Below, piece after piece: positions 1 through 64,000 of a stretch of DNA of 64,000 bases. The notes under the pieces were generated by a model. It was not told the origin of the DNA. It did no database searches and saw only the letters and a list, made by a program, of their open reading frames with translations. Origin of the DNA: Cryomorphaceae bacterium (GTDB lineage: Bacteria; Bacteroidota; Bacteroidia; Flavobacteriales_D; Parvicellaceae); assembly GCA_905182525.1 (NCBI GenBank), contig CAJJBV010000004.1:320068-384067 (forward strand), given 5' to 3'. The position numbers and the translations under genes are program-made. Position 1 is the first letter of the stretch; every line of letters begins with the position of its first letter.

Positions 1-102
1 ATATCTCCTGGTAAATACAACTACCAGCTTAGAACTTATACTAAAGATGGTTTAGTTATAAAATCGGAAGTAATAAATATTGAACTAATTAAAACTGAAT
101 AA
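1..102 (+). CDS. C-terminal end of an unidentified protein (5' truncated by window)
   Basis: Frame 1 is open from the first base of the window to a TAA at 100-102, encoding the last 33 residues of a protein that ends with ELIKTE. The fragment has alternating hydrophobic residues (YNYQLRTYTKDG), which looks like a beta-sandwich or Ig-like C-terminus of an exported protein. It is 18 bases ahead of the first collar-domain gene on the same strand and may belong to the same transcription unit. Too little is visible to name a family. Confidence 0.6.
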   Translation: MSPGKYNYQLRTYTKDGLVIKSEVINIELIKTE

Positions 103-120
103 TTATCTAATTTTATATTC

Positions 121-1152
121 ATGAAAAAGTCATCTATATTCTTTTTATTCTCCATTTTTTGGATTAATTTATTTGGACAGGTAACTATAGGGAATTCTAA
201 TACACCAAATTCAAATGTCATTTTAGATCTTACAAATAGTGATAGTAAGGGGTTGCAATTGAACTCAACAACTACACCACCAACAGCTCCAGTTGGAAAT
301 ATTGTTTTTGATAATATCTATAATATGCTTTCTTTAGTAGATACTAGTGGTAAGGTTAATCTTTTATCTCCTTGGAATTATGACCCATCAGCAGAATTAA
401 TAATATATTTAAAAGATGGTCTTGATGTTGGACTTGGAACAAGTATTCCAAATACAAAATTACATATCATTGGAAGTACCCCAGCTTCTAAATTAGGAGG
501 AGGAGGATTTTTTAAATTAGGTGGAAATGATCAACATATTGTTATGGACAATACCAAAATTATTTCAAAGTCAAATGGCGTTACTGAATCTGATCTTCAG
601 TTACAAGAAGAAGGTCATTTAAATGTTGGAAATCATTTTACAACAAATGTTCAGGACAATACTCCAAATTTAAGTGGCCCTGTTCCATCTGGTGGAATTA
701 TTATGTGGAGTGGTTACAGTGGAACGATTCCAACTGGTTGGAAAATTTGTGATGGTACTGATAACACCCCAAATCTTTCAGGTAGATTTATTGTTGGAAT
801 TGGCTCGACTGTTGGGGGTGCAGAAAACTATCCTTATGGGAATAATCCAAATAATAATGGAATAGGAGGTGAAAATATGGTAACACTAACCAAAAATCAA
901 ATGCCACAACATAACCATACCGGATTTACAGTAAATGATGGGAATCATAGTCATGGATTGAAATTAGGAAAAGAGGGTGATGATTCTAATAATGGAGGTT
1001 CATATGACGAATATACTTCAAGCCCCAATCTACAAATGTTTACACGGAAAATGACGGAAATCATTCTCACGACAATTCCAAACTCCGGTGGTAATCTGCC
1101 TCACGAAAACAGACCTAAATTTTGGGCATTGGCATATATTATGAAAAAATAA
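121..1152 (+). CDS. Secreted phage-tail-collar-like domain protein (copy 1)
   Basis: This 343-residue protein starts with a signal peptide (MKKSSIFFLFSIFWINLFG). The central part contains a phage tail collar-type segment (about residues 195-230): GGIIMWSGYSGTIPTGWKIC, then CDGT and LSGRFIVGIG, the hallmark of Tail Collar/MdpB-like domains. It continues with His-rich HNH/HSH turns and ends with ENRPKFWALAYIMKK, typical of the family. Such domains are known from phage fibres but also occur in bacterial exported proteins. There is no prophage context here. A paralog follows 6 bases downstream. Residues about 308-319 look wrong: the +2 frame at 1047-1076 reads ENDGNHSHDN, matching an earlier NDGNHSH in the same protein, so a pair of compensating indels is likely near 1040-1078. 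Function is unknown; an adhesin or fibre-tip role is inferred. Confidence 0.7.
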   Translation: MKKSSIFFLFSIFWINLFGQVTIGNSNTPNSNVILDLTNSDSKGLQLNSTTTPPTAPVGNIVFDNIYNMLSLVDTSGKVNLLSPWNYDPSAELIIYLKDGLDVGLGTSIPNTKLHIIGSTPASKLGGGGFFKLGGNDQHIVMDNTKIISKSNGVTESDLQLQEEGHLNVGNHFTTNVQDNTPNLSGPVPSGGIIMWSGYSGTIPTGWKICDGTDNTPNLSGRFIVGIGSTVGGAENYPYGNNPNNNGIGGENMVTLTKNQMPQHNHTGFTVNDGNHSHGLKLGKEGDDSNNGGSYDEYTSSPNLQMFTRKMTEIILTTIPNSGGNLPHENRPKFWALAYIMKK

Positions 1153-1158
1153 AAAAAA

Positions 1159-2070
1159 ATGAAAAAAATATTTATAATTTATTTATGCTCCATTATTGGA
1201 ATAAACTCTTTTGGACAGGTAAGTATTGGTAATGCACTTGAACCAGATTCAAACGTTATTTTAGATCTCAGTAATCCTGATGGTAATGGTTTACTATTGC
1301 CTCAAAATAAATATCTCTTAGAGAGCCTGTAGGAAATATTTTTTATAATTCTTCTAAAAATATGATTGGTGTTGTCGATTCTATTTCAAGTGGTGTAAAT
1401 GTGGTTAATTATTTATCTCCATGGAGACATACAGACGCAAATTCTGACGTTACTTATTCATCAGGTGCTGGAAAAGTAATAATTACTAATACAGATGCTG
1501 CTAATGATAGAAGAGAGGTTTTAGAAGTTCAAGATGGAAGTATAAAAGTTAATAATGGAGATATAAATGTTCAAGGCGGAAAAATTAAAGAGGAAGGCAA
1601 TGCGCTTTTACCTACAGGAGTAATTGTTATGTTTTCGGGAACAACTGCTCCTCCAGGATGGGTGCTTTGTGACGGCAGTTCAGCTTCTAATCTCTTAGGT
1701 GCTCCAGACTTAAAAGGGCGATTTATTGTAGGTTATGATCCGTCTAATGCAGATTATAATACTATTGGTAATCTTGGTGGTTCTAAGATAATGTCACACA
1801 CTCATGATGTTGACCCACTAAACAGAACAACAACAGCAGGTGGAGCTCATTCTCATACTGGAACTACAGCTGGGCCCGTCGGAAGTAGAAGTGTAGGCAA
1901 TAATCAGTCAGCAGTGGCACAACTGTGCCAAATAAGCTCATACCCATATTATTAATGATGAACCTGACCACACACATGATCTAGATATTCCAAATTTCAC
2001 TTCTGATACTGCTTCAAATAATGAAAACAGACCTCCTTATTGGACTCTAGCATTTATTATGAAAAAATAA
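1159..2070 (+). pseudogene. Second tail-collar-like secreted protein, frame-disrupted paralog of copy 1
   Basis: An ATG at 1159 opens a signal peptide and a conserved start (GQVSIGN, then SNVILDL) closely resembling copy 1, but this frame stops at 1330. The next frame resumes with REPVGNIFYN and runs through a collar motif (PPGWVLCDG and LKGRFIVGYD) and HTHD/HSH turns until a stop at 1955. The first frame then carries the expected end, with HTHIINDEPDHTHDLDIPN and NRPPYWTLAFIMKK up to 2070. Three single-base losses, near 1310, 1913 and 1933, would restore one reading frame of about 304 residues. Either this paralog has decayed or the consensus sequence has errors. It is probably co-transcribed with copy 1. 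Confidence 0.65.
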
Positions 2071-2075
2071 AAAAG

Positions 2076-5000
2076 TTGATTAGAAAAACCCTATATAGCT
2101 TCCTCTTATTTTTCCTATTTTTTATAGGAAGTAATTTCTCTCAAGTATACCACCATGGCGGAGACTTTGTCATTCGCGGAGATATTCGTATTGAAGGTGA
2201 TTTAAAGTCATATTCTTCCTTTTCTGTTGATGACTTTGTAGAAATAAAACTTAATGGCAATCTTAATCATCACAGCGACTCAAGTACTTTTATCAAATCC
2301 AACGTTATTGAAGGATTTCCTGCAAGGGGAACAATTAACTTTACTGGTACTCAAAGACAATATATATATTCAACTAGCTATACCAATTTAAATATTATTA
2401 AAAACTCAAATCCAATTGGACTTAGTTTAAGAAAAGCGGACTCAACTTCCGGAAATCCTAGCTTTGCAAATGCTCTTATTTGGGAGAGTATTGACTTGTC
2501 TACATCTAATTCTAATATATTACTTGACTCAACTAATATTGAATTAAAATATCAATATAATTTACCAGATTCTATTAGTACCAGAGTTAATAACTATGGC
2601 AGTATAAAAGGTGAATCTAATACTTCTTTAATTCTTTCAGATTCTTTAGAAAAAGTATTTGTTACAGGACCTAACGCGTCAAGTTCTACTCATTTCCCCA
2701 ACGATTATAATTTAGGACTAAAAATAAATCATTCTAACACATATAATGATTCTTTACAGTACAGTAGGTATGGTACTTATATCCCTAAAGTTGCAGATAC
2801 ATCTTTTAATAGATATTTTGTAGTTAATAAGCCCGTAGAACTAAATAGCCCGGAATTAGTTTATCATGATAATATTTTAAGATCTATGAACGAAGACAGC
2901 TTAGATATTTACATAAGTAGTAATTATGGTAAAGCATGGAGACAAGTTGGTGCAACTACCAACACAGGAACTAAAGAAATAACGGACAATAATAATATTG
3001 AATGGAAGCCATCTTCTGGTAGTGCTCCATTAAATCAATCTAAAATTACTATTGGAAAAAGAGATTGTAGTAACCCACCTGAAGTAAGCTTATCGTTAGA
3101 TTCAACAGCAGTATGTTCGGGAAAAGATGTAATGATAGAATTTGATTCAATTACCCCTAGTTGTGCTGTAAAGTGGTATAAAGATGGAGTTTGAGTCAAC
3201 TACCTTAACTCCCCCTAATAACTCTTCAACACCAGAGCCTGTATTACCGGTTAATCAACCTGGTTGGTATTTAATTACTATTGAAGACTCAAGAGGTTGC
3301 TTAAATAAAGATTCTATTAAAGTTAAATCCTCTGACTTACCTGAATTTGGAACTGGTAATTGTTTTGGAATAAATCTTCCATGTATAGGCGACCCAATGA
3401 ATTTTAGCGCTAATCCAGATTCTTCAGATTCTTCAAACATGACTTATAATTGGGACTTTGATTATTATTCTAATAATGGTTCAAATATATCTTCTTTAAA
3501 AAACCCTTCATTTCTATATACTCAATCTGGAGTACATAGTGTTCAGCTAACTATAACAGATTCTAGTGGATGTTTTAGTTCGTGCGAAAGAACTGTTACT
3601 GTTTTACCATATCCTTCTGCAGATTTTAGTTTTCAAAACTCTTGTGATCAGACTCCAATAGATTTCACAAATTTAAGTACTACTACTTATGGAGGTTTAA
3701 ATTACAATTGGAATTTTGGAGTAGCAACCTCAAATCTTGAAGATCCATCTAATACATTTCCATCTTCAGGTTCCTTTGAAGTAGAACTAATTGTCGACAT
3801 TGCGGGTACTTGTCGTGATACGGTTGTTAAAACTATTAATGTTTTTCCACTTCCAAATGCAAACTTTACTTTTAATGATACCTGTGAAAACGATACAGTT
3901 TTTTATTCAAATCAATCTACTATTTTAATTTCAGACTCTATAACTAGTTCTGAATGGAATTTTAGTAATGTGTCTATTTCTAATTTTTATAATTCTTATT
4001 ATGTTTATTCTCAGAATGGGACTTATTCAACAGAACTAAAAGTAACGTCTTCTAATGGTTGCTCAGATTCTACTTCAAAATCTGTAGAAATTTTTTCTTC
4101 TCCTAGTATTGACTTTTTGTCTAGAAATAATCTAAATTCTCCTACAAACTCTTTTTGTTTGTATGATACCATTCTTTTTTATCCTAGTTCAGATTCTCTT
4201 GTTTCATTTTGGGATTTTGGAGATGATTCCACTTCTAATGATACCAGTGCTTTTAAAAGGTTCAATAATTATGGATCTTACAATGTAGTTTTAACACAAA
4301 CTTCTAGTAATGGATGTTCTTCCCAGAAAACAAAAGCCATTGAAATTAACCCAATTCCAGTAGCTCTTACAAATTCTCCAAATGACCAATGTTATGGTTT
4401 ACCAGTTTCTTTTGCTTCTTTATCTTTTGTAGACAATAACAATACCATTTCTAGTCATAGTTGGAATTTCGAGTATCCATTACCTTCTACACCTACATTA
4501 GATCAAAATCCCTCACCAGTTACTTTTAGCGATACTGGAACTAAAATAATTGAATTAACTGTTACATCTAATAATAATTGTATTAGTAGAATATTAGACA
4601 CTATTCAAATATTTCCCATCCCAAATGTTGATTTTGGTCAAGATTCAATTTCTACTTGTGGTACTTCTTACGTTTTAAATGCACCTCAAAATTGTAATAA
4701 TTTTTGGTCTAACGGATTAACAACTGATAGTATAATTGTTAATTATTCAAATACTTACCATGTTAAGTCTACAGACTTAAATGGATGTATTAACAGTGAC
4801 ACTATTAGTGTAACTTTAAATTCTTCATTTTCCCCTCAAATATCTTCATCAAGCGCTTGTGATTCATCTGTTTTAGACTGTGGAAGTGTAGATGCAGATT
4901 ATTATTGGTTTGATTCCAATTCTTCTTACACATATTCCTATTCTAATGGTCAAGTTAATTTAACTGGGCTTATCGATACTATTGGAACTTCAAGATTTCT

Positions 5001-6600
5001 TAAAATTGATTCTTCAGGACTATATAAAGTATTGGTTATAGACCAAAACAACTGTCCTGGAGAAGATTCGATTAATGCTATTATTAATTTAAGTCCTATT
5101 AATTTCTCTACATTTTCGGACACACTCAGTCCATGCGTTGGGGATAGTATGCTTACTGACAGTTTACCCTTTGGCGTCAATTATTCTTATTCATGGAATC
5201 CTCAATTATCTTTAAACTATCCTTTAAATAGTAGTAGAATATGGGTCTCTCAACTAAACACTTATACTGTATTAATTGAGGATACAATTACTGGATGTAA
5301 TTTGACTAATGTTATTTCTGTAATTCCTAAATCAAATCCACAACTTGATTTAAGTTTTATTAATAATTTAAGTGGAGATTCTATAAATATTTGCGATTCA
5401 GTTACTGTAAATTCTGATGCTTTATCAAATAGTTATTTGTGGACAGACGCAAGTCAAAACCTAATTGGATCCAATTCTTCGATAAATATTAGTTCTTCTG
5501 GATATTACAGTTGCGAAATTTCTTTTGGAACTTGCTCTAGTTCGGATAGTCTTTATGTTGCGGCATATGAAACACCTACTTTTCAACTTCTTGGTGGAAT
5601 TACTGATACTTTACTTTGTAGTTACAATACTTTAATAATGGATGATTTAAGTAATTATGGTGCTACTTTTAGCTGGAGCAATGGATCTACAGATTCTATT
5701 TTATTTATTAATAGTGCAGGAAACTATATAGTTGAAGTAGGGGATAGTTTAAGTCCTGGTTTGTGTAAATCAAAAGATACAATTCTAGTAAATTTCAGTC
5801 CTGTTCTAAGTGTAGATTTAGGTGCTGACTTGGTAAAATGTATTGGAAGTGATCTTGAACTGTCAACAGGTATTAACAATAATAATATTCAACATGAATG
5901 GTATAAAGATGGCTTGCTAATAAATAATTTAAATAGTTCTTCACTGTTTGTTAGTGATACTGGCTTGTATAATGTTTTAATTTCAGACACTTTAAATTGT
6001 ACTGCAAAAGATACAATAAAGGTAAACTCAACAAACCAAGAATTAAAAGCTCAATTCTTATCAACTTCTATCGTTAGTCAAGGTGATTCTGTAAAATTTA
6101 TCAATCTATCTTACCCTTCACCTTTCACATCTTCATGGCGTATAAATGATTCAATTTATAATATTGATTCACCTATTCATAGTGTATGGTTAAATTCTTT
6201 TAATGACTCAGTTACCAATGATACGGTAACTGCTCAACTAACAGTTAGGAATACTTCTTGTATAGCATCACTTGAAAAGAAAATTGTTATTAGACCTAGC
6301 AAAAAAAATAGTCCTGTTTTAAATGAAGAATTTTCAGTGTATACAGAGATTGACTGTAAACTATACCCAAATCCTAACAATGGAAATTTCATTTTAGATT
6401 TCCAGACAAATAATGAATTTTTAGTTGAGGCTTATTTAGGTATTTATAATTTAACTGGAGAACTTTTATTACAAGAGAAAATATTCATATTTGATGATTT
6501 ACAAAAACAAATTCAAATTGACCACATACCAAATGGTGTGTATTTAGTAACTATTTATAGTAGTTTCTCCATTAAGACAATTAAATTTATAAAAATCTAA
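2076..6600 (+). CDS. Giant PKD/Ig-repeat exported protein with T9SS type A sorting domain; one frameshift
   Basis: The first part runs from a TTG at 2076 (followed by LIRKTLYSFLLFFLFFIGS, a signal peptide) to a stop at 3194; the second part runs in the next frame to 6600. WYKDGV just before the break and ESTTLTPPNN just after it form a natural Ig-like stretch, so one extra T in the GTTTGAG at 3188-3194 explains the break. An in-frame TTG at 2040 lies inside the preceding gene and would bury the signal peptide. The second part holds about five PKD-like modules (YNWDFDYY, YNWNFG, WDFGDD and others), Cys-containing Ig-like loops, and a C-terminal type A sorting domain beginning with LYPNPNNGNF and ending with IKFIKI. 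The full protein would be about 1,500 residues, secreted by T9SS and anchored at the surface. Its role is probably adhesive (inference). Confidence 0.75.
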
Positions 6601-6602
6601 TT

Positions 6603-9600
6603 TTGAAAAGAATCTTAAAATATTATTTTTCTCTACTAACAATTATATTAATTTCTAGTACTGTAGCTTTTGCACAACCATGTAAATATGGCTGGAATTA
6701 TAGACAGGAAATTAAATTTAATAATCCAAGTTCAACATTATTAAGTGATTTCCAAGTTGAATTTGTTTTGCCAACTGCCTCATTAGTTTCTAATTCTAAA
6801 GCCCAAATTAATGGTAGTGATATAAGAATTGTTGATTTTGATGGCAATGATCTAAACTTTTGGATTGATGACGATACTTACAATACTTCGTCTACAAGTT
6901 TTTGGGTTAAAATGGATAGTCTTGCACCAGCTGGTAATACTTCTGTTTTTGTCTTTTATGGGAAAACTGGTGAAATTTCAAATTCAAACGGCTCTGCAAC
7001 TTTTGAAATGTTTGACGATTTTAATAGTTCTATATTATCTTCAAAATGGTCTAGTTGTGATTCCAATAATAATAATATTTCTTTTTCTAACGGGAATTTA
7101 ATTTTAGGTTCATCGTTTGGAAATAATGCGTCTATAATTTCTGATTCTATTTTTACCGACAGTGAACCAGTAACAGTTGAAATGGATTTAGAAACTATTT
7201 CTAATGGAAAATTGTTTTTAGGAATTGAGAGTTCCTCTTCTGGTTTAGGTATGTCTTACAATGCCTATGGGGGAAATTCATTGATGGAATTAGATTCATC
7301 TAGTGCAACAAATACGGCTCTTTGTAGATCAACAATTTCATTAGAAAATTTCCCAGCATTAAATGTTATGGGTACTTGGTCATATTCTAAATTTGCTGGC
7401 GATTCGTCCTATTTATCTTGGCCTGGAGGAATTTACCCGAATCATAAAGAATCTAAAAATTTATTAGGTGATCATCGTATTGTATTAAGTTCTTTAAATC
7501 AAGGATTAGTAAATTCCTCAGCTAGTATTGATTGGGTAAGAGCCAGGAAATATTCATCTACTAATATTACTTATACTCTTGAATCTGAAATTGAAGTTTT
7601 TGATGATATTATGATTTCTAATACGGGTCCTTATTGCCAAGGTGATGAAATAAGTATAGTTGCTACCAACAACCCTTCCGCAACATATTCTTGGAAAAAA
7701 GATGGAGTTGATTTACCTGCAAGTTTGGATAGTCATAGAGTTGTTATTCCTAATGCTACAGTAGACACAGGTGGTGTATATTCCTTAACAGTTCAAATCA
7801 CAGGAGGTTGCAATGCACAAACTATATCAACTAATGTAGAAGTAAATTCATTTTCTAACGGTGGACTTCTTAAAACCCAATCATCAGCTTTACAAATTTC
7901 GGGTTTAGACAGTAGTGTTCATATTTCAAATCTTTGTCCCTTAACAAACTCTGACAGTATTTATTTGGAAAGCAGTAACGGAAATGTAATTTACTGGGAG
8001 TCATCACTTAATATCGGGGGCCCTTGGAATAATATTTATAATTCAAATTCATATTATAAATTTAACTCAATGGTTAACTCTATGTATTTCAGAGCTGTTA
8101 TCCAAAATCAGATATGTCCTATGGATACTTCAAATTTTTTTAAAGCCAACATTTATCCAATAGTCGATGCTGGTTATTTAATTGGAGGAAATAATGTATG
8201 TGAGGGAACTAACAATGGAAGCTTAGAGCTAACTGGTCATGTAGGTTCAGTATCAAAATGGCAAAAATCAACTGATAACAGTTCTACTTGGTTAGATATA
8301 TCTAATAATACAAACAAATTAGACTATACTAATTTAACAGATACAACAATTTATAGAGTGATAGTTAATAGTGGAGGTTGTGTAAATGATACTAGTAATT
8401 CTCAAACAATTTCAATTTATCCTAATCCAGTTTTAGGATTTAGTTATTCCCAAGTTTGCCAAGGTTCACCAACAAGCTTTAATAATACATCTTCGATTTC
8501 ATCGGGACAAATAAGTTCATATTCTTGGAATTTTGGTTCTGGATTAGGGAGTAATGTAAAAAACCCTTTAATTACCTTACCATTTTCAGGAAATCATAAT
8601 GTATTTCTTGTTGCATCTTCAAATCATGGATGTACGGATTCACTTAGAAATACATCTGTTATCGTAAATTCTAATCCATTAGCTAATTTTAATCAATCTG
8701 ATGTTTGCGATGGTGATAATATGGTATTTTCTAACTCTTCAATAGGAAGTTCACTTTCCTATACTTATGATTTTGGAGATGGCTCTGGAGTTTATAATTC
8801 TTCTAATGGGGATACAGTTTATATTTTCCCTACGCATTCAAATTATGATGTTAAGTTAAAAGTTCAATCTAGTAATGGTTGCGCAGATTCAATAACTAAC
8901 AATGTTAATGTTTATCCAAGAGCAAATATTACATTCATTGGTGACAGCGTATGTTTAGGTCAATCAATAAACTTTATTAATACAACTCAAACAACAGCTT
9001 CTTCAATATCATATATTTGGAATTTTGGCGATGGCTCTAACTCAGGATTGAACAGCCCATCTCATACCTATTTGGTCCCCGGCACATTTTCTGTAAGCTT
9101 AATTTCAAGCACCAATACAGGATGTTCAGATTCTTATATTGATACTGTTATTATTTATCCTGTCCCAAATCCTTTATTTACTGTAGATAGTATATGCCTT
9201 TATGATTCCGCAAGTTTTATAAATACTACAGATACAATTCTAACACCCAATTTAACTTTTAATTGGAATTTTGGTGACGGATTTTTTTCAAATGAATATA
9301 GCCCTTCTCATTTGTATTCAAGTAATAATAATTATAATATTACTTTGGGAGTAAGTTCTACAGATGGATGTAGTTCTTCATTATCAAAAATTTTAGCTGT
9401 TAGTCCAGTACCAACTGCCAATTTTTCTTTTAACGATGTTTGTTTCAATGAAACTGCAATTTTTCAAAACTCTTCCACACCTGGGGGACTAAATTTTTCA
9501 TGGGATTTTGGAGACGGGAATACTTCAATATTTAACGATCCATCTCATAATTATTTGAGTTCAGGAAATTACAATGTTCAATTAATTTCCTCTTCAAATT

Positions 9601-10649
9601 CTGGATGCCTAGATACTGTAGTGAAAATAATTAATATTAATCCTATCCCATATCCTAATTTTACTTTTACAAATGCTTGTTATGGTTCTGCTACTCAGTT
9701 TGCTAATAATTCTTTAATTTCTTCAACAGACTCTATTTCTTCTTATTTGTGGGATTTTGGTGATGGACAAAATTCCATTGTTAAAAATCCATCTCACTTA
9801 TATTTAAATGAAGGTGTATTTAATGTGGGACTGTCAGTAACTTCCAGTGACGGTTGTTCAAATGACACTTTAATTTTTGTAGTTGTAAACCCGTTTCCTG
9901 TTGCAAACTTCACTTTTTTAGAAGCTTGTATTAATCAAGATTTAATTTTCACTAATCAGTCTTTAATTAGCGGCGGTAGTCCACTCACTTTTAGTTGGGA
10001 ATTTGGAGATGGTCAAACTTCTTCAATAGAAAACCCTATAAATATTTATAATAGTTCTGGTATTAAAACTGTGAAATTGATTAGTTCATCAAGTTTTGGT
10101 TGTAAAGACTCTATTGAAAAAACTGTTGAAGTTTTTCCTTTACCAACTGTTTTTGCAGGTAAAGACACTTCAGTTAGTAAGGGTTACTCTGTACAATTAT
10201 TAGCTTTTATTTCTGGTGGTATTAATTTTAATTGGAGTCCATTAGTGGGGTTAAATAACAATACTATTTTTAATCCTGAAGCGTCCCCGACTTTGACTAC
10301 AGATTATATTCTAGAAGTTACAGATTTTAATGGTTGTATAAATAGTGATACTTTAAATATTGAAGTGATTAATGATTTCAAGCTTTTTGTAAATAACATA
10401 GTTACACCTAATGGAAATGGTGAAAATGACACATGGTATGTTGAAAATATAGAATCATTATCTACAGCTAGAGTTTATATTTACAATCGTAGAGGAACTG
10501 AGATCTACTATGACGATAATTATAAAAATGATTGGAATGGATATTTAAATGATGATGAATTACCTGATGGAACCTACTATTATATTATAAATTTCACTGA
10601 TAGTGATAAAGTATATAGAGGTGCAATAACATTACTAAGAAATAAATAA
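6603..10649 (+). CDS. Giant DUF2341/PKD-repeat surface protein with type B (CHU_C) T9SS sorting domain
   Basis: This 1,348-residue protein begins at a TTG two bases after the previous stop, and the signal peptide ends at VAFAQP. Residues about 30-120 match DUF2341 (WNYRQEIKFNNPS and FWVKMDS), followed by a lectin-like sandwich and Ig-like loops. From about residue 640 to 1150 there are seven PKD modules, seen as WNFGSG, YDFGDG, WNFGDG twice, WDFGDG twice and WEFGDG. The last 90 residues form a CHU_C/type B sorting domain: TPNGNGENDTW, YIYNRRGTEIY, WNGY and PDGTYYYII. Type B cargo such as SprB relies on a PorP/SprF-type outer-membrane partner, and one is encoded immediately downstream with a one-base TAATG overlap. 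The protein is inferred to be a SprB-like or ChiA-like surface adhesin. Confidence 0.85.
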   Translation: MKRILKYYFSLLTIILISSTVAFAQPCKYGWNYRQEIKFNNPSSTLLSDFQVEFVLPTASLVSNSKAQINGSDIRIVDFDGNDLNFWIDDDTYNTSSTSFWVKMDSLAPAGNTSVFVFYGKTGEISNSNGSATFEMFDDFNSSILSSKWSSCDSNNNNISFSNGNLILGSSFGNNASIISDSIFTDSEPVTVEMDLETISNGKLFLGIESSSSGLGMSYNAYGGNSLMELDSSSATNTALCRSTISLENFPALNVMGTWSYSKFAGDSSYLSWPGGIYPNHKESKNLLGDHRIVLSSLNQGLVNSSASIDWVRARKYSSTNITYTLESEIEVFDDIMISNTGPYCQGDEISIVATNNPSATYSWKKDGVDLPASLDSHRVVIPNATVDTGGVYSLTVQITGGCNAQTISTNVEVNSFSNGGLLKTQSSALQISGLDSSVHISNLCPLTNSDSIYLESSNGNVIYWESSLNIGGPWNNIYNSNSYYKFNSMVNSMYFRAVIQNQICPMDTSNFFKANIYPIVDAGYLIGGNNVCEGTNNGSLELTGHVGSVSKWQKSTDNSSTWLDISNNTNKLDYTNLTDTTIYRVIVNSGGCVNDTSNSQTISIYPNPVLGFSYSQVCQGSPTSFNNTSSISSGQISSYSWNFGSGLGSNVKNPLITLPFSGNHNVFLVASSNHGCTDSLRNTSVIVNSNPLANFNQSDVCDGDNMVFSNSSIGSSLSYTYDFGDGSGVYNSSNGDTVYIFPTHSNYDVKLKVQSSNGCADSITNNVNVYPRANITFIGDSVCLGQSINFINTTQTTASSISYIWNFGDGSNSGLNSPSHTYLVPGTFSVSLISSTNTGCSDSYIDTVIIYPVPNPLFTVDSICLYDSASFINTTDTILTPNLTFNWNFGDGFFSNEYSPSHLYSSNNNYNITLGVSSTDGCSSSLSKILAVSPVPTANFSFNDVCFNETAIFQNSSTPGGLNFSWDFGDGNTSIFNDPSHNYLSSGNYNVQLISSSNSGCLDTVVKIININPIPYPNFTFTNACYGSATQFANNSLISSTDSISSYLWDFGDGQNSIVKNPSHLYLNEGVFNVGLSVTSSDGCSNDTLIFVVVNPFPVANFTFLEACINQDLIFTNQSLISGGSPLTFSWEFGDGQTSSIENPINIYNSSGIKTVKLISSSSFGCKDSIEKTVEVFPLPTVFAGKDTSVSKGYSVQLLAFISGGINFNWSPLVGLNNNTIFNPEASPTLTTDYILEVTDFNGCINSDTLNIEVINDFKLFVNNIVTPNGNGENDTWYVENIESLSTARVYIYNRRGTEIYYDDNYKNDWNGYLNDDELPDGTYYYIINFTDSDKVYRGAITLLRNK

Positions 10650-12107
10650 TGAAGTTATCTAAAAAAATATTTTTTCTAATAATTTTTACTTCTTCTTTGA
10701 TTGTAAGAAGTCAGCAAATGGAATATAATTCCCATTATGTTTTTAATCCTTATTTATTAAATCCTTCAATGATTGGTGACGGAGAAAAAAACATTTTTCT
10801 TGGTTATAGAAAACAGTGGGCAGGATTTGTGGGTGCACCTGAAATACAACAAATAACTTTTGATTCTCCTTTAGAAAACAAAAAAAGTGCAATTGGATTT
10901 AGAGTTTCAAACGATATAACAAATGTAATTGGTAGAACAAGTGGTTATTTAACCTATAAGTATAAAGTAAGATTCTCAAAAGAAAGTGATTTAAGTTTTG
11001 CATTATCAGGTGGCTTTTTTCAAACTAGAATTTTGTTTGATAGAATTATTGCTTTAGATAAATTTGAATCTGTACTATTTGAAAGTAATCAAAAATATAC
11101 AGGTTTTGATGCTGATTTTGCTTTTAACTACAGGTATAAAAAGTTTGTAATTGGAGCTTTAGCAAAAAACATACTTCAGAACACAGTTGTTTACTTTAAC
11201 GATAACGATACAAAAGACCTTAATTATAGTTTTATTCGTCAATACAATGTTCATGCTCATTACAACTTCTCCTTAAAGAGCGACAATTTTCATATTACAC
11301 CAATATTTTTATTACAAAGTGTTCAAGGAATTCCTTTTAATTATGAAGGAAACGTTTTATTGGATTATAGAAATAAATACTTTTTCAACTTAAATTACTC
11401 TCATAAAAATAGTGCTGGAGTCTCAGCCAGCGTTTTATTTGATAACTCCATTCAAATCTCTTATACTTATGAAATTCCTACTAATTCTTTGCTCAATTAT
11501 AGTTTCACTTCTCAGGAAATCTCAATAAAATTTCTTTTGCGTAAAAATCAAGATTTTTCTAAACTTAAAGAGATTGAGGATTTAAAAAATCAAAATAATT
11601 CTTTGTTTGAAAAAACAGATTTTATTGAACAAAAACAACTAAAACTTGATTTGGAAATCCAGAAAAACAGAGACAGTATAAATTCTTTAAAGGATAGTCT
11701 TAATAGTATTGTTTACGGCCTAGAAAGAGTAATAAATAATTTAAAATACGATAGTAAAGATTTAGATTCACTAATTAAAAAGGCTACTGAAAGTATAAAA
11801 AATGATTCAACAGTTAAAAATATATATAATAACGAAGATGAAATATCAAGTCCGGATACTAAAGAAGTTATATAATTTAATAATTGGTGCTTTTAAAGAT
11901 TTTGATAATGCTAATGAGTATAAAAAAATATTTGTTAGAGAGTATAATATCTCTCCTAAAATAATAAGAAATAAAAATGAATCATGGTATTTTTTGTGTG
12001 ATGAATCCTCTAATAATATGAACAAACTTTTAAAAAGGACAAAAGAACTTGAAAATTTAGATGAGAAAAAAATAATTTTTGGTAGACCTTGGATATATTT
12101 CGAATAA
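10649..12107 (+). CDS. PorP/SprF family outer-membrane protein with coiled coil and SPOR-like tail (frameshift near 11875)
   Basis: The ATG at 10649 overlaps the stop of the type B cargo gene by one base. Residues 1-290 are a PorP/SprF beta-barrel: signal peptide, then NPYLLNPSMIGDG and YRKQWAGFVGAPEIQ, the family hallmark. Residues about 295-400 are charged and helical (KLKEIEDLKNQNN, then NRDSINSLKDSLNS), predicted as coiled coil. The frame stops at 11875, but the next frame continues without a gap as NLIIGAFKDFDNANEYKK, ESWYFLCDES and PWIYFE, a SPOR-like fold. One missing base in the AT-rich GTTATATAATTT joins them into about 485 residues. PorP/SprF proteins are T9SS partners for type B cargo. 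A peptidoglycan-binding SPOR extension would tether the barrel to the cell wall (inference). Confidence 0.8.
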
Positions 12108-12120
12108 ATAATCTATAACT

Positions 12121-12588
12121 ATGAATGAGTCAATTCCAACATTTGATAATCCAGATAATTCTCCTTTAAATATGGATGAAAGGCCAACGTTGTTAAAGGT
12201 ACTTTGTATTCTTAGCTGGATTGGGGCAGGTTTTCAAATATTTGTTTCCACTCTTTACTCATTGTTTATAAACGACACAGTAAAACAAAAAATGTTTGAT
12301 ATTCTCCCTAGTGAGGAAATGGTAAGCATGTATAAAGAGATATTTACCTTAATGGATAAAACCTCTATTTGGTATTTAATTCTATACTTAGTTAATATTG
12401 TATTTGTATATATGATGTGGAATTTTAAAAAAAATGGGTTTTATGGTTACACAATCATTCAAGTATTTATTTTATTTGTACCCTTTACTGTTAATCCTTT
12501 TAATTTAGGACAGCTAGTAGTCTCTTTAATTTTTCCAATAATTTTTATTGTATTGTACGGAATGAATTTAAAGCATATGAAAGATTAA
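12121..12588 (+). CDS. Small hypothetical membrane protein
   Basis: The protein has 155 residues with a soluble, acidic and proline-rich N-terminus (about 20 residues) followed by about four hydrophobic segments: VLCILSWIGAGFQIFVSTLY, WYLILYLVNIVFVYMMW, YTIIQVFILFVPF and LVVSLIFPIIFIVLYG. No catalytic motif is visible and the family is not recognised. The gene starts 13 bases after the PorP/SprF gene, so it may be the last gene of that transcription unit. Its 3' end overlaps the convergent DUF4159 gene by four bases. Confidence 0.7.
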   Translation: MNESIPTFDNPDNSPLNMDERPTLLKVLCILSWIGAGFQIFVSTLYSLFINDTVKQKMFDILPSEEMVSMYKEIFTLMDKTSIWYLILYLVNIVFVYMMWNFKKNGFYGYTIIQVFILFVPFTVNPFNLGQLVVSLIFPIIFIVLYGMNLKHMKD

Positions 12589-13247
12589 TCTTTCTTTCCA
12601 ATAAAAGTATAGGAAAGAATATTTGCTCCCATTTGAAGAGCTTTAGTTCTGCTTTCTTCACTATCTCTATGAATTTCCGCATCTTCCCAGCCGTCTCCTA
12701 AATCACATTCAAAGTCATAAAAACAGATTAATCTTCCTTTATATATTAGGCCATATCCTACGGACGGTTTTTCATCATGTTGATGTATTTTGGGTAGTCC
12801 ATTATTAAAATCAAATTTTTGATGGTAAATAGGATGAGAATAGGGAAGTTCAACAAAATCAAGTTCGGGAAATAATTTTTTAATTTCTTTTCTTATAAAC
12901 GGATCTAAGCCATAATTATCAGAAATATGTAAAAATCCACCTGCTATTAAATAAGTTCTTAAATTATCAACTTCCTGCTGGTTAAGGACTATATTACCAT
13001 GTCCGGTAAGATGAACAAATGGATAATTAAATAATAAATAGCTTCCGATTTCAACTTGGTCGTACTCTGGATTAATATTAGTTCCAATCTGTTTGTTAGA
13101 GAACATAATTAAATTAGTTAACGCAGTAGGATTTGAATACCAGTCACCACCGCCATTATATTTTAATAAACCAATCTTATAAGAATATGGTTGACTAATT
13201 CCAGTAAAAGAATAAATGCTTATTAATAAAAAAAGTAGTATTCTCAT
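12585..13247 (-). CDS. DUF4159 domain-containing exported protein
   Basis: This 220-residue protein has an N-terminal signal peptide (MRILLFLLISIYSFTGIS) and then a complete DUF4159 domain. Visible features are YNGGGDWYSNPTAL near the start, FVHLTGHGNIVL, the loop IAGGFLHISDNYG and the C-terminal YEF-type block CFYDFECDLGDGWEDAEIH. DUF4159 folds resemble ThuA/glutamine-amidotransferase-like domains, but the biochemical role is not established. In other bacteria the domain is often found near MoxR, DUF58 and VWA genes; here that operon lies 50 kb away. It is transcribed with the gene at 13268-14080, which lies 20 bases upstream. Confidence 0.85.
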   Translation of the reverse strand: MRILLFLLISIYSFTGISQPYSYKIGLLKYNGGGDWYSNPTALTNLIMFSNKQIGTNINPEYDQVEIGSYLLFNYPFVHLTGHGNIVLNQQEVDNLRTYLIAGGFLHISDNYGLDPFIRKEIKKLFPELDFVELPYSHPIYHQKFDFNNGLPKIHQHDEKPSVGYGLIYKGRLICFYDFECDLGDGWEDAEIHRDSEESRTKALQMGANILSYTFIGKKD

Positions 13248-13267
13248 AAATAAGAAATAAATTTCTT

Positions 13268-14080
13268 TTAATTAAAATCGTCGTGTAGGAACTTGTAATC
13301 TAAAGAATACTCTATTTTAGAAAAATCATTTTCATCGTAAAAAAGATGTTTACCATATCCAATTATTTCTTTAGCCTTAGTTTTATCTTTTTCTTTGTAA
13401 TATTTCGCATATTCGATGATAGATAACCTTAAGAACAATTGCTGAGACTTTGTCATATGTTTAAGAGTGAATTTATTATCTCCACATTCTTTAAGTTTTG
13501 GTTCGCAAATAACAAAATACTCTCTTGCAGTGGTTCTATCTTTAGTTATCGCACATAGTGTAGAAAAAAGTAATTTGGCACCAAAATCATCAGGATCCAT
13601 ATAAAATACTTTTCTAGATAACCCAAGAGCTTTTCCATAGGTTTTTTCAGTTGCTTCAAGAATATAATTTTCTATTTCTTCATAAATATTAAGTTTGAAT
13701 TCATTTATAAATTCTTCGGCGTCTTCTTTGTAGACATATTTTTTGTCTTTTTTACGATACTTTGTTGTATAACTTATTGCAGTTTTATATGCTTTTGGGA
13801 ACTCTTCAGTAAACTTGTGATCCCTACTCATTCGGTAAGCTGATTTTGCGGCAAAAAGATAGGGTAGAGGATCTTTTTTAGTCTTGTCTTTTGTAGTGTA
13901 TTTGATAGACTTGTTAAAGCAATCTTTATAATCTTCGTTAACTAATAAGACAAGTAAATCATCATAAGTGTTATCAGATTGAGATGTTAAAATTAAAGAA
14001 GTGTGTATTAAAAATAATGTTGCAAAAATTTTTAAATGTATTCTAAAATTAAGTAGGCTATCAAAAGTACTATTTTTCAT
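13268..14080 (-). CDS. Hypothetical exported, TPR-like helical protein
   Basis: This 270-residue protein begins with a hydrophobic export signal (LKIFATLFLIHTSLILTS) after a polar start. The rest is Lys/Tyr-rich and predicted helical with repeat-like spacing (YLFAAKSAYRMSRD, then KALGLSRKVFYMDPDD), suggesting degenerate TPR repeats. No enzymatic motif is visible. It lies upstream of the DUF4159 gene on the same strand with a 20-base gap, so the two are probably co-transcribed. The 89 bases between its start and the divergent gene at 14170 must hold promoters for both. The function is unknown. Confidence 0.7.
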   Translation of the reverse strand: MKNSTFDSLLNFRIHLKIFATLFLIHTSLILTSQSDNTYDDLLVLLVNEDYKDCFNKSIKYTTKDKTKKDPLPYLFAAKSAYRMSRDHKFTEEFPKAYKTAISYTTKYRKKDKKYVYKEDAEEFINEFKLNIYEEIENYILEATEKTYGKALGLSRKVFYMDPDDFGAKLLFSTLCAITKDRTTAREYFVICEPKLKECGDNKFTLKHMTKSQQLFLRLSIIEYAKYYKEKDKTKAKEIIGYGKHLFYDENDFSKIEYSLDYKFLHDDFN

Positions 14081-14169
14081 ATCATAAAATTTCTTTTACA
14101 TTATACAATTAATTTAATTAAAAGTTTCAATTTTTAGTTTTAAATTATTAAAGTTGGTAGTTTTAAATT

Positions 14170-14730
14170 ATGAAATGGATTGGAAATAGAATCTCTTACC
14201 AACAACACGATGGTTTCTTTACTATGATAATTACTTCAAAAACTGAAGATTGGAAAATGATTGCTATGATTGTTTGGCTTATAATATGGTTAGGATGTGG
14301 AAGTATAATTTTTTACTTTTTGTTATTTACCAATGAACTTAAAACTCAACACATTTATTTTTATACTTTCTTAGGCTTTTGGTTTTATTTTCTTTACAAA
14401 ATTTTGAGGGTAATTATTTGGAGAAAATTTGGTCAAGAGTTTATTAGAATTGATGATGATAGATTTTCTATTAAAAAATCAATTTTTGGATATGGAAGTG
14501 CTAAAACTTTTTTGACAAAAAACATTAATAACTTCAAAATACAACTGCTTAAAAACAATTCTTTTTCTAAAGTATTTAATGATTCGTTTTGGATAGTTGG
14601 TCAAGGAACTATTATTGTAGATGTCCTTGGAAAGGAATATAATTTTGGAGCTCAAGTTTCTAAAGAGAATGGTCAAAAAGCAGCTAAAATTCTAAACTTA
14701 AAAATCAATAAAATTAAATCAGCTAGTTAA
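14170..14730 (+). CDS. Hypothetical membrane protein with PH-like soluble domain
   Basis: This 186-residue protein has two hydrophobic segments (about residues 38-60, MIAMIVWLIIWLGCGSIIFY; about 68-85, YFYTFLGFWFYFLYKI). A soluble C-terminal half follows with alternating strands (EFIRIDDDRFSIKKSIFGYG and FGAQVSKENGQ), resembling bacterial PH/YcxB-like membrane proteins. No active-site motif is seen. Its 3' end overlaps the convergent CoA-transferase gene by 12 bases. The name is a structural impression only. Confidence 0.65.
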   Translation: MKWIGNRISYQQHDGFFTMIITSKTEDWKMIAMIVWLIIWLGCGSIIFYFLLFTNELKTQHIYFYTFLGFWFYFLYKILRVIIWRKFGQEFIRIDDDRFSIKKSIFGYGSAKTFLTKNINNFKIQLLKNNSFSKVFNDSFWIVGQGTIIVDVLGKEYNFGAQVSKENGQKAAKILNLKINKIKSAS

Positions 14731-15774
14731 ATTAAATGCTACGGTTTTAATTCTTTTCGTTAACTGGTTGTTTATTTTTTCTTCTAAAACCATTTCTTTT
14801 GCTAGTTTGCTTTCTAGTACTTTTTTAATACTATTAATTTCTCCAATAGGTATATTTTTCTTTAAACAAGATGAAAGTAAATATTGAGAAGAAATACTTT
14901 TAATTTTTTCCTTTAAAGCATCTAGTAACTCTATTCTTTTTTTTACTCTTTTCGGATTTGTTTTAAATTTCTTAACAATACTAATATCAAGAGAAATTAT
15001 TTTTGAAAAATTCTCGAATTGATGATCAGTTCCAATTGCTAAGATTAATTCTTTATTGTCAATAGTTGTTACAATTTCACCGTATGGAGCAATGTTTGGA
15101 TGTAATGTTCCCATTGGTTTGCTCTGGTGATTTGCCATTAAATAATTTGAGGATTGATTCATTAATGAAGCGATAGCAGTTTCTTCTAGTGTTGTTGAAA
15201 CTTTATAAGGTTTCTTTTCTTGATTCTGTAAAATTAAAGCAGTTAAAATCCCTTCTTTAATTTGATGAGCAGCTAACACATCAATAAATGCAACTGGCAT
15301 TTTAGCATATTCTTTGTTATTTCCAGTCATACTTATATATCCAGTTTCTGCTTGCAATACAATATCATATGCTACTCTTTTAGTATTGCTTTTAAATCCT
15401 GTAATTTGCGCATAAATAATATGGTCATTTATTTTTTTACAACTCTTAAAATCTAGCTTAAATTTTTTTTCATCTCCACTTTTAAAGTTTGTAATAATTA
15501 TATCACATGATTTTATTAATTTATCTAACTCTTTGCGATCAATTTCACTATTAAAATCTAAAAATACATGTGTTTTTTTATAATTTACAGAACTAAAATA
15601 TGCTGACAATTCGTTTTCTTTTTCAATAGGAAGTTTCCAATTTCTAGTTACATCTCCACCTGTTAATTTATTTTCCACTTTCAATACACTCGCGCCGAGT
15701 TCTGAAAAAAACATTCCAACTGCTGGTCCAGCCAAAACACTTGATAATTCTAATACTTTTAAGTCCTTGAACAT
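14719..15774 (-). CDS. Class III (CaiB/BaiF-type) CoA-transferase
   Basis: This 351-residue protein starts with the family signature FKDLKVLELSSVLAGPAVG, followed by FFSELGASVLKVE and GGDVTRNWK. The family transfers CoA between carboxylic acids, or racemises alpha-methylacyl-CoA, using an aspartate; the segment MPVAFIDVLAAHQ carries the expected Asp at about residue 172. YDIVLQAETGYISMTGN is also typical. The protein is a little short for the family (usually 360-400), with a Lys-rich C-terminal region. The substrate cannot be read from the sequence. It is a single gene between a convergent partner and the divergent transporter gene. Confidence 0.85.
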   Translation of the reverse strand: MFKDLKVLELSSVLAGPAVGMFFSELGASVLKVENKLTGGDVTRNWKLPIEKENELSAYFSSVNYKKTHVFLDFNSEIDRKELDKLIKSCDIIITNFKSGDEKKFKLDFKSCKKINDHIIYAQITGFKSNTKRVAYDIVLQAETGYISMTGNNKEYAKMPVAFIDVLAAHQIKEGILTALILQNQEKKPYKVSTTLEETAIASLMNQSSNYLMANHQSKPMGTLHPNIAPYGEIVTTIDNKELILAIGTDHQFENFSKIISLDISIVKKFKTNPKRVKKRIELLDALKEKIKSISSQYLLSSCLKKNIPIGEINSIKKVLESKLAKEMVLEEKINNQLTKRIKTVAFNLTS

Positions 15775-15843
15775 ATTTATTTTGATTTATGACTGTAATA
15801 TAAATTCCTTTTAGGATATTTATTGATTAATTTCAATCTTTTA

Positions 15844-18800
15844 ATGGCTAGTCAGAAAAAATTTGGAACTTTTAGTGGAGTACTAACCCCTTCTTTATTA
15901 ACAATTTTAGGGGTTATCATGTATATGCGACTTGGTAGTGTTGTTGGTAATTCATCTAGTATTTTCCAATTTATAATTATTATATTTTTTGCTCATTTAA
16001 TTTCTGTAACAACAGGACTTAGTGTTTCCTCAATCGCCACAGATAAAAAAATAGACAAAGGTGGCATATATTACATGCTTACAAGGAGTTTAGGTCTTCC
16101 AATTGGTGGAGCGATTGGTCTTACTATTTTTATAGCAACAGCATTTAGTATTTCTCTTTATCTTATTGGTTTTTCAGAAAGCTTAATACCATTTATAAAC
16201 GAACAATGGTCAGTTGGTGGTATATCGACAAATAAATTAAGGTTGTTTGGTTCTCTCGCTCTTATAGTTGTTCTTATAATAGCTTACATAAGTACAAGTT
16301 TTGCACTAAAAATTCAGTATGTCATTTTAGGATTAATTGTATTATCTATGTGTTCTATATTTATGGGATCTTCAGATGGTCTTAAAATCGGATCCGACAT
16401 TATAGAATCACCTAATTTTGCCACTCTATTCGGAATATTTTTTCCTGCAGTAACTGGATTTACTGCAGGCGTTGCTATGAGTGGGGATTTAAAAAATCCA
16501 AAAATTTCAATTCCTTGGGGAACTATGCTTTCTATTTCCATAGGATTGATTGTTTATATAATATTAGCGCTATTTATATATTATAATATTGATCGTGAAT
16601 TTTTAGTTTCAAATAATAATGTATTAATTGATTTTGGAGCGATTCCACTTTTAGTCCTAGGTGGAGTATGGGGTGCTACTTTATCATCTGCCCTGGGTGG
16701 GATTTTAGGTGGGCCTAGAATACTACAGGCAATGTCTTTAGACAATATCACTCCAAAAATATTTTCTAGGGAGTCTGGAAAAAATAAGGAGCCAAGAAAT
16801 GCTTTGTTTTTAACTTTTTTAATTGCTGAAATAGGTATTTTAATAGGGGAATTAAACGTTATAGCCGAATTAGTTGCCATGTTTTATATGGCAGCCTATC
16901 TATTTATAAATTTATCATGTTTTTTAGAACAATGGTCTAGCCCTGATTTTCGACCTAAGTTTAAAATCCCTATATGGATATCGCTTTTAGGTGCTATTTC
17001 GACATTACTTTTAATGATTCAGCTTAATTTAGCAGCAACCTTAATTGCAGTTCTTTTAATGATGGTTTTCTGGTTTTGGCTTTCTAAAAAGGACTTAGTT
17101 TTAGGAACTGGAGATGTTTGGCTTAGTGTTTGGAATACTGTTGTAAAGACAGGTTTGAAAAACCTTCAAAAAAAAGCTATTCACCAACGAAACTGGCAAC
17201 CAAATATTTTACTTTTTAGTGGTGGGACAAAAAACAGACCGCACTTAATTGATTTTGGAAAATCTATAATTGGAAGAGCTGGAATGGTATCTAACTTTGA
17301 CTTAATTGAAACTAAATCGGCCAAAGTACTATTCCCAAAATCTTCCCAGAATGTTAAGGATAGTTTTTTATTAGAGGACTCTATATTTCACAGAAAGTTG
17401 TATTGTCAAAACATTTTTAAGGGTGTAGAATCTATTGCTACTACATATGGCTTTTCTGGAATTGACCCAAACACCGTTTTAATGGGATGGGGAAGGAATA
17501 CTAAAAATCCAATATGGTTTGGTCAAATGACACAAAAACTTAAAGATTTGGATTATAATATACTTTATTTAGATTATGATAAAAATAGAGGTTTTGGAGA
17601 CTGTAGTTCCATTGATTTATGGTGGGCAGATTTTAATAAAGAAAATGAATTATCACTTCAATTAGTTAAGTTTTTAAGATCTTCAAAAAAATGGAAAAGA
17701 GCTATTTTAAATATTTATTTCGTTAACTCAAAAGATATTAATTCTGATGAAATAGAGTTTAGGATAAGTTCAATTATCGATCGTAAGAGGATGAATGCTA
17801 AATACCATGTTATTAATAATTTTTTAGATCAAAAAGACATCAATGAGTACATTAGAATTAAAAGTCATTTGTCAGATTTAATTTTAATCAAACTACCAAA
17901 TTTAAAATCTGGCAGTGAAAAGAATTTTATTAACTCATCAAATGAGTTATTTAGTCAAATAGGTTCTGCATTATTTTTAGAGGCCTCTAAAAGTTTTGAA
18001 GATTCAACCAAATCCATTCCGCAACTAAAAAAAATTAAAACTAAAAGTAATATTATTTATAAAGAAAAAATTAGTGGGTCGTTATTACCAACTTTTGATA
18101 ATTATTTTGATAACCAAACTACTTCTTGGCAAGAAAACTTAGAAAAAATAAATAAATCTTTTGTAAATGAACTACAGTCTTCCATTTTAAAATTCCAGGA
18201 ATATTATATAAATGTTTTAAATAAAAATAAATTAATTGATGAGCTAAAAATGAATCTTTATGATTCAGAAAAGGTAAAAAATATTGCCAATGATCTAGAG
18301 GCTTCGATCGTGAAAAATATTGAGGATTATTTTTATTTAATAAATAACACCCTCTCTAAATTTCCTAAAAAGTTAGATTTTAATTACTCAATAAATTTTT
18401 TAGAAAACTCAAGATTTAATCCTTCAAATCATAATAAAAAACTACTTGCTAATTTACTAAAAAATGATAATCCCGATGAAAGATTTAAAATTTCAGTTCC
18501 CATTATTAAACTTATAAAACATCACTTGAAAAATCGGTTTATAATTGATTTTAATGAAACACTTAAAATTTTTGGAAATATCCATTTAAAGTATATTAAT
18601 ATTTACAAAGACTTCATTAAACAAGGAGATACACAAAAGATTCTTCCATTTTTAGATAAAATTAATAGCGAAATATTTTCAAATATAAACCAAGAATTAA
18701 ACCATTTATCTACTAAACTCATTAATGCTATTATCATTGATCTTGGTGAAAACGATGTTAATCTTTTATCTGAGAATAGAGAAGAAGATTTTAATCCAAG

Positions 18801-20769
18801 AAGTTATAGAAAAAGATGGTCATTAGTAGAGGATTTTCCTTTTGATTTTTCTAAAAACATTTTGATTTTTCATAACTTTAAAGCGCTTTATTGTAGTTCT
18901 TTAATAGTTGAAAATATGGCTTTTAGACAGCTCGATGAATTATCAAATATGTTTAATCAAAATAATTTCGTTCAATTAGATGAAATTTTAAAATTAAGTA
19001 AAGTAAAATCAGGATTAAATAAAGCATCAATTATTAATAACTCAATTGAGCAAATTCAAAGAATATCTAGTAGCATAATAAGATCATTAGATACTACTAA
19101 TTGGTTAAATAATAATGAAGATATTTTTGATAAGATTCCCTCAGAAATTAATATTTACTTACCTGAAATCATTATTAATTTTTCAACTAAACAAGATAAC
19201 TTATTAGAGACAACTTACAATTTAAAAAGTACACTTAAGTATTTATACAACGAAAACATTATTTCACCAATTAATAAAACCTTAAGTGATTATAAAGACT
19301 GGATCAATAAAGATTTAGAAGATATAATAAGTTCCTTCAAGCTCATTGTTTTTACCATGGAAAACCAAGACGATGTACGATTAATTAAAGATTCAGTTCA
19401 GAAGTTTAAAAGTAAAATGATTGAATTTGAGAAAAATTTATCTCTTAATAAAGAGCGATTTAATTCTTTCATTAAGGATCTTAAAATTAACGCTAATAAG
19501 TTTCCAGATTACCACTATTTAATGTCTAACGAATCAAAAAAGTATACTAATTCAGTAACTCCGTTATCTTCTTCAAGTCCATCTTTTTATAAAATTCAAA
19601 ATTTCATTTCTGAAAAGTTTCTTCATTTTATTGATCTTTTGACTATTGATAATAGTTTAAATGAATCAAAATCAAAGTCTGATAAAACAATAGCCATTAG
19701 AGATTTTATTAATAAATGCACACCAAGCGAGGTCGATTTAAATAATATTCCAAAATTATATCTTCAATTATTTAGTAAAGATGCAAATCCTAATAAATTC
19801 TTTTCTGGCTTTATTACAAAGCAAATTTCCAGTTTCAAAAAAGCGATTTCAAAAAAGTTAAGTAGTAATCAAAATTTAGTTGTAATTTCTGGTGAGTCTA
19901 AATCTGGAAAAACTTATCTAATTAAAAATATAATTAAATCCCTAGATAATAAGAATTGTTATGCAATAGACCCACCGTCACATTTTTTTAAAGAACCTCT
20001 AGTTGATGAAGTTTCAAAGCTCTTACATTTAGTAAATGACACATCTTTTGACCCTCTTTATTTAGATAAATTACCAGATAACTCAGTTGTTTTTTTAAAT
20101 GACTTTGATCTTTGGTGGAGAAAGAACTCTAATGGTTATGATTTAATCAAAAGCTGGCTAGAAATATTTAAAGTTTACAATAATAAATTAATTTTTGTAA
20201 TTGAGGTTAATAATTTATTTCTAAAAAGTCTAATGATTAATACTAGTATTGAAGATTGTGTTTTAAAATTTATTTCGTCTTCCTTTTTTTTAAATAAACA
20301 ATTAGAGAATATAGTAAAACATAAAAATTCTTTGGTAGGAATCGATGTATATAATAATGGTACTAAAATTAATTTTGCAAAGTCCATTAGGTCATCTTTT
20401 AATTTTAATAAGATTCACGATTTAGTGGAAGGAAATATTGGTTGGTTTAATAATTTTTGGATTTCTTCTTTAACCCATAAAGAAAATAATAGCTTAGAAT
20501 TTTATAATGATTTTAAAACATCATTCCCCCCTATTTTTAATGATCTAGAACTTATAATATTATTGCAAATATTTTTGCATAAAAAAATTAATTTAAAACA
20601 TTTAGAAGAATATTTTTCAGGTTGGGAAGATAGTGAGATAGCTGAACATATATCTTTCTTTAAAACTGAGAAAATTTTATTTATTGACGGTAATTATGCT
20701 GAAATCAGTCCATATATACTGCCATATTTAAATAAATACTTAAAACAGAATAAACTCATATCAAATTGA
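15844..20769 (+). CDS. SLC12-type cation-chloride cotransporter fused to helical linker and P-loop NTPase
   Basis: The ATG at 15844 (MASQKKFGTFSGVL) is preferred over a TTG at 15823, giving 1,641 residues. Residues 1-430 form a cation-chloride cotransporter core with LTILGVIMYMRLG, the hallmark FFPAVTGFTAGVAMSGDLKN and GGILGGPRILQAMS. Residues about 445-730 match the SLC12 cytosolic C-domain (NWQPNILLFSGG, NTVLMGWG, SIDLWWADF). A Lys/Asn-rich helical stretch of about 600 residues follows. Residues 1350-1357 read GESKSGKT (Walker A) and 1415-1425 read VVFLNDFDLWW (Walker B-like). The last 90 residues look like a winged helix (INLKHLEEYF, then AEHISFFKTEKILFIDG). Bacterial SLC12 homologs are normally about 450-750 residues, so the STAND/AAA-like addition is unusual. 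A coupled MscS-like gene follows. NTP-dependent gating of ion transport is inference. Confidence 0.85.
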   Translation: MASQKKFGTFSGVLTPSLLTILGVIMYMRLGSVVGNSSSIFQFIIIIFFAHLISVTTGLSVSSIATDKKIDKGGIYYMLTRSLGLPIGGAIGLTIFIATAFSISLYLIGFSESLIPFINEQWSVGGISTNKLRLFGSLALIVVLIIAYISTSFALKIQYVILGLIVLSMCSIFMGSSDGLKIGSDIIESPNFATLFGIFFPAVTGFTAGVAMSGDLKNPKISIPWGTMLSISIGLIVYIILALFIYYNIDREFLVSNNNVLIDFGAIPLLVLGGVWGATLSSALGGILGGPRILQAMSLDNITPKIFSRESGKNKEPRNALFLTFLIAEIGILIGELNVIAELVAMFYMAAYLFINLSCFLEQWSSPDFRPKFKIPIWISLLGAISTLLLMIQLNLAATLIAVLLMMVFWFWLSKKDLVLGTGDVWLSVWNTVVKTGLKNLQKKAIHQRNWQPNILLFSGGTKNRPHLIDFGKSIIGRAGMVSNFDLIETKSAKVLFPKSSQNVKDSFLLEDSIFHRKLYCQNIFKGVESIATTYGFSGIDPNTVLMGWGRNTKNPIWFGQMTQKLKDLDYNILYLDYDKNRGFGDCSSIDLWWADFNKENELSLQLVKFLRSSKKWKRAILNIYFVNSKDINSDEIEFRISSIIDRKRMNAKYHVINNFLDQKDINEYIRIKSHLSDLILIKLPNLKSGSEKNFINSSNELFSQIGSALFLEASKSFEDSTKSIPQLKKIKTKSNIIYKEKISGSLLPTFDNYFDNQTTSWQENLEKINKSFVNELQSSILKFQEYYINVLNKNKLIDELKMNLYDSEKVKNIANDLEASIVKNIEDYFYLINNTLSKFPKKLDFNYSINFLENSRFNPSNHNKKLLANLLKNDNPDERFKISVPIIKLIKHHLKNRFIIDFNETLKIFGNIHLKYINIYKDFIKQGDTQKILPFLDKINSEIFSNINQELNHLSTKLINAIIIDLGENDVNLLSENREEDFNPRSYRKRWSLVEDFPFDFSKNILIFHNFKALYCSSLIVENMAFRQLDELSNMFNQNNFVQLDEILKLSKVKSGLNKASIINNSIEQIQRISSSIIRSLDTTNWLNNNEDIFDKIPSEINIYLPEIIINFSTKQDNLLETTYNLKSTLKYLYNENIISPINKTLSDYKDWINKDLEDIISSFKLIVFTMENQDDVRLIKDSVQKFKSKMIEFEKNLSLNKERFNSFIKDLKINANKFPDYHYLMSNESKKYTNSVTPLSSSSPSFYKIQNFISEKFLHFIDLLTIDNSLNESKSKSDKTIAIRDFINKCTPSEVDLNNIPKLYLQLFSKDANPNKFFSGFITKQISSFKKAISKKLSSNQNLVVISGESKSGKTYLIKNIIKSLDNKNCYAIDPPSHFFKEPLVDEVSKLLHLVNDTSFDPLYLDKLPDNSVVFLNDFDLWWRKNSNGYDLIKSWLEIFKVYNNKLIFVIEVNNLFLKSLMINTSIEDCVLKFISSSFFLNKQLENIVKHKNSLVGIDVYNNGTKINFAKSIRSSFNFNKIHDLVEGNIGWFNNFWISSLTHKENNSLEFYNDFKTSFPPIFNDLELIILLQIFLHKKINLKHLEEYFSGWEDSEIAEHISFFKTEKILFIDGNYAEISPYILPYLNKYLKQNKLISN

Positions 20770-21440
20770 CAGTTCTTCCTTACATATTTAGTTTTATTAT
20801 TCAGCTATTAATATTGCTAACTTTTATTACTCTTATTAGGAAGGCTTTAACTTTTAGTTTGAAAAATAATGTGTCTAATAAAAAATATTTATTTTTCTAT
20901 AATGTTATTGTTTATCTAATTTGGATTCTATTTATCATATTAAAAATTGGTCATGCACTAAACGATAATTCTATATTTATTGGTGGTGCAGTATTGATTT
21001 TAACAGCGCTTATGTGGGAGTATTTTAAAAATTTATTTTTAGGAATTATTTTTTCTTTTCAATATGGTTATATTTTAGGTCACAATCTTTTAGTCAATAA
21101 TAAAGAAGGTAAGTTAGTGAGCTATTACTCATCATACTTTGAGATTTTAACTAACAAAGGTGAAGTTTTAAAGATAAAATATAAAGAAGTATTTAGGGGG
21201 AGTTTTGAAATATTTAGTGGGAATTTAAAAAGAGTTTTCAAGAAAATCCCCATTAATAAATCTTCAGATTTAAAGGAAATCAAATTAAAAATAATGAATC
21301 ATCCTGTTTTTTTAATGAATAATAATTTTAAATTCTATGAGGAATCAGATGAAAATGGAAAGCTTTGGTTTTGTTTTTATTTTAACGTGATGAACTATAA
21401 AGATGCAGTATCAATACAGCAATATATTGACAAGCTTTAG
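20766..21440 (+). CDS. MscS-like small membrane protein coupled to the SLC12-NTPase gene
   Basis: This 224-residue protein begins at a TTG that overlaps the preceding stop as TTGA, indicating translational coupling. It has about three membrane segments (IFSFIIQLLILLTFITLI; NVIVYLIWILFIILKIGHAL; IFIGGAVLILTALMW). A pore-helix/beta-domain-like stretch follows: FKNLFLGIIFSFQYGYILGH, then LTNKGEVLKIKYKEVF, resembling the TM3-beta junction of mechanosensitive MscS channels. The C-terminal alpha/beta region is shortened. The similarity is moderate, so the label is tentative. The neighbour is an ion cotransporter with an NTPase, which fits osmotic or ionic control. Confidence 0.6.
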   Translation: MTVLPYIFSFIIQLLILLTFITLIRKALTFSLKNNVSNKKYLFFYNVIVYLIWILFIILKIGHALNDNSIFIGGAVLILTALMWEYFKNLFLGIIFSFQYGYILGHNLLVNNKEGKLVSYYSSYFEILTNKGEVLKIKYKEVFRGSFEIFSGNLKRVFKKIPINKSSDLKEIKLKIMNHPVFLMNNNFKFYEESDENGKLWFCFYFNVMNYKDAVSIQQYIDKL

Positions 21441-21479
21441 CCCAAGGATACTTTATTCTATATTAGTATTATTATAATT

Positions 21480-22565
21480 ATGGGAAATACTTTTGGAACT
21501 ATATATAAGCTTACTTCTTATGGGGAATCTCATGGCCCTATGATTGGTGGTGTTATTGAAGGATGTCCCTCAGGTTTAAAAATAGATTTTAATGCTATTC
21601 AACATGATCTTGATAGAAGAAAACCTGGACAAAGTAAAGTCACTACAGACAGAAAAGAATTAGATATTGTCGAATTTGTTTCTGGTATTTATAATGGAGA
21701 ATCAACTGGAGCTCCTATAAATTTTATCATTAAAAATAAAGATGCTAAAAGTAAAGACTATTCAGACATGGAAACTGTATTTAGACCTTCACATGCTGAT
21801 TATTCTTATCATGAAAAATATGGAAATAGAGATCATAGAGGTGGAGGCAGGTCATCTGCAAGAGAAACAGCTAATAGAGTTGTTGCTGGATCAATAGCTA
21901 AACAAATTCTCGCTCATTATAAAATTGATATTTTTGCCTATGTTAGTTCTGTAGGTGAAATAGTCACGGAATTCGATAAAAACTTGAGCAATCAAGAATT
22001 AAGAGCTATTTCTGAATCAAATATAGTAAGGTGTCCAGATGAAACAATTGCTAATAAAATGATTTCATTTATTGAATCTATTAAAAGTAATGGAGATTCT
22101 GTAGGTGGTCAAATATTTTGCACTATTTCTGGTGCACCCGCTGGATTAGGAGCTCCTGTTTTTGACAGGTTACATGCTGATCTGGGTAAGGCTATGTTAT
22201 CTATTAATGCTGTTAAAGGATTTGAATATGGATCTGGATTTGAAGGTACTAAAATGCTTGGGTCACAACATAACGATGAGTTTTTTAATGACAAAGGTAA
22301 TTTACGTACCAAATCAAATTTTTCTGGTGGTATTCAAGGTGGTATTTCGAATGGCGAAGAAATATATTTTAAAGTTGCTTTTAAACCCGTTGCTACTATT
22401 CTATCTTCTCAAAATACTGTAAATGAATCTGGCGATAATGTAATTTTAAAAGCTAAGGGAAGGCATGATCCTTGTGTTGTACCTAGGGCTGTTCCAATTG
22501 TTGAAGCTATGGCAGCCTTAGTAATTGTAGATCATTTATTGTTGAACAGAACAGTTAAATTATGA
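21480..22565 (+). CDS. aroC: Chorismate synthase
   Basis: This 361-residue enzyme converts 5-enolpyruvylshikimate-3-phosphate to chorismate, the last common step of aromatic amino acid synthesis, using reduced FMN. The signatures are present: [18 protein letters not shown] at the N-terminus, [37 protein letters not shown], and [14 protein letters not shown] near the end. The length matches the family. The stop overlaps the start of the next symporter gene as ATGA. No other shikimate gene is present in the window. Confidence 0.97.
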
Positions 22566-23983
22566 AATCAAAAAATAAAAATTTAGCACTTCATTGGCAA
22601 GTGATTATTGGACTTGTATTAGGTGGGGTTTATGCCTGGTTTGCAGTTGCCAATAATTGGATTCATTTCACTATGGATTACATCAATCCATTTGGAAATA
22701 TATTTATCAATCTATTGAAAATGATAGCCGTTCCATTGGTTTTATTTTCTATTATTTCAGGAATAATTTCACTTAAAGACATTACTCAACTTGGAAGAAT
22801 GGGTATTAAAACGCTTTGCTTATATCTTGTGACAACCTTATTTTCTGTTTCTTTAGGATTAGTTTATGTAAATATTGTTAAGCCTGGAGAAAATCAATCT
22901 CTTGAAATAAGAACCGAAAAAAGAATTGAGTATGAAATTTGGCTTTCTGAAAACCCTCATGTTGAAAGAGTTGATGATATTAATTTTTTGTCCGACCCTA
23001 ATTTTTCTGAAAAAATTGCCGAAGTAAGAGCTCGCATTAAAGGGGAAGAAATTACTGGATGGGTGGCTGATAAGGTAAATAAGAGAGCTAAGGAAAAAAC
23101 AAAGGGACCTTTAAGTGCATTAGAAGATGTGTTTTCTTCCAACATATTTAGATCCTTAACAGATAGTAAAATGTTACAAATAATTTTCTTTGGAATACTA
23201 TTTGGTGCAGTATTGTCAATGATTCCTAAAGAAAAAGCAAAACCTGTAATGGATTTAGTTGAAGGTTTAAATGAGGTTTTTGTAAAAATGGTAATGGTTA
23301 TTATGAAAGCAATGCCATTTTTTGTTTTTGCATTAATGGCTGGTCAAATTGTAAAAGCAGCTGGAAGTGACCCAGATAAGTTTACAGAACTAATGAAATT
23401 TTATCTATGGTATGGAGGAGTCGTTATAGCGGGATTAGTAACAATGGCTTTCATCTTTTATCCAATTATTGTTAAGATTTTTACTGGATTAGGGTTTAGA
23501 AAGTTTTTAAGAAGTGTAAAAGATGCTCAAATTACTGCCTTTAGTACAAGTTCATCAGTTGCAACATTACCTGTTACTATGGGTTGTTTAGAAAATAATT
23601 TAAAAGTATCTAAGTCTACAACTAGCTTTGTTCTTCCGATTGGAGCAACAGTAAATATGGATGGAACTAGTTTATACCAAGGTATTGCAGTTGTTGCATT
23701 GGCACAATTTCACATGGTTGATTTATCTATTCTTCAACAGCTTATTATTGTAGGTACTGCAACGTTAGCATCAATAGGTGCAGCAGCAATACCAAGTGCT
23801 GGTTTAATATTAATGATGGTCGTTTTAGAATCCGTAGGATTGAACCCCTTATGGATTGCTATTATTTTTCCTATTGATAGAATTCTAGATATGTGTAGAA
23901 CTGTAGTTAATGTTACCGGAGATGCTTCTGTAGCAGCAATTATAGCTTATTCTGAAAATGAAATCAATTCAGTTGATGACTAA
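22562..23983 (+). CDS. Dicarboxylate/amino acid:cation symporter (DAACS/SLC1 family)
   Basis: This 473-residue inner-membrane symporter imports C4-dicarboxylates or acidic amino acids with Na+ or H+. It shows the family core: [20 protein letters not shown] (serine-rich HP1), [14 protein letters not shown] (TM7 NMDGT motif), [13 protein letters not shown] (HP2) and [15 protein letters not shown] (TM8). A charged insertion of about 70 residues (residues 118-190, containing [11 protein letters not shown]) lies between early helices. It overlaps aroC by four bases and the following OmpA gene by eight bases, so all three are probably translated from one message although their functions are unrelated. 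Confidence 0.93.
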
Positions 23984-26003
23984 TAAAAACATAATTACAA
24001 TATTTCTATTACTAATTAATTCCTTTTTTTTTGGTCAAATTAATGAATGTGACGATCAAGTACCATCGTCAATAGAGAAACTTTATCTAAAAGGAAAAAA
24101 TTATAAAAAGTACGATTACAAAAACAGGTTAAAATTTCTTAAAGACGCTATTGAAATTGAAGAGGAAAATATTCCCTGCATATTTGAATTAGCTAAAACA
24201 TCATTTAGAAGAAAATATGGAAACGGAGGCTCAATGGAATTACCTAAAAAATATTTTCTTCAAATCGAGACTCTTTGTTCATCATATCATGCCGATATTT
24301 TTTATTATTTAAGTTTAATATATTACATGGATAAAGATGACTGTAAAGCAGTTGAATATTTTAAAAAATTTTTAGAATTCTCATCTGAGAATAAAAATAG
24401 TTTTTCTTCCAATTATCTTTTTCAAAAAAAAAATATTGAAGAATTATTTAAAATGTCAAAATATTTTTGTGATTTTTATTCTAATCCAGTTCCTTTCGAT
24501 CCTAAAATAGTTAGAAATATATCTACTGCAGAAAGAAACGAAATACTCCCTGTTATTTCACCTGACAATGAGCATATTTATTATACAATTGAATTCGATG
24601 AATATATAAAAGGAGATATATCCGTTCATCACGAACAGTTATTTGCATGTGGAAGTAGAAATAGTTTTAATGAGGACTTTAATATTGGAAAACCATTAAA
24701 AGAACCTTTTAACGTGGGACCAAAATATGGAGGAGCATCTATGTCTGTAAATAATAAAGAAATGTACATATGTGCTTGCATAAATAATGGCGGTTATTTT
24801 AATTGTGATATTTATGTCACAAAAAAACAGCTTAAGGAAATATCAATACTTAAAGAAGGAGTGAAGTTTGATACTGCTTTTTATGTTTGGTCTCCATTAA
24901 TTAATTTAGGTCCAAATATAAATGGTTCTCAAACTTGGGAGGGCCAGCCATCATTATCTGGAGATGGTAATACGTTATTTTTTTCATCGGCTAGACCAGG
25001 AGGTTTTGGTAAAACTGACATCTATTATTCTGTTAAAAATGAAGATGGTACTTGGCAAAAAGCAATAAATATTGGAGAATCAATAAATACTTCAAAAAGT
25101 GATAAATCTCCTTTTATTCATACAGATAGTAAAACTTTATATTTTTCTTCAGAATCTTCAGATATTAGGTGGGGTGCTGGTGGTTTTGATATTTTTTTTA
25201 CAAAACAAGATTTAGAAACCAAAAAATGGAATCAACCTAAAAATATAGGTTTTCCTATTAATAGTGATCAAGATGAGGAATCACTTATTGTTAGTCTTGA
25301 TGGTCATTTTGGATATTTTTCTTCGAATAGAGAAAATGGATTAGGTGGTAAGGATATTTTTTATTTTGAAATTCCAGAAAAAGCAAAGCCAGATAAAATT
25401 GTTCTAGTAAAAGGAAATGCAACTTTAGATGATAATACTAAAATAGTTCTTGTAGATAATAATGGAAATAAAAAAGAACAAGCCTATAATTTGGATGACG
25501 AAGGAAAATTTGTGGCTATTGTTAATGTAGAATCTATTAAAGGAGATGCTCTTTTGAAAGTAGAAAGTAAAGATGGGGTATTTGAATCAATTGTTATTTC
25601 TCAAGAAGATATTAAATCTACTGTGGTTAAAAACAAAATAATAGAGAATAAAAAAATTGAAAAAGGAAAGCCATATACTCTTAACGATATAATGTTTGAA
25701 TCAAATTCATCCTCAATTAAGGCGTCATCAAAAATAGTTCTGGATGAATTTGCAGACTGGCTAAAAAAGAAAAATAGTATAAATATTGAAATCCAAGGTC
25801 ATACGGATGATCAAGGTTCTGAAAAAGAAAATTTAGCATTATCTATTGATAGAGCATTTAGTGTAATGGAGTACTTATTAAATAAAGGAATTGATAAAAA
25901 AAGATTAAAATTCACAGGTTTTGGTGAATCAAAGCCAAAAGTGTCAAATAAATCAAGTATGTTAAGATCTATTAATAGAAGAACAGATTTTTTAATATTT
26001 TAG
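23976..26003 (+). CDS. PorE-like OmpA-family protein with TPR and PD40 propeller repeats
   Basis: The ATG at 23976 ([20 protein letters not shown]) places the signal peptide at the start; an upstream ATG at 23958 would add six residues inside the symporter gene. The protein has about 675 residues. Residues 20-165 contain TPR-like helices. About residues 185-470 hold PD40 propeller repeats (SGDGNTLFFSSARPGGFGK, SKTLYFSSES, GYFSSNRENGLGGKDIF). A short strand-rich domain follows, then a C-terminal OmpA peptidoglycan-binding domain (YTLNDIMFESNSSSIK, IEIQGHTDDQGS, SINRRTDFLIF). This TPR-propeller-OmpA order is that of PorE, a T9SS component linking the outer membrane to peptidoglycan. Whether this is the functional PorE or a paralog cannot be told here. 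Confidence 0.8.
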   Translation: MTNKNIITIFLLLINSFFFGQINECDDQVPSSIEKLYLKGKNYKKYDYKNRLKFLKDAIEIEEENIPCIFELAKTSFRRKYGNGGSMELPKKYFLQIETLCSSYHADIFYYLSLIYYMDKDDCKAVEYFKKFLEFSSENKNSFSSNYLFQKKNIEELFKMSKYFCDFYSNPVPFDPKIVRNISTAERNEILPVISPDNEHIYYTIEFDEYIKGDISVHHEQLFACGSRNSFNEDFNIGKPLKEPFNVGPKYGGASMSVNNKEMYICACINNGGYFNCDIYVTKKQLKEISILKEGVKFDTAFYVWSPLINLGPNINGSQTWEGQPSLSGDGNTLFFSSARPGGFGKTDIYYSVKNEDGTWQKAINIGESINTSKSDKSPFIHTDSKTLYFSSESSDIRWGAGGFDIFFTKQDLETKKWNQPKNIGFPINSDQDEESLIVSLDGHFGYFSSNRENGLGGKDIFYFEIPEKAKPDKIVLVKGNATLDDNTKIVLVDNNGNKKEQAYNLDDEGKFVAIVNVESIKGDALLKVESKDGVFESIVISQEDIKSTVVKNKIIENKKIEKGKPYTLNDIMFESNSSSIKASSKIVLDEFADWLKKKNSINIEIQGHTDDQGSEKENLALSIDRAFSVMEYLLNKGIDKKRLKFTGFGESKPKVSNKSSMLRSINRRTDFLIF

Positions 26004-26010
26004 TTAAAAA

Positions 26011-26847
26011 TTGAAGATTTTAAATATTCATATTGCATTATTTTTTTTAGTTACATCGCTTATTGGTTGTAATAACAATAGTGAATATTCTAAATCTGAT
26101 GAATTATTATCCTCAGGAAATCAATTATTTAAATTAGGAAAATACAAAGAAGCTTTAAGTACCTACCAAGAAGGTGTAAGTCATGAATCTACGGTTATAC
26201 TTTTAAGTAATATAGGTACAGCTTATGAGGAATTAGCAGAATTAGACAGCGCAGAATTCTATTTTAGAAAAGCTGTAAATAAAGATAATAATAATGCTAT
26301 TTCCTTAAATAACCTTGCAGAATGTTTAGAAATTAAAAATCAATTTGAAGAAGCTCTAAAATATTTTAATCAGGCTATAGAAGTTGATGAAAATTTAAGT
26401 TTATTGTATATTAACAGAGGAGAGCTGTACCTTGAGATGCGGCTATATGAACAGTCTAGAAATGATTTTGACAAGGCTCTAGAATTAGATTCCATGGATG
26501 CTTTAGCTTATAATAATAGAGCAGAACTATTTGAAGTTACTGGGGATTTCAACGCTGCTATTCAGGATTTAAACAAAGCATTATTCCTTGATTCAAGTTA
26601 TGCAATTGCTTACAATAATCGTGGGTTTTTATTAAAATTACTTGGCCAGTATGAAAATGCTTTAAGCGATTATAATTTTGCAATTGGCTTAGATAGTAGG
26701 CAAGGTGTTTTTTATTTGGATAGAGGAATATTAAAAATGGAGATGGGTAATATGGTTGCTGCATGTGACGATTGGGTGAAAGCTGGTAATGCAGGATATG
26801 ATATTTCTTCTTTTCAATATTTAATTGATAAATATTGTCAACAATAA
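26011..26847 (+). CDS. TPR-repeat lipoprotein
   Basis: This 278-residue protein starts at a TTG ([20 protein letters not shown]), with a lipobox LIGC giving a lipidated Cys at residue 20. The rest consists of about six tandem TPR repeats ([75 protein letters not shown]). It is expected in the periplasm or on the outer membrane as a protein-interaction scaffold. It lies seven bases downstream of the PorE-like gene and is probably co-transcribed, suggesting a shared envelope role (inference). Confidence 0.85.
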
Positions 26848-26857
26848 TTTTTTAAAT

Positions 26858-27439
26858 ATGTTTTTAGAAAACAATGTAAATCATCTAAAGAAGTTGGGTT
26901 GGATAGAAGTAATATGTGGCTCTATGTTTTCTGGAAAAACGGAAGAATTAATTAGAAGATTAAAAAGAGCTGAATTTGCAAACCAAAAGATTCTAATTTT
27001 TAAGCCAATTACAGATATTAGGTATAGCCAAAACAAGGTAGTTTCACACGATTCTAACGAAATTGAATCAATTCCTGTAGATAATTCTAAAAAAATACTT
27101 GAGTTATCCAAAGATGTAGATGTGGTCGCATTAGATGAGGCACAATTTTTTGATAATGAGGTAGTAGATGTTTGCAATCAATTAGCAAATACGGGAAAAA
27201 GGGTAATTATAGCAGGTTTAGATATGGATTTTGAGGGTAATCCTTTTGGTCCTATGCCTAATTTAATGGCAATTGCGGAGTTTGTTACCAAGGTTCATGC
27301 AATTTGTACTGAAACTGGAAATTTAGCCAACTACAGTCATAGGATTTCTAAAAATAAGGACTTGGTTCTATTGGGAGAACGTGAGGAATATCTACCTTTA
27401 AGCAGAGCAGCTTTTAAAGAGAAATTAAAAAAACGATAA
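26858..27439 (+). CDS. tdk: Thymidine kinase (type II)
   Basis: The ATG at 26858 gives 193 residues. The enzyme phosphorylates thymidine to dTMP in the salvage pathway. Walker A is [19 protein letters not shown], the Asp/Glu motif is [10 protein letters not shown], and the substrate lasso is [15 protein letters not shown]. In the lasso/zinc region ([16 protein letters not shown], then [12 protein letters not shown]) only one Cys remains of the four zinc ligands of classical type II kinases. That is consistent with zinc-less Bacteroidota forms. The nucleoside-binding Tyr context is retained. Eleven bases separate it from the TPR lipoprotein gene. Confidence 0.95.
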
Positions 27440-27456
27440 AAACATCTTTTTTTGAT

Positions 27457-27492
27457 AAAAAAGCATTAAAAATGGCAAAAAAGCATTAAAAA
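27457..27492. repeat. Short direct repeat (16-mer with 20-base period)
   Basis: AAAAAAGCATTAAAAA occurs at 27457-27472 and again at 27477-27492. The second copy is followed by ATGCT, forming a small AGCATT/AATGCT hairpin. The element sits between the tdk stop and the next gene. It lacks a T tract on the + strand, so it is not a convincing terminator for tdk. Confidence 0.6.
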
Positions 27493-27513
27493 ATGCTAAA
27501 AAGTAGATTTTTT

Positions 27514-28191
27514 ATGAAAAAAACAAATTTTAAATTTTGGCAAGGATATATAGGTATTGCAGTTTTTATTGTTTTTAATACTATTGCTATGATTTTATAT
27601 CCTGGGGGAACTTATCTAGACTCCAAAACTGAAGGATATCACTTTTTTTATAATTTTTTTAGCAATCTTGGAGAGTGGGTGGCAAGAAATGGAGAGCTTA
27701 ATACTTCTTCTGCTTTATTATTTAATACCTCATTAACGATTTTCTCAATATCCTATTTTTCATTTTTCATTTCTTTTTTAAAGCAAGAGGTTAAATATAT
27801 TGAACAAAAATGGCTTAGTTTTTTCTTAGTAGCTAGTATATCTATTTCTATACTTTCTTTTATTTTTATTTCTATTTTTTCAGCAGAAGAAACCTCAAAA
27901 ATTTTGCATTTAGTTTTTGTGAAATTAGCATTCAGGTCTTTATTTATTCATGCTGTAATACAAACCTATGTAGTTTTTAAAATTCCAAAATTCGATCAAT
28001 TTATTTCTTTTGCTTCTCTTGGGTTTACTATTCTTCTTTTTATATTTTTATTAATAATGGATTTTGGTCCCAATGCAAAAGAAAGTATGGAAGCTCTTTT
28101 TTTGCAGGTAACAGCTCAAAAGGTAATAGTTAGTGCTATCATGATTTATTTCTTTTTTCAGATTAGAACAGCTCTAAAATTATTTTCATAA
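27514..28191 (+). CDS. Multi-pass membrane protein (DUF998-like)
   Basis: The ATG at 27514 (MKKTNFKFWQGYIGIAVFIV) is preferred to a start at 27493, which lies in the short repeat. The protein has about 225 residues with six predicted membrane helices. The first loop contains YPGGTYLDSKTEGYHFFYNF and then FSNLGEW, similar to DUF998/frnE-type small membrane proteins. No known catalytic residue is evident. The function is not known. Confidence 0.65.
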   Translation: MKKTNFKFWQGYIGIAVFIVFNTIAMILYPGGTYLDSKTEGYHFFYNFFSNLGEWVARNGELNTSSALLFNTSLTIFSISYFSFFISFLKQEVKYIEQKWLSFFLVASISISILSFIFISIFSAEETSKILHLVFVKLAFRSLFIHAVIQTYVVFKIPKFDQFISFASLGFTILLFIFLLIMDFGPNAKESMEALFLQVTAQKVIVSAIMIYFFFQIRTALKLFS

Positions 28192-28275
28192 TTAATTTAT
28201 ATATATTTTAATTTTTCAGATTAGATCAAAACAAATTGATGATATTTACATCAAATTACTAATCTAAAATTTAAG

Positions 28276-30727
28276 TTGTTGTATAATTTTTTTTATAAAA
28301 TATTTTTGTTTGTTTTATCCCTGATAATTATTTCAATTATTAGCATTTTCATTTTAATTAACAATAGCAAACCGTCCAATGATGGAGAGCTAATTATTAA
28401 TCAAATTCTTGATTCTGTTTCTATTAAAAAAGATCAATGGGGAATACCTCATATTGAAGCAAAAAATCAACACGATGCCCTTTTTGCTTATGGATATACC
28501 GTAGCCAAAGACCGTTTATTTCAAATGGATCTACAAAGAAGATTGGCTAGGGGAGAGCTTTCGGAAATTTTGGGGGAAGACTTACTGGAAATAGATAAAA
28601 TGTTTAGAAGCTATTTAATTGCTCATAAAGCAAAGCAATACATTTCTGACACTTCTAAAATAAATCCAGATGCATTAAAATATATTGACGCCTATATTCA
28701 AGGAGTTAATTATTTTATAAAAAAGGGACCTAAAACAATTGAACATCGTTTAATAGGAGCTGATGTAAGACCCTTTGACAGACTTGATGTTGCTAGTATG
28801 ACTATTTATATGTCTTTTTCTTTAATGGATGGAATAAGAAGAGACATGCTATTCTCTATGCTAAAAGAGAAAATATCAAAAAGTGATTTGTTACTAATTT
28901 TCCCAGATTATGCAGATAATAATTTTTTAACAATTATGGAAGAGGAAATTGATTCTATTCCTAAAAGAACTTATCCAAGTTTAGATAAAATGAACGATTC
29001 TGCTTATAAAAAATTAATTTCTTACTTTGATTTAACCGAAAAAGTAACAGGTTTTGTTCCTCCGTTTCATGGAAGTAATTCGTGGGTTCTTTCTCCTTTT
29101 CGTTCCAAAAGTGGCAATGCAATTTTAGCAAACGATCCACATATTGGTCTTTCAAAGCCTGATGTTTGGTATGAAGCGCATATTTCCTATCCTGGTTACA
29201 ATAATTACGGTTATTATATTCCTACAATTCCGTTTCCATTAATTGGCCACGACGATTTTAAAGCTTGGGGAATGACCATGTTTGAAAATGATGAAGTAGA
29301 TCTTTACAGCGAAACTTTTAATCCTAAAAATGAAAACCAAGTACTTTTTGATGGTAAGTGGGTAAATACTCAAGTGATTAAACAACAAATTAAAGTTAAA
29401 GATAAAAAGGATAAGAATTTAACTATTAGAGTCACTTCACATGGTCCTATTATAAGCGATTATATCGATGGATATAATGGATCTCCATTGGCATTTTCCT
29501 GGGTTTTTTACAATTTAGAAAATCCATTTTTCGATATGCTATATGAAATTACAATTGCCGATAATATTTCTGACTTTCAATCTTCTGTTTCAAAAATTGC
29601 TTCTCCAGGATTAAATTTTTCCTATGCAGATAAGAAAGGAAATATTGCTTGGTGGGCAACAGGAAGATTACCTATTAGAGATTCTAGTGTAAATGCCAAG
29701 TCTATTTTGGATGGTAGTAATCCTAATCATAATATAAAATCATATGTTTCTTTTGTTAATAATCCTCAAATGATTAATCCAAAAAGTGGAGTTATTATTA
29801 CGGCTAACAACTTACCTACCGCCAATAAAATAGAAGGTATTCCAAGGTTAGACGGATATTTTAGATCTACCGATCGCGCCCAAAGAATATATAGTTTATT
29901 AGACAAACAAGAAACTTGGTCCACTGAGGAGCTTAAAAAGGTTCAGAATGATGATTTTCTTATTTCTTCGATTAAATCTTAATAATGAGATAATAGCATC
30001 TTTAAATACTCAGATTAAAAAGTTTTCTACTATTGAAACCACAGCATTTGAATTATTAAAACAATGGGATGGAAATATGCCCATTGATTCTAAGGGAAAT
30101 AGTATTTTTCAACTAACAATTTACCATATTTTAAAGGCAACTTTAGAGCCTAGTTTAGGTAAGGATTATTTTAGAATCTACATGAATAATTTAGACCATT
30201 GGGATTTTTTTAAAAATTTAATGTATAAAAAATCGGTTCCTTTTATAGGGGATTCAACCAATTCCAAAGAAGAAGTTTTTAATAATCTTATTTATACTGG
30301 TTTTAAAAATGCAATACTAGAAATCACTAAAAAGCTAGGTAAAAATTCTGATTCTTGGGAATGGGGAAATATTCATACTATCACTTACGAGCACCCTTTG
30401 GGAAAGGTAAGTCCACTAGATTTTATATTTAATCTTGGACCATTTCCTATGCCAGCTGGAAACAATGTGATTAATAAATCTATGTCAACTCCTGGCAAGC
30501 ACGATTACAAAGTAACTTCTTTACCTTCTACAAGAAGATTAATTGACATTGGAAATCCAGAAAACTCCTATTCTATTATACCAAGTGGAAATTCTGGAAA
30601 TTTTTGGAGTAAACATTACGATGATCAATTAGAGTTGTTTTTAAATGGCAAATACAGAAAAATAAATTTTTCTAAAACTCAAGTTAATAGCAATTCAAAA
30701 CACGAATTATTATTAACTCCGAATTAA
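28276..30727 (+). CDS. Penicillin acylase family protein (Ntn hydrolase), interrupted by a frameshift near 29960
   Basis: The first reading frame runs from a TTG at 28276 to 29982; the second continues to 30727. Together they form about 816 residues, the normal size for the family. It starts with one membrane anchor (FLFVLSLIIISIISIFILI), then QWGIPHIEA, AYGYTVAKDRLFQMDLQRR and RGELSEILG. The autocleavage site before the nucleophile Ser is within HGSNSWVLS (about residue 271), and NDPHIGLSKPDVWYE and GHDDFKAWGMT follow. The end has WEWGNIHTITYEHPLGK and PSGNSGNFWSKHYDDQL. One extra base between 29948 and 29982 breaks it. The substrate is unknown; members hydrolyse beta-lactams, acyl-homoserine lactones or other amides. 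Confidence 0.85.
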
Positions 30728-31293
30728 TATTTTAGTTTTCAAAAATTATATAAGTGGTAGAAATACTTCGAGAAAAGCTTTAAAAAGTTACCTGTTTACT
30801 ACTTTGATTCCCCCAAATAATTAAGAATACCCTCTGTTTCAATCAATTTAATTTCAAAAAAACCATAGTTATTAACAATTATTGTCGAAATTAAATAGAA
30901 ACATTTCAAATTAAAAAAATGTATGATAACATTGTTTTTTATTTAAGCATAAATATTTTTTTGGTTAAAATAATTAATTGTTAACCTCCTTTTGATTTTA
31001 AACTAAGTCAATTAAAGTAATGATACCTATTATTTTTAATTATGATTTTATTTTTTTTTAAATTAACAAGATATGTAAGGCAAGAGGTTGGAATAGTTTT
31101 TTATTTAAATATGTTGATACAAGTGTTTATATAAATTATCATTTGTTAATTTTAAATCAAAAAAGATTTTTGAGATTTGTAGATAAATAATTCTTAACCT
31201 GTTTTATATTTCTAAATAGGTAAATTAACGTAATGACACCTATTATTTTTAATTATGATTTTACTTTATACTTAATTAACATAAAAATTGATC
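30728..31293. other. 566 bp AT-rich intergenic region without a gene
   Basis: No convincing coding frame occurs in either strand. The region is very AT-rich and holds two copies of a roughly 100 bp direct repeat (listed separately). No canonical TAnnTTTG promoter and no clear terminator hairpin could be identified. It separates the penicillin acylase from the T9SS cargo/collagen pair and must include their promoter. Confidence 0.6.
30965..31282. repeat. Imperfect direct repeat pair (about 100 bp units) upstream of T9SS cargo gene
   Basis: The core 34 bases at 31017-31050 (GTAATGATACCTATTATTTT and on) recur at 31230-31263 with one mismatch, an offset of 213 bases. Flanking bases also align: TTAACCT and TTTTAT upstream, AATTAAC downstream. 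The units span about 30965-31070 and 31178-31282. The second unit ends 12 bases before the ATG at 31294. It is probably a duplicated promoter or 5' untranslated segment. Confidence 0.7.
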
Positions 31294-31761
31294 ATGTTTA
31301 GAAAAACAGCATTATTTACTTTAATTATATTTTTTACAATAAATGTATTTTCTCAAGAAGTCATATCCACTCAAGGTGATTCTTACACTGATTCATCTGC
31401 AGCTATAGATTTCACTATTGGTGAGGTAGTTACTTTTACTGGAACAAGTTCTGAAAATAACCTTACCCAAGGGTTTCACCAAACCAACTGGGGTTTTGTG
31501 AGTATAGAAGACCACGTTCCTAGCTATGAAGCAATTATATATCCAAACCCAACAGAAGATTTTTTAAATATTAAAGCAAGTTTATATGAAGATGTAAGCT
31601 ATGTATTGTACGATGAAATGGGAAAGCTCATTTTACAGGGCAGGCTTTTAAGTGAACAAACTGCTTTAGAGGTGAGTCCGTTAGCTACTGGACGTTACTC
31701 CCTAGTTTTAAGTAACTCAAAAGAGAATTTAAAGACATTCAATATTATTAAAACAAGATAA
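31294..31761 (+). CDS. Small T9SS type A sorting-domain protein
   Basis: The ATG at 31294 is preferred over a TTG at 31288. The protein has 155 residues with a signal peptide (MFRKTALFTLIIFFTINVFS), a short domain of about 60 residues (QEVISTQGDSYTDSSAAIDF, then FTIGEVVTFTGTSSENNLTQ and GFHQ), and a type A sorting domain starting IIYPNPTEDFLNIKA and ending NIIKTR. The GEVVT/LTQGFHQ signature is common in small Bacteroidota proteins that precede collagen-like or other secreted genes. The next gene is 10 bases downstream on the same strand, so the two are likely co-transcribed and co-exported. Confidence 0.85.
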   Translation: MFRKTALFTLIIFFTINVFSQEVISTQGDSYTDSSAAIDFTIGEVVTFTGTSSENNLTQGFHQTNWGFVSIEDHVPSYEAIIYPNPTEDFLNIKASLYEDVSYVLYDEMGKLILQGRLLSEQTALEVSPLATGRYSLVLSNSKENLKTFNIIKTR

Positions 31762-31771
31762 GACAAAACCT

Positions 31772-34700
31772 ATGAAAAAGATACTACTATCAATTTTTAC
31801 AATAGCCGCAATGGCACTTTCTACATTTGGACAAGCACCAGAGGGTTTCAAATACCAAGCAGTGGTTAGAGATGCAGGAAATGCAATTTTAGTTAACCGA
31901 GCAGTTGGAATACAGCTAACAATCCAGCAAGGATCTGCAGGTGGAACAGCTGTATATACAGAAACTTTTGCTCCAACTACCAACGCATATGGTTTAGTGA
32001 ATTTAGAAATAGGAACAGGAACTACATTAGATGATTTTACTACAATAGATTGGCCAAATGGAAGTTATTTTATAGAGACTGCAATTGATGCTTCAGGTGG
32101 CAGCAACTATTCTGTAATGGGAACCAGTCAATTAATGAGTGTTCCTTATGCATTATACGCAAAAACATCTGGTAATGGTGTAGGGACCAGCAGGACTTAA
32201 CGGATTATCAACTTATGATTTGGCATTTTCTATAGACAGTACAATAGGAACAGCACAACAATGGTTAGCATCTTTAACTGGACCAGACGGATTACCAGGC
32301 GCTAGTGGTTTATCGGCTTATGACTTGGCATACTCTTTAGATAGTACAATAGGAACAGCACAACAGTGGTTACATCTTTAACTGGCTACAAGGCCAGCAG
32401 GATTACGGAGCTGCTGAGAACAGACACAAGGTTCAGCATGGACAATGACTGGCCCAATAGGACCACAAGGATCGTAATGACGGTTATCTGCTGGAGCTAA
32501 TTTAGGCATATGATTGGCAGATAGCTGACACTATTGGAACGGAACTACAATGGTTATCATCATTTAAAAGGAGATACAGGACTTGCTGGCCCAACAGGGT
32601 CTCAAGGTCATGGTATGGCAAACTAGCAATGCGGAGCTAGCATGGAGCAACGGAGCACAGGAGTTGCTCAACAAGGAAATGACGGAGCTGCTGGAGCAAC
32701 AGGACCACAAGGACCAGCAGGAAATGACGGAGCTGCTGGAGCAACAGGACCACAAGGACCAGCAGGAAATGACGGAGCTGCTGGAGCAACAGGACCACAA
32801 GGACCAGCAGGAAATGACGGAGCTGCTGGAGCAACAGGACCACAAGGACCAGAGGAAATGACGGAGCTGCGGAGCAACAGGACCACAAGGACCAGCAGGA
32901 AATGACGGAGCTGCTGGAGCAACAGGACCACAAGGACCAGCAGGAAATGACGGAGCTGCTGGAGCAACAGGCCCAAGGACCAGAGGAAATGACGGAGCTG
33001 CTGGAGCAACAGGACCACAAGGACCAGTAGGAAATGACGGAGCTGCTGGAGCAACAGGACCACAAGGACCAGCAGGAAATGACGGAGCTGCTGGAGCAAC
33101 AGGACCACAAGGACCAGCAGGAAATGACGGAGCTGCTGGAGCAACAGGACCACAAGGACCAGCAGGAAATGACGGAGCTGCTGGAGCAACAGGACCACAA
33201 GGACCAGCAGGAAATGACGGAGCTGCTGGAGCAACAGGACCACAAGGACCAGTAGGAAATGACGGAGCTGCTGGAGCAACAGGACCACAAGGACCAGCAG
33301 GAAATGACGGAGCTGCTGGAGCAACAGGACCACAAGGACCAGCAGGAAATGACGGAGCAACAGGACCACAAGGACCAGCAGGAAATGACGGAGCTGCTGG
33401 AGCAACAGGCCCACAAGGACCAACAGGAAATGACGGAGCTGCTGGAGCAACAGGTCCACAAGGACCAGCAGGAAATGACGGAGCTGCTGGAGCAACAGGA
33501 CCACAAGGACCAGCAGGAAATGACGGAGCTGCTGGAGCAACAGGACCACAAGGACCAGCAGGAAATGACGGAGCAACAGGACCACAAGGACCAGCAGGAA
33601 ATGACGGAGCTGCAGGAGCAACAGGAGCAGTTGGTGCAACAGGTCCAGCGGGAACAAATGGAAATGACGGAGCTGCAGGAGCAACAGGAGCAGTTGGTGC
33701 AACAGGTCCAGCAGTATTTCTGTCAATCCAACACAAGTTGGTTTAGCAAATTTGACATATAATAATGATGGTTCCGCTTCTATTGATGTTGTCTTACCAT
33801 CTATGGTGTCATGGACAAATATGCATTTTGATATTAATTATTCAAATTCAGCGAACATTTTATGGACTGGAATAAATGGTATAACATTTAGTGTTAATGA
33901 TAATAATGATAATACTTTATCTCCAAGATACTATTCTGGTGGCTCGACAATACATGATGACATTGTACAGGGGAATTGGGCTGGTGGTTCAGCAATACGA
34001 TTAACATTTGCTAATCAATGGACAGTTGGCAATGTGTCCACGCAATTAGTCCCAGATGCTTTCATAAATGCAAATTTTGGAAGTAATAATGGTATAAATG
34101 GTTATTATGGTAATCAGTATATTCAAACTCGAACATCAAGTAATGGTTGGCAGAGTTTGGATTTGGTTAAGTATATTCAAGGCGGAGCTGCAGGATCCAG
34201 CCGGATCAACAGGTCCAGCCGGAGCTGCAGGAGCAACTGGATCAACAGGTCCAGCCGGAGCTGCAGGAGCAACTGGATCAACAGGTCCAGCCGGAGCAAC
34301 AGGTCCAGCCGGCGTTGATGGATCAGATGCTACAAATTATTGGACAGAATCTGGAGGTAATGTTTACAGATCTTCAGGCAACGTTGGTATTGGAACAACT
34401 TATCCCTTTGCAACATTAGAGGTCAATGGAACAGCAAGAATTACAGCTTTAGCAGGACCATATAATACTGGTGATAGAATGGTGGTAGCTGATAGTGACG
34501 GAGACTTATCTACAAAAGACATCTATAATGGAAGTAATGTTGGAGACATGAAGTACTGGAATGGGTCAGCTTGGGAAATTATACCAGTGCCAACTAATCT
34601 TCGTTCTGGTTCTGGAAGTGGTGATTACGGAACATTGCTACTGATTGAGGGAGTTCCAAGATGGGTACAACAAATCGGACAGGGCAATAACACTTACAAT

Positions 34701-35225
34701 TCCCCGCCTTATCTGGGACAGCCTTATCTGGGTGGTGTAGTAGCTTACATTCTACAAAGTGGTGACCCTGGTTATGATGCAAATGTTAAACACGGTCTAA
34801 TTGCTACACCTACTGACCAAACGAATACAGTAGCATCTGGTGGTTCACTAACTGGTGGAGTAGAATGGGGTTGTATGAATACTGTCATTTCAGGCGCATC
34901 GGGAATAGCAATAGGAACAGGGAATCAAAATACTGTTAACATAGAGGCAGGTTGTACAGTTTCTGGGACTGCTGCAGATATTTGTGCAAATTTAGTATAT
35001 AATGGTTTTAGTGATTGGTATTTACCAAGTATAGATGAGTTAGCTAAATTATATATTAATAGACTAATAATTGGCGGTTTTAATAATTTTGATTATTGGA
35101 GTTCTACACAATCTGCGAGCTACCCTGCCGTTGGTGCTTTGGCTTTAGATTTCTCTGATGGTTCTGTGGGGGGTAAAGTTAAAACAGGATATCAAAAAGG
35201 GGTTCGTGCTATTAAGTCTTTTTAA
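31772..35225 (+). pseudogene. Collagen-like (GXY) repeat secreted protein with DUF1566 C-terminus, multiple frame breaks
   Basis: The N-terminus (31772-32200) has a signal peptide and QAPEGFKYQAVVRDAGNAIL, the usual head of Bacteroidota collagen-like proteins. Next come at least three copies of a module like LSAYDLAYSLDSTIGTAQQ followed by WLASLTG. A GXY array ([15 protein letters not shown], about 32673-33700) and an unrecognised strand-rich region of about 150 residues (NNDGSASIDVVLPS onwards) follow. A second short GXY block (GSTGPAGAAGAT) leads to a DUF1566/Lcl-type end: NTVNIEAGC, FSDWYLPSIDEL, FDYWSSTQSA and VRAIKSF. Restored, it would be about 1,150 residues. Frame breaks occur near 32185, several at 32365-32660, near 32850, 32875, 32975 and 32985, and near 33712 and 34195. 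Either consensus errors in a repeat or a decayed gene can explain this. Confidence 0.75.
32673..33690 (+). repeat. Tandem 45 bp repeat array encoding collagen-like GXY triplets
   Basis: Twenty-three copies of a GGAAATGACGGA-initiated unit were counted. Most units are 45 bases ([15 protein letters not shown]); two are 36 bases (starting near 33348 and 33568, lacking the second GAA GAT part); the last two are variants with GAVGATGPA. Several early units (around 32850-32990) lack one base. Units from about 33009 on stay in one frame. Such arrays make rod-like triple helices in collagen-like proteins and are prone to slippage and to assembly collapse. Confidence 0.9.
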
Positions 35226-35329
35226 CAATTTATGCTAAACAGTTTCAAAAGGCTGAAGAGTTTGATGGTAATGGAAGTTTAACAATTACGATTCCATAAA
35301 ATATAATTGAACGTTTAAAAACTTATAAA

Positions 35330-35359
35330 ATGGCCTTCTTTTAGAAGGTCATTTTTTTT
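35330..35359 (+). terminator. Rho-independent terminator after the collagen-like gene
   Basis: A ten-base stem, ATGGCCTTCT at 35330-35339 and AGAAGGTCAT at 35343-35352 (one G-T wobble, loop TTT), is followed by a run of T. It lies about 105 bases after the DUF1566 stop. The A-rich 5' flank may let it work on the opposite strand too, for the convergent T9SS operon. Confidence 0.8.
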
Positions 35360-35396
35360 ATCCCTATTTCAACTAGAGTTAGCAAGGATTTTTTAT

Positions 35397-36704
35397 TTAC
35401 TTAATTATTAGTTTTTTATTTATTTCAACTTTGTCCTGTTGATTTATAAGTTGAATTAGGTAAATTCCCTTTGGGCTTCCGCTTAAATTAATTTCTAATT
35501 GTTTATTATTATTTACTGTTTTTTGTAAAATTAATTTCCCCTGTATATTAAATATCTTCATTTCATATATTGTAAATGAAGAGTTAATATAAAACGCTCC
35601 GTTATTTGGGTTTGGATAAATAGAAATTGCAGCTTTGTATTCACTATCATTTAAAACATCTACAGTAGAGTTTAATTTATATATTTCATTTACATCACCT
35701 CCCAAATAAGCTGTGTTCTCAGTAATTTGTAAATCTTTAACATCGTATAAAAAAACAGTATCTTCAAATACCCAGCTTTGGGCACCATCATTTGTTTTAA
35801 AAACATAAGCCGTATCGCTGTAAAGTGTTTTTAATACAATTTTACCATTTAAATCATCTGTGAAATCTACTGTTTTTAACTTGGCATTATATATATTAAA
35901 TGTATCAATTGGTATACTATCCCAAGAAATACCACCATCTAAAGATTTTGAAATAAAAGGGGTTCTTTCATTACTCCAAACATCTATACAACTTGCATAA
36001 ACCGTATTATTGTTCATATAGTTAACATGATTAACTACTGTACTATAGGTATTTAAATTAAAAATATTAAACGTATTGCCACCATCATTGGTGCTATACA
36101 TAGATCCAGAATAAAAAAAACTATTGTCCCAAGTTCCAATTACCCCATTGTTTTGATCAATAAAATCCATACTCATTATTGAAACATTATTTTGTAAAGT
36201 TGTCCCACTTAGTAAAGTTGTGTCCCAAGTATTGCCGCCGTTTGTAGTTTTATATAAAACTGAACCTACTCCCCAAAACCCTACGTTTTCATCTAAAAAT
36301 TGCACTACTGAATTACCCATTCCAGCATTGGTGGAGCTAGGTGATATATCTAGCCAATTGTTTCCGTCGTCATTAGTTTTATATATTTTCATTGGAGAAT
36401 TTAAATTATTTAAATCTCTGTAGACACTAAACCCAACAGAATCTTTTATAAAAGAAATATCCATAAATTCTAAAAGGTTTAATCCAGCAATAGAATCCCA
36501 TTGGTTCCCTCCATCTGTGGTTTTTAATACTAATTCTTTGTTGGTCGAAAGATCATATATAAGTGCATATCCTATATCGTCAGTAATAAAATTAAACTTC
36601 TTTATTGTTTGATTTGGTATTGTATTTAGTTCTACCCATTGACCAATAACAACGTGAGAAATCACCATTAACAGTGTTAAAATTGAAAATAACTTTTTAT
36701 ACAT
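35397..36704 (-). CDS. YCF48/BNR-like propeller protein with T9SS type A sorting domain
   Basis: The ATG at 36704 is chosen over a GTG at 36710. The protein has about 435 residues with a signal peptide (MYKKLFSILTLLMVISHVV). Repeated blade motifs LKTTDGGNQWDSI, YKTNDDGNNWLDI, YKTTNGGNTWDTT, YSTNDGGNTFNIF, SKSLDGGISWDSI and FKTNDGAQSWVFE mark a YCF48/sialidase-type beta-propeller. The C-terminus is a type A sorting domain (ISIYPNPNNGAFYIN, IQGKLILQKTV). It is exported by T9SS and probably surface attached. The propeller function is unknown. It is the last gene of a four-gene minus-strand series. Confidence 0.85.
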   Translation of the reverse strand: MYKKLFSILTLLMVISHVVIGQWVELNTIPNQTIKKFNFITDDIGYALIYDLSTNKELVLKTTDGGNQWDSIAGLNLLEFMDISFIKDSVGFSVYRDLNNLNSPMKIYKTNDDGNNWLDISPSSTNAGMGNSVVQFLDENVGFWGVGSVLYKTTNGGNTWDTTLLSGTTLQNNVSIMSMDFIDQNNGVIGTWDNSFFYSGSMYSTNDGGNTFNIFNLNTYSTVVNHVNYMNNNTVYASCIDVWSNERTPFISKSLDGGISWDSIPIDTFNIYNAKLKTVDFTDDLNGKIVLKTLYSDTAYVFKTNDGAQSWVFEDTVFLYDVKDLQITENTAYLGGDVNEIYKLNSTVDVLNDSEYKAAISIYPNPNNGAFYINSSFTIYEMKIFNIQGKLILQKTVNNNKQLEINLSGSPKGIYLIQLINQQDKVEINKKLIIK

Positions 36705-36768
36705 AAACACTAATTTAAAGTATTATATGTAAATATAAAGTTTGGTAATTTTTTAAAGATTGTAGTTA

Positions 36769-37986
36769 TTAATTTCTAACTATTTTTTTGAAAAAAGTTT
36801 GAGAGCCGTCATTAATCTCTAATATGTATATTCCAGATGCATGAGGTAAATTAATTTGACTAGTATTACCTTTAATATTTAAACTAGATAATATTTCTCC
36901 TCCAATATTTTTAATAGATATGTTATATCCAGATTTTGTAGAATTTTTAATCATGAATGTTCCATTAGAAGGATTGGGGTAAATAGTTACATCATTCTCT
37001 TTTAGGTTATTTACGTTAGCTGGAACATTTGTAATTTTTGAAATTCCACTGCTAGTAGTAACCCATACTTGATCTTGGTCGTCAATAATTAAATCTGTGA
37101 TTACAGGACCAATTAAACCATCACTCATATTAAAATCCACCCAACTGAAGCCATTATACATAGCAACACCACCATTTAACAAATAGTCTATATAAATGCC
37201 CACCCACAATAAATTTCTAGAATCAAAAGCTAAATCCATAACGGGGTTCAATGTATCAGGTGGTGGTAGTAAATACATTTGTGTATAGTTGTTTTGGAAT
37301 ATATTTTGGTTGTTAAAAACTGACAGCCCTTCAGAATTCCCTACCCATTTATTGTTTTGAGAATCTATAGCTATTCCGTTTACTCTGTTATTTAAAAGTC
37401 CGTCACTCTTATTATAAATAGTAAAATTAGTTCCATCAAAATGTATTAATCCACCAAATCCAGATCCCATCCATGCTTCTGAATTGTTATCAAACTTTAT
37501 GCTCTGAATCCCACCAAAAGGTAGGCCGTCTGACATATTGTAACTAGTCCAATTTGTACCATCATAAATTGACAATCCATCATATTCGCCAATCCAAATT
37601 CTGCCATCTAAAGACTGTTCAATATATTTAATTCTATCGTCTCCAAGACCGTCTGCTGATGTAAAGCACTGCCAAGTAGAATTAGAATATTTACAAACTC
37701 CAAAATCTGTTCCAACCCACAAGTCTCCATTAGCCATAGATTTAATAGCAGTAATGGTATTACTAACCAAAGCAGTATCTGTTGTTGTTGTAATGTTTGT
37801 CCAATTTGTTCCATCAAATTTTGAAATTCCATTTTGAGTTCCAAACCATATAACTCCGTTTCCTTCAAAAGTTCCGCAGCTTACGTTATTATCTACTAAA
37901 CCATCGGCAGTAGTATAATTTGTAAAGGTTTGTCCACTTAAATTGGTCACTATAAATAGGCATATAAAGGTCTTTAAGTATTTCAT
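36769..37986 (-). CDS. Two-component-regulator-type propeller protein with T9SS type A sorting domain
   Basis: This 405-residue protein has a signal peptide (MKYLKTFICLFIVTNLSGQ) and at least six Reg_prop-type blades: TTADGLVDNNVS with WFGTQNGISKFDG, TSADGLGDDRIKYI, MSDGLPFGGIQSI, KSDGLLNNRVNGIA, WVGNSEGLSVFNN and MSDGLIGPVITDL. Such blades form the sensor propeller of hybrid two-component systems, but here no histidine kinase follows. The C-terminus is a type A sorting domain (VTIYPNPSNGTFMIK, SGIYILEI), so the propeller is secreted. It starts one base before the end of the CotH gene region and is probably co-transcribed. Confidence 0.85.
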   Translation of the reverse strand: MKYLKTFICLFIVTNLSGQTFTNYTTADGLVDNNVSCGTFEGNGVIWFGTQNGISKFDGTNWTNITTTTDTALVSNTITAIKSMANGDLWVGTDFGVCKYSNSTWQCFTSADGLGDDRIKYIEQSLDGRIWIGEYDGLSIYDGTNWTSYNMSDGLPFGGIQSIKFDNNSEAWMGSGFGGLIHFDGTNFTIYNKSDGLLNNRVNGIAIDSQNNKWVGNSEGLSVFNNQNIFQNNYTQMYLLPPPDTLNPVMDLAFDSRNLLWVGIYIDYLLNGGVAMYNGFSWVDFNMSDGLIGPVITDLIIDDQDQVWVTTSSGISKITNVPANVNNLKENDVTIYPNPSNGTFMIKNSTKSGYNISIKNIGGEILSSLNIKGNTSQINLPHASGIYILEINDGSQTFFKKIVRN

Positions 37987-37987
37987 G

Positions 37988-40252
37988 TTAATCTTTAATT
38001 ATTTTTTGAATCGAATTAATTTTAGAGCTGTTTAAATATACGAAATACATCCCTTTTTTAAATGATGAAGTATTTAGAATTAATTTATGACCAATAGGTT
38101 TAACTTTTTGTTGTAAAATTATTTTTCCTTGAATATCACAAATACTAATTAATGTTTCGTTTGGATTTTCTAGTAAAATATTTAAATGATTTTTAAAAGG
38201 ATTTGGGTAACAACTTAATTTTGATTGGTTTATAGAACTTACATTTGCAAAATCATTGTCATAACCAAATGAGGGAGTGTTGTAAACGAAATTTCCAGTG
38301 CCATTTGGTATTCTAGCATAACCAACATTTGTTGACTGGGTTGGGAAATTCAAATAATCTATAATTTGTCCAGAATTATTAGAAAGAATTAATTTTTCAC
38401 CACCATTAGCAAGTTTGAAGTTTGTGTGCTTTATTCCTTCATTGTGTTTTTCGTCTGCCCATAAAATTAAATATCCATTTGCTGGTATATTTATATCTGG
38501 AATATTCCATTTTAGTAAATTAGTAGAGTCATCAGTTATAAATAGCTCATTAGCTGAAAGTGAAGAATTGGTATTGTTATAAAGTTCAATCCAATCGGCA
38601 TAATCTCCAAATTCATTTTGCACAACATTATCATTAATAGCTAATATTTCATTAATAACTAAATCTCCACCTTGGATAGGGGCATAGTACTCATAGAATT
38701 CATAGGCAGCTCTTTCTGGTGAGAATTGTCCGGCACTGTCATTTTCGGCATAAATAAAATATTGGGTGTTGTTTCCAATATTTGGAATCTTGGCTCCATA
38801 TTTAAAGTCACCAATGGCGCCATCATTGTTATTTCCATTATCAAGCATTAAAGTTTCTTGAAAAGCTCCGCTACTTTTAAATCTGTAAAATAAAACAACT
38901 TGGTCTGCATCTATAATATTTGCAGTAATCCATAAATCATCTCCTATTGATAATGTGTTATTATATTCTTTAATGGAATCAATAGTAATATTATGATTAT
39001 AACCAGAATAATTACTTAAATAATTCATTCGATTACTCATAAGATCTTTAATTCCAGGATAATTAATGGTATTTGTTACTGTGGAATCTATATTATTTTG
39101 AAAATCTAAATAGCTATAAAATTTATTACTATCTAAGTTTACACTTTGATCAATAATTTGATGCATTTTATTGGCACTATCTAAATAACTTAAATTTGAA
39201 AAGTTTTCTTCCATAATAGTTTTTAAATGGGCCATATACATTTTTCTAAACCTATTATCATTAAATATGTTTCTCATTAAAGGTCTTGGGAATACCGACA
39301 CGTCATATAAATGAGAAAGGGGATCTAAAGTTTTTGCTTGAGAGATATTCATACCAGAAAAGTAACTCGATGCATCTGTTAACCTAAAACTACCAAAAGA
39401 CATGTTTAAATCCCATAGTATAGGATTAAATCTTCCCGAATTATCTTCGTAGAGGTAATAGTTTTGTGCATAACCAATGTAACTATCTAAATTTACTAAA
39501 CTATAATTAAATGCATGCATCCATAAAGTTCTATCTACATTTAGTATTTTATTTATGGAAGATGGATAGTTGTTAAGAGTATCAATTAGTTGATATAATT
39601 TACCCCATCCATAATCAGACTTTATACTGTAAAACGCTTCGTAATCTAAAGAATCATTTCCTGGTGATAAACTTAGATTTGAATTTTCTCCAAAAAGGTC
39701 TAAACTGCTAGGATTACATTTAAAAAAAGAGTTATTCCTAGATTGATAATGCTTGCTTAGAAAATCTTTATTTACCGCTTCAACATTAGAATAAACTCCC
39801 CAAAGAGTATCATTTATATACAAATTAGCAAAATTAGCTTTTGAAGAAGGCATATATTTTCTTGCTATTTGGTAGGAAAGTGCTTCTCTTAAAAAAGAAG
39901 GGTCGTGAATAACATTACTCAGTTTAATTTTATTAAATCCCTGATGTTCCTGATCATTTATTATGTAATCCAGTTTAATATTAAATGGATTTTTAGTTTG
40001 AGTAATATTTACAGAGCTATAACCTTTGTATCTTATTCCAACACTGTCATACTGATAGCCATCAATTGTAACAGTGCCAATAATTCTTTGCTCATCACCT
40101 AAAACATACAAACTATCCAAAAGATATTTCCAGTTAGGTTGATCGAAATTAAATTTAATTTCTCTAACAGTATCTATGTGGTAAAAAGTACTTTGACTAA
40201 AAATATTATTCGATAAAAATACAAGGACTAAGCCAATAATTCTAAAATTCAT
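37988..40252 (-). CDS. CotH-family protein with lamin-tail domain and T9SS sorting domain
   Basis: This 754-residue protein has a signal peptide ending in NNIFS. The CotH-like region covers residues about 30-420: GIRYKGYSSVN, FNIKLDYIINDQEHQGFNKI, KLSNVIHDPSFLREALSYQI, and the motif block LVNLDSYIGYAQNYYLYED with PILWDLNMSFG, which matches the CotH kinase core. A lamin-tail domain (about residues 535-660) shows VINEILAINDN, DWIELYN and GYLILWADE. The end is a type A sorting domain (LSCYPNPFKNHLNILLEN). CotH homologs are atypical protein kinases of spore coats and pathogens. The substrate here is unknown. The start overlaps the upstream arylsulfotransferase stop by 11 bases. Confidence 0.88.
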   Translation of the reverse strand: MNFRIIGLVLVFLSNNIFSQSTFYHIDTVREIKFNFDQPNWKYLLDSLYVLGDEQRIIGTVTIDGYQYDSVGIRYKGYSSVNITQTKNPFNIKLDYIINDQEHQGFNKIKLSNVIHDPSFLREALSYQIARKYMPSSKANFANLYINDTLWGVYSNVEAVNKDFLSKHYQSRNNSFFKCNPSSLDLFGENSNLSLSPGNDSLDYEAFYSIKSDYGWGKLYQLIDTLNNYPSSINKILNVDRTLWMHAFNYSLVNLDSYIGYAQNYYLYEDNSGRFNPILWDLNMSFGSFRLTDASSYFSGMNISQAKTLDPLSHLYDVSVFPRPLMRNIFNDNRFRKMYMAHLKTIMEENFSNLSYLDSANKMHQIIDQSVNLDSNKFYSYLDFQNNIDSTVTNTINYPGIKDLMSNRMNYLSNYSGYNHNITIDSIKEYNNTLSIGDDLWITANIIDADQVVLFYRFKSSGAFQETLMLDNGNNNDGAIGDFKYGAKIPNIGNNTQYFIYAENDSAGQFSPERAAYEFYEYYAPIQGGDLVINEILAINDNVVQNEFGDYADWIELYNNTNSSLSANELFITDDSTNLLKWNIPDINIPANGYLILWADEKHNEGIKHTNFKLANGGEKLILSNNSGQIIDYLNFPTQSTNVGYARIPNGTGNFVYNTPSFGYDNDFANVSSINQSKLSCYPNPFKNHLNILLENPNETLISICDIQGKIILQQKVKPIGHKLILNTSSFKKGMYFVYLNSSKINSIQKIIKD

Positions 40253-41777
40253 TTTTATTTAGAATCATTTTTTTATTTGATATGGTACCGTTGGAATTCT
40301 TAATATTTAATATATATATTCCATTTGGCTGATTAGAAAGATCAATTTTAGAATCTTTTAATTCAACTGGTATTATTTGACCAAAAATATTTAAAATTTT
40401 AATGTCTTTATTTTCAGTTAAACCATCAACTGCAAATATTCCATTAGAAGGATTAGGAAATATAGAAATTTCTATATTTTCAATTGGATTTAAATCAACA
40501 CTACAAGGATTATTTAATAGTGAAATTATACCAGGATACTCACATTCGTACCTAAATGCTTTTGGAGGACCTCCTCCATCGTATTGCCAAATAATACTAT
40601 CATTTGCATCAACTTCATACATGATTCCAGCACCACCTTGTCCTGATGAAGTATTTACGAAAATATTTCCATTAGACATTCTGTTTGAAGCCGATTGTCC
40701 TGGTGAAGAGTATTGGCAAGTATATCTTGTATCGTAAGAAGATGGTCCATACGCTTGTCCAGGATTTATTTGATAAGTGTATCCATTTGTTAAATCTAAA
40801 GGAGGAAGAAAAGCGTCTACAGTAGATTGATTGTTGCTAATTCCTCTGTTATTAAAAATCTGAAGATAACCTCCATAAGGTCTTCCATCATTTTCAATCC
40901 ATCTTATGTCATGTACTGCTCCAGGAATTACTTGACTCCCGTTCATTCCATAATTTGAAGGATTACCCCATCTATATAGTATGTCTCCTCCCATTCCAGA
41001 ATTCCCACCAGAGTTGCTAGCTGCCTCTGCTGTTGTGGTACTGTGATCAATTATATAAACTTCACTTGCATGCCTAGATGAAAAAGCAATTTGATCTAAA
41101 TCTTCGTTGTAATCTATTCCATTAACATGGAACCAATCTCCACTACTTCCACCTGGTCCACCACCAGACGCTGTAATCATATTAATATCAATAAGTTCGG
41201 GATGATTAGCTATTACTCCATAATTATTTTTGCTTGGATCATAATCTTGAATTAAATGATCCCAAATATGCCACTCCCATACAATTTGTCCTCCAGTACC
41301 ATTTTGAGCAATTTCTACAAAGTGAGTTGGCCATTTATCAGATGAAGCACCGTCATAACCAGCTTGAGTCAATTCGTTTGTAGATTTTACTTCCCAAGCA
41401 ATTAGCATTACATTGTCTCCAACTAAAGTAATGTCATGATGAGAACAATGGTTGGCATTAGAGTAAATATATTCCCATACTACATTTCCAGAAGGATCAA
41501 TTTCTTGAACCATTCCACCAATTGCAGCTCCATTAAGAGCATTTTGAGCATATTTCCCTCCTCTTACAATATTTCCATTTTCTTTTAGAAGAACAGTGTA
41601 ATTACATGCAACACTACAGTTCCAAGTTTTAGCAATAGTACCATCTTTATCAATTAAATAGGCAGTATTTTGATTAGGGTTTTTACCATTATACAGTGCA
41701 TATCCATTAAAAGAGGATTGACTTAATATTGAAAATTGAATAAATACAATTAAGCTAAAAAGCAGTGTTTTTTTCAT
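40242..41777 (-). CDS. Arylsulfotransferase (ASST)-like secreted protein with T9SS sorting domain
   Basis: This 511-residue protein has a signal peptide (MKKTLLFSLIVFIQFSILS). A propeller-like ASST region follows with YLIDKDGTIAKTWNC, NHCSHHDITLVGDN, DWFHVNGIDYNEDLDQIAFS, SRHASEVYIIDH and GAVHDIRWIENDG, giving the conserved histidines of the family. ASST enzymes transfer sulfate between phenolic compounds without PAPS. The last 80 residues form a type A sorting domain (ISIFPNPSNGIFAVDG and IYILNIKNSN). It is the first gene of a four-gene minus-strand cluster of T9SS cargo; a promoter should lie in 41778-41954. The donor and acceptor cannot be read from the sequence. Confidence 0.85.
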   Translation of the reverse strand: MKKTLLFSLIVFIQFSILSQSSFNGYALYNGKNPNQNTAYLIDKDGTIAKTWNCSVACNYTVLLKENGNIVRGGKYAQNALNGAAIGGMVQEIDPSGNVVWEYIYSNANHCSHHDITLVGDNVMLIAWEVKSTNELTQAGYDGASSDKWPTHFVEIAQNGTGGQIVWEWHIWDHLIQDYDPSKNNYGVIANHPELIDINMITASGGGPGGSSGDWFHVNGIDYNEDLDQIAFSSRHASEVYIIDHSTTTAEAASNSGGNSGMGGDILYRWGNPSNYGMNGSQVIPGAVHDIRWIENDGRPYGGYLQIFNNRGISNNQSTVDAFLPPLDLTNGYTYQINPGQAYGPSSYDTRYTCQYSSPGQSASNRMSNGNIFVNTSSGQGGAGIMYEVDANDSIIWQYDGGGPPKAFRYECEYPGIISLLNNPCSVDLNPIENIEISIFPNPSNGIFAVDGLTENKDIKILNIFGQIIPVELKDSKIDLSNQPNGIYILNIKNSNGTISNKKMILNKNEF

Positions 41778-41954
41778 CAGTATTTTTTTTGTTTTTTTAT
41801 TTGGACGATAAATATTTAAACATCCTTTATTTTAATCAAAATTAAAATAAAATAATTATCATTATTCAGATTGTTATTTAACATTTATTCTAATTCTAGA
41901 AAAAAATGTAAAACTATTTAAGAATACATTTGATTAAATAAGTAAAGTAATTCA

Positions 41955-43676
41955 ATGAATAAAAATAAAGTCACTTTCGCAAAAGCATTTAAAACTATTA
42001 TTTGGCCCAGGAAAAAATTACTTTTTATAGGTATTTTTTTAATAATTATTAGTAAAGCTGCTGGTTTAGTAACGCCTATTATGATGAAACCATTTGTTAA
42101 TAATGCACTTGGAAAAGATATGGATCTAACACTTCAAATAGTATCTATAGTTATTGTTTCAATACTTATCAACTCATTAACATCTTACCTTTTAACAAGA
42201 TTTATTGGCGTTGAAGCACAACATTTAATAGCCGAATTACGAACTAAGGTCCAAAAGAAAGTACTGACTTTACCAATAAATTATTTTGACAATAATAAAT
42301 CTGGGGCATTAGTTTCCAGAATAATGTCAGATGTAGAAGGGGTTAGAAATCTTGTTGGAACTGGATTTGTGCAGCTTATTGGTGGGATATTAGCTTCAGT
42401 CGCTGCTTTTGCTTATTTAATAACCATAAGTTTTAAACTCACTATTTTTGTTCTTTTACCTATGGCTTTATTTGCTGTAATTGCTTTAAAAGCCTTTAGT
42501 TACATACGTCCAATTTTTAGAGAAAGAGGGAAGAAAAGCGCTGAGGTCTCTGGTCGATTAACAGAATCTTTAAATGGAATTAGAGTGATTAAGGGATTTG
42601 GAGCAGAGGATCAAGAGTTACATGTTTTCAAAAACGGAGTGGATGAAATTTTCCAGTTAGTTAAGAAAAGTATGACTGCACAGGCATTAATGTCTAGTTC
42701 TGGAGTGCTTATGATTGGATTGGCAAGTGCTGGAGTAATGGGAATTGGTAGTTTTTTGGGTTTAAATAATGGTGAATTTATTTCCTACACTGCTATGATT
42801 GCTTTTATGGTGGCTCCCATTCTTCAAATAGGGAATATAGGCAGTCAATTTACAGAAGCCTTTGCTGGTTTAGATAGAACTGAAGAAATTATGTCTTTAA
42901 ATCCTGAAGAAGATCAGGAAATAAGAACTGTAGAATTAAACTCAATTGATGGTGAAGTTATTTTTAACGACGTTTCCTTTTCTTACTTGGAAGATTCAGA
43001 AGTAATTAAAAATATTTCTTTTAAAGCAAAAAAAGGATCAGTGACCGCTCTTGTTGGAACTTCGGGTTCAGGAAAATCAACTATTGCAGGTTTGGCAGCA
43101 TCTTTTTTAAATCCTAATTCTGGAAATATAACAATAGATGGAGTAGACCTTTCTAAAGTTAAGTTAAGCAGTTACAGGAAAAAGCTAGGTGTTGTTCTTC
43201 AAGACGATTTCTTATTTGAAGGATCGATAAAAGACAATATTCTTTTTTCAAAACCCAATGCTAGCAAAAAACAGTTAGACGATGCAGTTATAGCTGCTAA
43301 TGTGAATGAGTTTACAGATCGATTTGAAGATGGCATAGATACTTTAATAGGGGAAAGGGGTGTTAAACTCTCTGGTGGCCAACGCCAAAGAATTACTATT
43401 GCTCGCGCAATTATTGCTGATCCAAGAATATTAATTTTAGATGAAGCTACCTCTAATTTAGACAATGAAAGTGAATCATTAATTCAAGAAAGTTTAAAAA
43501 AATTAATGAAAGGGCGAACAACTTTTGTTATTGCACATAGACTAAGTACAATTAGACAAGCAGATCAAATCTTAGTTATTGAAAATGGTAAAATAGCTGA
43601 AAAAGGAACCCATGATAAATTACTTTCTCTTGAGGGAAGATATTATAATTTACACAAATATCAAGCTAGAATATAA
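41955..43676 (+). CDS. ABC exporter, permease-ATPase fusion (MsbA-like)
   Basis: This 573-residue half-transporter has an N-terminal six-helix domain (residues 1-310) and a C-terminal nucleotide-binding domain. It shows Walker A GTSGSGKST, the Q loop VVLQDDF, the signature KLSGGQRQRITIAR, Walker B ILILDEATSNLD and the switch His in FVIAHRLSTIRQ. The order and length match MsbA/LmrA type exporters of lipids or drugs, which act as homodimers in the inner membrane. It stands alone, with divergent T9SS genes upstream and the cold-shock gene downstream. Confidence 0.93.
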   Translation: MNKNKVTFAKAFKTIIWPRKKLLFIGIFLIIISKAAGLVTPIMMKPFVNNALGKDMDLTLQIVSIVIVSILINSLTSYLLTRFIGVEAQHLIAELRTKVQKKVLTLPINYFDNNKSGALVSRIMSDVEGVRNLVGTGFVQLIGGILASVAAFAYLITISFKLTIFVLLPMALFAVIALKAFSYIRPIFRERGKKSAEVSGRLTESLNGIRVIKGFGAEDQELHVFKNGVDEIFQLVKKSMTAQALMSSSGVLMIGLASAGVMGIGSFLGLNNGEFISYTAMIAFMVAPILQIGNIGSQFTEAFAGLDRTEEIMSLNPEEDQEIRTVELNSIDGEVIFNDVSFSYLEDSEVIKNISFKAKKGSVTALVGTSGSGKSTIAGLAASFLNPNSGNITIDGVDLSKVKLSSYRKKLGVVLQDDFLFEGSIKDNILFSKPNASKKQLDDAVIAANVNEFTDRFEDGIDTLIGERGVKLSGGQRQRITIARAIIADPRILILDEATSNLDNESESLIQESLKKLMKGRTTFVIAHRLSTIRQADQILVIENGKIAEKGTHDKLLSLEGRYYNLHKYQARI

Positions 43677-43728
43677 GCTGTATTTTAACTGCTTTTAAAC
43701 ATTTTTATTAAAAAAGTCTACAAAATAT

Positions 43729-43759
43729 GTTTTACAACAAAAATTTAATAGTAGTTTTG
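43729..43759 (+). promoter_or_regulatory. Candidate Bacteroidota-type promoter of the cold-shock gene
   Basis: TAGTTTTG at 43752-43759 matches the -7 consensus TAnnTTTG of Bacteroidota. A T-rich GTTT at 43729-43732 lies 19 bases upstream at the -33 position, though it is not a perfect TTTG. The ATG is 23 bases after the -7 box, so the leader would be short. Confidence 0.5.
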
Positions 43760-43782
43760 TACTTTATTATAAATTATAAATT

Positions 43783-43974
43783 ATGAGTAACGGAACAGTA
43801 AAATTTTTTAACAATGCCAAAGGATTTGGATTCATTACCCCGGATGATGGTGGTAAAGATGTATTTGTACACAAAAATGGATTATCGGATGAGATTAATG
43901 AAGGTGACAAAGTAAGCTATGATGTAGAAGAGAGCCCAAAAGGCTTAAACGCTATAAACGTCAAAGTAGACTAA
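43783..43974 (+). CDS. Cold-shock domain protein (CspA family)
   Basis: This 63-residue single cold-shock domain protein binds single-stranded nucleic acid and acts as an RNA chaperone. Both RNP motifs are present: [17 protein letters not shown] (RNP1) and DVFVHKNGL (RNP2), with the usual SNGTVKF start. Length is normal. It is monocistronic: a promoter-like box lies upstream and a strong hairpin terminator downstream. Confidence 0.96.
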
Positions 43975-44000
43975 AATTCACTTTTTATAAGTAATTTCAT

Positions 44001-44036
44001 AAAAGAGCTTGTCATATTTGACAGGCTCTTTTAGTT
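44001..44036 (+). terminator. Rho-independent terminator after the cold-shock gene
   Basis: A 14-base stem with AAAAGAGCTTGTCA (44001-44014) and TGACAGGCTCTTTT (44019-44032), one G-T wobble and a four-base loop, ends in a T run. Its A-rich 5' side makes it potentially bidirectional. Confidence 0.88.
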
Positions 44037-44075
44037 TATAAAAAAATGATGGCTTAATTTATTTTCCATTAATTA

Positions 44076-44975
44076 ATGAAAAACATTCTTAAAACATATG
44101 CTCTTCACAAAAAATTTGGGTTACATTCTGCACTTAAAGATCTTAACATTACTATCCCAAAATCCTCAGTTTATGCTATACTAGGTCCGAATGGCAGTGG
44201 TAAGTCTACAACCCTTGGTATATTACTTAAGGCTTTGAGACCTTCTTCAGGATATTTTGAATGGCTTGATAGAAAGCCAAAGTTTAATTACCTCGAAAAG
44301 GTTGGTGCGATGCTTGAACAACCTAAGTTTTACATGTATTTAAACGCAATAGATAATCTAGCTATAATAGCTAAAATAAAAAGAGTATCTAATAATGGTA
44401 TTGAAGAGAGTTTGAAAAAAGTTGGTCTTTTTAATAGAAGGTTTGATTCTTTAAATACTTACTCTATGGGTATGATACAACGTTTGGGAATTGCAGCAGC
44501 AATTTTTCATAGCCCTGATGTTCTTATTCTTGACGAACCTACAAATGGGCTTGATCCTGAAGGAATTACCGATATTAGAAATCTTATTTTAAATCTTTCA
44601 AAAGATGGGTTAACTATAATTTTAGCAAGCCATTTACTTAGTGAGGTTCAAATGGTAAGTAGCCATGTTTGTATTCTTAAAAAAGGCTCATGTCTTTATG
44701 AAGGTAATATTTCTGAATTTATTAACTCTAAAGAAAATATTTTTCAGTTAGGAAGTTCCAACTTAGATAGTCTTAATGTTGCTCTGGTTAATTTTAATAA
44801 ATTAAATAAAATTGAAAAACATAAATCTGGGAAGTATTTTATTGTTCACTTTAATAAAGATGTTTTCCCAGATGATATTAGTAATTATCTTGCTCAAAAA
44901 GGAGTGTTTTTAAATCATTTAGTTAGACAACATTCTTCGTTGGAAGATGAATTTATTGAAATTTTAAAAAATTGA
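44076..44975 (+). CDS. ABC transporter ATP-binding protein (BcrA/CcmA type)
   Basis: This 299-residue ATPase has Walker A GPNGSGKSTTLGILLKAL, the signature YSMGMIQRLGIAA, Walker B VLILDEPTNGLDP and the switch His in ILASHLL. It lacks a transmembrane domain; the permease is the next gene, whose TTG start overlaps its stop as TTGA. The pair is an ABC-2 type transporter; the cargo is unknown. A C-terminal extension of about 80 residues follows the ATPase core. Confidence 0.92.
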   Translation: MKNILKTYALHKKFGLHSALKDLNITIPKSSVYAILGPNGSGKSTTLGILLKALRPSSGYFEWLDRKPKFNYLEKVGAMLEQPKFYMYLNAIDNLAIIAKIKRVSNNGIEESLKKVGLFNRRFDSLNTYSMGMIQRLGIAAAIFHSPDVLILDEPTNGLDPEGITDIRNLILNLSKDGLTIILASHLLSEVQMVSSHVCILKKGSCLYEGNISEFINSKENIFQLGSSNLDSLNVALVNFNKLNKIEKHKSGKYFIVHFNKDVFPDDISNYLAQKGVFLNHLVRQHSSLEDEFIEILKN

Positions 44976-45751
44976 CTCGTTTATTATACATAGAATGGAT
45001 TAAGTGGAGGCGTTTTAGACCTTTTCAGATATTAATTTGTTTATATACAATTTTATTCTTTTTAATTTGTTTTGGTCTTGACGATATAATTCTTGATAAA
45101 GTCATCGGTGACTTAACGATGGGTAATTACAGTTCCTCCATTATTTTAGAAGAATATAACCCTTATAAATTCCCTTTTGCCTGGCATACATTTGCTTTTA
45201 TAGGTAAATTTTTTAAAATATTACTTGCTATTCTTATTATCAATATAATTAGTTATGAGTACCAAAATGGAACTTTTAAACAAAATATAATTCAAGGTTT
45301 AAAAAGAGGGGAGTATCTCTTTGGTAAATTTATGCTAGTTTTTTTATTAAGTACATATTCTACTTTATTAGTATGTATTGCAGCGATTATTGGAGGGCTT
45401 TCTTATTCAACTGTTTCAGAAATTAATTTTTATGAAAATTCATATTATCTTTTTCTTTCATTTTTAAACACTTTCACATATTTAAGCCTCTCTGTTACAA
45501 TGGGTGTGATATTTAGAAATACTATGACAGCTTTTGTAATTCTAATGTTACTATGGTTTCCAGGTGATATGCTTTGGCTGTTTATTATTCCCGAAAATTT
45601 TAATATGTATAGACCCTTTGAGGTCATTGATGAATTATTGCCATTTACTGTTCATCAAACTTCAGTTTGGAAATTAATTACTGTTTCCATCTGTTATCAA
45701 TTTTTTTACTGGATGGTTAGTTATTTTAAAATGAAAAAAGATTTAACATAA
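44972..45751 (+). CDS. ABC-2 type transporter permease
   Basis: This 259-residue membrane protein starts at a TTG overlapping the ATPase stop. It opens with RLLYIEWIKWRRFRPFQ and has about six hydrophobic segments. YEYQNGTFKQNIIQGLKRGE, between helices two and three, matches the ABC-2 permease signature region. FRNTMTAFVILMLLWFPG is also typical. It works with the ATPase encoded immediately upstream. Confidence 0.88.
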   Translation: MTRLLYIEWIKWRRFRPFQILICLYTILFFLICFGLDDIILDKVIGDLTMGNYSSSIILEEYNPYKFPFAWHTFAFIGKFFKILLAILIINIISYEYQNGTFKQNIIQGLKRGEYLFGKFMLVFLLSTYSTLLVCIAAIIGGLSYSTVSEINFYENSYYLFLSFLNTFTYLSLSVTMGVIFRNTMTAFVILMLLWFPGDMLWLFIIPENFNMYRPFEVIDELLPFTVHQTSVWKLITVSICYQFFYWMVSYFKMKKDLT

Positions 45752-45810
45752 ATTTCATGTTTAAATTGAAATTAAATAATAGCTATTACATAAATAATGG
45801 ACTAAACAAT

Positions 45811-46263
45811 ATGAATAAATCAAATGTTATAATTCTCATATTATTTTTATTTATTTTTTCTAGCTGTAAAAAAGAAAGCGATTTTTCTAAAATAGATCAA
45901 GGAATAATTCTTCAGTATATTTCGCAAAATAATCTTAATGCCCAATCTACATCAAGTGGGTTACATTACGTTATTAATGATCCTGGCAATGGAGACACAC
46001 CTAATGTTAACTCAACAGTTACAGTCGCTTATAAAGGAACATTAACTGATGGTACAATATTCGATCAATCTGATTTAAGCGGGGCAACATTTCCATTATC
46101 AAATGTAATTCAAGGTTGGCAAGAGGGTATCCCATTGTTTAATGAGGGTGGGTCCGGTATTTTACTGATTCCATCTGCTTTAGGATATGGAACTCAAACG
46201 GTTAATAGTATACCTTCAAATTCAGTTTTAATTTTTGAGGTTACACTTATAAGGGTAAATTAA
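45811..46263 (+). CDS. FKBP-type peptidyl-prolyl isomerase lipoprotein
   Basis: The ATG at 45811 (MNKSNVIILILFLFIFSSC) places a lipobox FSSC at the N-terminus; an upstream ATG at 45757 would add 18 polar residues and spoil it. The protein has 150 residues. A single FKBP domain shows VTVAYKGTLTDGTIFDQSD, VIQGWQEGIPL, SGILLIPSALGYG and LIFEVTLIRV. It would catalyse prolyl isomerisation in the periplasm as a folding helper. It lies 60 bases after the permease and may share its message. Confidence 0.9.
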   Translation: MNKSNVIILILFLFIFSSCKKESDFSKIDQGIILQYISQNNLNAQSTSSGLHYVINDPGNGDTPNVNSTVTVAYKGTLTDGTIFDQSDLSGATFPLSNVIQGWQEGIPLFNEGGSGILLIPSALGYGTQTVNSIPSNSVLIFEVTLIRVN

Positions 46264-46329
46264 TTGTGATTGATTTTTAACCAATCAAAAGAATAAAAAA
46301 GATTAATTATACAATGACGCCACTAAAAG

Positions 46330-46412
46330 TACCCAAGGTGGGACTCGAACCCACACGCACAAAGTGCACTACGACCTCAACGTAGCCCGTCTACCAATTC
46401 CAGCACTTGGGT
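46330..46412 (-). tRNA. tRNA-Leu(GAG)
   Basis: The minus-strand sequence folds as a class II tRNA. The acceptor ACCCAAG pairs with CTTGGGT, the anticodon stem CTACG/CGTAG carries the loop TTGAGGT (anticodon GAG), there is a short variable arm, and the T loop is GTTCGAGTC. The discriminator is A and no CCA is encoded. It lies between the FKBP and DUF2237 genes. Confidence 0.95.
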
Positions 46413-46422
46413 AAATGTTACA

Positions 46423-46430
46423 CAAATGTA
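46423..46430 (-). promoter_or_regulatory. Candidate -7 box of tRNA-Leu
   Basis: On the minus strand TACATTTG matches TAnnTTTG, ending 11 bases before the mature tRNA 5' end. No TTG at the ideal 19-base spacing is visible, so this is a partial match. Confidence 0.45.
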
Positions 46431-46481
46431 AATAACTTAATCAATTTTATATCCTATTCAATTATCTATTAATTTTAAATA

Positions 46482-46901
46482 ATGTTAAATAAAGTAATTT
46501 TTGTATTTATGATTTTATCAAACGTCAATCAAGAAATAGCCCAATCACTAAATGTATTTGGCGAAAAATTAGAATTGTGCTGTAATAGTCCTAAAACTGG
46601 GTTTTATCGCGATGGTTTTTGTAATACTGGTAATTCTGATGTTGGAACCCATGTAGTATGCTCTGTTATGACCCAAGAATTTTTAGAATTCTCAAAGACT
46701 AAAGGAAATGATTTAACCACACCCAATGAAGCCTATAGTTTCCCAGGGCTATTGCCAGGTGATAAGTGGTGTTTGTGCGTGCTTAGGTGGAAAGAAGCTT
46801 ACGATGCTGGAAAAGCTCCTAAAGTATATTTAGAAGGAACACACGACAAAGCTTTAAAATATGTAACAATAAAACAACTAATTGAACATGCCCTTAAATA
46901 A
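46482..46901 (+). CDS. DUF2237 family protein
   Basis: The protein has 139 residues. The DUF2237 domain shows NVFGEKLELCCNSPKTGFYR with DGFC, TGNSDVGTHVVCSVMTQEFL, FPGLLPGDKWCLCVLRWKEA and KVYLEGTHDKAL. The first 18 residues (MLNKVIFVFMILSNVNQE) are hydrophobic, which could be an export signal or simply an extended start; an internal start near residue 20 is possible. The family is small, Cys-containing and of unknown function. It is flanked by two minus-strand tRNA genes. Confidence 0.88.
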   Translation: MLNKVIFVFMILSNVNQEIAQSLNVFGEKLELCCNSPKTGFYRDGFCNTGNSDVGTHVVCSVMTQEFLEFSKTKGNDLTTPNEAYSFPGLLPGDKWCLCVLRWKEAYDAGKAPKVYLEGTHDKALKYVTIKQLIEHALK

Positions 46902-46925
46902 AAAAAGCCTTCCGAGGAAGGCTTT
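46899..46925 (-). terminator. Terminator of tRNA-Lys
   Basis: On the minus strand AAAGCCTTC, loop CTCG and GAAGGCTTT are followed by a further T run ending near 46901. It lies directly after the mature tRNA end and before the DUF2237 stop. On the plus strand it has no T tract. Confidence 0.82.
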
Positions 46926-46927
46926 GG

Positions 46928-47000
46928 TGATTCGTCTGGGGTTCGAACCCAGGACCCCATCCTTAAAAGGGATGTGCTCTACCAGCTGAGCTAACGAATC
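46928..47000 (-). tRNA. tRNA-Lys(TTT)
   Basis: The minus-strand sequence gives a 73-base cloverleaf. The acceptor GATTCGT pairs with ACGAATC, the D arm is GCTCAGCTGGTAGAGC, the anticodon stem CATCC/GGATG has loop CTTTTAA (anticodon TTT), and the T loop is GTTCGAACC. The discriminator is A and no CCA is encoded. Confidence 0.96.
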
Positions 47001-47013
47001 AAATTTTCGAGTG

Positions 47014-47043
47014 CAAATATAATGTTCATATTGAAATCTCCAA
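47014..47043 (-). promoter_or_regulatory. Bacteroidota-type promoter of tRNA-Lys
   Basis: On the minus strand a TTG (47043-47041) is followed after exactly 19 bases by TATATTTG (47021-47014), matching the TTG-N19-TAnnTTTG consensus. The tRNA 5' end lies 14 bases downstream. Confidence 0.7.
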
Positions 47044-47131
47044 TTAGTTTTGTAAAAAATAGTTGATTGTTCATCTTTTGTTTCAATTATTTATGCTTTT
47101 AATACCCATCTTTATGTATTTTTAACCTTGA

Positions 47132-48544
47132 ATGGCAACAAAATCTTACAATAAAATATCTGAAGTTATTTTAAAAGAAATTTTTCTTTTAGTTGGAAAA
47201 GACAATGTCTTAACCGATAAAGAGAGCTTAATTAACTATGGACATGACGAAACTGAAAATTTAATTTTCCCGCCAGAAGTTTTAGTAAAGCCTGCCAATG
47301 TTGAACAAGTTTCCAAAATTATGAAACTGGCTTTTAAAAATATTATTCCAGTAACCCCTATAGGTGCCAGAACCGGTTTAAGTGGCGGTTCACTCTCAAT
47401 TCATGGGGGAATTGGACTTTCAATGGAAAGATTTAATAAAATTCTAGAAATAGATGAAGATAATCTTCAAGTTCACGTTCAGCCTGGAGTTATTACTCAA
47501 GTATTACAAAACGAAGTAGCTAAAAAAGGATTGTATTATGCTCCTGATCCAGCAAGTAGGGGAAGTTGTTTTATTGGAGGAAATATTGCAGAAAACAGTG
47601 GGGGTCCAAGAGCTGTTAAATATGGAGTTACCAAAGACTTCGTGTTGAATCTTGAAGTTGTTTTACCCAACGGAGAAATTATTAAAACTGGAGCAGATAC
47701 TTTAAAAAACTCTACTGGATATAACCTCACTCAATTAATGATAGGCAGCGAAGGAACTTTGGGAATAGTGACAAAAGCTACCCTAAAACTAATTCCCCTA
47801 CCTAAGTACAATAAATTAATTCTTGTTCCTTTTTCTTCTGCTGTTGACGCTTGTTCTGCTGTTGCTTCCATTTTTAAAGCAGGAATAGTGCCTTCAGCTT
47901 TAGAATTTATGGATAGAAAAGCGGTGGATTATACCATTAAATATATCGAAGAGGCAGAATTGGAAATGTCTGAAAATGTAAAGGCACTATTACTTATAGA
48001 AGTAGATGGAAATCAGCCAGATTTATTAATGGATGAAATTCAAAAAGTTATACAAGTTGTGGAATCTCATAACTCAGATGAAAATATTTTATTTGCTGAA
48101 GATCAAGCGCAAAAAGAAAAGTTATGGTTTATACGAAGAAGAATAGGGGAGGCTGTTAAAGTAAATAGTATTTACAAAGAAGAAGATACTGTAGTTCCAA
48201 GATATAAACTGCCAGATTTATTATCGGGTGTAAAAGAAATTGGTAAAAAATATGGATTTGAATCTATATGTTATGGCCATGCTGGTGATGGTAATATGCA
48301 TGTAAACATTATTAAAGGAAATTTAACCCAAAAGCAATGGGACAATGAACTCCCATTAGCCATTAGAGAAATCTTTAAGCTAACAGTTTCTTTAGGAGGA
48401 ACTATTTCAGGAGAGCATGGTATTGGCTGGGTTCAAAAAGACTATATGGATATTGCTTACAAGGAAATTGAACTAAATCTTATGAGAGAAATCAAAAAAG
48501 TTTTTGATCCCAAAAATATAATGAACCCAAGTAAAATATTTTAG
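47132..48544 (+). CDS. FAD-binding oxidoreductase (GlcD / D-lactate dehydrogenase type)
   Basis: This 470-residue flavoprotein has an FAD-binding PCMH domain with VTPIGARTGLSGGSLSIHGG, VQPGVITQVLQ, YAPDPASRGSCFIGGNIAEN and SGGPRAVKYGVT. A C-terminal FAD-oxidase domain has CYGHAGDGNMHVNI and GTISGEHGIGWVQK, with the histidines typical of glycolate oxidase GlcD and D-2-hydroxyacid dehydrogenases. It oxidises a 2-hydroxy acid such as glycolate or D-lactate; which one cannot be told. The stop is one base before the end of the convergent POT transporter gene. Confidence 0.93.
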   Translation: MATKSYNKISEVILKEIFLLVGKDNVLTDKESLINYGHDETENLIFPPEVLVKPANVEQVSKIMKLAFKNIIPVTPIGARTGLSGGSLSIHGGIGLSMERFNKILEIDEDNLQVHVQPGVITQVLQNEVAKKGLYYAPDPASRGSCFIGGNIAENSGGPRAVKYGVTKDFVLNLEVVLPNGEIIKTGADTLKNSTGYNLTQLMIGSEGTLGIVTKATLKLIPLPKYNKLILVPFSSAVDACSAVASIFKAGIVPSALEFMDRKAVDYTIKYIEEAELEMSENVKALLLIEVDGNQPDLLMDEIQKVIQVVESHNSDENILFAEDQAQKEKLWFIRRRIGEAVKVNSIYKEEDTVVPRYKLPDLLSGVKEIGKKYGFESICYGHAGDGNMHVNIIKGNLTQKQWDNELPLAIREIFKLTVSLGGTISGEHGIGWVQKDYMDIAYKEIELNLMREIKKVFDPKNIMNPSKIF

Positions 48545-48545
48545 T

Positions 48546-50032
48546 TTACTCTACGCCATGCATTAATTTCTGAATAGGTTTATTCAGAATAAAAATAATA
48601 GCAGCTATTATCAAAAGCACATATCCTATTGTAGCAAATGTGTCTAAGTATTGTAATAATCCAGCTTCTGCAGAAGTAACTTCTCCTCCACCATGACCAC
48701 CAGTAAAAGATGCTATTTTACCTCCAACATAATTCGCAATGGCAAAACTTAAAAACCAAGCACCCATGGCAGTTCCAGCCATACTTTTAGGCGAAAGTTT
48801 AGTAACCATAGACAATCCAATTGGCGAAAGAAATAACTCACCAGAAGTATGAAGCATATATAAAAATACCAAAGTTAAAATAGGTACTTGGTAAGCTTCA
48901 TTTACAAATTGAAAACCTACTTGAGTTAAAAGAAAACCTATGGCCAACTGAACTATTCCAAAACAGAACTTTAATGGAATACTAGGGTTTTTTCCAATAT
49001 TAGAAAGCTTGACCCACATTACAGAAAATATAGATCCAAAAAGAATAATAAAGAAAGGGTTAAAAAACTGTGTCATACTTGCTGGCATTTCCCATCCGAA
49101 AATAAATCGATCTACATTTCTATCTGCAAAAAGAGTTAGGGAAGTTCCAGCTTGTTCGAAACAAGCCCAGAACGATATATTTATAATCATGAAAATAATT
49201 AATGCAATCATTCTGTCTTTCCATATGGAAACATTTTCTAATTTATCTTCTTTCTTTCCAGCACTAATCAAAGTAATAGATATTCCTATAAATAATGCTA
49301 GTAGAATATAATCCAACCATTGATTTTGCATAATTAGTATGTAACATAGAGGAATCAAGAATAGAGATCCAATTGTAATAAGATGAAGAACATTTAATGG
49401 TCCTAATATTTTTTTTAGGCCTGCTTTAGGGATGTCAACACCTGGGGCAGCTGCATAATTTTTTCTTCCAGACCAGAAAATAAATAGTCCCAACAACATT
49501 CCAACTCCAGCTAATCCAAATCCATAGGTAAACCATAAGTTTCTCCCACGTAGGCAACCACAGTAGTCGCTAACAAAGCACCAATATTTATTCCTATGTA
49601 AAATATAGTAAATCCCGAATCTCTTCTTGGGTCGTTATCCTTGTATAGCTTACCAACAATGGTAGAAATATTAGCTTTAAAATATCCATTTCCAATAATT
49701 AATGCTCCCATTCCTATGTAAAGCATTTCTTTACTTTCACCTAATATTAAAAACTCACCAATAGCCATTAAAACTGCTCCTAACATAACAGCGTATCTAT
49801 ATCCTAAAAATTTATCGGCCAAGCTTCCACCTAAAATTGGTGCAGCGTAAACTAATCCAGTATAAGCTCCATATATTAAAGAAGCTTCGCTATCTCCCAT
49901 CATTAAGGATTTAACAAGGAAAAGAGTAAGAAGTGTTCTCATTCCATAATAGCAAAATCTTTCCCACATTTCAGAGAAGAATAAGGTCATTAAACCTTTA
50001 GGGTGTTTAGCACTGGCTTGTATTGTTGTCAT
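48546..50032 (-). CDS. POT/PTR-family peptide transporter (frameshift near 49515)
   Basis: The N-terminal part (50032-49511) and C-terminal part (49499-48546) are in different frames. The first contains HPKGLMTLFFSEMWERFCYY, GMRTLLTLFLV, DKFLGYRYAVMLGA and GNGYFKANISTIVGKLY, the PTR2 signatures. The second contains FWACFEQAGTSLTLFADRNV, ELFLSPIGLSMVTKLSPK and MAGTAMGAWFL. At the break the third frame reads TYGFGLAGVGMLLGLF, so one missing base after GETYGL restores about 495 residues and 14 helices. It would import di- and tripeptides with protons. Either a sequence error or a recent inactivation is possible. Confidence 0.88.
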
Positions 50033-50150
50033 AATTTTTATTTAAATATCTATCGTGAAAATAAACAAATTTTTTAATCTTAAATTTTATTGATTCTACA
50101 ATGTTTAATTTTTGTCGATTTGAAATGCTATTTTTGAATAAAATATTAAT

Positions 50151-52010
50151 ATGAAAATTAAACTTATTGCACTCATTTCCGCACTATTTATTTTATGTGT
50201 AAGTTGTGAATCTAACAGTAAAATAAAAAAAACAGATTCAGTAAATAATTTAATTATGGATACACATACACTTTCCAATTACCAGGATTTACCTATTGTA
50301 AACACGCATTTAGAACTTTCTGTTAACTTCCAGGAAAGAAAATTAAAAGGTTCTGTAACTCACGAGTTTGAAGCAAATAGAAAAATTAATTTATTAAAAT
50401 TAGATACTAAATATTTAAAAATTGATAGCATCCAGGATGGTAATGGGAATACTTTGGAATACTCTTTAGGAGAATTTGATGAATTACTAGGTTCGCCTCT
50501 TTCTGTTAATCTAAATCCCAAATCGAATTCCGTAGTTATTTTTTACGAAACTACTAAAAAGTCTGAAGCTTTAGATTGGTTAGTTCCTAACCAAACTGCA
50601 GGGAAGATGTATCCATTTATGTATACACAGGGACAATCTATTTTCACAAGATCTTGGATTCCAATTCAAGATACTCCTGGTATAAGAATAACCTATTCTG
50701 CAAAAATTAAAACTCCTAAAAACATGATGGCTGTTATGAGCGCGGCTAATCCTCAAGAAATGGATACTAATAATGTCTATAGTTTTAAAATGAACCAACC
50801 AATTCCTCCTTATCTTATTGCATTAGCTGTAGGTAATTTAGAGTTTAAAGCAATAGATTCTAGAACAGGAGTTTATGCAGAACCATCTATGGTTGTTAAA
50901 TGTGCTAATGAGTTAATAGATATGGGTAAAATGGTAGACTCTGCAGAAAATTTATATGGAGCTTATGATTGGGATAGGTACGATGTTATAGTTTTACCTC
51001 CTAGCTTTCCATTTGGAGGAATGGAAAATCCTAGATTAACTTTTGCTACTCCTACCATAATTGCTGGTGATCGTAGTTTAGTTTCTTTAATTGCCCATGA
51101 GTTGGCTCATTCTTGGAGCGGTAATTTAGTAACCAATGCTACTTGGAATGACTTTTGGCTTAACGAAGGGTTTACAGTTTATTTTGAGCGTAGAATTATG
51201 GAGTCACTTTATGGAAGAGATTATTCAGAAATGCTTGCTCTTTTAGGATTCCAAGATTTAGAAAGTCAAATAACTAAATCTAAACCTAATATGCAATTAT
51301 TAAGACTAAATATGATGGGTAAACATCCAGATGATGCTATGACAGATATTGCCTATGAAAAAGGATATTTCTTTTTAAGAATGTTAGAAGAAAATATGGG
51401 TAGGGAAAAAATGGATTCTTTCTTAAAAAATTATTTTAAAGACCATAAATTTCAAACCATTGTCACCGAAGAGTTTCTAATCTATCTTAAAGACAACCTG
51501 CTTGATACTAATAGTTATCAAGATTTAAATATAGATCAATGGGTTTTTGAACCTGGAATACCTGAAAATTGTCCAATAGTTAAATCTTTAAGATTTGAAA
51601 ATGTAGAAACTTCAGTTGCGATCTTTTTAGAAAACGGTGCAGAAGAGCTAAAAGAAAGTAGTGATGTGTGGTCTACTCATGAGTGGTTACATTTTTTAAA
51701 ACATCTTCCCGATACTCTTGCTCTAGTTCAGTTGTTGGACTTAGATAATACATTTAATTTGTCAAATAGTGGTAACTCTGAAATTCTAGCAGTGTGGTTT
51801 TTACAAAGCATAAAGAACGATTATAGACCAGCCTTTGAAAATTTAGAAAAGTTTTTGGTTAAAATTGGAAGAAGAAAGTTTTTACAGCCTCTTTATTTAG
51901 AATTATCAAAAAATGAGGATCATAAAATATGGGCTAAAAATGTTTACCAAAAAGCTAGACAAAACTACCACTATGTGTCGTTTAATACTATTGATAAAAT
52001 ATTAAATTAA
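50151..52010 (+). CDS. M1 family zinc aminopeptidase, LTA4-hydrolase-like lipoprotein
   Basis: This 619-residue protein starts with a lipobox signal (MKIKLIALISALFILCVSC). It contains the M1 signatures: FPFGGMENPRLTFATP for the exopeptidase site and HELAHSWSGNLVTNATWNDF with WLNEGFT, giving zinc ligands HEXXH and a Glu 18 residues on. YEKGYFFLRMLEENMG provides the catalytic Tyr context. The C-terminal helical domain resembles leukotriene A4 hydrolase-type aminopeptidases (ENCPIVKS, NYHYVSFNTIDKIL). It should cleave N-terminal residues of peptides in the periplasm. With the nearby POT transporter and the S9 peptidase it suggests peptide scavenging. Confidence 0.93.
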   Translation: MKIKLIALISALFILCVSCESNSKIKKTDSVNNLIMDTHTLSNYQDLPIVNTHLELSVNFQERKLKGSVTHEFEANRKINLLKLDTKYLKIDSIQDGNGNTLEYSLGEFDELLGSPLSVNLNPKSNSVVIFYETTKKSEALDWLVPNQTAGKMYPFMYTQGQSIFTRSWIPIQDTPGIRITYSAKIKTPKNMMAVMSAANPQEMDTNNVYSFKMNQPIPPYLIALAVGNLEFKAIDSRTGVYAEPSMVVKCANELIDMGKMVDSAENLYGAYDWDRYDVIVLPPSFPFGGMENPRLTFATPTIIAGDRSLVSLIAHELAHSWSGNLVTNATWNDFWLNEGFTVYFERRIMESLYGRDYSEMLALLGFQDLESQITKSKPNMQLLRLNMMGKHPDDAMTDIAYEKGYFFLRMLEENMGREKMDSFLKNYFKDHKFQTIVTEEFLIYLKDNLLDTNSYQDLNIDQWVFEPGIPENCPIVKSLRFENVETSVAIFLENGAEELKESSDVWSTHEWLHFLKHLPDTLALVQLLDLDNTFNLSNSGNSEILAVWFLQSIKNDYRPAFENLEKFLVKIGRRKFLQPLYLELSKNEDHKIWAKNVYQKARQNYHYVSFNTIDKILN

Positions 52011-52047
52011 TTGTTTAGTTAAAAAATTATAAAATACTGGTTATTAG

Positions 52048-52503
52048 TTATTTAAAATTTTTTAAATTCCTGTCTATTTCTCTTTTAATATCTTTAGTCT
52101 TCAGGTCCTCTCTCTTGTCGTAAATCTTCTTTCCTTTAGCAACAGAAATATTGAGTTTGGCCCATCCATTTTTACCAATAAATAGTTTTGTAGGAACAAT
52201 AGTTAATCCCTTGTTTTTAAGTTTTTTATTGATTTTATTTAACTCAATTTTATTAAGAAGTAGTTTTCTATCCCTTTTACTTTCATGATTAAAATGTCCA
52301 GAGTTTTCATAATCGCCCACATACATATTTCTAATAAAAAGCTCATTCTTAATCATAACCGCATATGACTCGGTAATACTAGCCTTACTATTTCTAATAG
52401 ACTTTATTTCCGTACCAAATAATTGAATACCCGCAGTGAAACTCTCTACGAATTCATATTCAAATTTTGCCTTTTTGTTTTTTATCTCAACTTTTGAGCT
52501 CAT
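52048..52503 (-). CDS. smpB: SsrA-binding protein SmpB
   Basis: This 151-residue protein binds tmRNA and brings it to stalled ribosomes for trans-translation. It shows NKKAKFEYEFVESFTAGIQL, GTEIKSIRNSKASITESYAV, ELFIRNMYVGDYE and KLFIGKNGWAKLNISVAKGK with KKIYDKRE near the C-terminus. The length is normal. It is divergent from the S9 peptidase. A TAATTTTG box lies at 52508-52515 on the minus strand, only a few bases before the ATG, so the message would be nearly leaderless. Confidence 0.96.
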   Translation of the reverse strand: MSSKVEIKNKKAKFEYEFVESFTAGIQLFGTEIKSIRNSKASITESYAVMIKNELFIRNMYVGDYENSGHFNHESKRDRKLLLNKIELNKINKKLKNKGLTIVPTKLFIGKNGWAKLNISVAKGKKIYDKREDLKTKDIKREIDRNLKNFK

Positions 52504-52590
52504 TCTACAAAATTAATAATCTTAGCAATCCTTTCCTTATTTAATTTCGATTATAATCAATAAACTATAAATTAGTAAAAAAACCAAGCT

Positions 52591-54948
52591 ATGAGATGTC
52601 AACTAATTATTGGACTATTTTTATTAATTAACTCAGTTAATACTTCTTTAAACGCCCAGTCTTCGAAACTTGATTTAGAGCAGATTATGACTGGAAAGGA
52701 TTTTACTGGTTATTGGCCAGAGAATCATTTTTGGCTACCAAATGGGAATATTTTATTTAGTTGGAATCCTGAAAATAATTTAAAATCATCTAATTACTTA
52801 GCTAATCAGGGAACTGTTGGTAAAGTAAAATTGAATAAGCTCTCTACTTTTCCCTCTAGAAATATGGTTAAGCACTCTTCAAATTCTTTTTATGCTTACA
52901 TAAAAAATGGAAGAATTTTCAAATGGGAATCGTCTTTAAATAATCCTAAGTTGATTTATCAAACTTATGATAATATTTATTCTGTTCAATTAGTTAAAGA
53001 TTCTAACAAAATTTATTTTGTTAAGAATAGTGCTCTATGTAAAATAAATACTCTTGATTTAAATTATGTAGAGGTTCTAAAATTTAAGATGACAACTAAA
53101 AAGCCAGTTAAGTCTAACCAAGAAACTTATTTAAAAAATCAACAGCTAGAACTTTTTAATTTCCATAAAAAATCATTGTTAGCTAAGAACGATAATGAGA
53201 ATTTTAACGATAGTGTAAACTACTGGAAAAGAAAACCAATTGAATTTAAAAGTGGTAAAATAGAGGATATATTTATTTCCGCAGATGAGAGTTCTGTAAT
53301 ATACATTCATAAAGAGAATAATAAAACTAAAAAAACCCATGTAGAAAACTATTCCGATAACTCAGGTTGGTCAGCTATTAAAAATGCTAGGCCAAAAGTA
53401 GGTCGTGATGAAACAGAAGAAAAACTTCATTTATTTCAGTTCGATAAAGACACCTCTTTAGTGATTTCGATTAATCATCTTTCTGGAATTTATAATAGAC
53501 CTATTTATTTAAAAGATTATGAAGGTGAAGAATTTTTAGAAAAATCTAAGAATCCTAAGCTTGTGACATATCATAAACCAATATTTAATGAAAAGGGAGA
53601 TAAAGCTATTATTGAAATTAGGTCTCTAGATAATAAGGATCGTTGGATTACCATATTAGATTTAAAATTAGGAGATTTAAAAGAAATTGATCATCAGCAT
53701 GATGCTGCTTGGATCGGAGGCCCTGGAATTTCTGGCTGGAATCAATCTCAAGGAGCTCTAGGTTGGTTAGAAAATGATAAATCTATTTGGTATCAGTCGG
53801 AAGAAACAGGTTATTCACATTTATATAAGAAATCTATTTCTAAACTTAAAAAAACTGCTTTAACCACTGGAAGTTATGAAGTTAGAAATGCACAGTTGTC
53901 AATTGATGGAATTAATTTTTATTTAACTCTAAATAAAAAGCATCCTGGAAATAGAGGGTTTTACCATCTTAATTATAAAACAAAAGTGCTAACTCCTATT
54001 TTAGAAAACGATGGAAATTACAAAGTGAAAATATCTCCAGATGAAAAGGACATTGCATTTTTATATTCTACAATGAACCAACCTTGGGAATTATATACAT
54101 CTAAAAATAAACCAAATGCAAAGTCATTAAAATTAACTAATTCTAAAAGTGAACAATTCATAGCTTACAATTGGCGTAAGCCTTCATTAATACAATTCAA
54201 AGGTTATGACAATGTAAATGTGCCAGCAAGGGTTTACAAGCCATCTAAAGAAGGTTCTAATGGTGCAGGAATTATATTTGTTCATGGTGCAGGTTATTTA
54301 CAAAATGCACACAATTGGTGGAGTAGTTATTTTAGAGAATATATGTTTCATAATTTACTTTGTGATTTAGGTTATACGGTTTTAGATATTGATTACCGCG
54401 GATCTGAAGGATATGGGAGAGATTGGAGAACTTCAATATATAGACATATGGGTGGATGGGACTTAAAAGATCAGCTTTCAGGTAGAGAATTCTTAATAAA
54501 TGAAATGCAATTAGATTCAAATAAAATAGGAATTTATGGCGGAAGTTACGGTGGGTTTATTACACTTATGGCTTTATTAACTGAACCCGGTAAGTTCAAA
54601 TGTGGTGCTGCTCTAAGATCAGTTACAGATTGGGCTCATTACAACCACGAGTACACTTCAAATATTTTAAATACTCCAATATTAGACAGCCTAGCCTTCC
54701 AAAAAAGTTCTCCAATTTATTTTGCAGATAATTTAAAAGACAATTTATTAATGCTTCATGGAGTAATGGATGATAATGTACAATTCCAAGACGTAGTAAG
54801 ACTTTCCCAAAGATTCATTGAATTAAAAAAAGAAAATTGGGAACTGGCATTATTCCCGGTAGAAGGACATGGCTTCAAGCAAGCTACAAGTTGGTATAAT
54901 GAATACAGAAGAATTCTAAAGCTCTTTGAAGAAGAGTTGAATTTTTAA
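52591..54948 (+). CDS. S9 family prolyl oligopeptidase / DPP-IV-like peptidase
   Basis: This 785-residue secreted protein has a signal peptide (MRCQLIIGLFLLINSVNTSLN). A beta-propeller fills residues about 30-500 (NGNILFSWNPENNLK, AAWIGGPGISGWNQSQG, LYKKSISKLKKTAL). A C-terminal alpha/beta-hydrolase has IIFVHGAGYLQNAHNWW, LDIDYRGSEGYGRDW, the nucleophile Ser in IGIYGGSYGGFITLMALL, the Asp in HGVMDDNVQFQD and the His in VEGHGFKQ. The triad is complete, so it should be active on proline-containing or other peptides. It is transcribed away from smpB. Confidence 0.93.
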   Translation: MRCQLIIGLFLLINSVNTSLNAQSSKLDLEQIMTGKDFTGYWPENHFWLPNGNILFSWNPENNLKSSNYLANQGTVGKVKLNKLSTFPSRNMVKHSSNSFYAYIKNGRIFKWESSLNNPKLIYQTYDNIYSVQLVKDSNKIYFVKNSALCKINTLDLNYVEVLKFKMTTKKPVKSNQETYLKNQQLELFNFHKKSLLAKNDNENFNDSVNYWKRKPIEFKSGKIEDIFISADESSVIYIHKENNKTKKTHVENYSDNSGWSAIKNARPKVGRDETEEKLHLFQFDKDTSLVISINHLSGIYNRPIYLKDYEGEEFLEKSKNPKLVTYHKPIFNEKGDKAIIEIRSLDNKDRWITILDLKLGDLKEIDHQHDAAWIGGPGISGWNQSQGALGWLENDKSIWYQSEETGYSHLYKKSISKLKKTALTTGSYEVRNAQLSIDGINFYLTLNKKHPGNRGFYHLNYKTKVLTPILENDGNYKVKISPDEKDIAFLYSTMNQPWELYTSKNKPNAKSLKLTNSKSEQFIAYNWRKPSLIQFKGYDNVNVPARVYKPSKEGSNGAGIIFVHGAGYLQNAHNWWSSYFREYMFHNLLCDLGYTVLDIDYRGSEGYGRDWRTSIYRHMGGWDLKDQLSGREFLINEMQLDSNKIGIYGGSYGGFITLMALLTEPGKFKCGAALRSVTDWAHYNHEYTSNILNTPILDSLAFQKSSPIYFADNLKDNLLMLHGVMDDNVQFQDVVRLSQRFIELKKENWELALFPVEGHGFKQATSWYNEYRRILKLFEEELNF

Positions 54949-54983
54949 ATAAAAAACAATTGCGAAACTATTTTTTTTAATTG

Positions 54984-55538
54984 TTAATTAGTAATAAATA
55001 ATTTTGTAAACGAGTTGTCATTTAATTGAACTATGTAAATTTTATTAGGTTTAAAATCTTTAACAATTTGCCCAGATAAATTATAAATATTTTTGATTTT
55101 ATTTTTATTAGCTTGATAGTAATTGTCAATTATTCCACTGAGAGTTCCAGCAATTCCATGCCATGTAACTAGCTTTGTAGTTCCAGCACTATCTGTTATT
55201 TCCATAGTTATTTTACCTTCCCCTGGAATGTTATTTGGGTAAAAGTGGCAGTTTAGGTAGTAATCTTGACCGTTTGAAATTGACAATGTACTATTGTATA
55301 CTCCTTTTGCATAGCAGTTTGGAAAACAATTAGAAAATTGCCATCCCGTTGGCATGGAATCAGTAATTATACTCCAATACAAAGTAGTATTAGATAAAGC
55401 ATCTAAGTAGGTATTTGCAGAAAAGTCATTATCAGAAGAATTTCCTGAAATGGAAATATCATTTTGTTGAATACTAAAACTCTGAGAATATGAGTTAAGA
55501 GCCATTAATATAGATATGTAAAAAAAAATGTTTTTCAT
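54984..55538 (-). CDS. Small exported protein with C-terminal T9SS-type tail
   Basis: This 184-residue protein has a signal peptide (MKNIFFYISILMALNSYSQ). The middle (residues 20-125) is an Ig/strand-rich domain with two Cys pairs (FSNCFPNCYAKGV). The last 50 residues (IKNIYNLSGQIVKDFKPNKI, then YIVQLND and KLFITN) look like the last strands of a type A sorting domain without the usual YPNP start. The function is not known. The gene lies 10 bases downstream of nth on the same strand. Confidence 0.7.
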   Translation of the reverse strand: MKNIFFYISILMALNSYSQSFSIQQNDISISGNSSDNDFSANTYLDALSNTTLYWSIITDSMPTGWQFSNCFPNCYAKGVYNSTLSISNGQDYYLNCHFYPNNIPGEGKITMEITDSAGTTKLVTWHGIAGTLSGIIDNYYQANKNKIKNIYNLSGQIVKDFKPNKIYIVQLNDNSFTKLFITN

Positions 55539-55547
55539 AAAAATTAT

Positions 55548-56189
55548 TTATAAGTTCAAAAGTACAGATTTTCGGCCAATTTTAATAGTTATGTAGTCCT
55601 TATCTTTTTTCACGCCTCTTGCAGGAGAATATTCTCTCCCATAAAAAATGATTTGTAAATGAAGTTTATTCCAAATATTTTTTGGAAATAATCTTTTAGC
55701 ATCTTTTTCAGTTTGAACTACATTCTTACCATTGGTAAACCCCCATCTATACATTAAACGATGAATATGTGTATCTACTGGAAATGCTTCTTGACCAAAA
55801 GCTTGACTAACAACAACTGAAGCTGTTTTGTGACCAACTCCAGGAAGTTCTTCTAAAAGTAAAATGTCTTTTGGAACCCCACCATTGTATTTTCTAATAA
55901 GAATATTTGAAAGATCATATATTGCTTTTGACTTTTTAGGAGATAGTCCACATGGACGAATAATTGCTTTTATTTCTTCCACAGATAATTTCACCATATC
56001 AAATGGATTATCCGCTTTTTTAAATAGAGTAGGAGTAATTTTATTAACTCTCTCGTCTGTACATTGAGCAGAAAGTAGTACGGCAATTAAAAGCGTAAAT
56101 GGATCGTTGTGGTTTAAAGGAACAGGTGTTTTAGGGTATAACTTTTCAAGTTCCTGAATTACAAATTGAACTTTTTCCTTTTTAGTCAT
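55548..56189 (-). CDS. nth: Endonuclease III (lacks Fe-S cluster cysteines)
   Basis: This 213-residue DNA glycosylase/AP lyase removes oxidised pyrimidines. The core is complete: NHNDPFTLLIAVLLSAQCTD, the HhH motif LEELPGVGHKTASVV with catalytic Lys, and AFPVDTHIHRLMYRWG with catalytic Asp. The C-terminal Cys-X6-Cys-X2-Cys-X5-Cys of classical Nth is absent; the end reads FYGREYSPARGVKKDKDYIT and GRKSVLLNL. This cluster-less form appears to be a Flavobacteriales variant (from memory). The start overlaps the BatE stop by one base (TAATG), placing it in the Bat operon message. Confidence 0.92.
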   Translation of the reverse strand: MTKKEKVQFVIQELEKLYPKTPVPLNHNDPFTLLIAVLLSAQCTDERVNKITPTLFKKADNPFDMVKLSVEEIKAIIRPCGLSPKKSKAIYDLSNILIRKYNGGVPKDILLLEELPGVGHKTASVVVSQAFGQEAFPVDTHIHRLMYRWGFTNGKNVVQTEKDAKRLFPKNIWNKLHLQIIFYGREYSPARGVKKDKDYITIKIGRKSVLLNL

Positions 56190-56941
56190 TAAATTTTCTT
56201 TACATAGATTTTTTTAACCCAACCTTTTCTTTCATTAAAGGAAATTTCGTACCAATTTTCATTTTCACTTGTTATTTTTGCTTTAGAACCTTCGTGTAAT
56301 TGGTAAGTTGTGGAAGAACTTTCAGAGGGTTCAACCATCACCTTAGTAATAGGTGAATATATAATTCCATATTTAGAGTCACTAACTTTTGATTTACTAA
56401 TTGCGCTTAGAGCAATTGTTATGCATAGTATTAAAAAAGTCACTGTTGTAGAATAGAAAAATAATTTCTTCCAAAAACGTTCATTTGTTAACCAATAAAA
56501 TAAAAATAAAAGACATAATATAAACATCATTAAAATTGAAGAGTAAGCCCAATAATTTGGGGATTTACCTAAAAAACTTAATATTAATTCATTAATAAGT
56601 ATAGATTTTTTAATTGAGTTTTTGTCTTTTAATAATGTATTACAAAATTGTAAATTATGAGTCAAGTCTTTATCTCCAGGAGCAATTTTAAGTCCTTTTT
56701 CATAATATAGTATTGCATCTGGAAGGCTATTTGATTTAAAAAATGAATTTCCTAAGTTTAAAAAAAGCTCTTTACTAATCATTCTATCATTGTAAAGATT
56801 TAAATAAAGAGTTTTTGCAGAATCATAATTTTTTTCAGAATAGAAAACATTTGCTCTGTCAAATATTTCATAATTAGATTGTCCAGTAATAGACGAAAAT
56901 GTAATTAATAATATGAAAATTTTTAAGTATTTAAGCAACAT
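56189..56941 (-). CDS. batE: BatE-like TPR membrane protein
   Basis: This 250-residue protein has a signal peptide (MLLKYLKIFILLITFSSITG), two TPR repeats (residues 22-100; YDSAKTLYLNLYN, AILYYEKGLKIAPGDK), two transmembrane helices (about 135-185; YSSILMMFILCLLFLFYWL) and a C-terminal SH3-like domain (YQLHEGSKAKITSENENWYE with GWVKKIYV). This order matches BatE of the Bacteroides aerotolerance operon. It overlaps BatD by 11 bases. It probably binds other Bat proteins in the envelope. Confidence 0.88.
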   Translation of the reverse strand: MLLKYLKIFILLITFSSITGQSNYEIFDRANVFYSEKNYDSAKTLYLNLYNDRMISKELFLNLGNSFFKSNSLPDAILYYEKGLKIAPGDKDLTHNLQFCNTLLKDKNSIKKSILINELILSFLGKSPNYWAYSSILMMFILCLLFLFYWLTNERFWKKLFFYSTTVTFLILCITIALSAISKSKVSDSKYGIIYSPITKVMVEPSESSSTTYQLHEGSKAKITSENENWYEISFNERKGWVKKIYVKKI

Positions 56942-58712
56942 TTTTTTCTAATTTCTTAATTAAATCCTCACTTTTATTAAGTGTTTTTTGAGCATCTTCA
57001 CTTGTAAGTGGACTATACTGTGCCATTTCACAAATATTTAAAATTTCATCCATAGCATTTACATTTTCAATATTAATTTTTGATTTCAAAAGAATATCTT
57101 TTATTTTTTCCCTACTTAAATCTGAGGGCTTGATCTTGTATTTATTGATTAAATAAATGTTCCAGAGTTTATAAATTTCTTTGAAAAAATCAATATTTTC
57201 TGTTGTATTAAAGTCTTGAATCATATCATTAAAACCTTTATCAACTTGCTTGATTATCTTTTTTAGTTTGGTTTTATCCTTGTCTGTAAACTTTTCTTTA
57301 TTGCTAATAAGTAAAATAAAAAGCAATAGCAAAGAAGGAAAAGAACCTAAAAACGCCCAATAATAGGTAGTGCCAAAAATGGGATTGCTAAAGTCATGTA
57401 GATTAGTCTTATTTCTAATATGATGAATATTATCACTCATTATCTCTACGTCTTCTTGATCCGTTTTTTTAACTTTAACTGAAACCCCAGAACTAAGATT
57501 GCTATCTCCAGTTGAATTACCCTTATTTACTTTAATTTTTAATGAAGGGTGGCTTAATGTTTTATATTTTTTGCTATTAACATCGAAATAACAAAATTCA
57601 AATTTTGGAATTTCATAATCCCCATGAAACCTTGGGATTAATAATTGGTGTAACTTTTTTCTTCCTGAAATTCCATTGTCACTAGTTTGAATTTTAGATT
57701 TTATTTCTTCAGGATATTTTTCTAAATCTTTAGGGAAATTAATTTTGGGAAATTTAAGTTGCTTTAAATTTCCGTTACCTGAAATTTTAATTTCAAAATC
57801 TAATGCCTCATCAACATTTAATTCTTCTTTGCTAATTTTAACACTCATTTTATAGTTTGAACCAACTTGTCCATTAAAACTTAAAGGTGAATTTGTTGGT
57901 AGTTTTTTTACCTTTAAAACTAGATTGTTACTTTTTATAATTTTAGAAGTTCCTCTGTTAAAAAAATCTCTATTGATTACAGTTGATACTTCAAATCCTG
58001 GAATTATTAGTTTTCCAGATTTTTGAGGCGATACTATTTCTTTTTTTAGAGTAAATACTCTAAATGATATTCCATTAATAATTTCTTGCCCTTCTTTCCA
58101 CTGTTTATTTTTAGGTTCTATAAGTTCAGTCCAAAAATCATTACTCATAGGAAGGTCATAATCAGTTATTTCTAAATTTCTTATATGATATGAGGACTGA
58201 TATATTTTATACTTTAAAAGAATGTTTTCTCCCAAGTAAGGACTTGTTTTTGAACATGTTATTTTAGCAAACAATTTACTATTTGTAGAGTTCGAAACTG
58301 GCTTAGGACTTGATGTTGAGGTTTTTGAATTTTGTCCTTTTGAAACATTTATAGTAATCTGGTCAGTTGTATAGTCCTTCCCTTCATAATTGACTTTTAT
58401 TGATTCTATGAATAATTTACCTGACTTTTTGGGTGCTAAAATGAAAGTAGATTTATATTCATTTTTTGATTCAAATTTTCCGTTTATTATCGTTGTTTGA
58501 CTTGAAGAGCTTGTGAATGGACCTTGACGTATATTAAAATCTTTTAATTTAAGATTGTTTAGTCTTACTCTTTCACTAGACTCTACAGTATATCTTACAT
58601 AATCATCTGAGGATATAGTGTTTTGATCTACATATGCTTTAAATAAAAAATCTTGTCCTTTAAAAATGGTAATTGATGATAAAAATAATATGTAAAGTAT
58701 AATTTTTTTCAT
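56931..58712 (-). CDS. batD: BatD-like membrane protein
   Basis: This 593-residue protein has a signal peptide (MKKIILYILFLSSITIFKG). A long strand-rich periplasmic part (about residues 20-450) shows the BatD family pattern: NTISSDDYVRYTVESSERV, the inserted KSGKLFIESIKVNYEGKDYT, LGENILLKYKIYQS and IPGFEVSTVINRD. One membrane helix (WAFLGSFPSLLLLFILLIS, about residue 455-475) and a cytoplasmic helical tail (ISNKEKFTDKDKTKLKK) follow. It is encoded directly after BatC with no gap. BatD proteins are thought to organise VWA-BatA/BatB complexes. Confidence 0.88.
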   Translation of the reverse strand: MKKIILYILFLSSITIFKGQDFLFKAYVDQNTISSDDYVRYTVESSERVRLNNLKLKDFNIRQGPFTSSSSQTTIINGKFESKNEYKSTFILAPKKSGKLFIESIKVNYEGKDYTTDQITINVSKGQNSKTSTSSPKPVSNSTNSKLFAKITCSKTSPYLGENILLKYKIYQSSYHIRNLEITDYDLPMSNDFWTELIEPKNKQWKEGQEIINGISFRVFTLKKEIVSPQKSGKLIIPGFEVSTVINRDFFNRGTSKIIKSNNLVLKVKKLPTNSPLSFNGQVGSNYKMSVKISKEELNVDEALDFEIKISGNGNLKQLKFPKINFPKDLEKYPEEIKSKIQTSDNGISGRKKLHQLLIPRFHGDYEIPKFEFCYFDVNSKKYKTLSHPSLKIKVNKGNSTGDSNLSSGVSVKVKKTDQEDVEIMSDNIHHIRNKTNLHDFSNPIFGTTYYWAFLGSFPSLLLLFILLISNKEKFTDKDKTKLKKIIKQVDKGFNDMIQDFNTTENIDFFKEIYKLWNIYLINKYKIKPSDLSREKIKDILLKSKINIENVNAMDEILNICEMAQYSPLTSEDAQKTLNKSEDLIKKLEKNVA

Positions 58713-59558
58713 TTACCAATCCTTAGTCTTACTTTTTTTCTTTTGGTCTCCTTTTTTTCGATTCACTTTTAAAAGAACTTTTTCTTCATCGGAATTAATA
58801 GCATCTAAATTTTTAAGAGCCTGTTCTTTAGTCTCACTTTTTTTCTCTTTATTTTCCTTGTCTTGGTCTTTATTTTCCTTGTCTTGGTCTTTATTTTCCT
58901 TGTCTTGGTCTTTATTTTCCTTGTCTTGGTCTTTATTTTCTTTGTCTTGGTCTTTGTTTTCCTTGTCTTGATCTTTGTTTTCCTTGTCTTGATCTTTGTT
59001 TTCTTTGTCTTGGTCTTTGTTTTCCTTGTCTTGGTCTTTATTTTTCTTGTCTTGGTCTTTGTTTTCTTGATTTTGCTGGTTTTGAATCAGTTTCATTGCA
59101 TATGACAAGTTGTATCGAGCATCTTTGTCCTTTGGGTTATACCTAAGTGCTTTTTTATACTCGTTTACAGCATTTTCTAAAAAATCTCCACTTGGGGGTT
59201 GACCTTTTTCGTTCATTTCTTTAGCATATTCGGTAAGGTAAGAATTGCCTATATTATAATGCGCTTTGGATTTATCATCTATATTTTCGGACTTGTATAT
59301 ATAGTTATTAAAATTTTCTCTTGCACTTTCAAAATCTCCTGACATAAAAGAAGCATTTCCATTATTATATATGGCATTTAAATTTGTTTCATCAGATGAA
59401 ATTGAGCCTTTGTAACTAGCTTCTGACTTTTTAAAATCTCCTTTTTTATATGCATCATTTCCTTCCTTTAATTCTAATTTACTTTCTAGTGACTGACAAA
59501 CAAAATTTCCAGAAAGAGATAATACAAAGAGAATTAATATATATTTTACAATTTTCAT
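58713..59558 (-). CDS. batC: BatC-like TPR protein with NKDQDKE repeat linker
   Basis: This 281-residue protein has a signal peptide, three TPR-like repeats (GNDAYKKGDFKKSEASYKGS, AIYNNGNASFMSGDFESARE, AHYNIGNSYLTEYAKEMNEK, AVNEYKKALRYNPKDKDARY) and then a low-complexity charged stretch of ten NKDQDKE heptads (about residues 165-240). The C-terminus is Lys-rich. BatC homologs (TPR proteins with an acidic/basic tail) lie between BatB and BatD in this operon. The linker is strongly charged and hydrophilic, and likely varies in copy number. Confidence 0.82.
   Translation of the reverse strand: MKIVKYILILFVLSLSGNFVCQSLESKLELKEGNDAYKKGDFKKSEASYKGSISSDETNLNAIYNNGNASFMSGDFESARENFNNYIYKSENIDDKSKAHYNIGNSYLTEYAKEMNEKGQPPSGDFLENAVNEYKKALRYNPKDKDARYNLSYAMKLIQNQQNQENKDQDKKNKDQDKENKDQDKENKDQDKENKDQDKENKDQDKENKDQDKENKDQDKENKDQDKENKDQDKENKEKKSETKEQALKNLDAINSDEEKVLLKVNRKKGDQKKKSKTKDW
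58860..59069 (-). repeat. Ten-copy 21 bp tandem repeat within batC
   Basis: On the plus strand GTCTTG[GA]TC recurs every 21 bases from 58860 to 59049, with third-position differences that keep the peptide NKDQDKE. Ten copies are present in perfect phase. This is a variable-number type array in a coding region. Confidence 0.93.
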
Positions 59559-60715
59559 TTAAATAGAATTAATTGATCATCAATTTTACCTCTTTTTTCA
59601 AACATTAAAAAATCTAAAAATAATAACAATAAGCCTGGAAACAAAAACCACTGAAATTGGTCATCATAGGTAGAAAATCTATCTTTTTTTAATGAAGATT
59701 TTTCAATTTTATTAATTCTATCTAAGATTTTCCTTAGATCTAGGTTTAGACCTCTTGTTTTTGTATATGTTCCATTTCCAGCTTCCGCGATTTGAATTAA
59801 ATTTTGCTCATTTAATTTTGTAAGAACTGTTGTTTCGTCTTTGTCTTTTTTAATTCCAACTTTCTTTCCGTTTCTTATAATAGGAATTGGAACTCCTTTG
59901 TCAGACCCCATTCCAACAGCACAAATAACAACCCCATTTTCACTTGCTTCACTGGCAGCATTTACTGCCATTTCTTCATGATCTTCCCCATCAGAAATTA
60001 TAATTATAGCTTTATTTGTTTTTCTCTCTTCATTGAATGAACTCATACACAATTCTATAGCATTTCCAATATCTGTTCCTTGGGACGAAATCATATCTGA
60101 TCCTATGCTTTTAAGAAAAAGTTTAGCAACTTGATAATCAGGTGTAAGCGGAAGCTGTTTGTAAGCTTCACCAGCAAAAACTACTATCCCAACGTGGTCT
60201 CCTTTTAATTCGGTCAATAATTTACCAATGGCTAATTTTGCAATATCTAATCTGTTGTAATCTGGAACTAAATCTTCCGCCATCATACTCTTACTTATGT
60301 CTAATGCAATCATGATGTCTATACCTTTAGAGACTACTGTCCTTTCATTTTCGCCATATTGAGGATTTGCAGCTGCAATAATTAGTAGACCAACAGATAT
60401 TCTAAATATAAAATATTTAATAGTAGATCTATTATTTGAAAACCCATTGAAAATTTTACTTAATGTATTTATTTCAGCAAAATTAAAAATTGCTCTTCTT
60501 TTCCATATTTTATTTCTTATCCAAAATATATTTAAAAGAACTATAACAGTAAATAGCCAAAGAATACTAGGATACTCAAATCTAAATTCTTTTACATTTA
60601 AACTTAGATATTGGTAAATTGAAAGTGTAGCCAACCAAAATACTAGTTCTAAAATTAGTAGTGCAATTACAGCGCTTGATGTTTTGAAGTAATATTTTTT
60701 CTTAATGTAAGTCAT
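59555..60715 (-). CDS. batB: BatB-like von Willebrand factor A membrane protein
   Basis: This 386-residue protein has two N-terminal membrane segments (SSAVIALLILELVFWLAT and ILWLFTVIVLLNIFWI). A third segment precedes a VWA domain with MIDAS IMIALDISKSMMAEDL, Thr in QLPLTPDYQVAK and Asp in AIIIISDGEDHEEMA. A C-terminal helix (FPGLLLLFLDFLMFE) closes it. Length and order match BatB. The start overlaps the BatA stop as ATGA, and its stop overlaps the BatC start as ATGA. Confidence 0.9.
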   Translation of the reverse strand: MTYIKKKYYFKTSSAVIALLILELVFWLATLSIYQYLSLNVKEFRFEYPSILWLFTVIVLLNIFWIRNKIWKRRAIFNFAEINTLSKIFNGFSNNRSTIKYFIFRISVGLLIIAAANPQYGENERTVVSKGIDIMIALDISKSMMAEDLVPDYNRLDIAKLAIGKLLTELKGDHVGIVVFAGEAYKQLPLTPDYQVAKLFLKSIGSDMISSQGTDIGNAIELCMSSFNEERKTNKAIIIISDGEDHEEMAVNAASEASENGVVICAVGMGSDKGVPIPIIRNGKKVGIKKDKDETTVLTKLNEQNLIQIAEAGNGTYTKTRGLNLDLRKILDRINKIEKSSLKKDRFSTYDDQFQWFLFPGLLLLFLDFLMFEKRGKIDDQLILFK

Positions 60716-61737
60716 GAAATACTTGGCATAAAATATTTTGAAATAAAAAATTCAAATAATAAAAAACCTAAACCAAGAAGAATAAAAATATGCGCCTTTT
60801 CAGGTAAATCAATATCGTACTCGATTGTCTTAATTTTAGCTTTTTCTAACTCGTTTATTTCTTTGTAAACTTCCTTAAGCTTATTATTGTCGGTAGCTCT
60901 AAAATATTTTCCGCCTGTTTGTAAAGCAATTGATTTAAGTGTTGATTCATCAATTTCAACATCTACAAAATCATAAATATATTTTCCAGTAAATGGGTCA
61001 ATTGCTACAGGTGTTTTAGCTTTTCCGTTAGTACCTACACCAATGGTATAAACTCTAATGTTAAATTCTTTTGCTATTTCTGTTGCATTTAATGGATGGA
61101 TTTTACCATGGGTGTTAACACCATCGGTAAGAAGAATGATTACTTTACTTGGAGCTTCACTTTCTCTTAACCTATTTATTGCTGTTGCAAGTCCCATCCC
61201 AATTGCTGTTCCTTGTTCTACAATTCCTTGTTCTGCTGATTCTATTAATTCAACTAATATTTCTCTATCAGATGTTAATGGACATTGAGTATATGCTTCA
61301 CCTTCAAAAATAACTAAACCAACTCTATCGTTTTTTCGATCTTTAACAAACTCTTTTGCTAAATCTTTTGATGCCTCAAATCTATTTGGTGAAAAATCTT
61401 TGGCCAACATACTTCCAGAAGCATCCATAGAAATAATAATGTCTATTCCTTCTTTAAAAAGTTCAGTTTCTGAATGAGATTCCATAGCTATTTGTGGTCG
61501 AGCCATAGCAATAATTATTAAGCTAATTCCAATTAATTTTGCCGCAAAACTGAAATGCTGAAAAATGAATGACCAATTATCAGAAATTCCGTCAAAAAAA
61601 GTTAAACTAGAAATTTTTAAAGTTTCATTTTTTTTAGAATAGAAAAAATAATATGCAATGAATGAAATTGGAATAATCATTAGCATCCAAAGTGCCCATG
61701 GATCATTGAATTGATATTTACTTAACAAATTATTCAT
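60712..61737 (-). CDS. batA: BatA-like von Willebrand factor A membrane protein
   Basis: The ATG at 61737 (MNNLLSKYQFNDPWALWMLM) is used; the ATG at 61761 would add eight residues inside the upstream gene. The protein has 341 residues with an N-terminal transmembrane part and a VWA domain: DIIISMDASGSMLAKDFSPN (MIDAS), QCPLTSDREILV and IILLTDGVNTHGK. A final helix (HIFILLGLGFLLFEFFIS) follows. BatA proteins insert the VWA on the periplasmic side. It overlaps the upstream gene by eight bases. Confidence 0.9.
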   Translation of the reverse strand: MNNLLSKYQFNDPWALWMLMIIPISFIAYYFFYSKKNETLKISSLTFFDGISDNWSFIFQHFSFAAKLIGISLIIIAMARPQIAMESHSETELFKEGIDIIISMDASGSMLAKDFSPNRFEASKDLAKEFVKDRKNDRVGLVIFEGEAYTQCPLTSDREILVELIESAEQGIVEQGTAIGMGLATAINRLRESEAPSKVIILLTDGVNTHGKIHPLNATEIAKEFNIRVYTIGVGTNGKAKTPVAIDPFTGKYIYDFVDVEIDESTLKSIALQTGGKYFRATDNNKLKEVYKEINELEKAKIKTIEYDIDLPEKAHIFILLGLGFLLFEFFISKYFMPSIS

Positions 61738-62698
61738 TTTCAATAACCAAATTTTTCTCAATATTTAAATCTAATCTCTCACTTTCAATCAATTCTTTTA
61801 GAGTAATAATAGCTCTTAGATTATCTTTTTCTAATGATTTTAACTTAGCAAACTTTACGCCGTCAGATATTTCAAAAAATCTAATTAATTCAGAAAGATA
61901 TTTTTTTGGAATAGAAGCCCATTTTAAACTTTCTAAAATTTCAGCACTTGTTTTTTCAAAAGTTTTAATTTCATATCTATATTCTAAAAATTCCCATAAT
62001 ACTGTTGATAATTCACTGTAGTATTTTTTAAAATGTCCATTTTCCCAGTATTTTTTTTCCTCAATAGCATTTAGATTTTTTAGCAATGTAATTTCTATTG
62101 GAATACTAGGTGTAGTAACTAAATTAGTTTTCTTTTTATAATATTTTTTAATTATATATATTACTAAAATTGTAATACAAAGTATTAATAATATCCATAG
62201 TCCATATTCTTTAAAAAAGTAAATGATATACTCGTACCAAAAAATTGAAACTTCTCTTATAGGTTTTATTTCTTTAATAGATGCTTTTTCATCAATTTCA
62301 TCAAGGGTTACAATAAAATTTAGTGAATTAGAAAACAACTTCTTTGAATTGAAATACGCAACACTTGGAGGTAAGGTATAGCTTCCAGAATCAAAATTTG
62401 CAATAGTAAAGTTTTGCGAAAATGAAATAAAAAATTCTCCATTTTCGTTTTCATACGATGATTTTTCTAAACCACTTTTCTCCCAAAGTTCCCAATTATT
62501 TCCTATTGAATCTCCACCATTAGTCAATTGGAATTCCACACTGTCAATTAATTGGCTAGAAGGAAATTTAAATTCTAATTTCACATTTGTAGTTTCACCA
62601 ATAACTATTTTATTTTTGGATGCTTTTGTTGTGAAGTCAATATTTTGACAGAACATACCAAACGGAATAAAAAGTAATATGTAGCCTAGATACTTCAA
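61730..62698 (-). CDS. BatD-like N-domain membrane protein between DUF58 and BatA genes
   Basis: The TTG at 62698 overlaps the DUF58 stop as TTGA and gives a signal peptide (LKYLGYILLFIPFGMFCQ); a longer ATG form at 62749 would be unlikely. The protein has about 322 residues. Residues 20-150 form a strand-rich periplasmic domain (KNKIVIGETTNVKLEFKFPS) like a short BatD, followed by a membrane helix (LWILLILCITILVIYIIKK) and a cytoplasmic helical part (KKYYSELSTVLWEFLEYR). No published name is evident. Its position suggests a partner of DUF58 and BatA. Confidence 0.75.
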   Translation of the reverse strand: MKYLGYILLFIPFGMFCQNIDFTTKASKNKIVIGETTNVKLEFKFPSSQLIDSVEFQLTNGGDSIGNNWELWEKSGLEKSSYENENGEFFISFSQNFTIANFDSGSYTLPPSVAYFNSKKLFSNSLNFIVTLDEIDEKASIKEIKPIREVSIFWYEYIIYFFKEYGLWILLILCITILVIYIIKKYYKKKTNLVTTPSIPIEITLLKNLNAIEEKKYWENGHFKKYYSELSTVLWEFLEYRYEIKTFEKTSAEILESLKWASIPKKYLSELIRFFEISDGVKFAKLKSLEKDNLRAIITLKELIESERLDLNIEKNLVIENE

Positions 62699-63558
62699 CG
62701 TTTTTTGAAAAGATTCATTAGAGGCTGGATATATCCCGATTGAATGCAAATATTTGCGTGATCTACTTTTGATTTTTTAAATACCTCAAGTACATTATGT
62801 TCTCTGGAAAGAGCATTGTTGTAGTAAATTTCTCTCACTCTTTTTTTACCAGTATTTATCCATTTTTTCTGCCCAGTTTCTCCATCTTCAAAAAGAGTAT
62901 TTCCAGTATTTGGTAATTCTTTTTCGCGTTTGTCAAATATTCTAAGTGCTATCAAGTCATGCTTTTTAGCTGTGATTTTTAATGCGTTTTCTAAGTTATT
63001 TTCAATAAAATCTGATATTATAAAGGCTATGGCTCTTTTTTTTACTAAGTTGTTAAAGTGTTGAACAACTTCTGCAATATTAGTTAAGTTTGATTTTGGC
63101 TTAAATTCAATAAGTTCTCTAATTATTCTTAAAATATGTTTTCTTCCCTTTTTTGGTGGTATATAGAGTTCAATTTGGTCAGAAAATAAAATTGCTCCAA
63201 TTTTATCGTTGTTTTGCGTCGCAGAAAATGCTAAAACTGCACCTATTTCCGCTATAAATTCTCTTTTTAAAAGTTCATTAGATCCAAACGATTCTGAACC
63301 AGAAATATCAACTAAAAGCATTACAGTAAGTTCTCTTTCTTCTTCAAAAACTTTAACGTATGGCTCATTAAATCTAGCTGTTACATTCCAATCAATGGTT
63401 CTTATTTCGTCGCCAGGAATATAATTCCTTACTTCTGAAAATGCCATTCCTCTCCCTTTAAATGCAGAATGGTATTCGCCTGAGAAAACTTGTTTAGAGA
63501 GACCTTTGGTTTTGATCTCTATTTTCCTTACTTTTTTTAATAATTCGCTAGTTTCCAA
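62695..63558 (-). CDS. DUF58 domain-containing protein
   Basis: This 287-residue protein starts at a TTG (63558). It shows the DUF58 signature: VFSGEYHSAFKGRGMAFSEV and YIPGDEIRTIDWNVTARFNE, with a VWA-like MIDAS segment VMLLVDISGSESFGSNELL. VKVFEEERELTV precedes it. DUF58 proteins pair with MoxR ATPases and VWA proteins, as here. The MoxR stop lies 14 bases upstream. Confidence 0.93.
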   Translation of the reverse strand: METSELLKKVRKIEIKTKGLSKQVFSGEYHSAFKGRGMAFSEVRNYIPGDEIRTIDWNVTARFNEPYVKVFEEERELTVMLLVDISGSESFGSNELLKREFIAEIGAVLAFSATQNNDKIGAILFSDQIELYIPPKKGRKHILRIIRELIEFKPKSNLTNIAEVVQHFNNLVKKRAIAFIISDFIENNLENALKITAKKHDLIALRIFDKREKELPNTGNTLFEDGETGQKKWINTGKKRVREIYYNNALSREHNVLEVFKKSKVDHANICIQSGYIQPLMNLFKKR

Positions 63559-63572
63559 TATTAATAAAACTG

Positions 63573-64000
63573 TTAAGGAACTTCAACCCTATTTAAAATG
63601 GTAGTAATCACATTCTCGGTGCTGATATTTTCAGCCTCTGCTTCATAGGAAAGTCCAATTCTATGTCTGAGTACATCAAAAGATACTGCTCTAACATCTT
63701 CAGGAATTACATAACCCCTTTTTTTCAAAAAAGCATATGCCTTTGCAGCACTTGCTAGTGAAATACTTGCTCGGGGAGAACCGCCAAATGAAATAAAATG
63801 TTTGATTTCGTCTAATTGATAATGCTCTGGTTCTCTAGTAGCGTATACTATATCTACAATATATTTTTCAATTTTTTCATCCATATAAATCATTTTCACA
63901 ATTTCTCTTGCTTTAATAATTTGTTTAGGATCTACTACTTTTTTTGGTGTTGGAAATCCTTCAATCGAAACATTTGCCCTGACAATTAATTTTTCTTCTT
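63573..64000 (-). CDS. MoxR family AAA+ ATPase, C-terminal part (N-terminus beyond window)
   Basis: The reading frame is open up to the window edge, encoding the last 142 residues. EEKLIVRANVSIEGFPTPKK precedes a C-terminal lid domain with YIVDIVYATREPEHYQLDEI, FGGSPRASISLASAAKAYAF and VIPEDVRAVSFDVLRHRIGL, all typical of MoxR. The Walker motifs lie outside the window. MoxR ATPases act as chaperones for VWA proteins; the following genes encode DUF58 and Bat proteins. Confidence 0.93.
   Translation of the reverse strand, partial: EEKLIVRANVSIEGFPTPKKVVDPKQIIKAREIVKMIYMDEKIEKYIVDIVYATREPEHYQLDEIKHFISFGGSPRASISLASAAKAYAFLKKRGYVIPEDVRAVSFDVLRHRIGLSYEAEAENISTENVITTILNRVEVP

Follow-up and report, generated by a model that had tools for sequence, protein, structure and literature searches.

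We found that a long gene in the window, by which we mean the whole 64,000-nucleotide stretch analyzed, forms a two-gene unit with the gene after it. The first gene encodes an SLC12 cotransporter fused to an AAA+-type NTPase (P0001), and the second encodes a divergent MscS-type protein (P0002); the P0001 stop (TGA) and the P0002 start (TTG) overlap as TTGA. On balance, we think that the two probably make up a modular device for osmoregulation, with an MscS-like tension sensor connected to a cation transporter by way of a nucleotide switch. Their features are collected in Table 1.

Table 1. Features of the two-gene unit, in window coordinates, and cation-site positions of P0001
Feature	Residues	Coordinates	Strand	Basis or remark
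P0001, SLC12 cotransporter-helical linker-AAA+-type NTPase-winged-helix fusion, 1,641 aa		15844..20769	+	
SLC12 transmembrane core	1-440	15844..17163	+	Alignments to SLC12A2 chains
SLC12 cytosolic C-terminal domain	441-722	17164..18009	+	SLC12 matches, alignment
Helical linker/rod	740-1285	18061..19698	+	Predicted helices, linker-only hhalign
AAA+-type P-loop NTPase domain	1290-1560	19711..20523	+	Fold model, structural neighbors
Walker A, GESKSGKT	1350-1357	19891..19914	+	
Walker B-like, VVFLNDFDLWW	1415-1425	20086..20118	+	Not canonical hhhhDE
C-terminal winged-helix-like domain	1561-1641	20524..20766	+	Predicted secondary structure, alignment
P0002, MscS-type mechanosensitive-channel protein, divergent, 224 aa		20766..21440	+	
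P0002 TM3a/TM3b helices	69-100	20970..21065	+	
P0001 cation site, identical	L19, I21, Y106, P201			Human NKCC1 L297, I299, Y383, P496
P0001 cation site, identical	T204, A278, S281, S282			Human NKCC1 T499, A610, S613, S614
P0001 cation site, replaced	T20, L22			In place of NKCC1 N298, W300

The original prediction of a single 1,641-residue frame carrying an SLC12 core and its cytosolic domain was borne out, with the frame running from the ATG at 15844 to the stop at 20769 without interruption. Residues 3–552 matched TIGR00930, a model of K-Cl cotransporters (E 3.9e-108; 362.9 bits, under the full-length model's cut-off of 953.4), and SLC12 structures in the PDB matched at E 1.3e-69, with a best stretch of 159–674 and the N-terminal part matched over 6–176. 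The KCC2 and KCC4 matches extended to residues 667–674, that is, into the cytosolic C-terminal domain, which is conserved across a 45-row alignment (44 relatives and the window protein). P0001 and the SLC12 proteins (NKCC1/SLC12A2, KCC4/SLC12A7) therefore have a homologous transmembrane core and cytosolic domain; P0001 differs from them in its ∼900 extra residues (rod, AAA+-type NTPase and winged helix) and in its MscS partner gene.

The SLC12–NTPase fusion was present in all nine genera of the family and in at least 49 of 399 genomes sampled from the order. Counted as such were open frames that match SLC12 and reach ≥1,500 aa (two of the 49, at 1,534 and 1,570 aa, are shorter than the rest), and the genome tallies are lower bounds since the best two or best four candidates per genome were scored. 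Chance was ruled out as the origin of the fusion by the recurrence across the order of frames of 1,637–1,706 aa that match SLC12 in the same way, and an assembly artifact or read-through by the same fusion in many assemblies. Its spread over the nine genera and the order marks the fusion as old. Full-length P0001 orthologs (63%–71% identity) were found in six other genomes of the genus, and a seventh (G003) has Ns at the break. The possibility raised earlier, that transporter and NTPase lie in separate genes in close relatives, applied at most to two of the 56 SLC12-module loci, the other 54 showing no break over the sequence that their contigs cover. In these two (G013 = L129 and G030 = L030), whose genera have other intact members, the frame is interrupted either inside the linker or ahead of the NTPase, reflecting either sequencing error or real splitting. 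A tree of 26 fused and seven free sequences placed three free SLC12 genes within the fused clade, with no NTPase and no MscS gene in the ∼18 kb of sequence around them. Among the loci, L042 repeats L024 (one genome).

The cation site of the cotransporter is mostly conserved. Eight of the ten NKCC1 Na+/K+ site residues, as given in PMC7035313, were identical in P0001 in the alignment to SLC12A2 chains, and all ten positions were invariant among the 30 fused proteins aligned, with Thr replacing N298 and Leu replacing W300 in 30 of 30. The Na+-site serines are kept as S281/S282, and the positions of Tyr383, Pro496 and Thr499 are likewise common to NKCC1 and P0001. The same paper describes a Na+ site made of main-chain oxygens and two serine hydroxyls, with N298 contributing a main-chain oxygen (PMC7035313). 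We propose that the P0001 transporter is an NKCC-like Na+-coupled cation–chloride cotransporter, inferring the substrate from sequence.

Beyond the transporter part, Pfam and NCBIfam found little in these proteins except weak P-loop matches (for P0001, AAA_22 at E 2.2e-4 and 22.0 bits, with a cut-off of 27). In an AlphaFold model of residues 725–1641 (mean pLDDT 81.6, pTM 0.50), long helices lead into an AAA+-type domain, and a winged helix follows, formed by predicted helices and strands at 843–911 of the C-region model. The best solved neighbors in Foldseek and VIA included RuvB, Orc/Cdc6, TnsC and NSF, with Orc2 and NSF D2 also among the matches, and a Cdc6 homolog was found by profile (E 7.5e-5). 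The predicted model and its matches to RuvB, Orc2 and NSF D2 put the P-loop in an AAA+ alpha/beta fold, and a chance P-loop was ruled out by the fold model together with conservation. The winged-helix-like end and both Walker motifs were also found as originally described, with the refinement that the Walker B is not canonical.

The AAA+ half of the "STAND/AAA-type switch" first suggested for this domain held up; the STAND half is not established, the GxP motif being found in only six of 87 module proteins (two of 47 SLC12 fusions, four of 33 unfused modules and none of seven others). Because the canonical Walker B (hhhhDE) was found in none of the 87, including none of the 47 SLC12 fusions, we describe the domain as an AAA+-type fold and place it in no named AAA+ clade. 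The Walker A lysine is kept in 44 of the 47 SLC12 fusions and is missing in L025, L039 and L040, as well as in 10 of the 33 unfused modules, so nucleotide use may be dispensable in some of them. Since the Walker B is non-canonical and the lysine is sometimes lost, a nucleotide switch would fit better than a motor. Like the Orc/Cdc6-like, RuvB-like and STAND-like NTPases, the P0001 domain has an AAA+-type core with a winged helix after it; it differs from them in its non-canonical Walker B, its mostly absent GxP, the long helical rod in front and the fusion to a transporter.

Helices were predicted along the rod as expected, over ∼550 residues. Linker-only hhalign comparisons (E 4e-11 and 4e-9) showed the P0001 linker to be homologous both to the unfused NTPases, in their N-terminal part, and to the CPA2-fusion linker. 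Reversed-sequence linker decoys reached probabilities of 0.2%–3.8%, and an unfused linker matched its own reversal at 70.5% (E 3.9e-5), which means that composition inflates linker scores. A mere coiled-coil composition effect was nevertheless rejected, the real comparisons being at E 4e-11 to 4e-9. Cas9-like and ribosomal S2-like matches (E 0.27–0.93), seen in the linker or cytosolic domain, were taken as noise.

The linker–NTPase module is re-used. We found it fused to CPA2 exchangers (six loci), fused to a membrane domain other than SLC12 or CPA2 (one locus, L117) and unfused, in more distant relatives, where it forms a gene by itself next to one for an MscS protein (33 loci); rod and NTPase align across the SLC12-fused, CPA2-fused and unfused forms. 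CPA2 identity was established by PF00999 in L080, L096, L123 and L124 (E 1.2e-18 to 3.7e-21) and, using a profile of these four, in the near-identical L081 and L125 (E 5e-71 and 2.9e-74). L117 matched neither PF00999 nor the CPA2 profile and was rejected as a CPA2 fusion; the alignment of its module with L080 starts at residue 388, behind a ∼380-residue membrane domain. The CPA2-type operons carry TrkH by Pfam in five of five loci tested (L117 counted) and TrkA in three of three. In a module tree that included 22 of the 47 SLC12 fusions (the short L086 was left out), the SLC12-linked modules clustered together (100/100), as did, separately, the six CPA2 modules (99/95). As far as is known, KefC and KefB are regulated by NAD-binding domains and glutathione, not by an AAA+ module. 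CPA2 (Kef-type) cation/proton antiporters are a second transporter family bearing the module, with no relationship to SLC12 detected by our searches, which lends independent support to the reading that transport is gated. Gating by a STAND/AAA-type switch, as originally proposed, remains the best reading and is partly supported, its STAND part not being established.

The module is tightly linked to an MscS-type gene, which adjoined it on the same strand in 94 of 96 loci (54 of 56 SLC12 fusions, six of six CPA2 fusions, 33 of 33 unfused modules and L117). Loci with the NTPase end and flanking sequence were counted; G003, G011 and G029 were left out. For SLC12-linked partners this check is circular in part, many of them having helped to build profile A6 (L067, which ends early at 1,569 aa, was left out of A3 and A6). 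Among the 39 loci not used for profiles (L097–L126, L030, L031, L043, L129 and L133–L137), adjacency held in 37, with L119 and L120 assigned by inspection and L030 from a fragment of 40 residues where its contig ends. The MscS gene lies upstream in five loci, so that the order varies and adjacency is kept. Two SLC12 fusions of one genus (G032 = L031 and G033 = L043) had no adjoining MscS gene; both have a degenerate P-loop (GERLCGAT), and G032 has an MscS fragment at the end of another contig. The fusion was absent from five of 39 family genomes (G004, G006, G008, G017 and G025; three of these are 62%–82% complete), and the MscS partner was found in none of the five. G006 (97% complete) and G004 (92%) belong to the same genus as the window and are without the two-gene unit. 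Matches in long ORFs of G008 (E 4e-4 and 1e-3) were taken as unrelated.

P0002 itself had no Pfam match and reached only E 0.52 against a profile of the MscS proteins that accompany CPA2-fused and unfused modules. Its assignment comes from a predicted model (pLDDT 85.9) with TM helices, of which the third is broken, a beta domain and an alpha/beta domain. The top Foldseek matches were YnaI-MscS and MscS (E 6.8e-11, TMq 0.47), and VIA gave Z 12.6 (154 residues, 5.5 Å). MscS-family entries filled the first 46 VIA rows (3udc and 3t9n are named so; Z 12.6 to 7.8), and the next row, at Z 7.5, was unrelated. Across the loci, Pfam MS_channel_2nd was matched by 44 of 57 neighbor proteins on their own, and a profile of 37 partners found MscS/YnaI (E 2.1e-14). 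The profile of CPA2-linked and unfused-linked proteins found 39 of 47 SLC12-linked neighbors at E 1e-3 or better, versus two of 47 at E 0.05 or better in the reversed control. The original prediction had overlooked P0002, and with it that the P0001 gene is half of a two-gene unit. The window's genome (2.19 Mb) has two other Pfam-detectable MscS genes.

In its predicted model, P0002 shares the fold of MscS-family channels (E. coli MscS, YnaI); it differs from them in adjoining an NTPase gene and in its TM3a, which lacks the canonical glycine/alanine-rich pore pattern (G+A 0.22), while TM3b retains KNLFLG. A TM3a G+A of at least 0.25 was found in 33 of 33 unfused partners versus one of 44 fused partners (37 SLC12-linked, six CPA2-linked and that of L117); in two canonical MscS paralogs of the same genome it was about 0.50 and 0.39 by hand count. 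As the SLC12-linked and CPA2 modules each form one group, the loss may represent only one or two events.

In the osmoregulatory device that we favor, the first gene would provide an NKCC-like cotransporter whose C terminus bears a cytosolic rod and an AAA+-type nucleotide switch, and the second an MscS-family membrane protein sensing membrane tension or turgor. The state of the MscS-like protein would be relayed through the rod to the NTPase, whose nucleotide-dependent conformation would turn transport by the fused cotransporter up or down, such that salt transport would track turgor. Here we infer the contact between P0001 and P0002, nucleotide binding as the switch and the direction of control. 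Control of secondary transporters usually lies with small regulatory domains, phosphorylation or partner proteins, and that of animal cation–chloride cotransporters with kinases (WNK-SPAK). An AAA+-type NTPase on two cation-transporter families, with an MscS neighbor, would point to a way of tying ion transport to tension, would offer a genetically simple two-gene system for studying turgor measurement and would suggest a function for proteins with little Pfam or NCBIfam annotation outside the transporter part. Each identified part comes from a known superfamily, and the novelty is the assembled system; no earlier description of a transporter–NTPase–MscS system was found in the literature searched, which comprised open-access papers only, so that this absence is weak evidence.

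We raise more tentatively a general mechano-osmotic module, in which the AAA+-type switch may read an MscS-family protein and command any cation transporter joined to it, the MscS protein of fused systems being a pore-less, pure tension sensor. Such a module would be the bacterial equivalent, assembled from wholly unlike components, of the kinase control by which animal Na-K-Cl cotransporters respond to cell volume, and we know of no precedent for AAA+-type control of secondary transporters. MscS-family proteins could then have a sensor role instead of acting as pores. We know of no such NTPase or transporter fusion for Arabidopsis MSL10. This plant protein is a precedent for a non-conducting MscS role, in that its cell-death signaling is independent of channel function (PMC6261518).

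The altered pore helix also bears on a different arrangement, which we consider unlikely, in which the NTPase chiefly gates the MscS-like protein as an ATP-regulated release valve and the transporter is a refilling arm or membrane anchor. The unfused modules, with no transporter and a partner MscS with the canonical glycine/alanine-rich pore helix, speak for this arrangement, since the original pairing may have been that of NTPase and channel; however, the pore pattern is lost in 43 of the 44 fused systems examined, and the transporter's cation-site positions are invariant. That full conservation, which a pure receptor might not need, likewise makes it improbable that the unit is a membrane-anchored signaling or transcription device, with transporter and MscS protein as receptors and the winged helix acting on DNA or a partner. 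The modeled C-terminal winged helix and the DNA-binding structural neighbors Orc/Cdc6 and TnsC are consistent with such a device, but a winged helix is the usual companion of Orc/Cdc6-type and STAND-type domains. We strongly doubt that the NTPase is an AAA+-type quality-control or assembly factor that folds, assembles or extracts transporter and MscS oligomers: despite a structural likeness to the NSF and ClpC AAA+ domains, a canonical Walker B occurs in none of the 87 proteins, and these transporters have no evident need for such a factor. Abortive-infection defense, with a STAND-like guard opening the MscS pore upon phage attack, is very improbable: NTPase plus pore is a known defense layout, but a PADLOC scan of six proteins gave nothing convincing (weak P-loop-region matches to model mad8 in P0001, E 1e-3, and L080, E 1.9e-4; a weak LeoA match; no match in four, including P0002 and two unfused NTPases), and unlike defense islands the gene is spread over nine genera of the family and often has a similar divergent CoA-transferase-like frame upstream.

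We found the fusion gene much as the original prediction had it, in one uninterrupted 1,641-residue frame (table below) whose SLC12 core and C-domain matched TIGR00930 (E = 3.9e-108) and the structures of SLC12A5, A7, and A2 (E = 1e-69 to 1e-66). The winged-helix-like end was likewise recovered in a predicted model of the C-region (mean pLDDT of 81.6, pTM of 0.50). With Pfam alone, the P-loop fell below the threshold. A Foldseek search with the C-region model returned RuvB as the best match (E = 2.2e-5), with Orc/Cdc6 and TnsC next; VIA-align matched NSF (6mdn_B; Z 14.0, 3.5 Å, 215 residues) and Aeropyrum ORC2 (Z 13.8, 5.9 Å, 309 residues); and a profile of 39 relatives found a Cdc6 homolog by sequence (E = 7.5e-5). 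By fold comparison of the model, the P-loop domain groups with AAA+ proteins. What the prediction missed was the adjoining MscS-type gene, P0002.

Features of the fusion locus and its surroundings in the window
Feature	Position	Strand	Basis or remark
PorP/SprF-type IX secretion protein	10649-11875		
CoA-transferase family III gene	14719-15774	-	Divergent, just upstream of the fusion
SLC12-rod-NTPase-winged helix fusion	15844-20769	+	1,641 residues, stop-free frame
SLC12 cation-chloride cotransporter and cytosolic domain	residues 1-~720		TIGR00930, SLC12 structures
Rod	residues ~740-1285		Predicted long helices
P-loop domain	residues ~1290-1560		Structure model
Winged helix	residues ~1561-1641		Structure model
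MscS-like gene P0002	20766-21440		Next gene after the fusion; TTG start overlaps fusion stop codon (TTGA)
Sodium:dicarboxylate symporter	22562-23983		Two genes downstream of P0002
OmpA/PD40 protein	23958-26003		

P0002 alone had no Pfam match; the Pfam MscS beta-domain was matched by 44 of 57 corresponding neighbors. A profile of 37 neighbors found Escherichia coli MscS and YnaI (E = 2.1e-14), and in hhalign the same set aligned to the MscS neighbors of CPA2-fused and unfused modules (99.6% probability, E = 4e-24). P0002 itself scored E = 1.6e-23 against a profile of SLC12-linked partners outside its own clade and only E = 0.52 against one built from the MscS proteins linked to CPA2-fused and unfused modules; the latter profile detects 39/47 SLC12-linked partners at 1e-3. 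Its model (pLDDT 85.9) has the MscS transmembrane helices, a broken third helix, a beta domain, and an alpha/beta domain. All 50 Foldseek matches listed were MscS-family proteins, and VIA gave Z 12.6 (5.5 Å, 154 residues), with unrelated folds appearing only from Z 7.5 down.

The adjacency extends across the forms of the module (rod, NTPase, and winged helix): a same-strand MscS-type gene adjoins it in 94 of 96 loci (54/56 SLC12 fusions, 6/6 CPA2 fusions, 33/33 unfused modules, and the single locus L117), including 37 of the 39 loci that were never part of profile building. The gene usually lies downstream, overlapping the module gene or separated from it by a few bases; L118-L122, five GC-rich loci, have it upstream of an unfused NTPase gene. 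Pfam detects two other MscS genes in the window's own genome, so that chance adjacency would be ∼0.1% per neighbor, as estimated from gene density. Within the family, the partner is absent too from all five genomes that lack the fusion. Eight further family genomes gave no match in the partner search: three (G019, G020, G024) have a divergent neighbor (L020, L022, L038), G034 has a partner found by another profile (L133), G033 is an adjacency exception, and G003, G011, and G029 fall outside the adjacency judgment owing to insufficient fetched sequence. The two exceptions, G032 and G033, belong to the same genus and have other frames downstream of the fusion. Both likewise show a degenerate Walker A (GERLCGAT), so the partner and the P-loop may be lost together.

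Searches of the window's phylum that started from the fused family and went on to unfused homologs revealed further architectures. Six loci, two of them nearly identical, encode ∼1,500-aa fusions to a CPA2 Na+(K+)/H+ exchanger (PF00999 in four, by profile in two). In L117, a ∼1,465-aa fusion joins the module to a ∼380-residue membrane domain matching neither PF00999 nor the CPA2 profile, possibly a third transporter type; this fusion (locus at L117 5292-13272) adjoins TrkH and TrkA genes. TrkH was present in 5/5 CPA2-type loci tested (L080, L081, L117, L123, L124) and TrkA in 3/3. A five-gene run in constant order (a ∼414- to 422-aa membrane protein, the CPA2-rod-NTPase fusion, MscS, TrkH-type, TrkA-type) is seen in L080, L081, L096, L123, L124, and L125, with Pfam support for TrkH in L080, L081, L123, and L124 and for TrkA in L080 and L123; together the genes resemble a complete unit for handling potassium. 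Unfused module proteins are ∼930-1,060 aa long, or ∼430-466 aa in two genera. Frames of ∼440-466 aa in G424, G436, G439, G450, G461, G496, and G559, along with L086, represent the short type; genus g135 and G439 (g141) have NTPase and winged helix without the rod, and in L086, the one rodless locus fetched, an MscS gene still lies 3' of the NTPase gene. Near one unfused NTPase-MscS pair are two more small multi-transmembrane genes (L083 4782-6766, minus strand).

In profile comparisons, rod and NTPase align between the SLC12-fused, CPA2-fused, and unfused forms, and the rod alone aligns at E = 4e-11 (unfused) and 4e-9 (CPA2), with decoys at 0.011 or weaker save one self-reversal at 3.9e-5. L117 and L080 align directly across rod and NTPase (E = 6e-51). 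These alignments point to a general rod-NTPase module used in several architectures.

The count of fusions called for by the original prediction gave 35/39 family genomes (9/9 genera) by sequence search, a tally that takes in G008, whose matches we judged spurious. In the order sample, 49/399 genomes from five families had an SLC12 match lying within an open frame at least 1,500 aa long (our own tally from the search table), and the P-loop glycine column was occupied in all 20 loci fetched from the order's other families; in the phylum sample, the full fusion occurred in 3/394 genomes (G632, G466, G615), the window's own apart. Six other genomes of the genus have full-length orthologs (63%-71% identity), and a seventh has Ns at the break of the fusion frame. 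The first 600 residues are conserved far more strongly than the remainder (block identities to the window protein of 0.51-0.81, and 0.15-0.27 beyond residue 750). Separate transporter and NTPase genes in close relatives would have spoken against the prediction; the frame is broken in two members. In G013 the first frame ends in the rod and a second holds the rod end, NTPase, and MscS; the NTPase of G030 (L030) has a frame of its own, overlapping the first. Same-genus relatives are intact, so we read both breaks as indel errors or recent splits. The second G013 frame (L129 4129-6249, plus strand; 707 residues) may be due to sequencing indels, or NTPase and MscS may be naturally fused here. In the transporter tree, the three closest free SLC12 genes (L092, L093, L094), whose fetched neighborhoods contain no NTPase or MscS, nest within the fused clade; with the root placed at the free outgroups, this implies two or more losses of the module.

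Passages of PMC7035313 place the NKCC1 K+ site at Asn298, Ile299, Tyr383, Pro496, and Thr499 and the Na+ site at Leu297, Trp300, Ala610, Ser613, and Ser614. The aligned residues of the fusion protein are T20, I21, Y106, P201, and T204, and L19, L22, A278, S281, and S282. Eight of the ten are identical to NKCC1, and none of the ten varies among 30 fused proteins; as far as cation-site residues indicate, an NKCC-like, Na+-coupled transporter is therefore to be expected.

The Walker A lysine is present in 44/47 SLC12 fusions, 23/33 unfused proteins, and 7/7 others; canonical hhhhDE Walker B occurs in 0/87 module proteins and GxP in 6/87. These counts are more in line with a nucleotide-responsive switch than with a processive motor; use of nucleotide seems to have been abandoned in some lineages.

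We propose that turgor or tension alters the MscS-like protein, that rod and NTPase would turn this change into a nucleotide-dependent state, and that this state would raise or lower the activity of a fused transporter. Most speculatively, the output of unfused systems would perhaps be the MscS pore itself, and in fused systems it would have shifted to the transporter while the pore decayed. Gly+Ala content of the pore-lining helix TM3a is at least 0.25 in 33/33 partners of unfused modules (mean 0.36) and in 1/44 partners of fused ones (means of 0.15 for 37 SLC12-linked and 0.13 for seven others), so that the former keep the Gly/Ala pattern and the latter do not; this difference is confounded by phylogeny because the module tree puts the SLC12-linked modules in a single, fully supported group and the six CPA2 modules in another. 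A precedent for MscS-like signaling apart from channel function is MSL10, whose signaling role is described as channel-independent in PMC6261518. Against the proposal we count two fairly complete genomes of the window's genus without the fusion-MscS unit, the two loci with no adjoining partner, the small number of CPA2 loci (six), and the degenerate Walker A of L025, L039, L040, L031, and L043. These five loci (L039 and L040 from genus g9) encode full-length or near full-length SLC12-NTPase fusions with the lysine replaced, natural P-loop variants exemplified by GCMGSGYSS, GEHHSGMS, and GERLCGAT; L031 and L043 are those without an MscS neighbor.

The system is an unusual assembly of known parts. 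The open-access literature, as far as searched, yielded no description of an SLC12-NTPase fusion or NTPase-MscS pair; passages of PMC4301019 mention a prokaryotic CCC only as an archaeal Methanosarcina protein, and a word search of the available text of PMC10219603, on salinity adaptation, found no mention of a cotransporter. The PorP/SprF, symporter, and OmpA/PD40 neighbors are in keeping with a Bacteroidota genome, and frames similar to the CoA-transferase occupy the same place in many family members.
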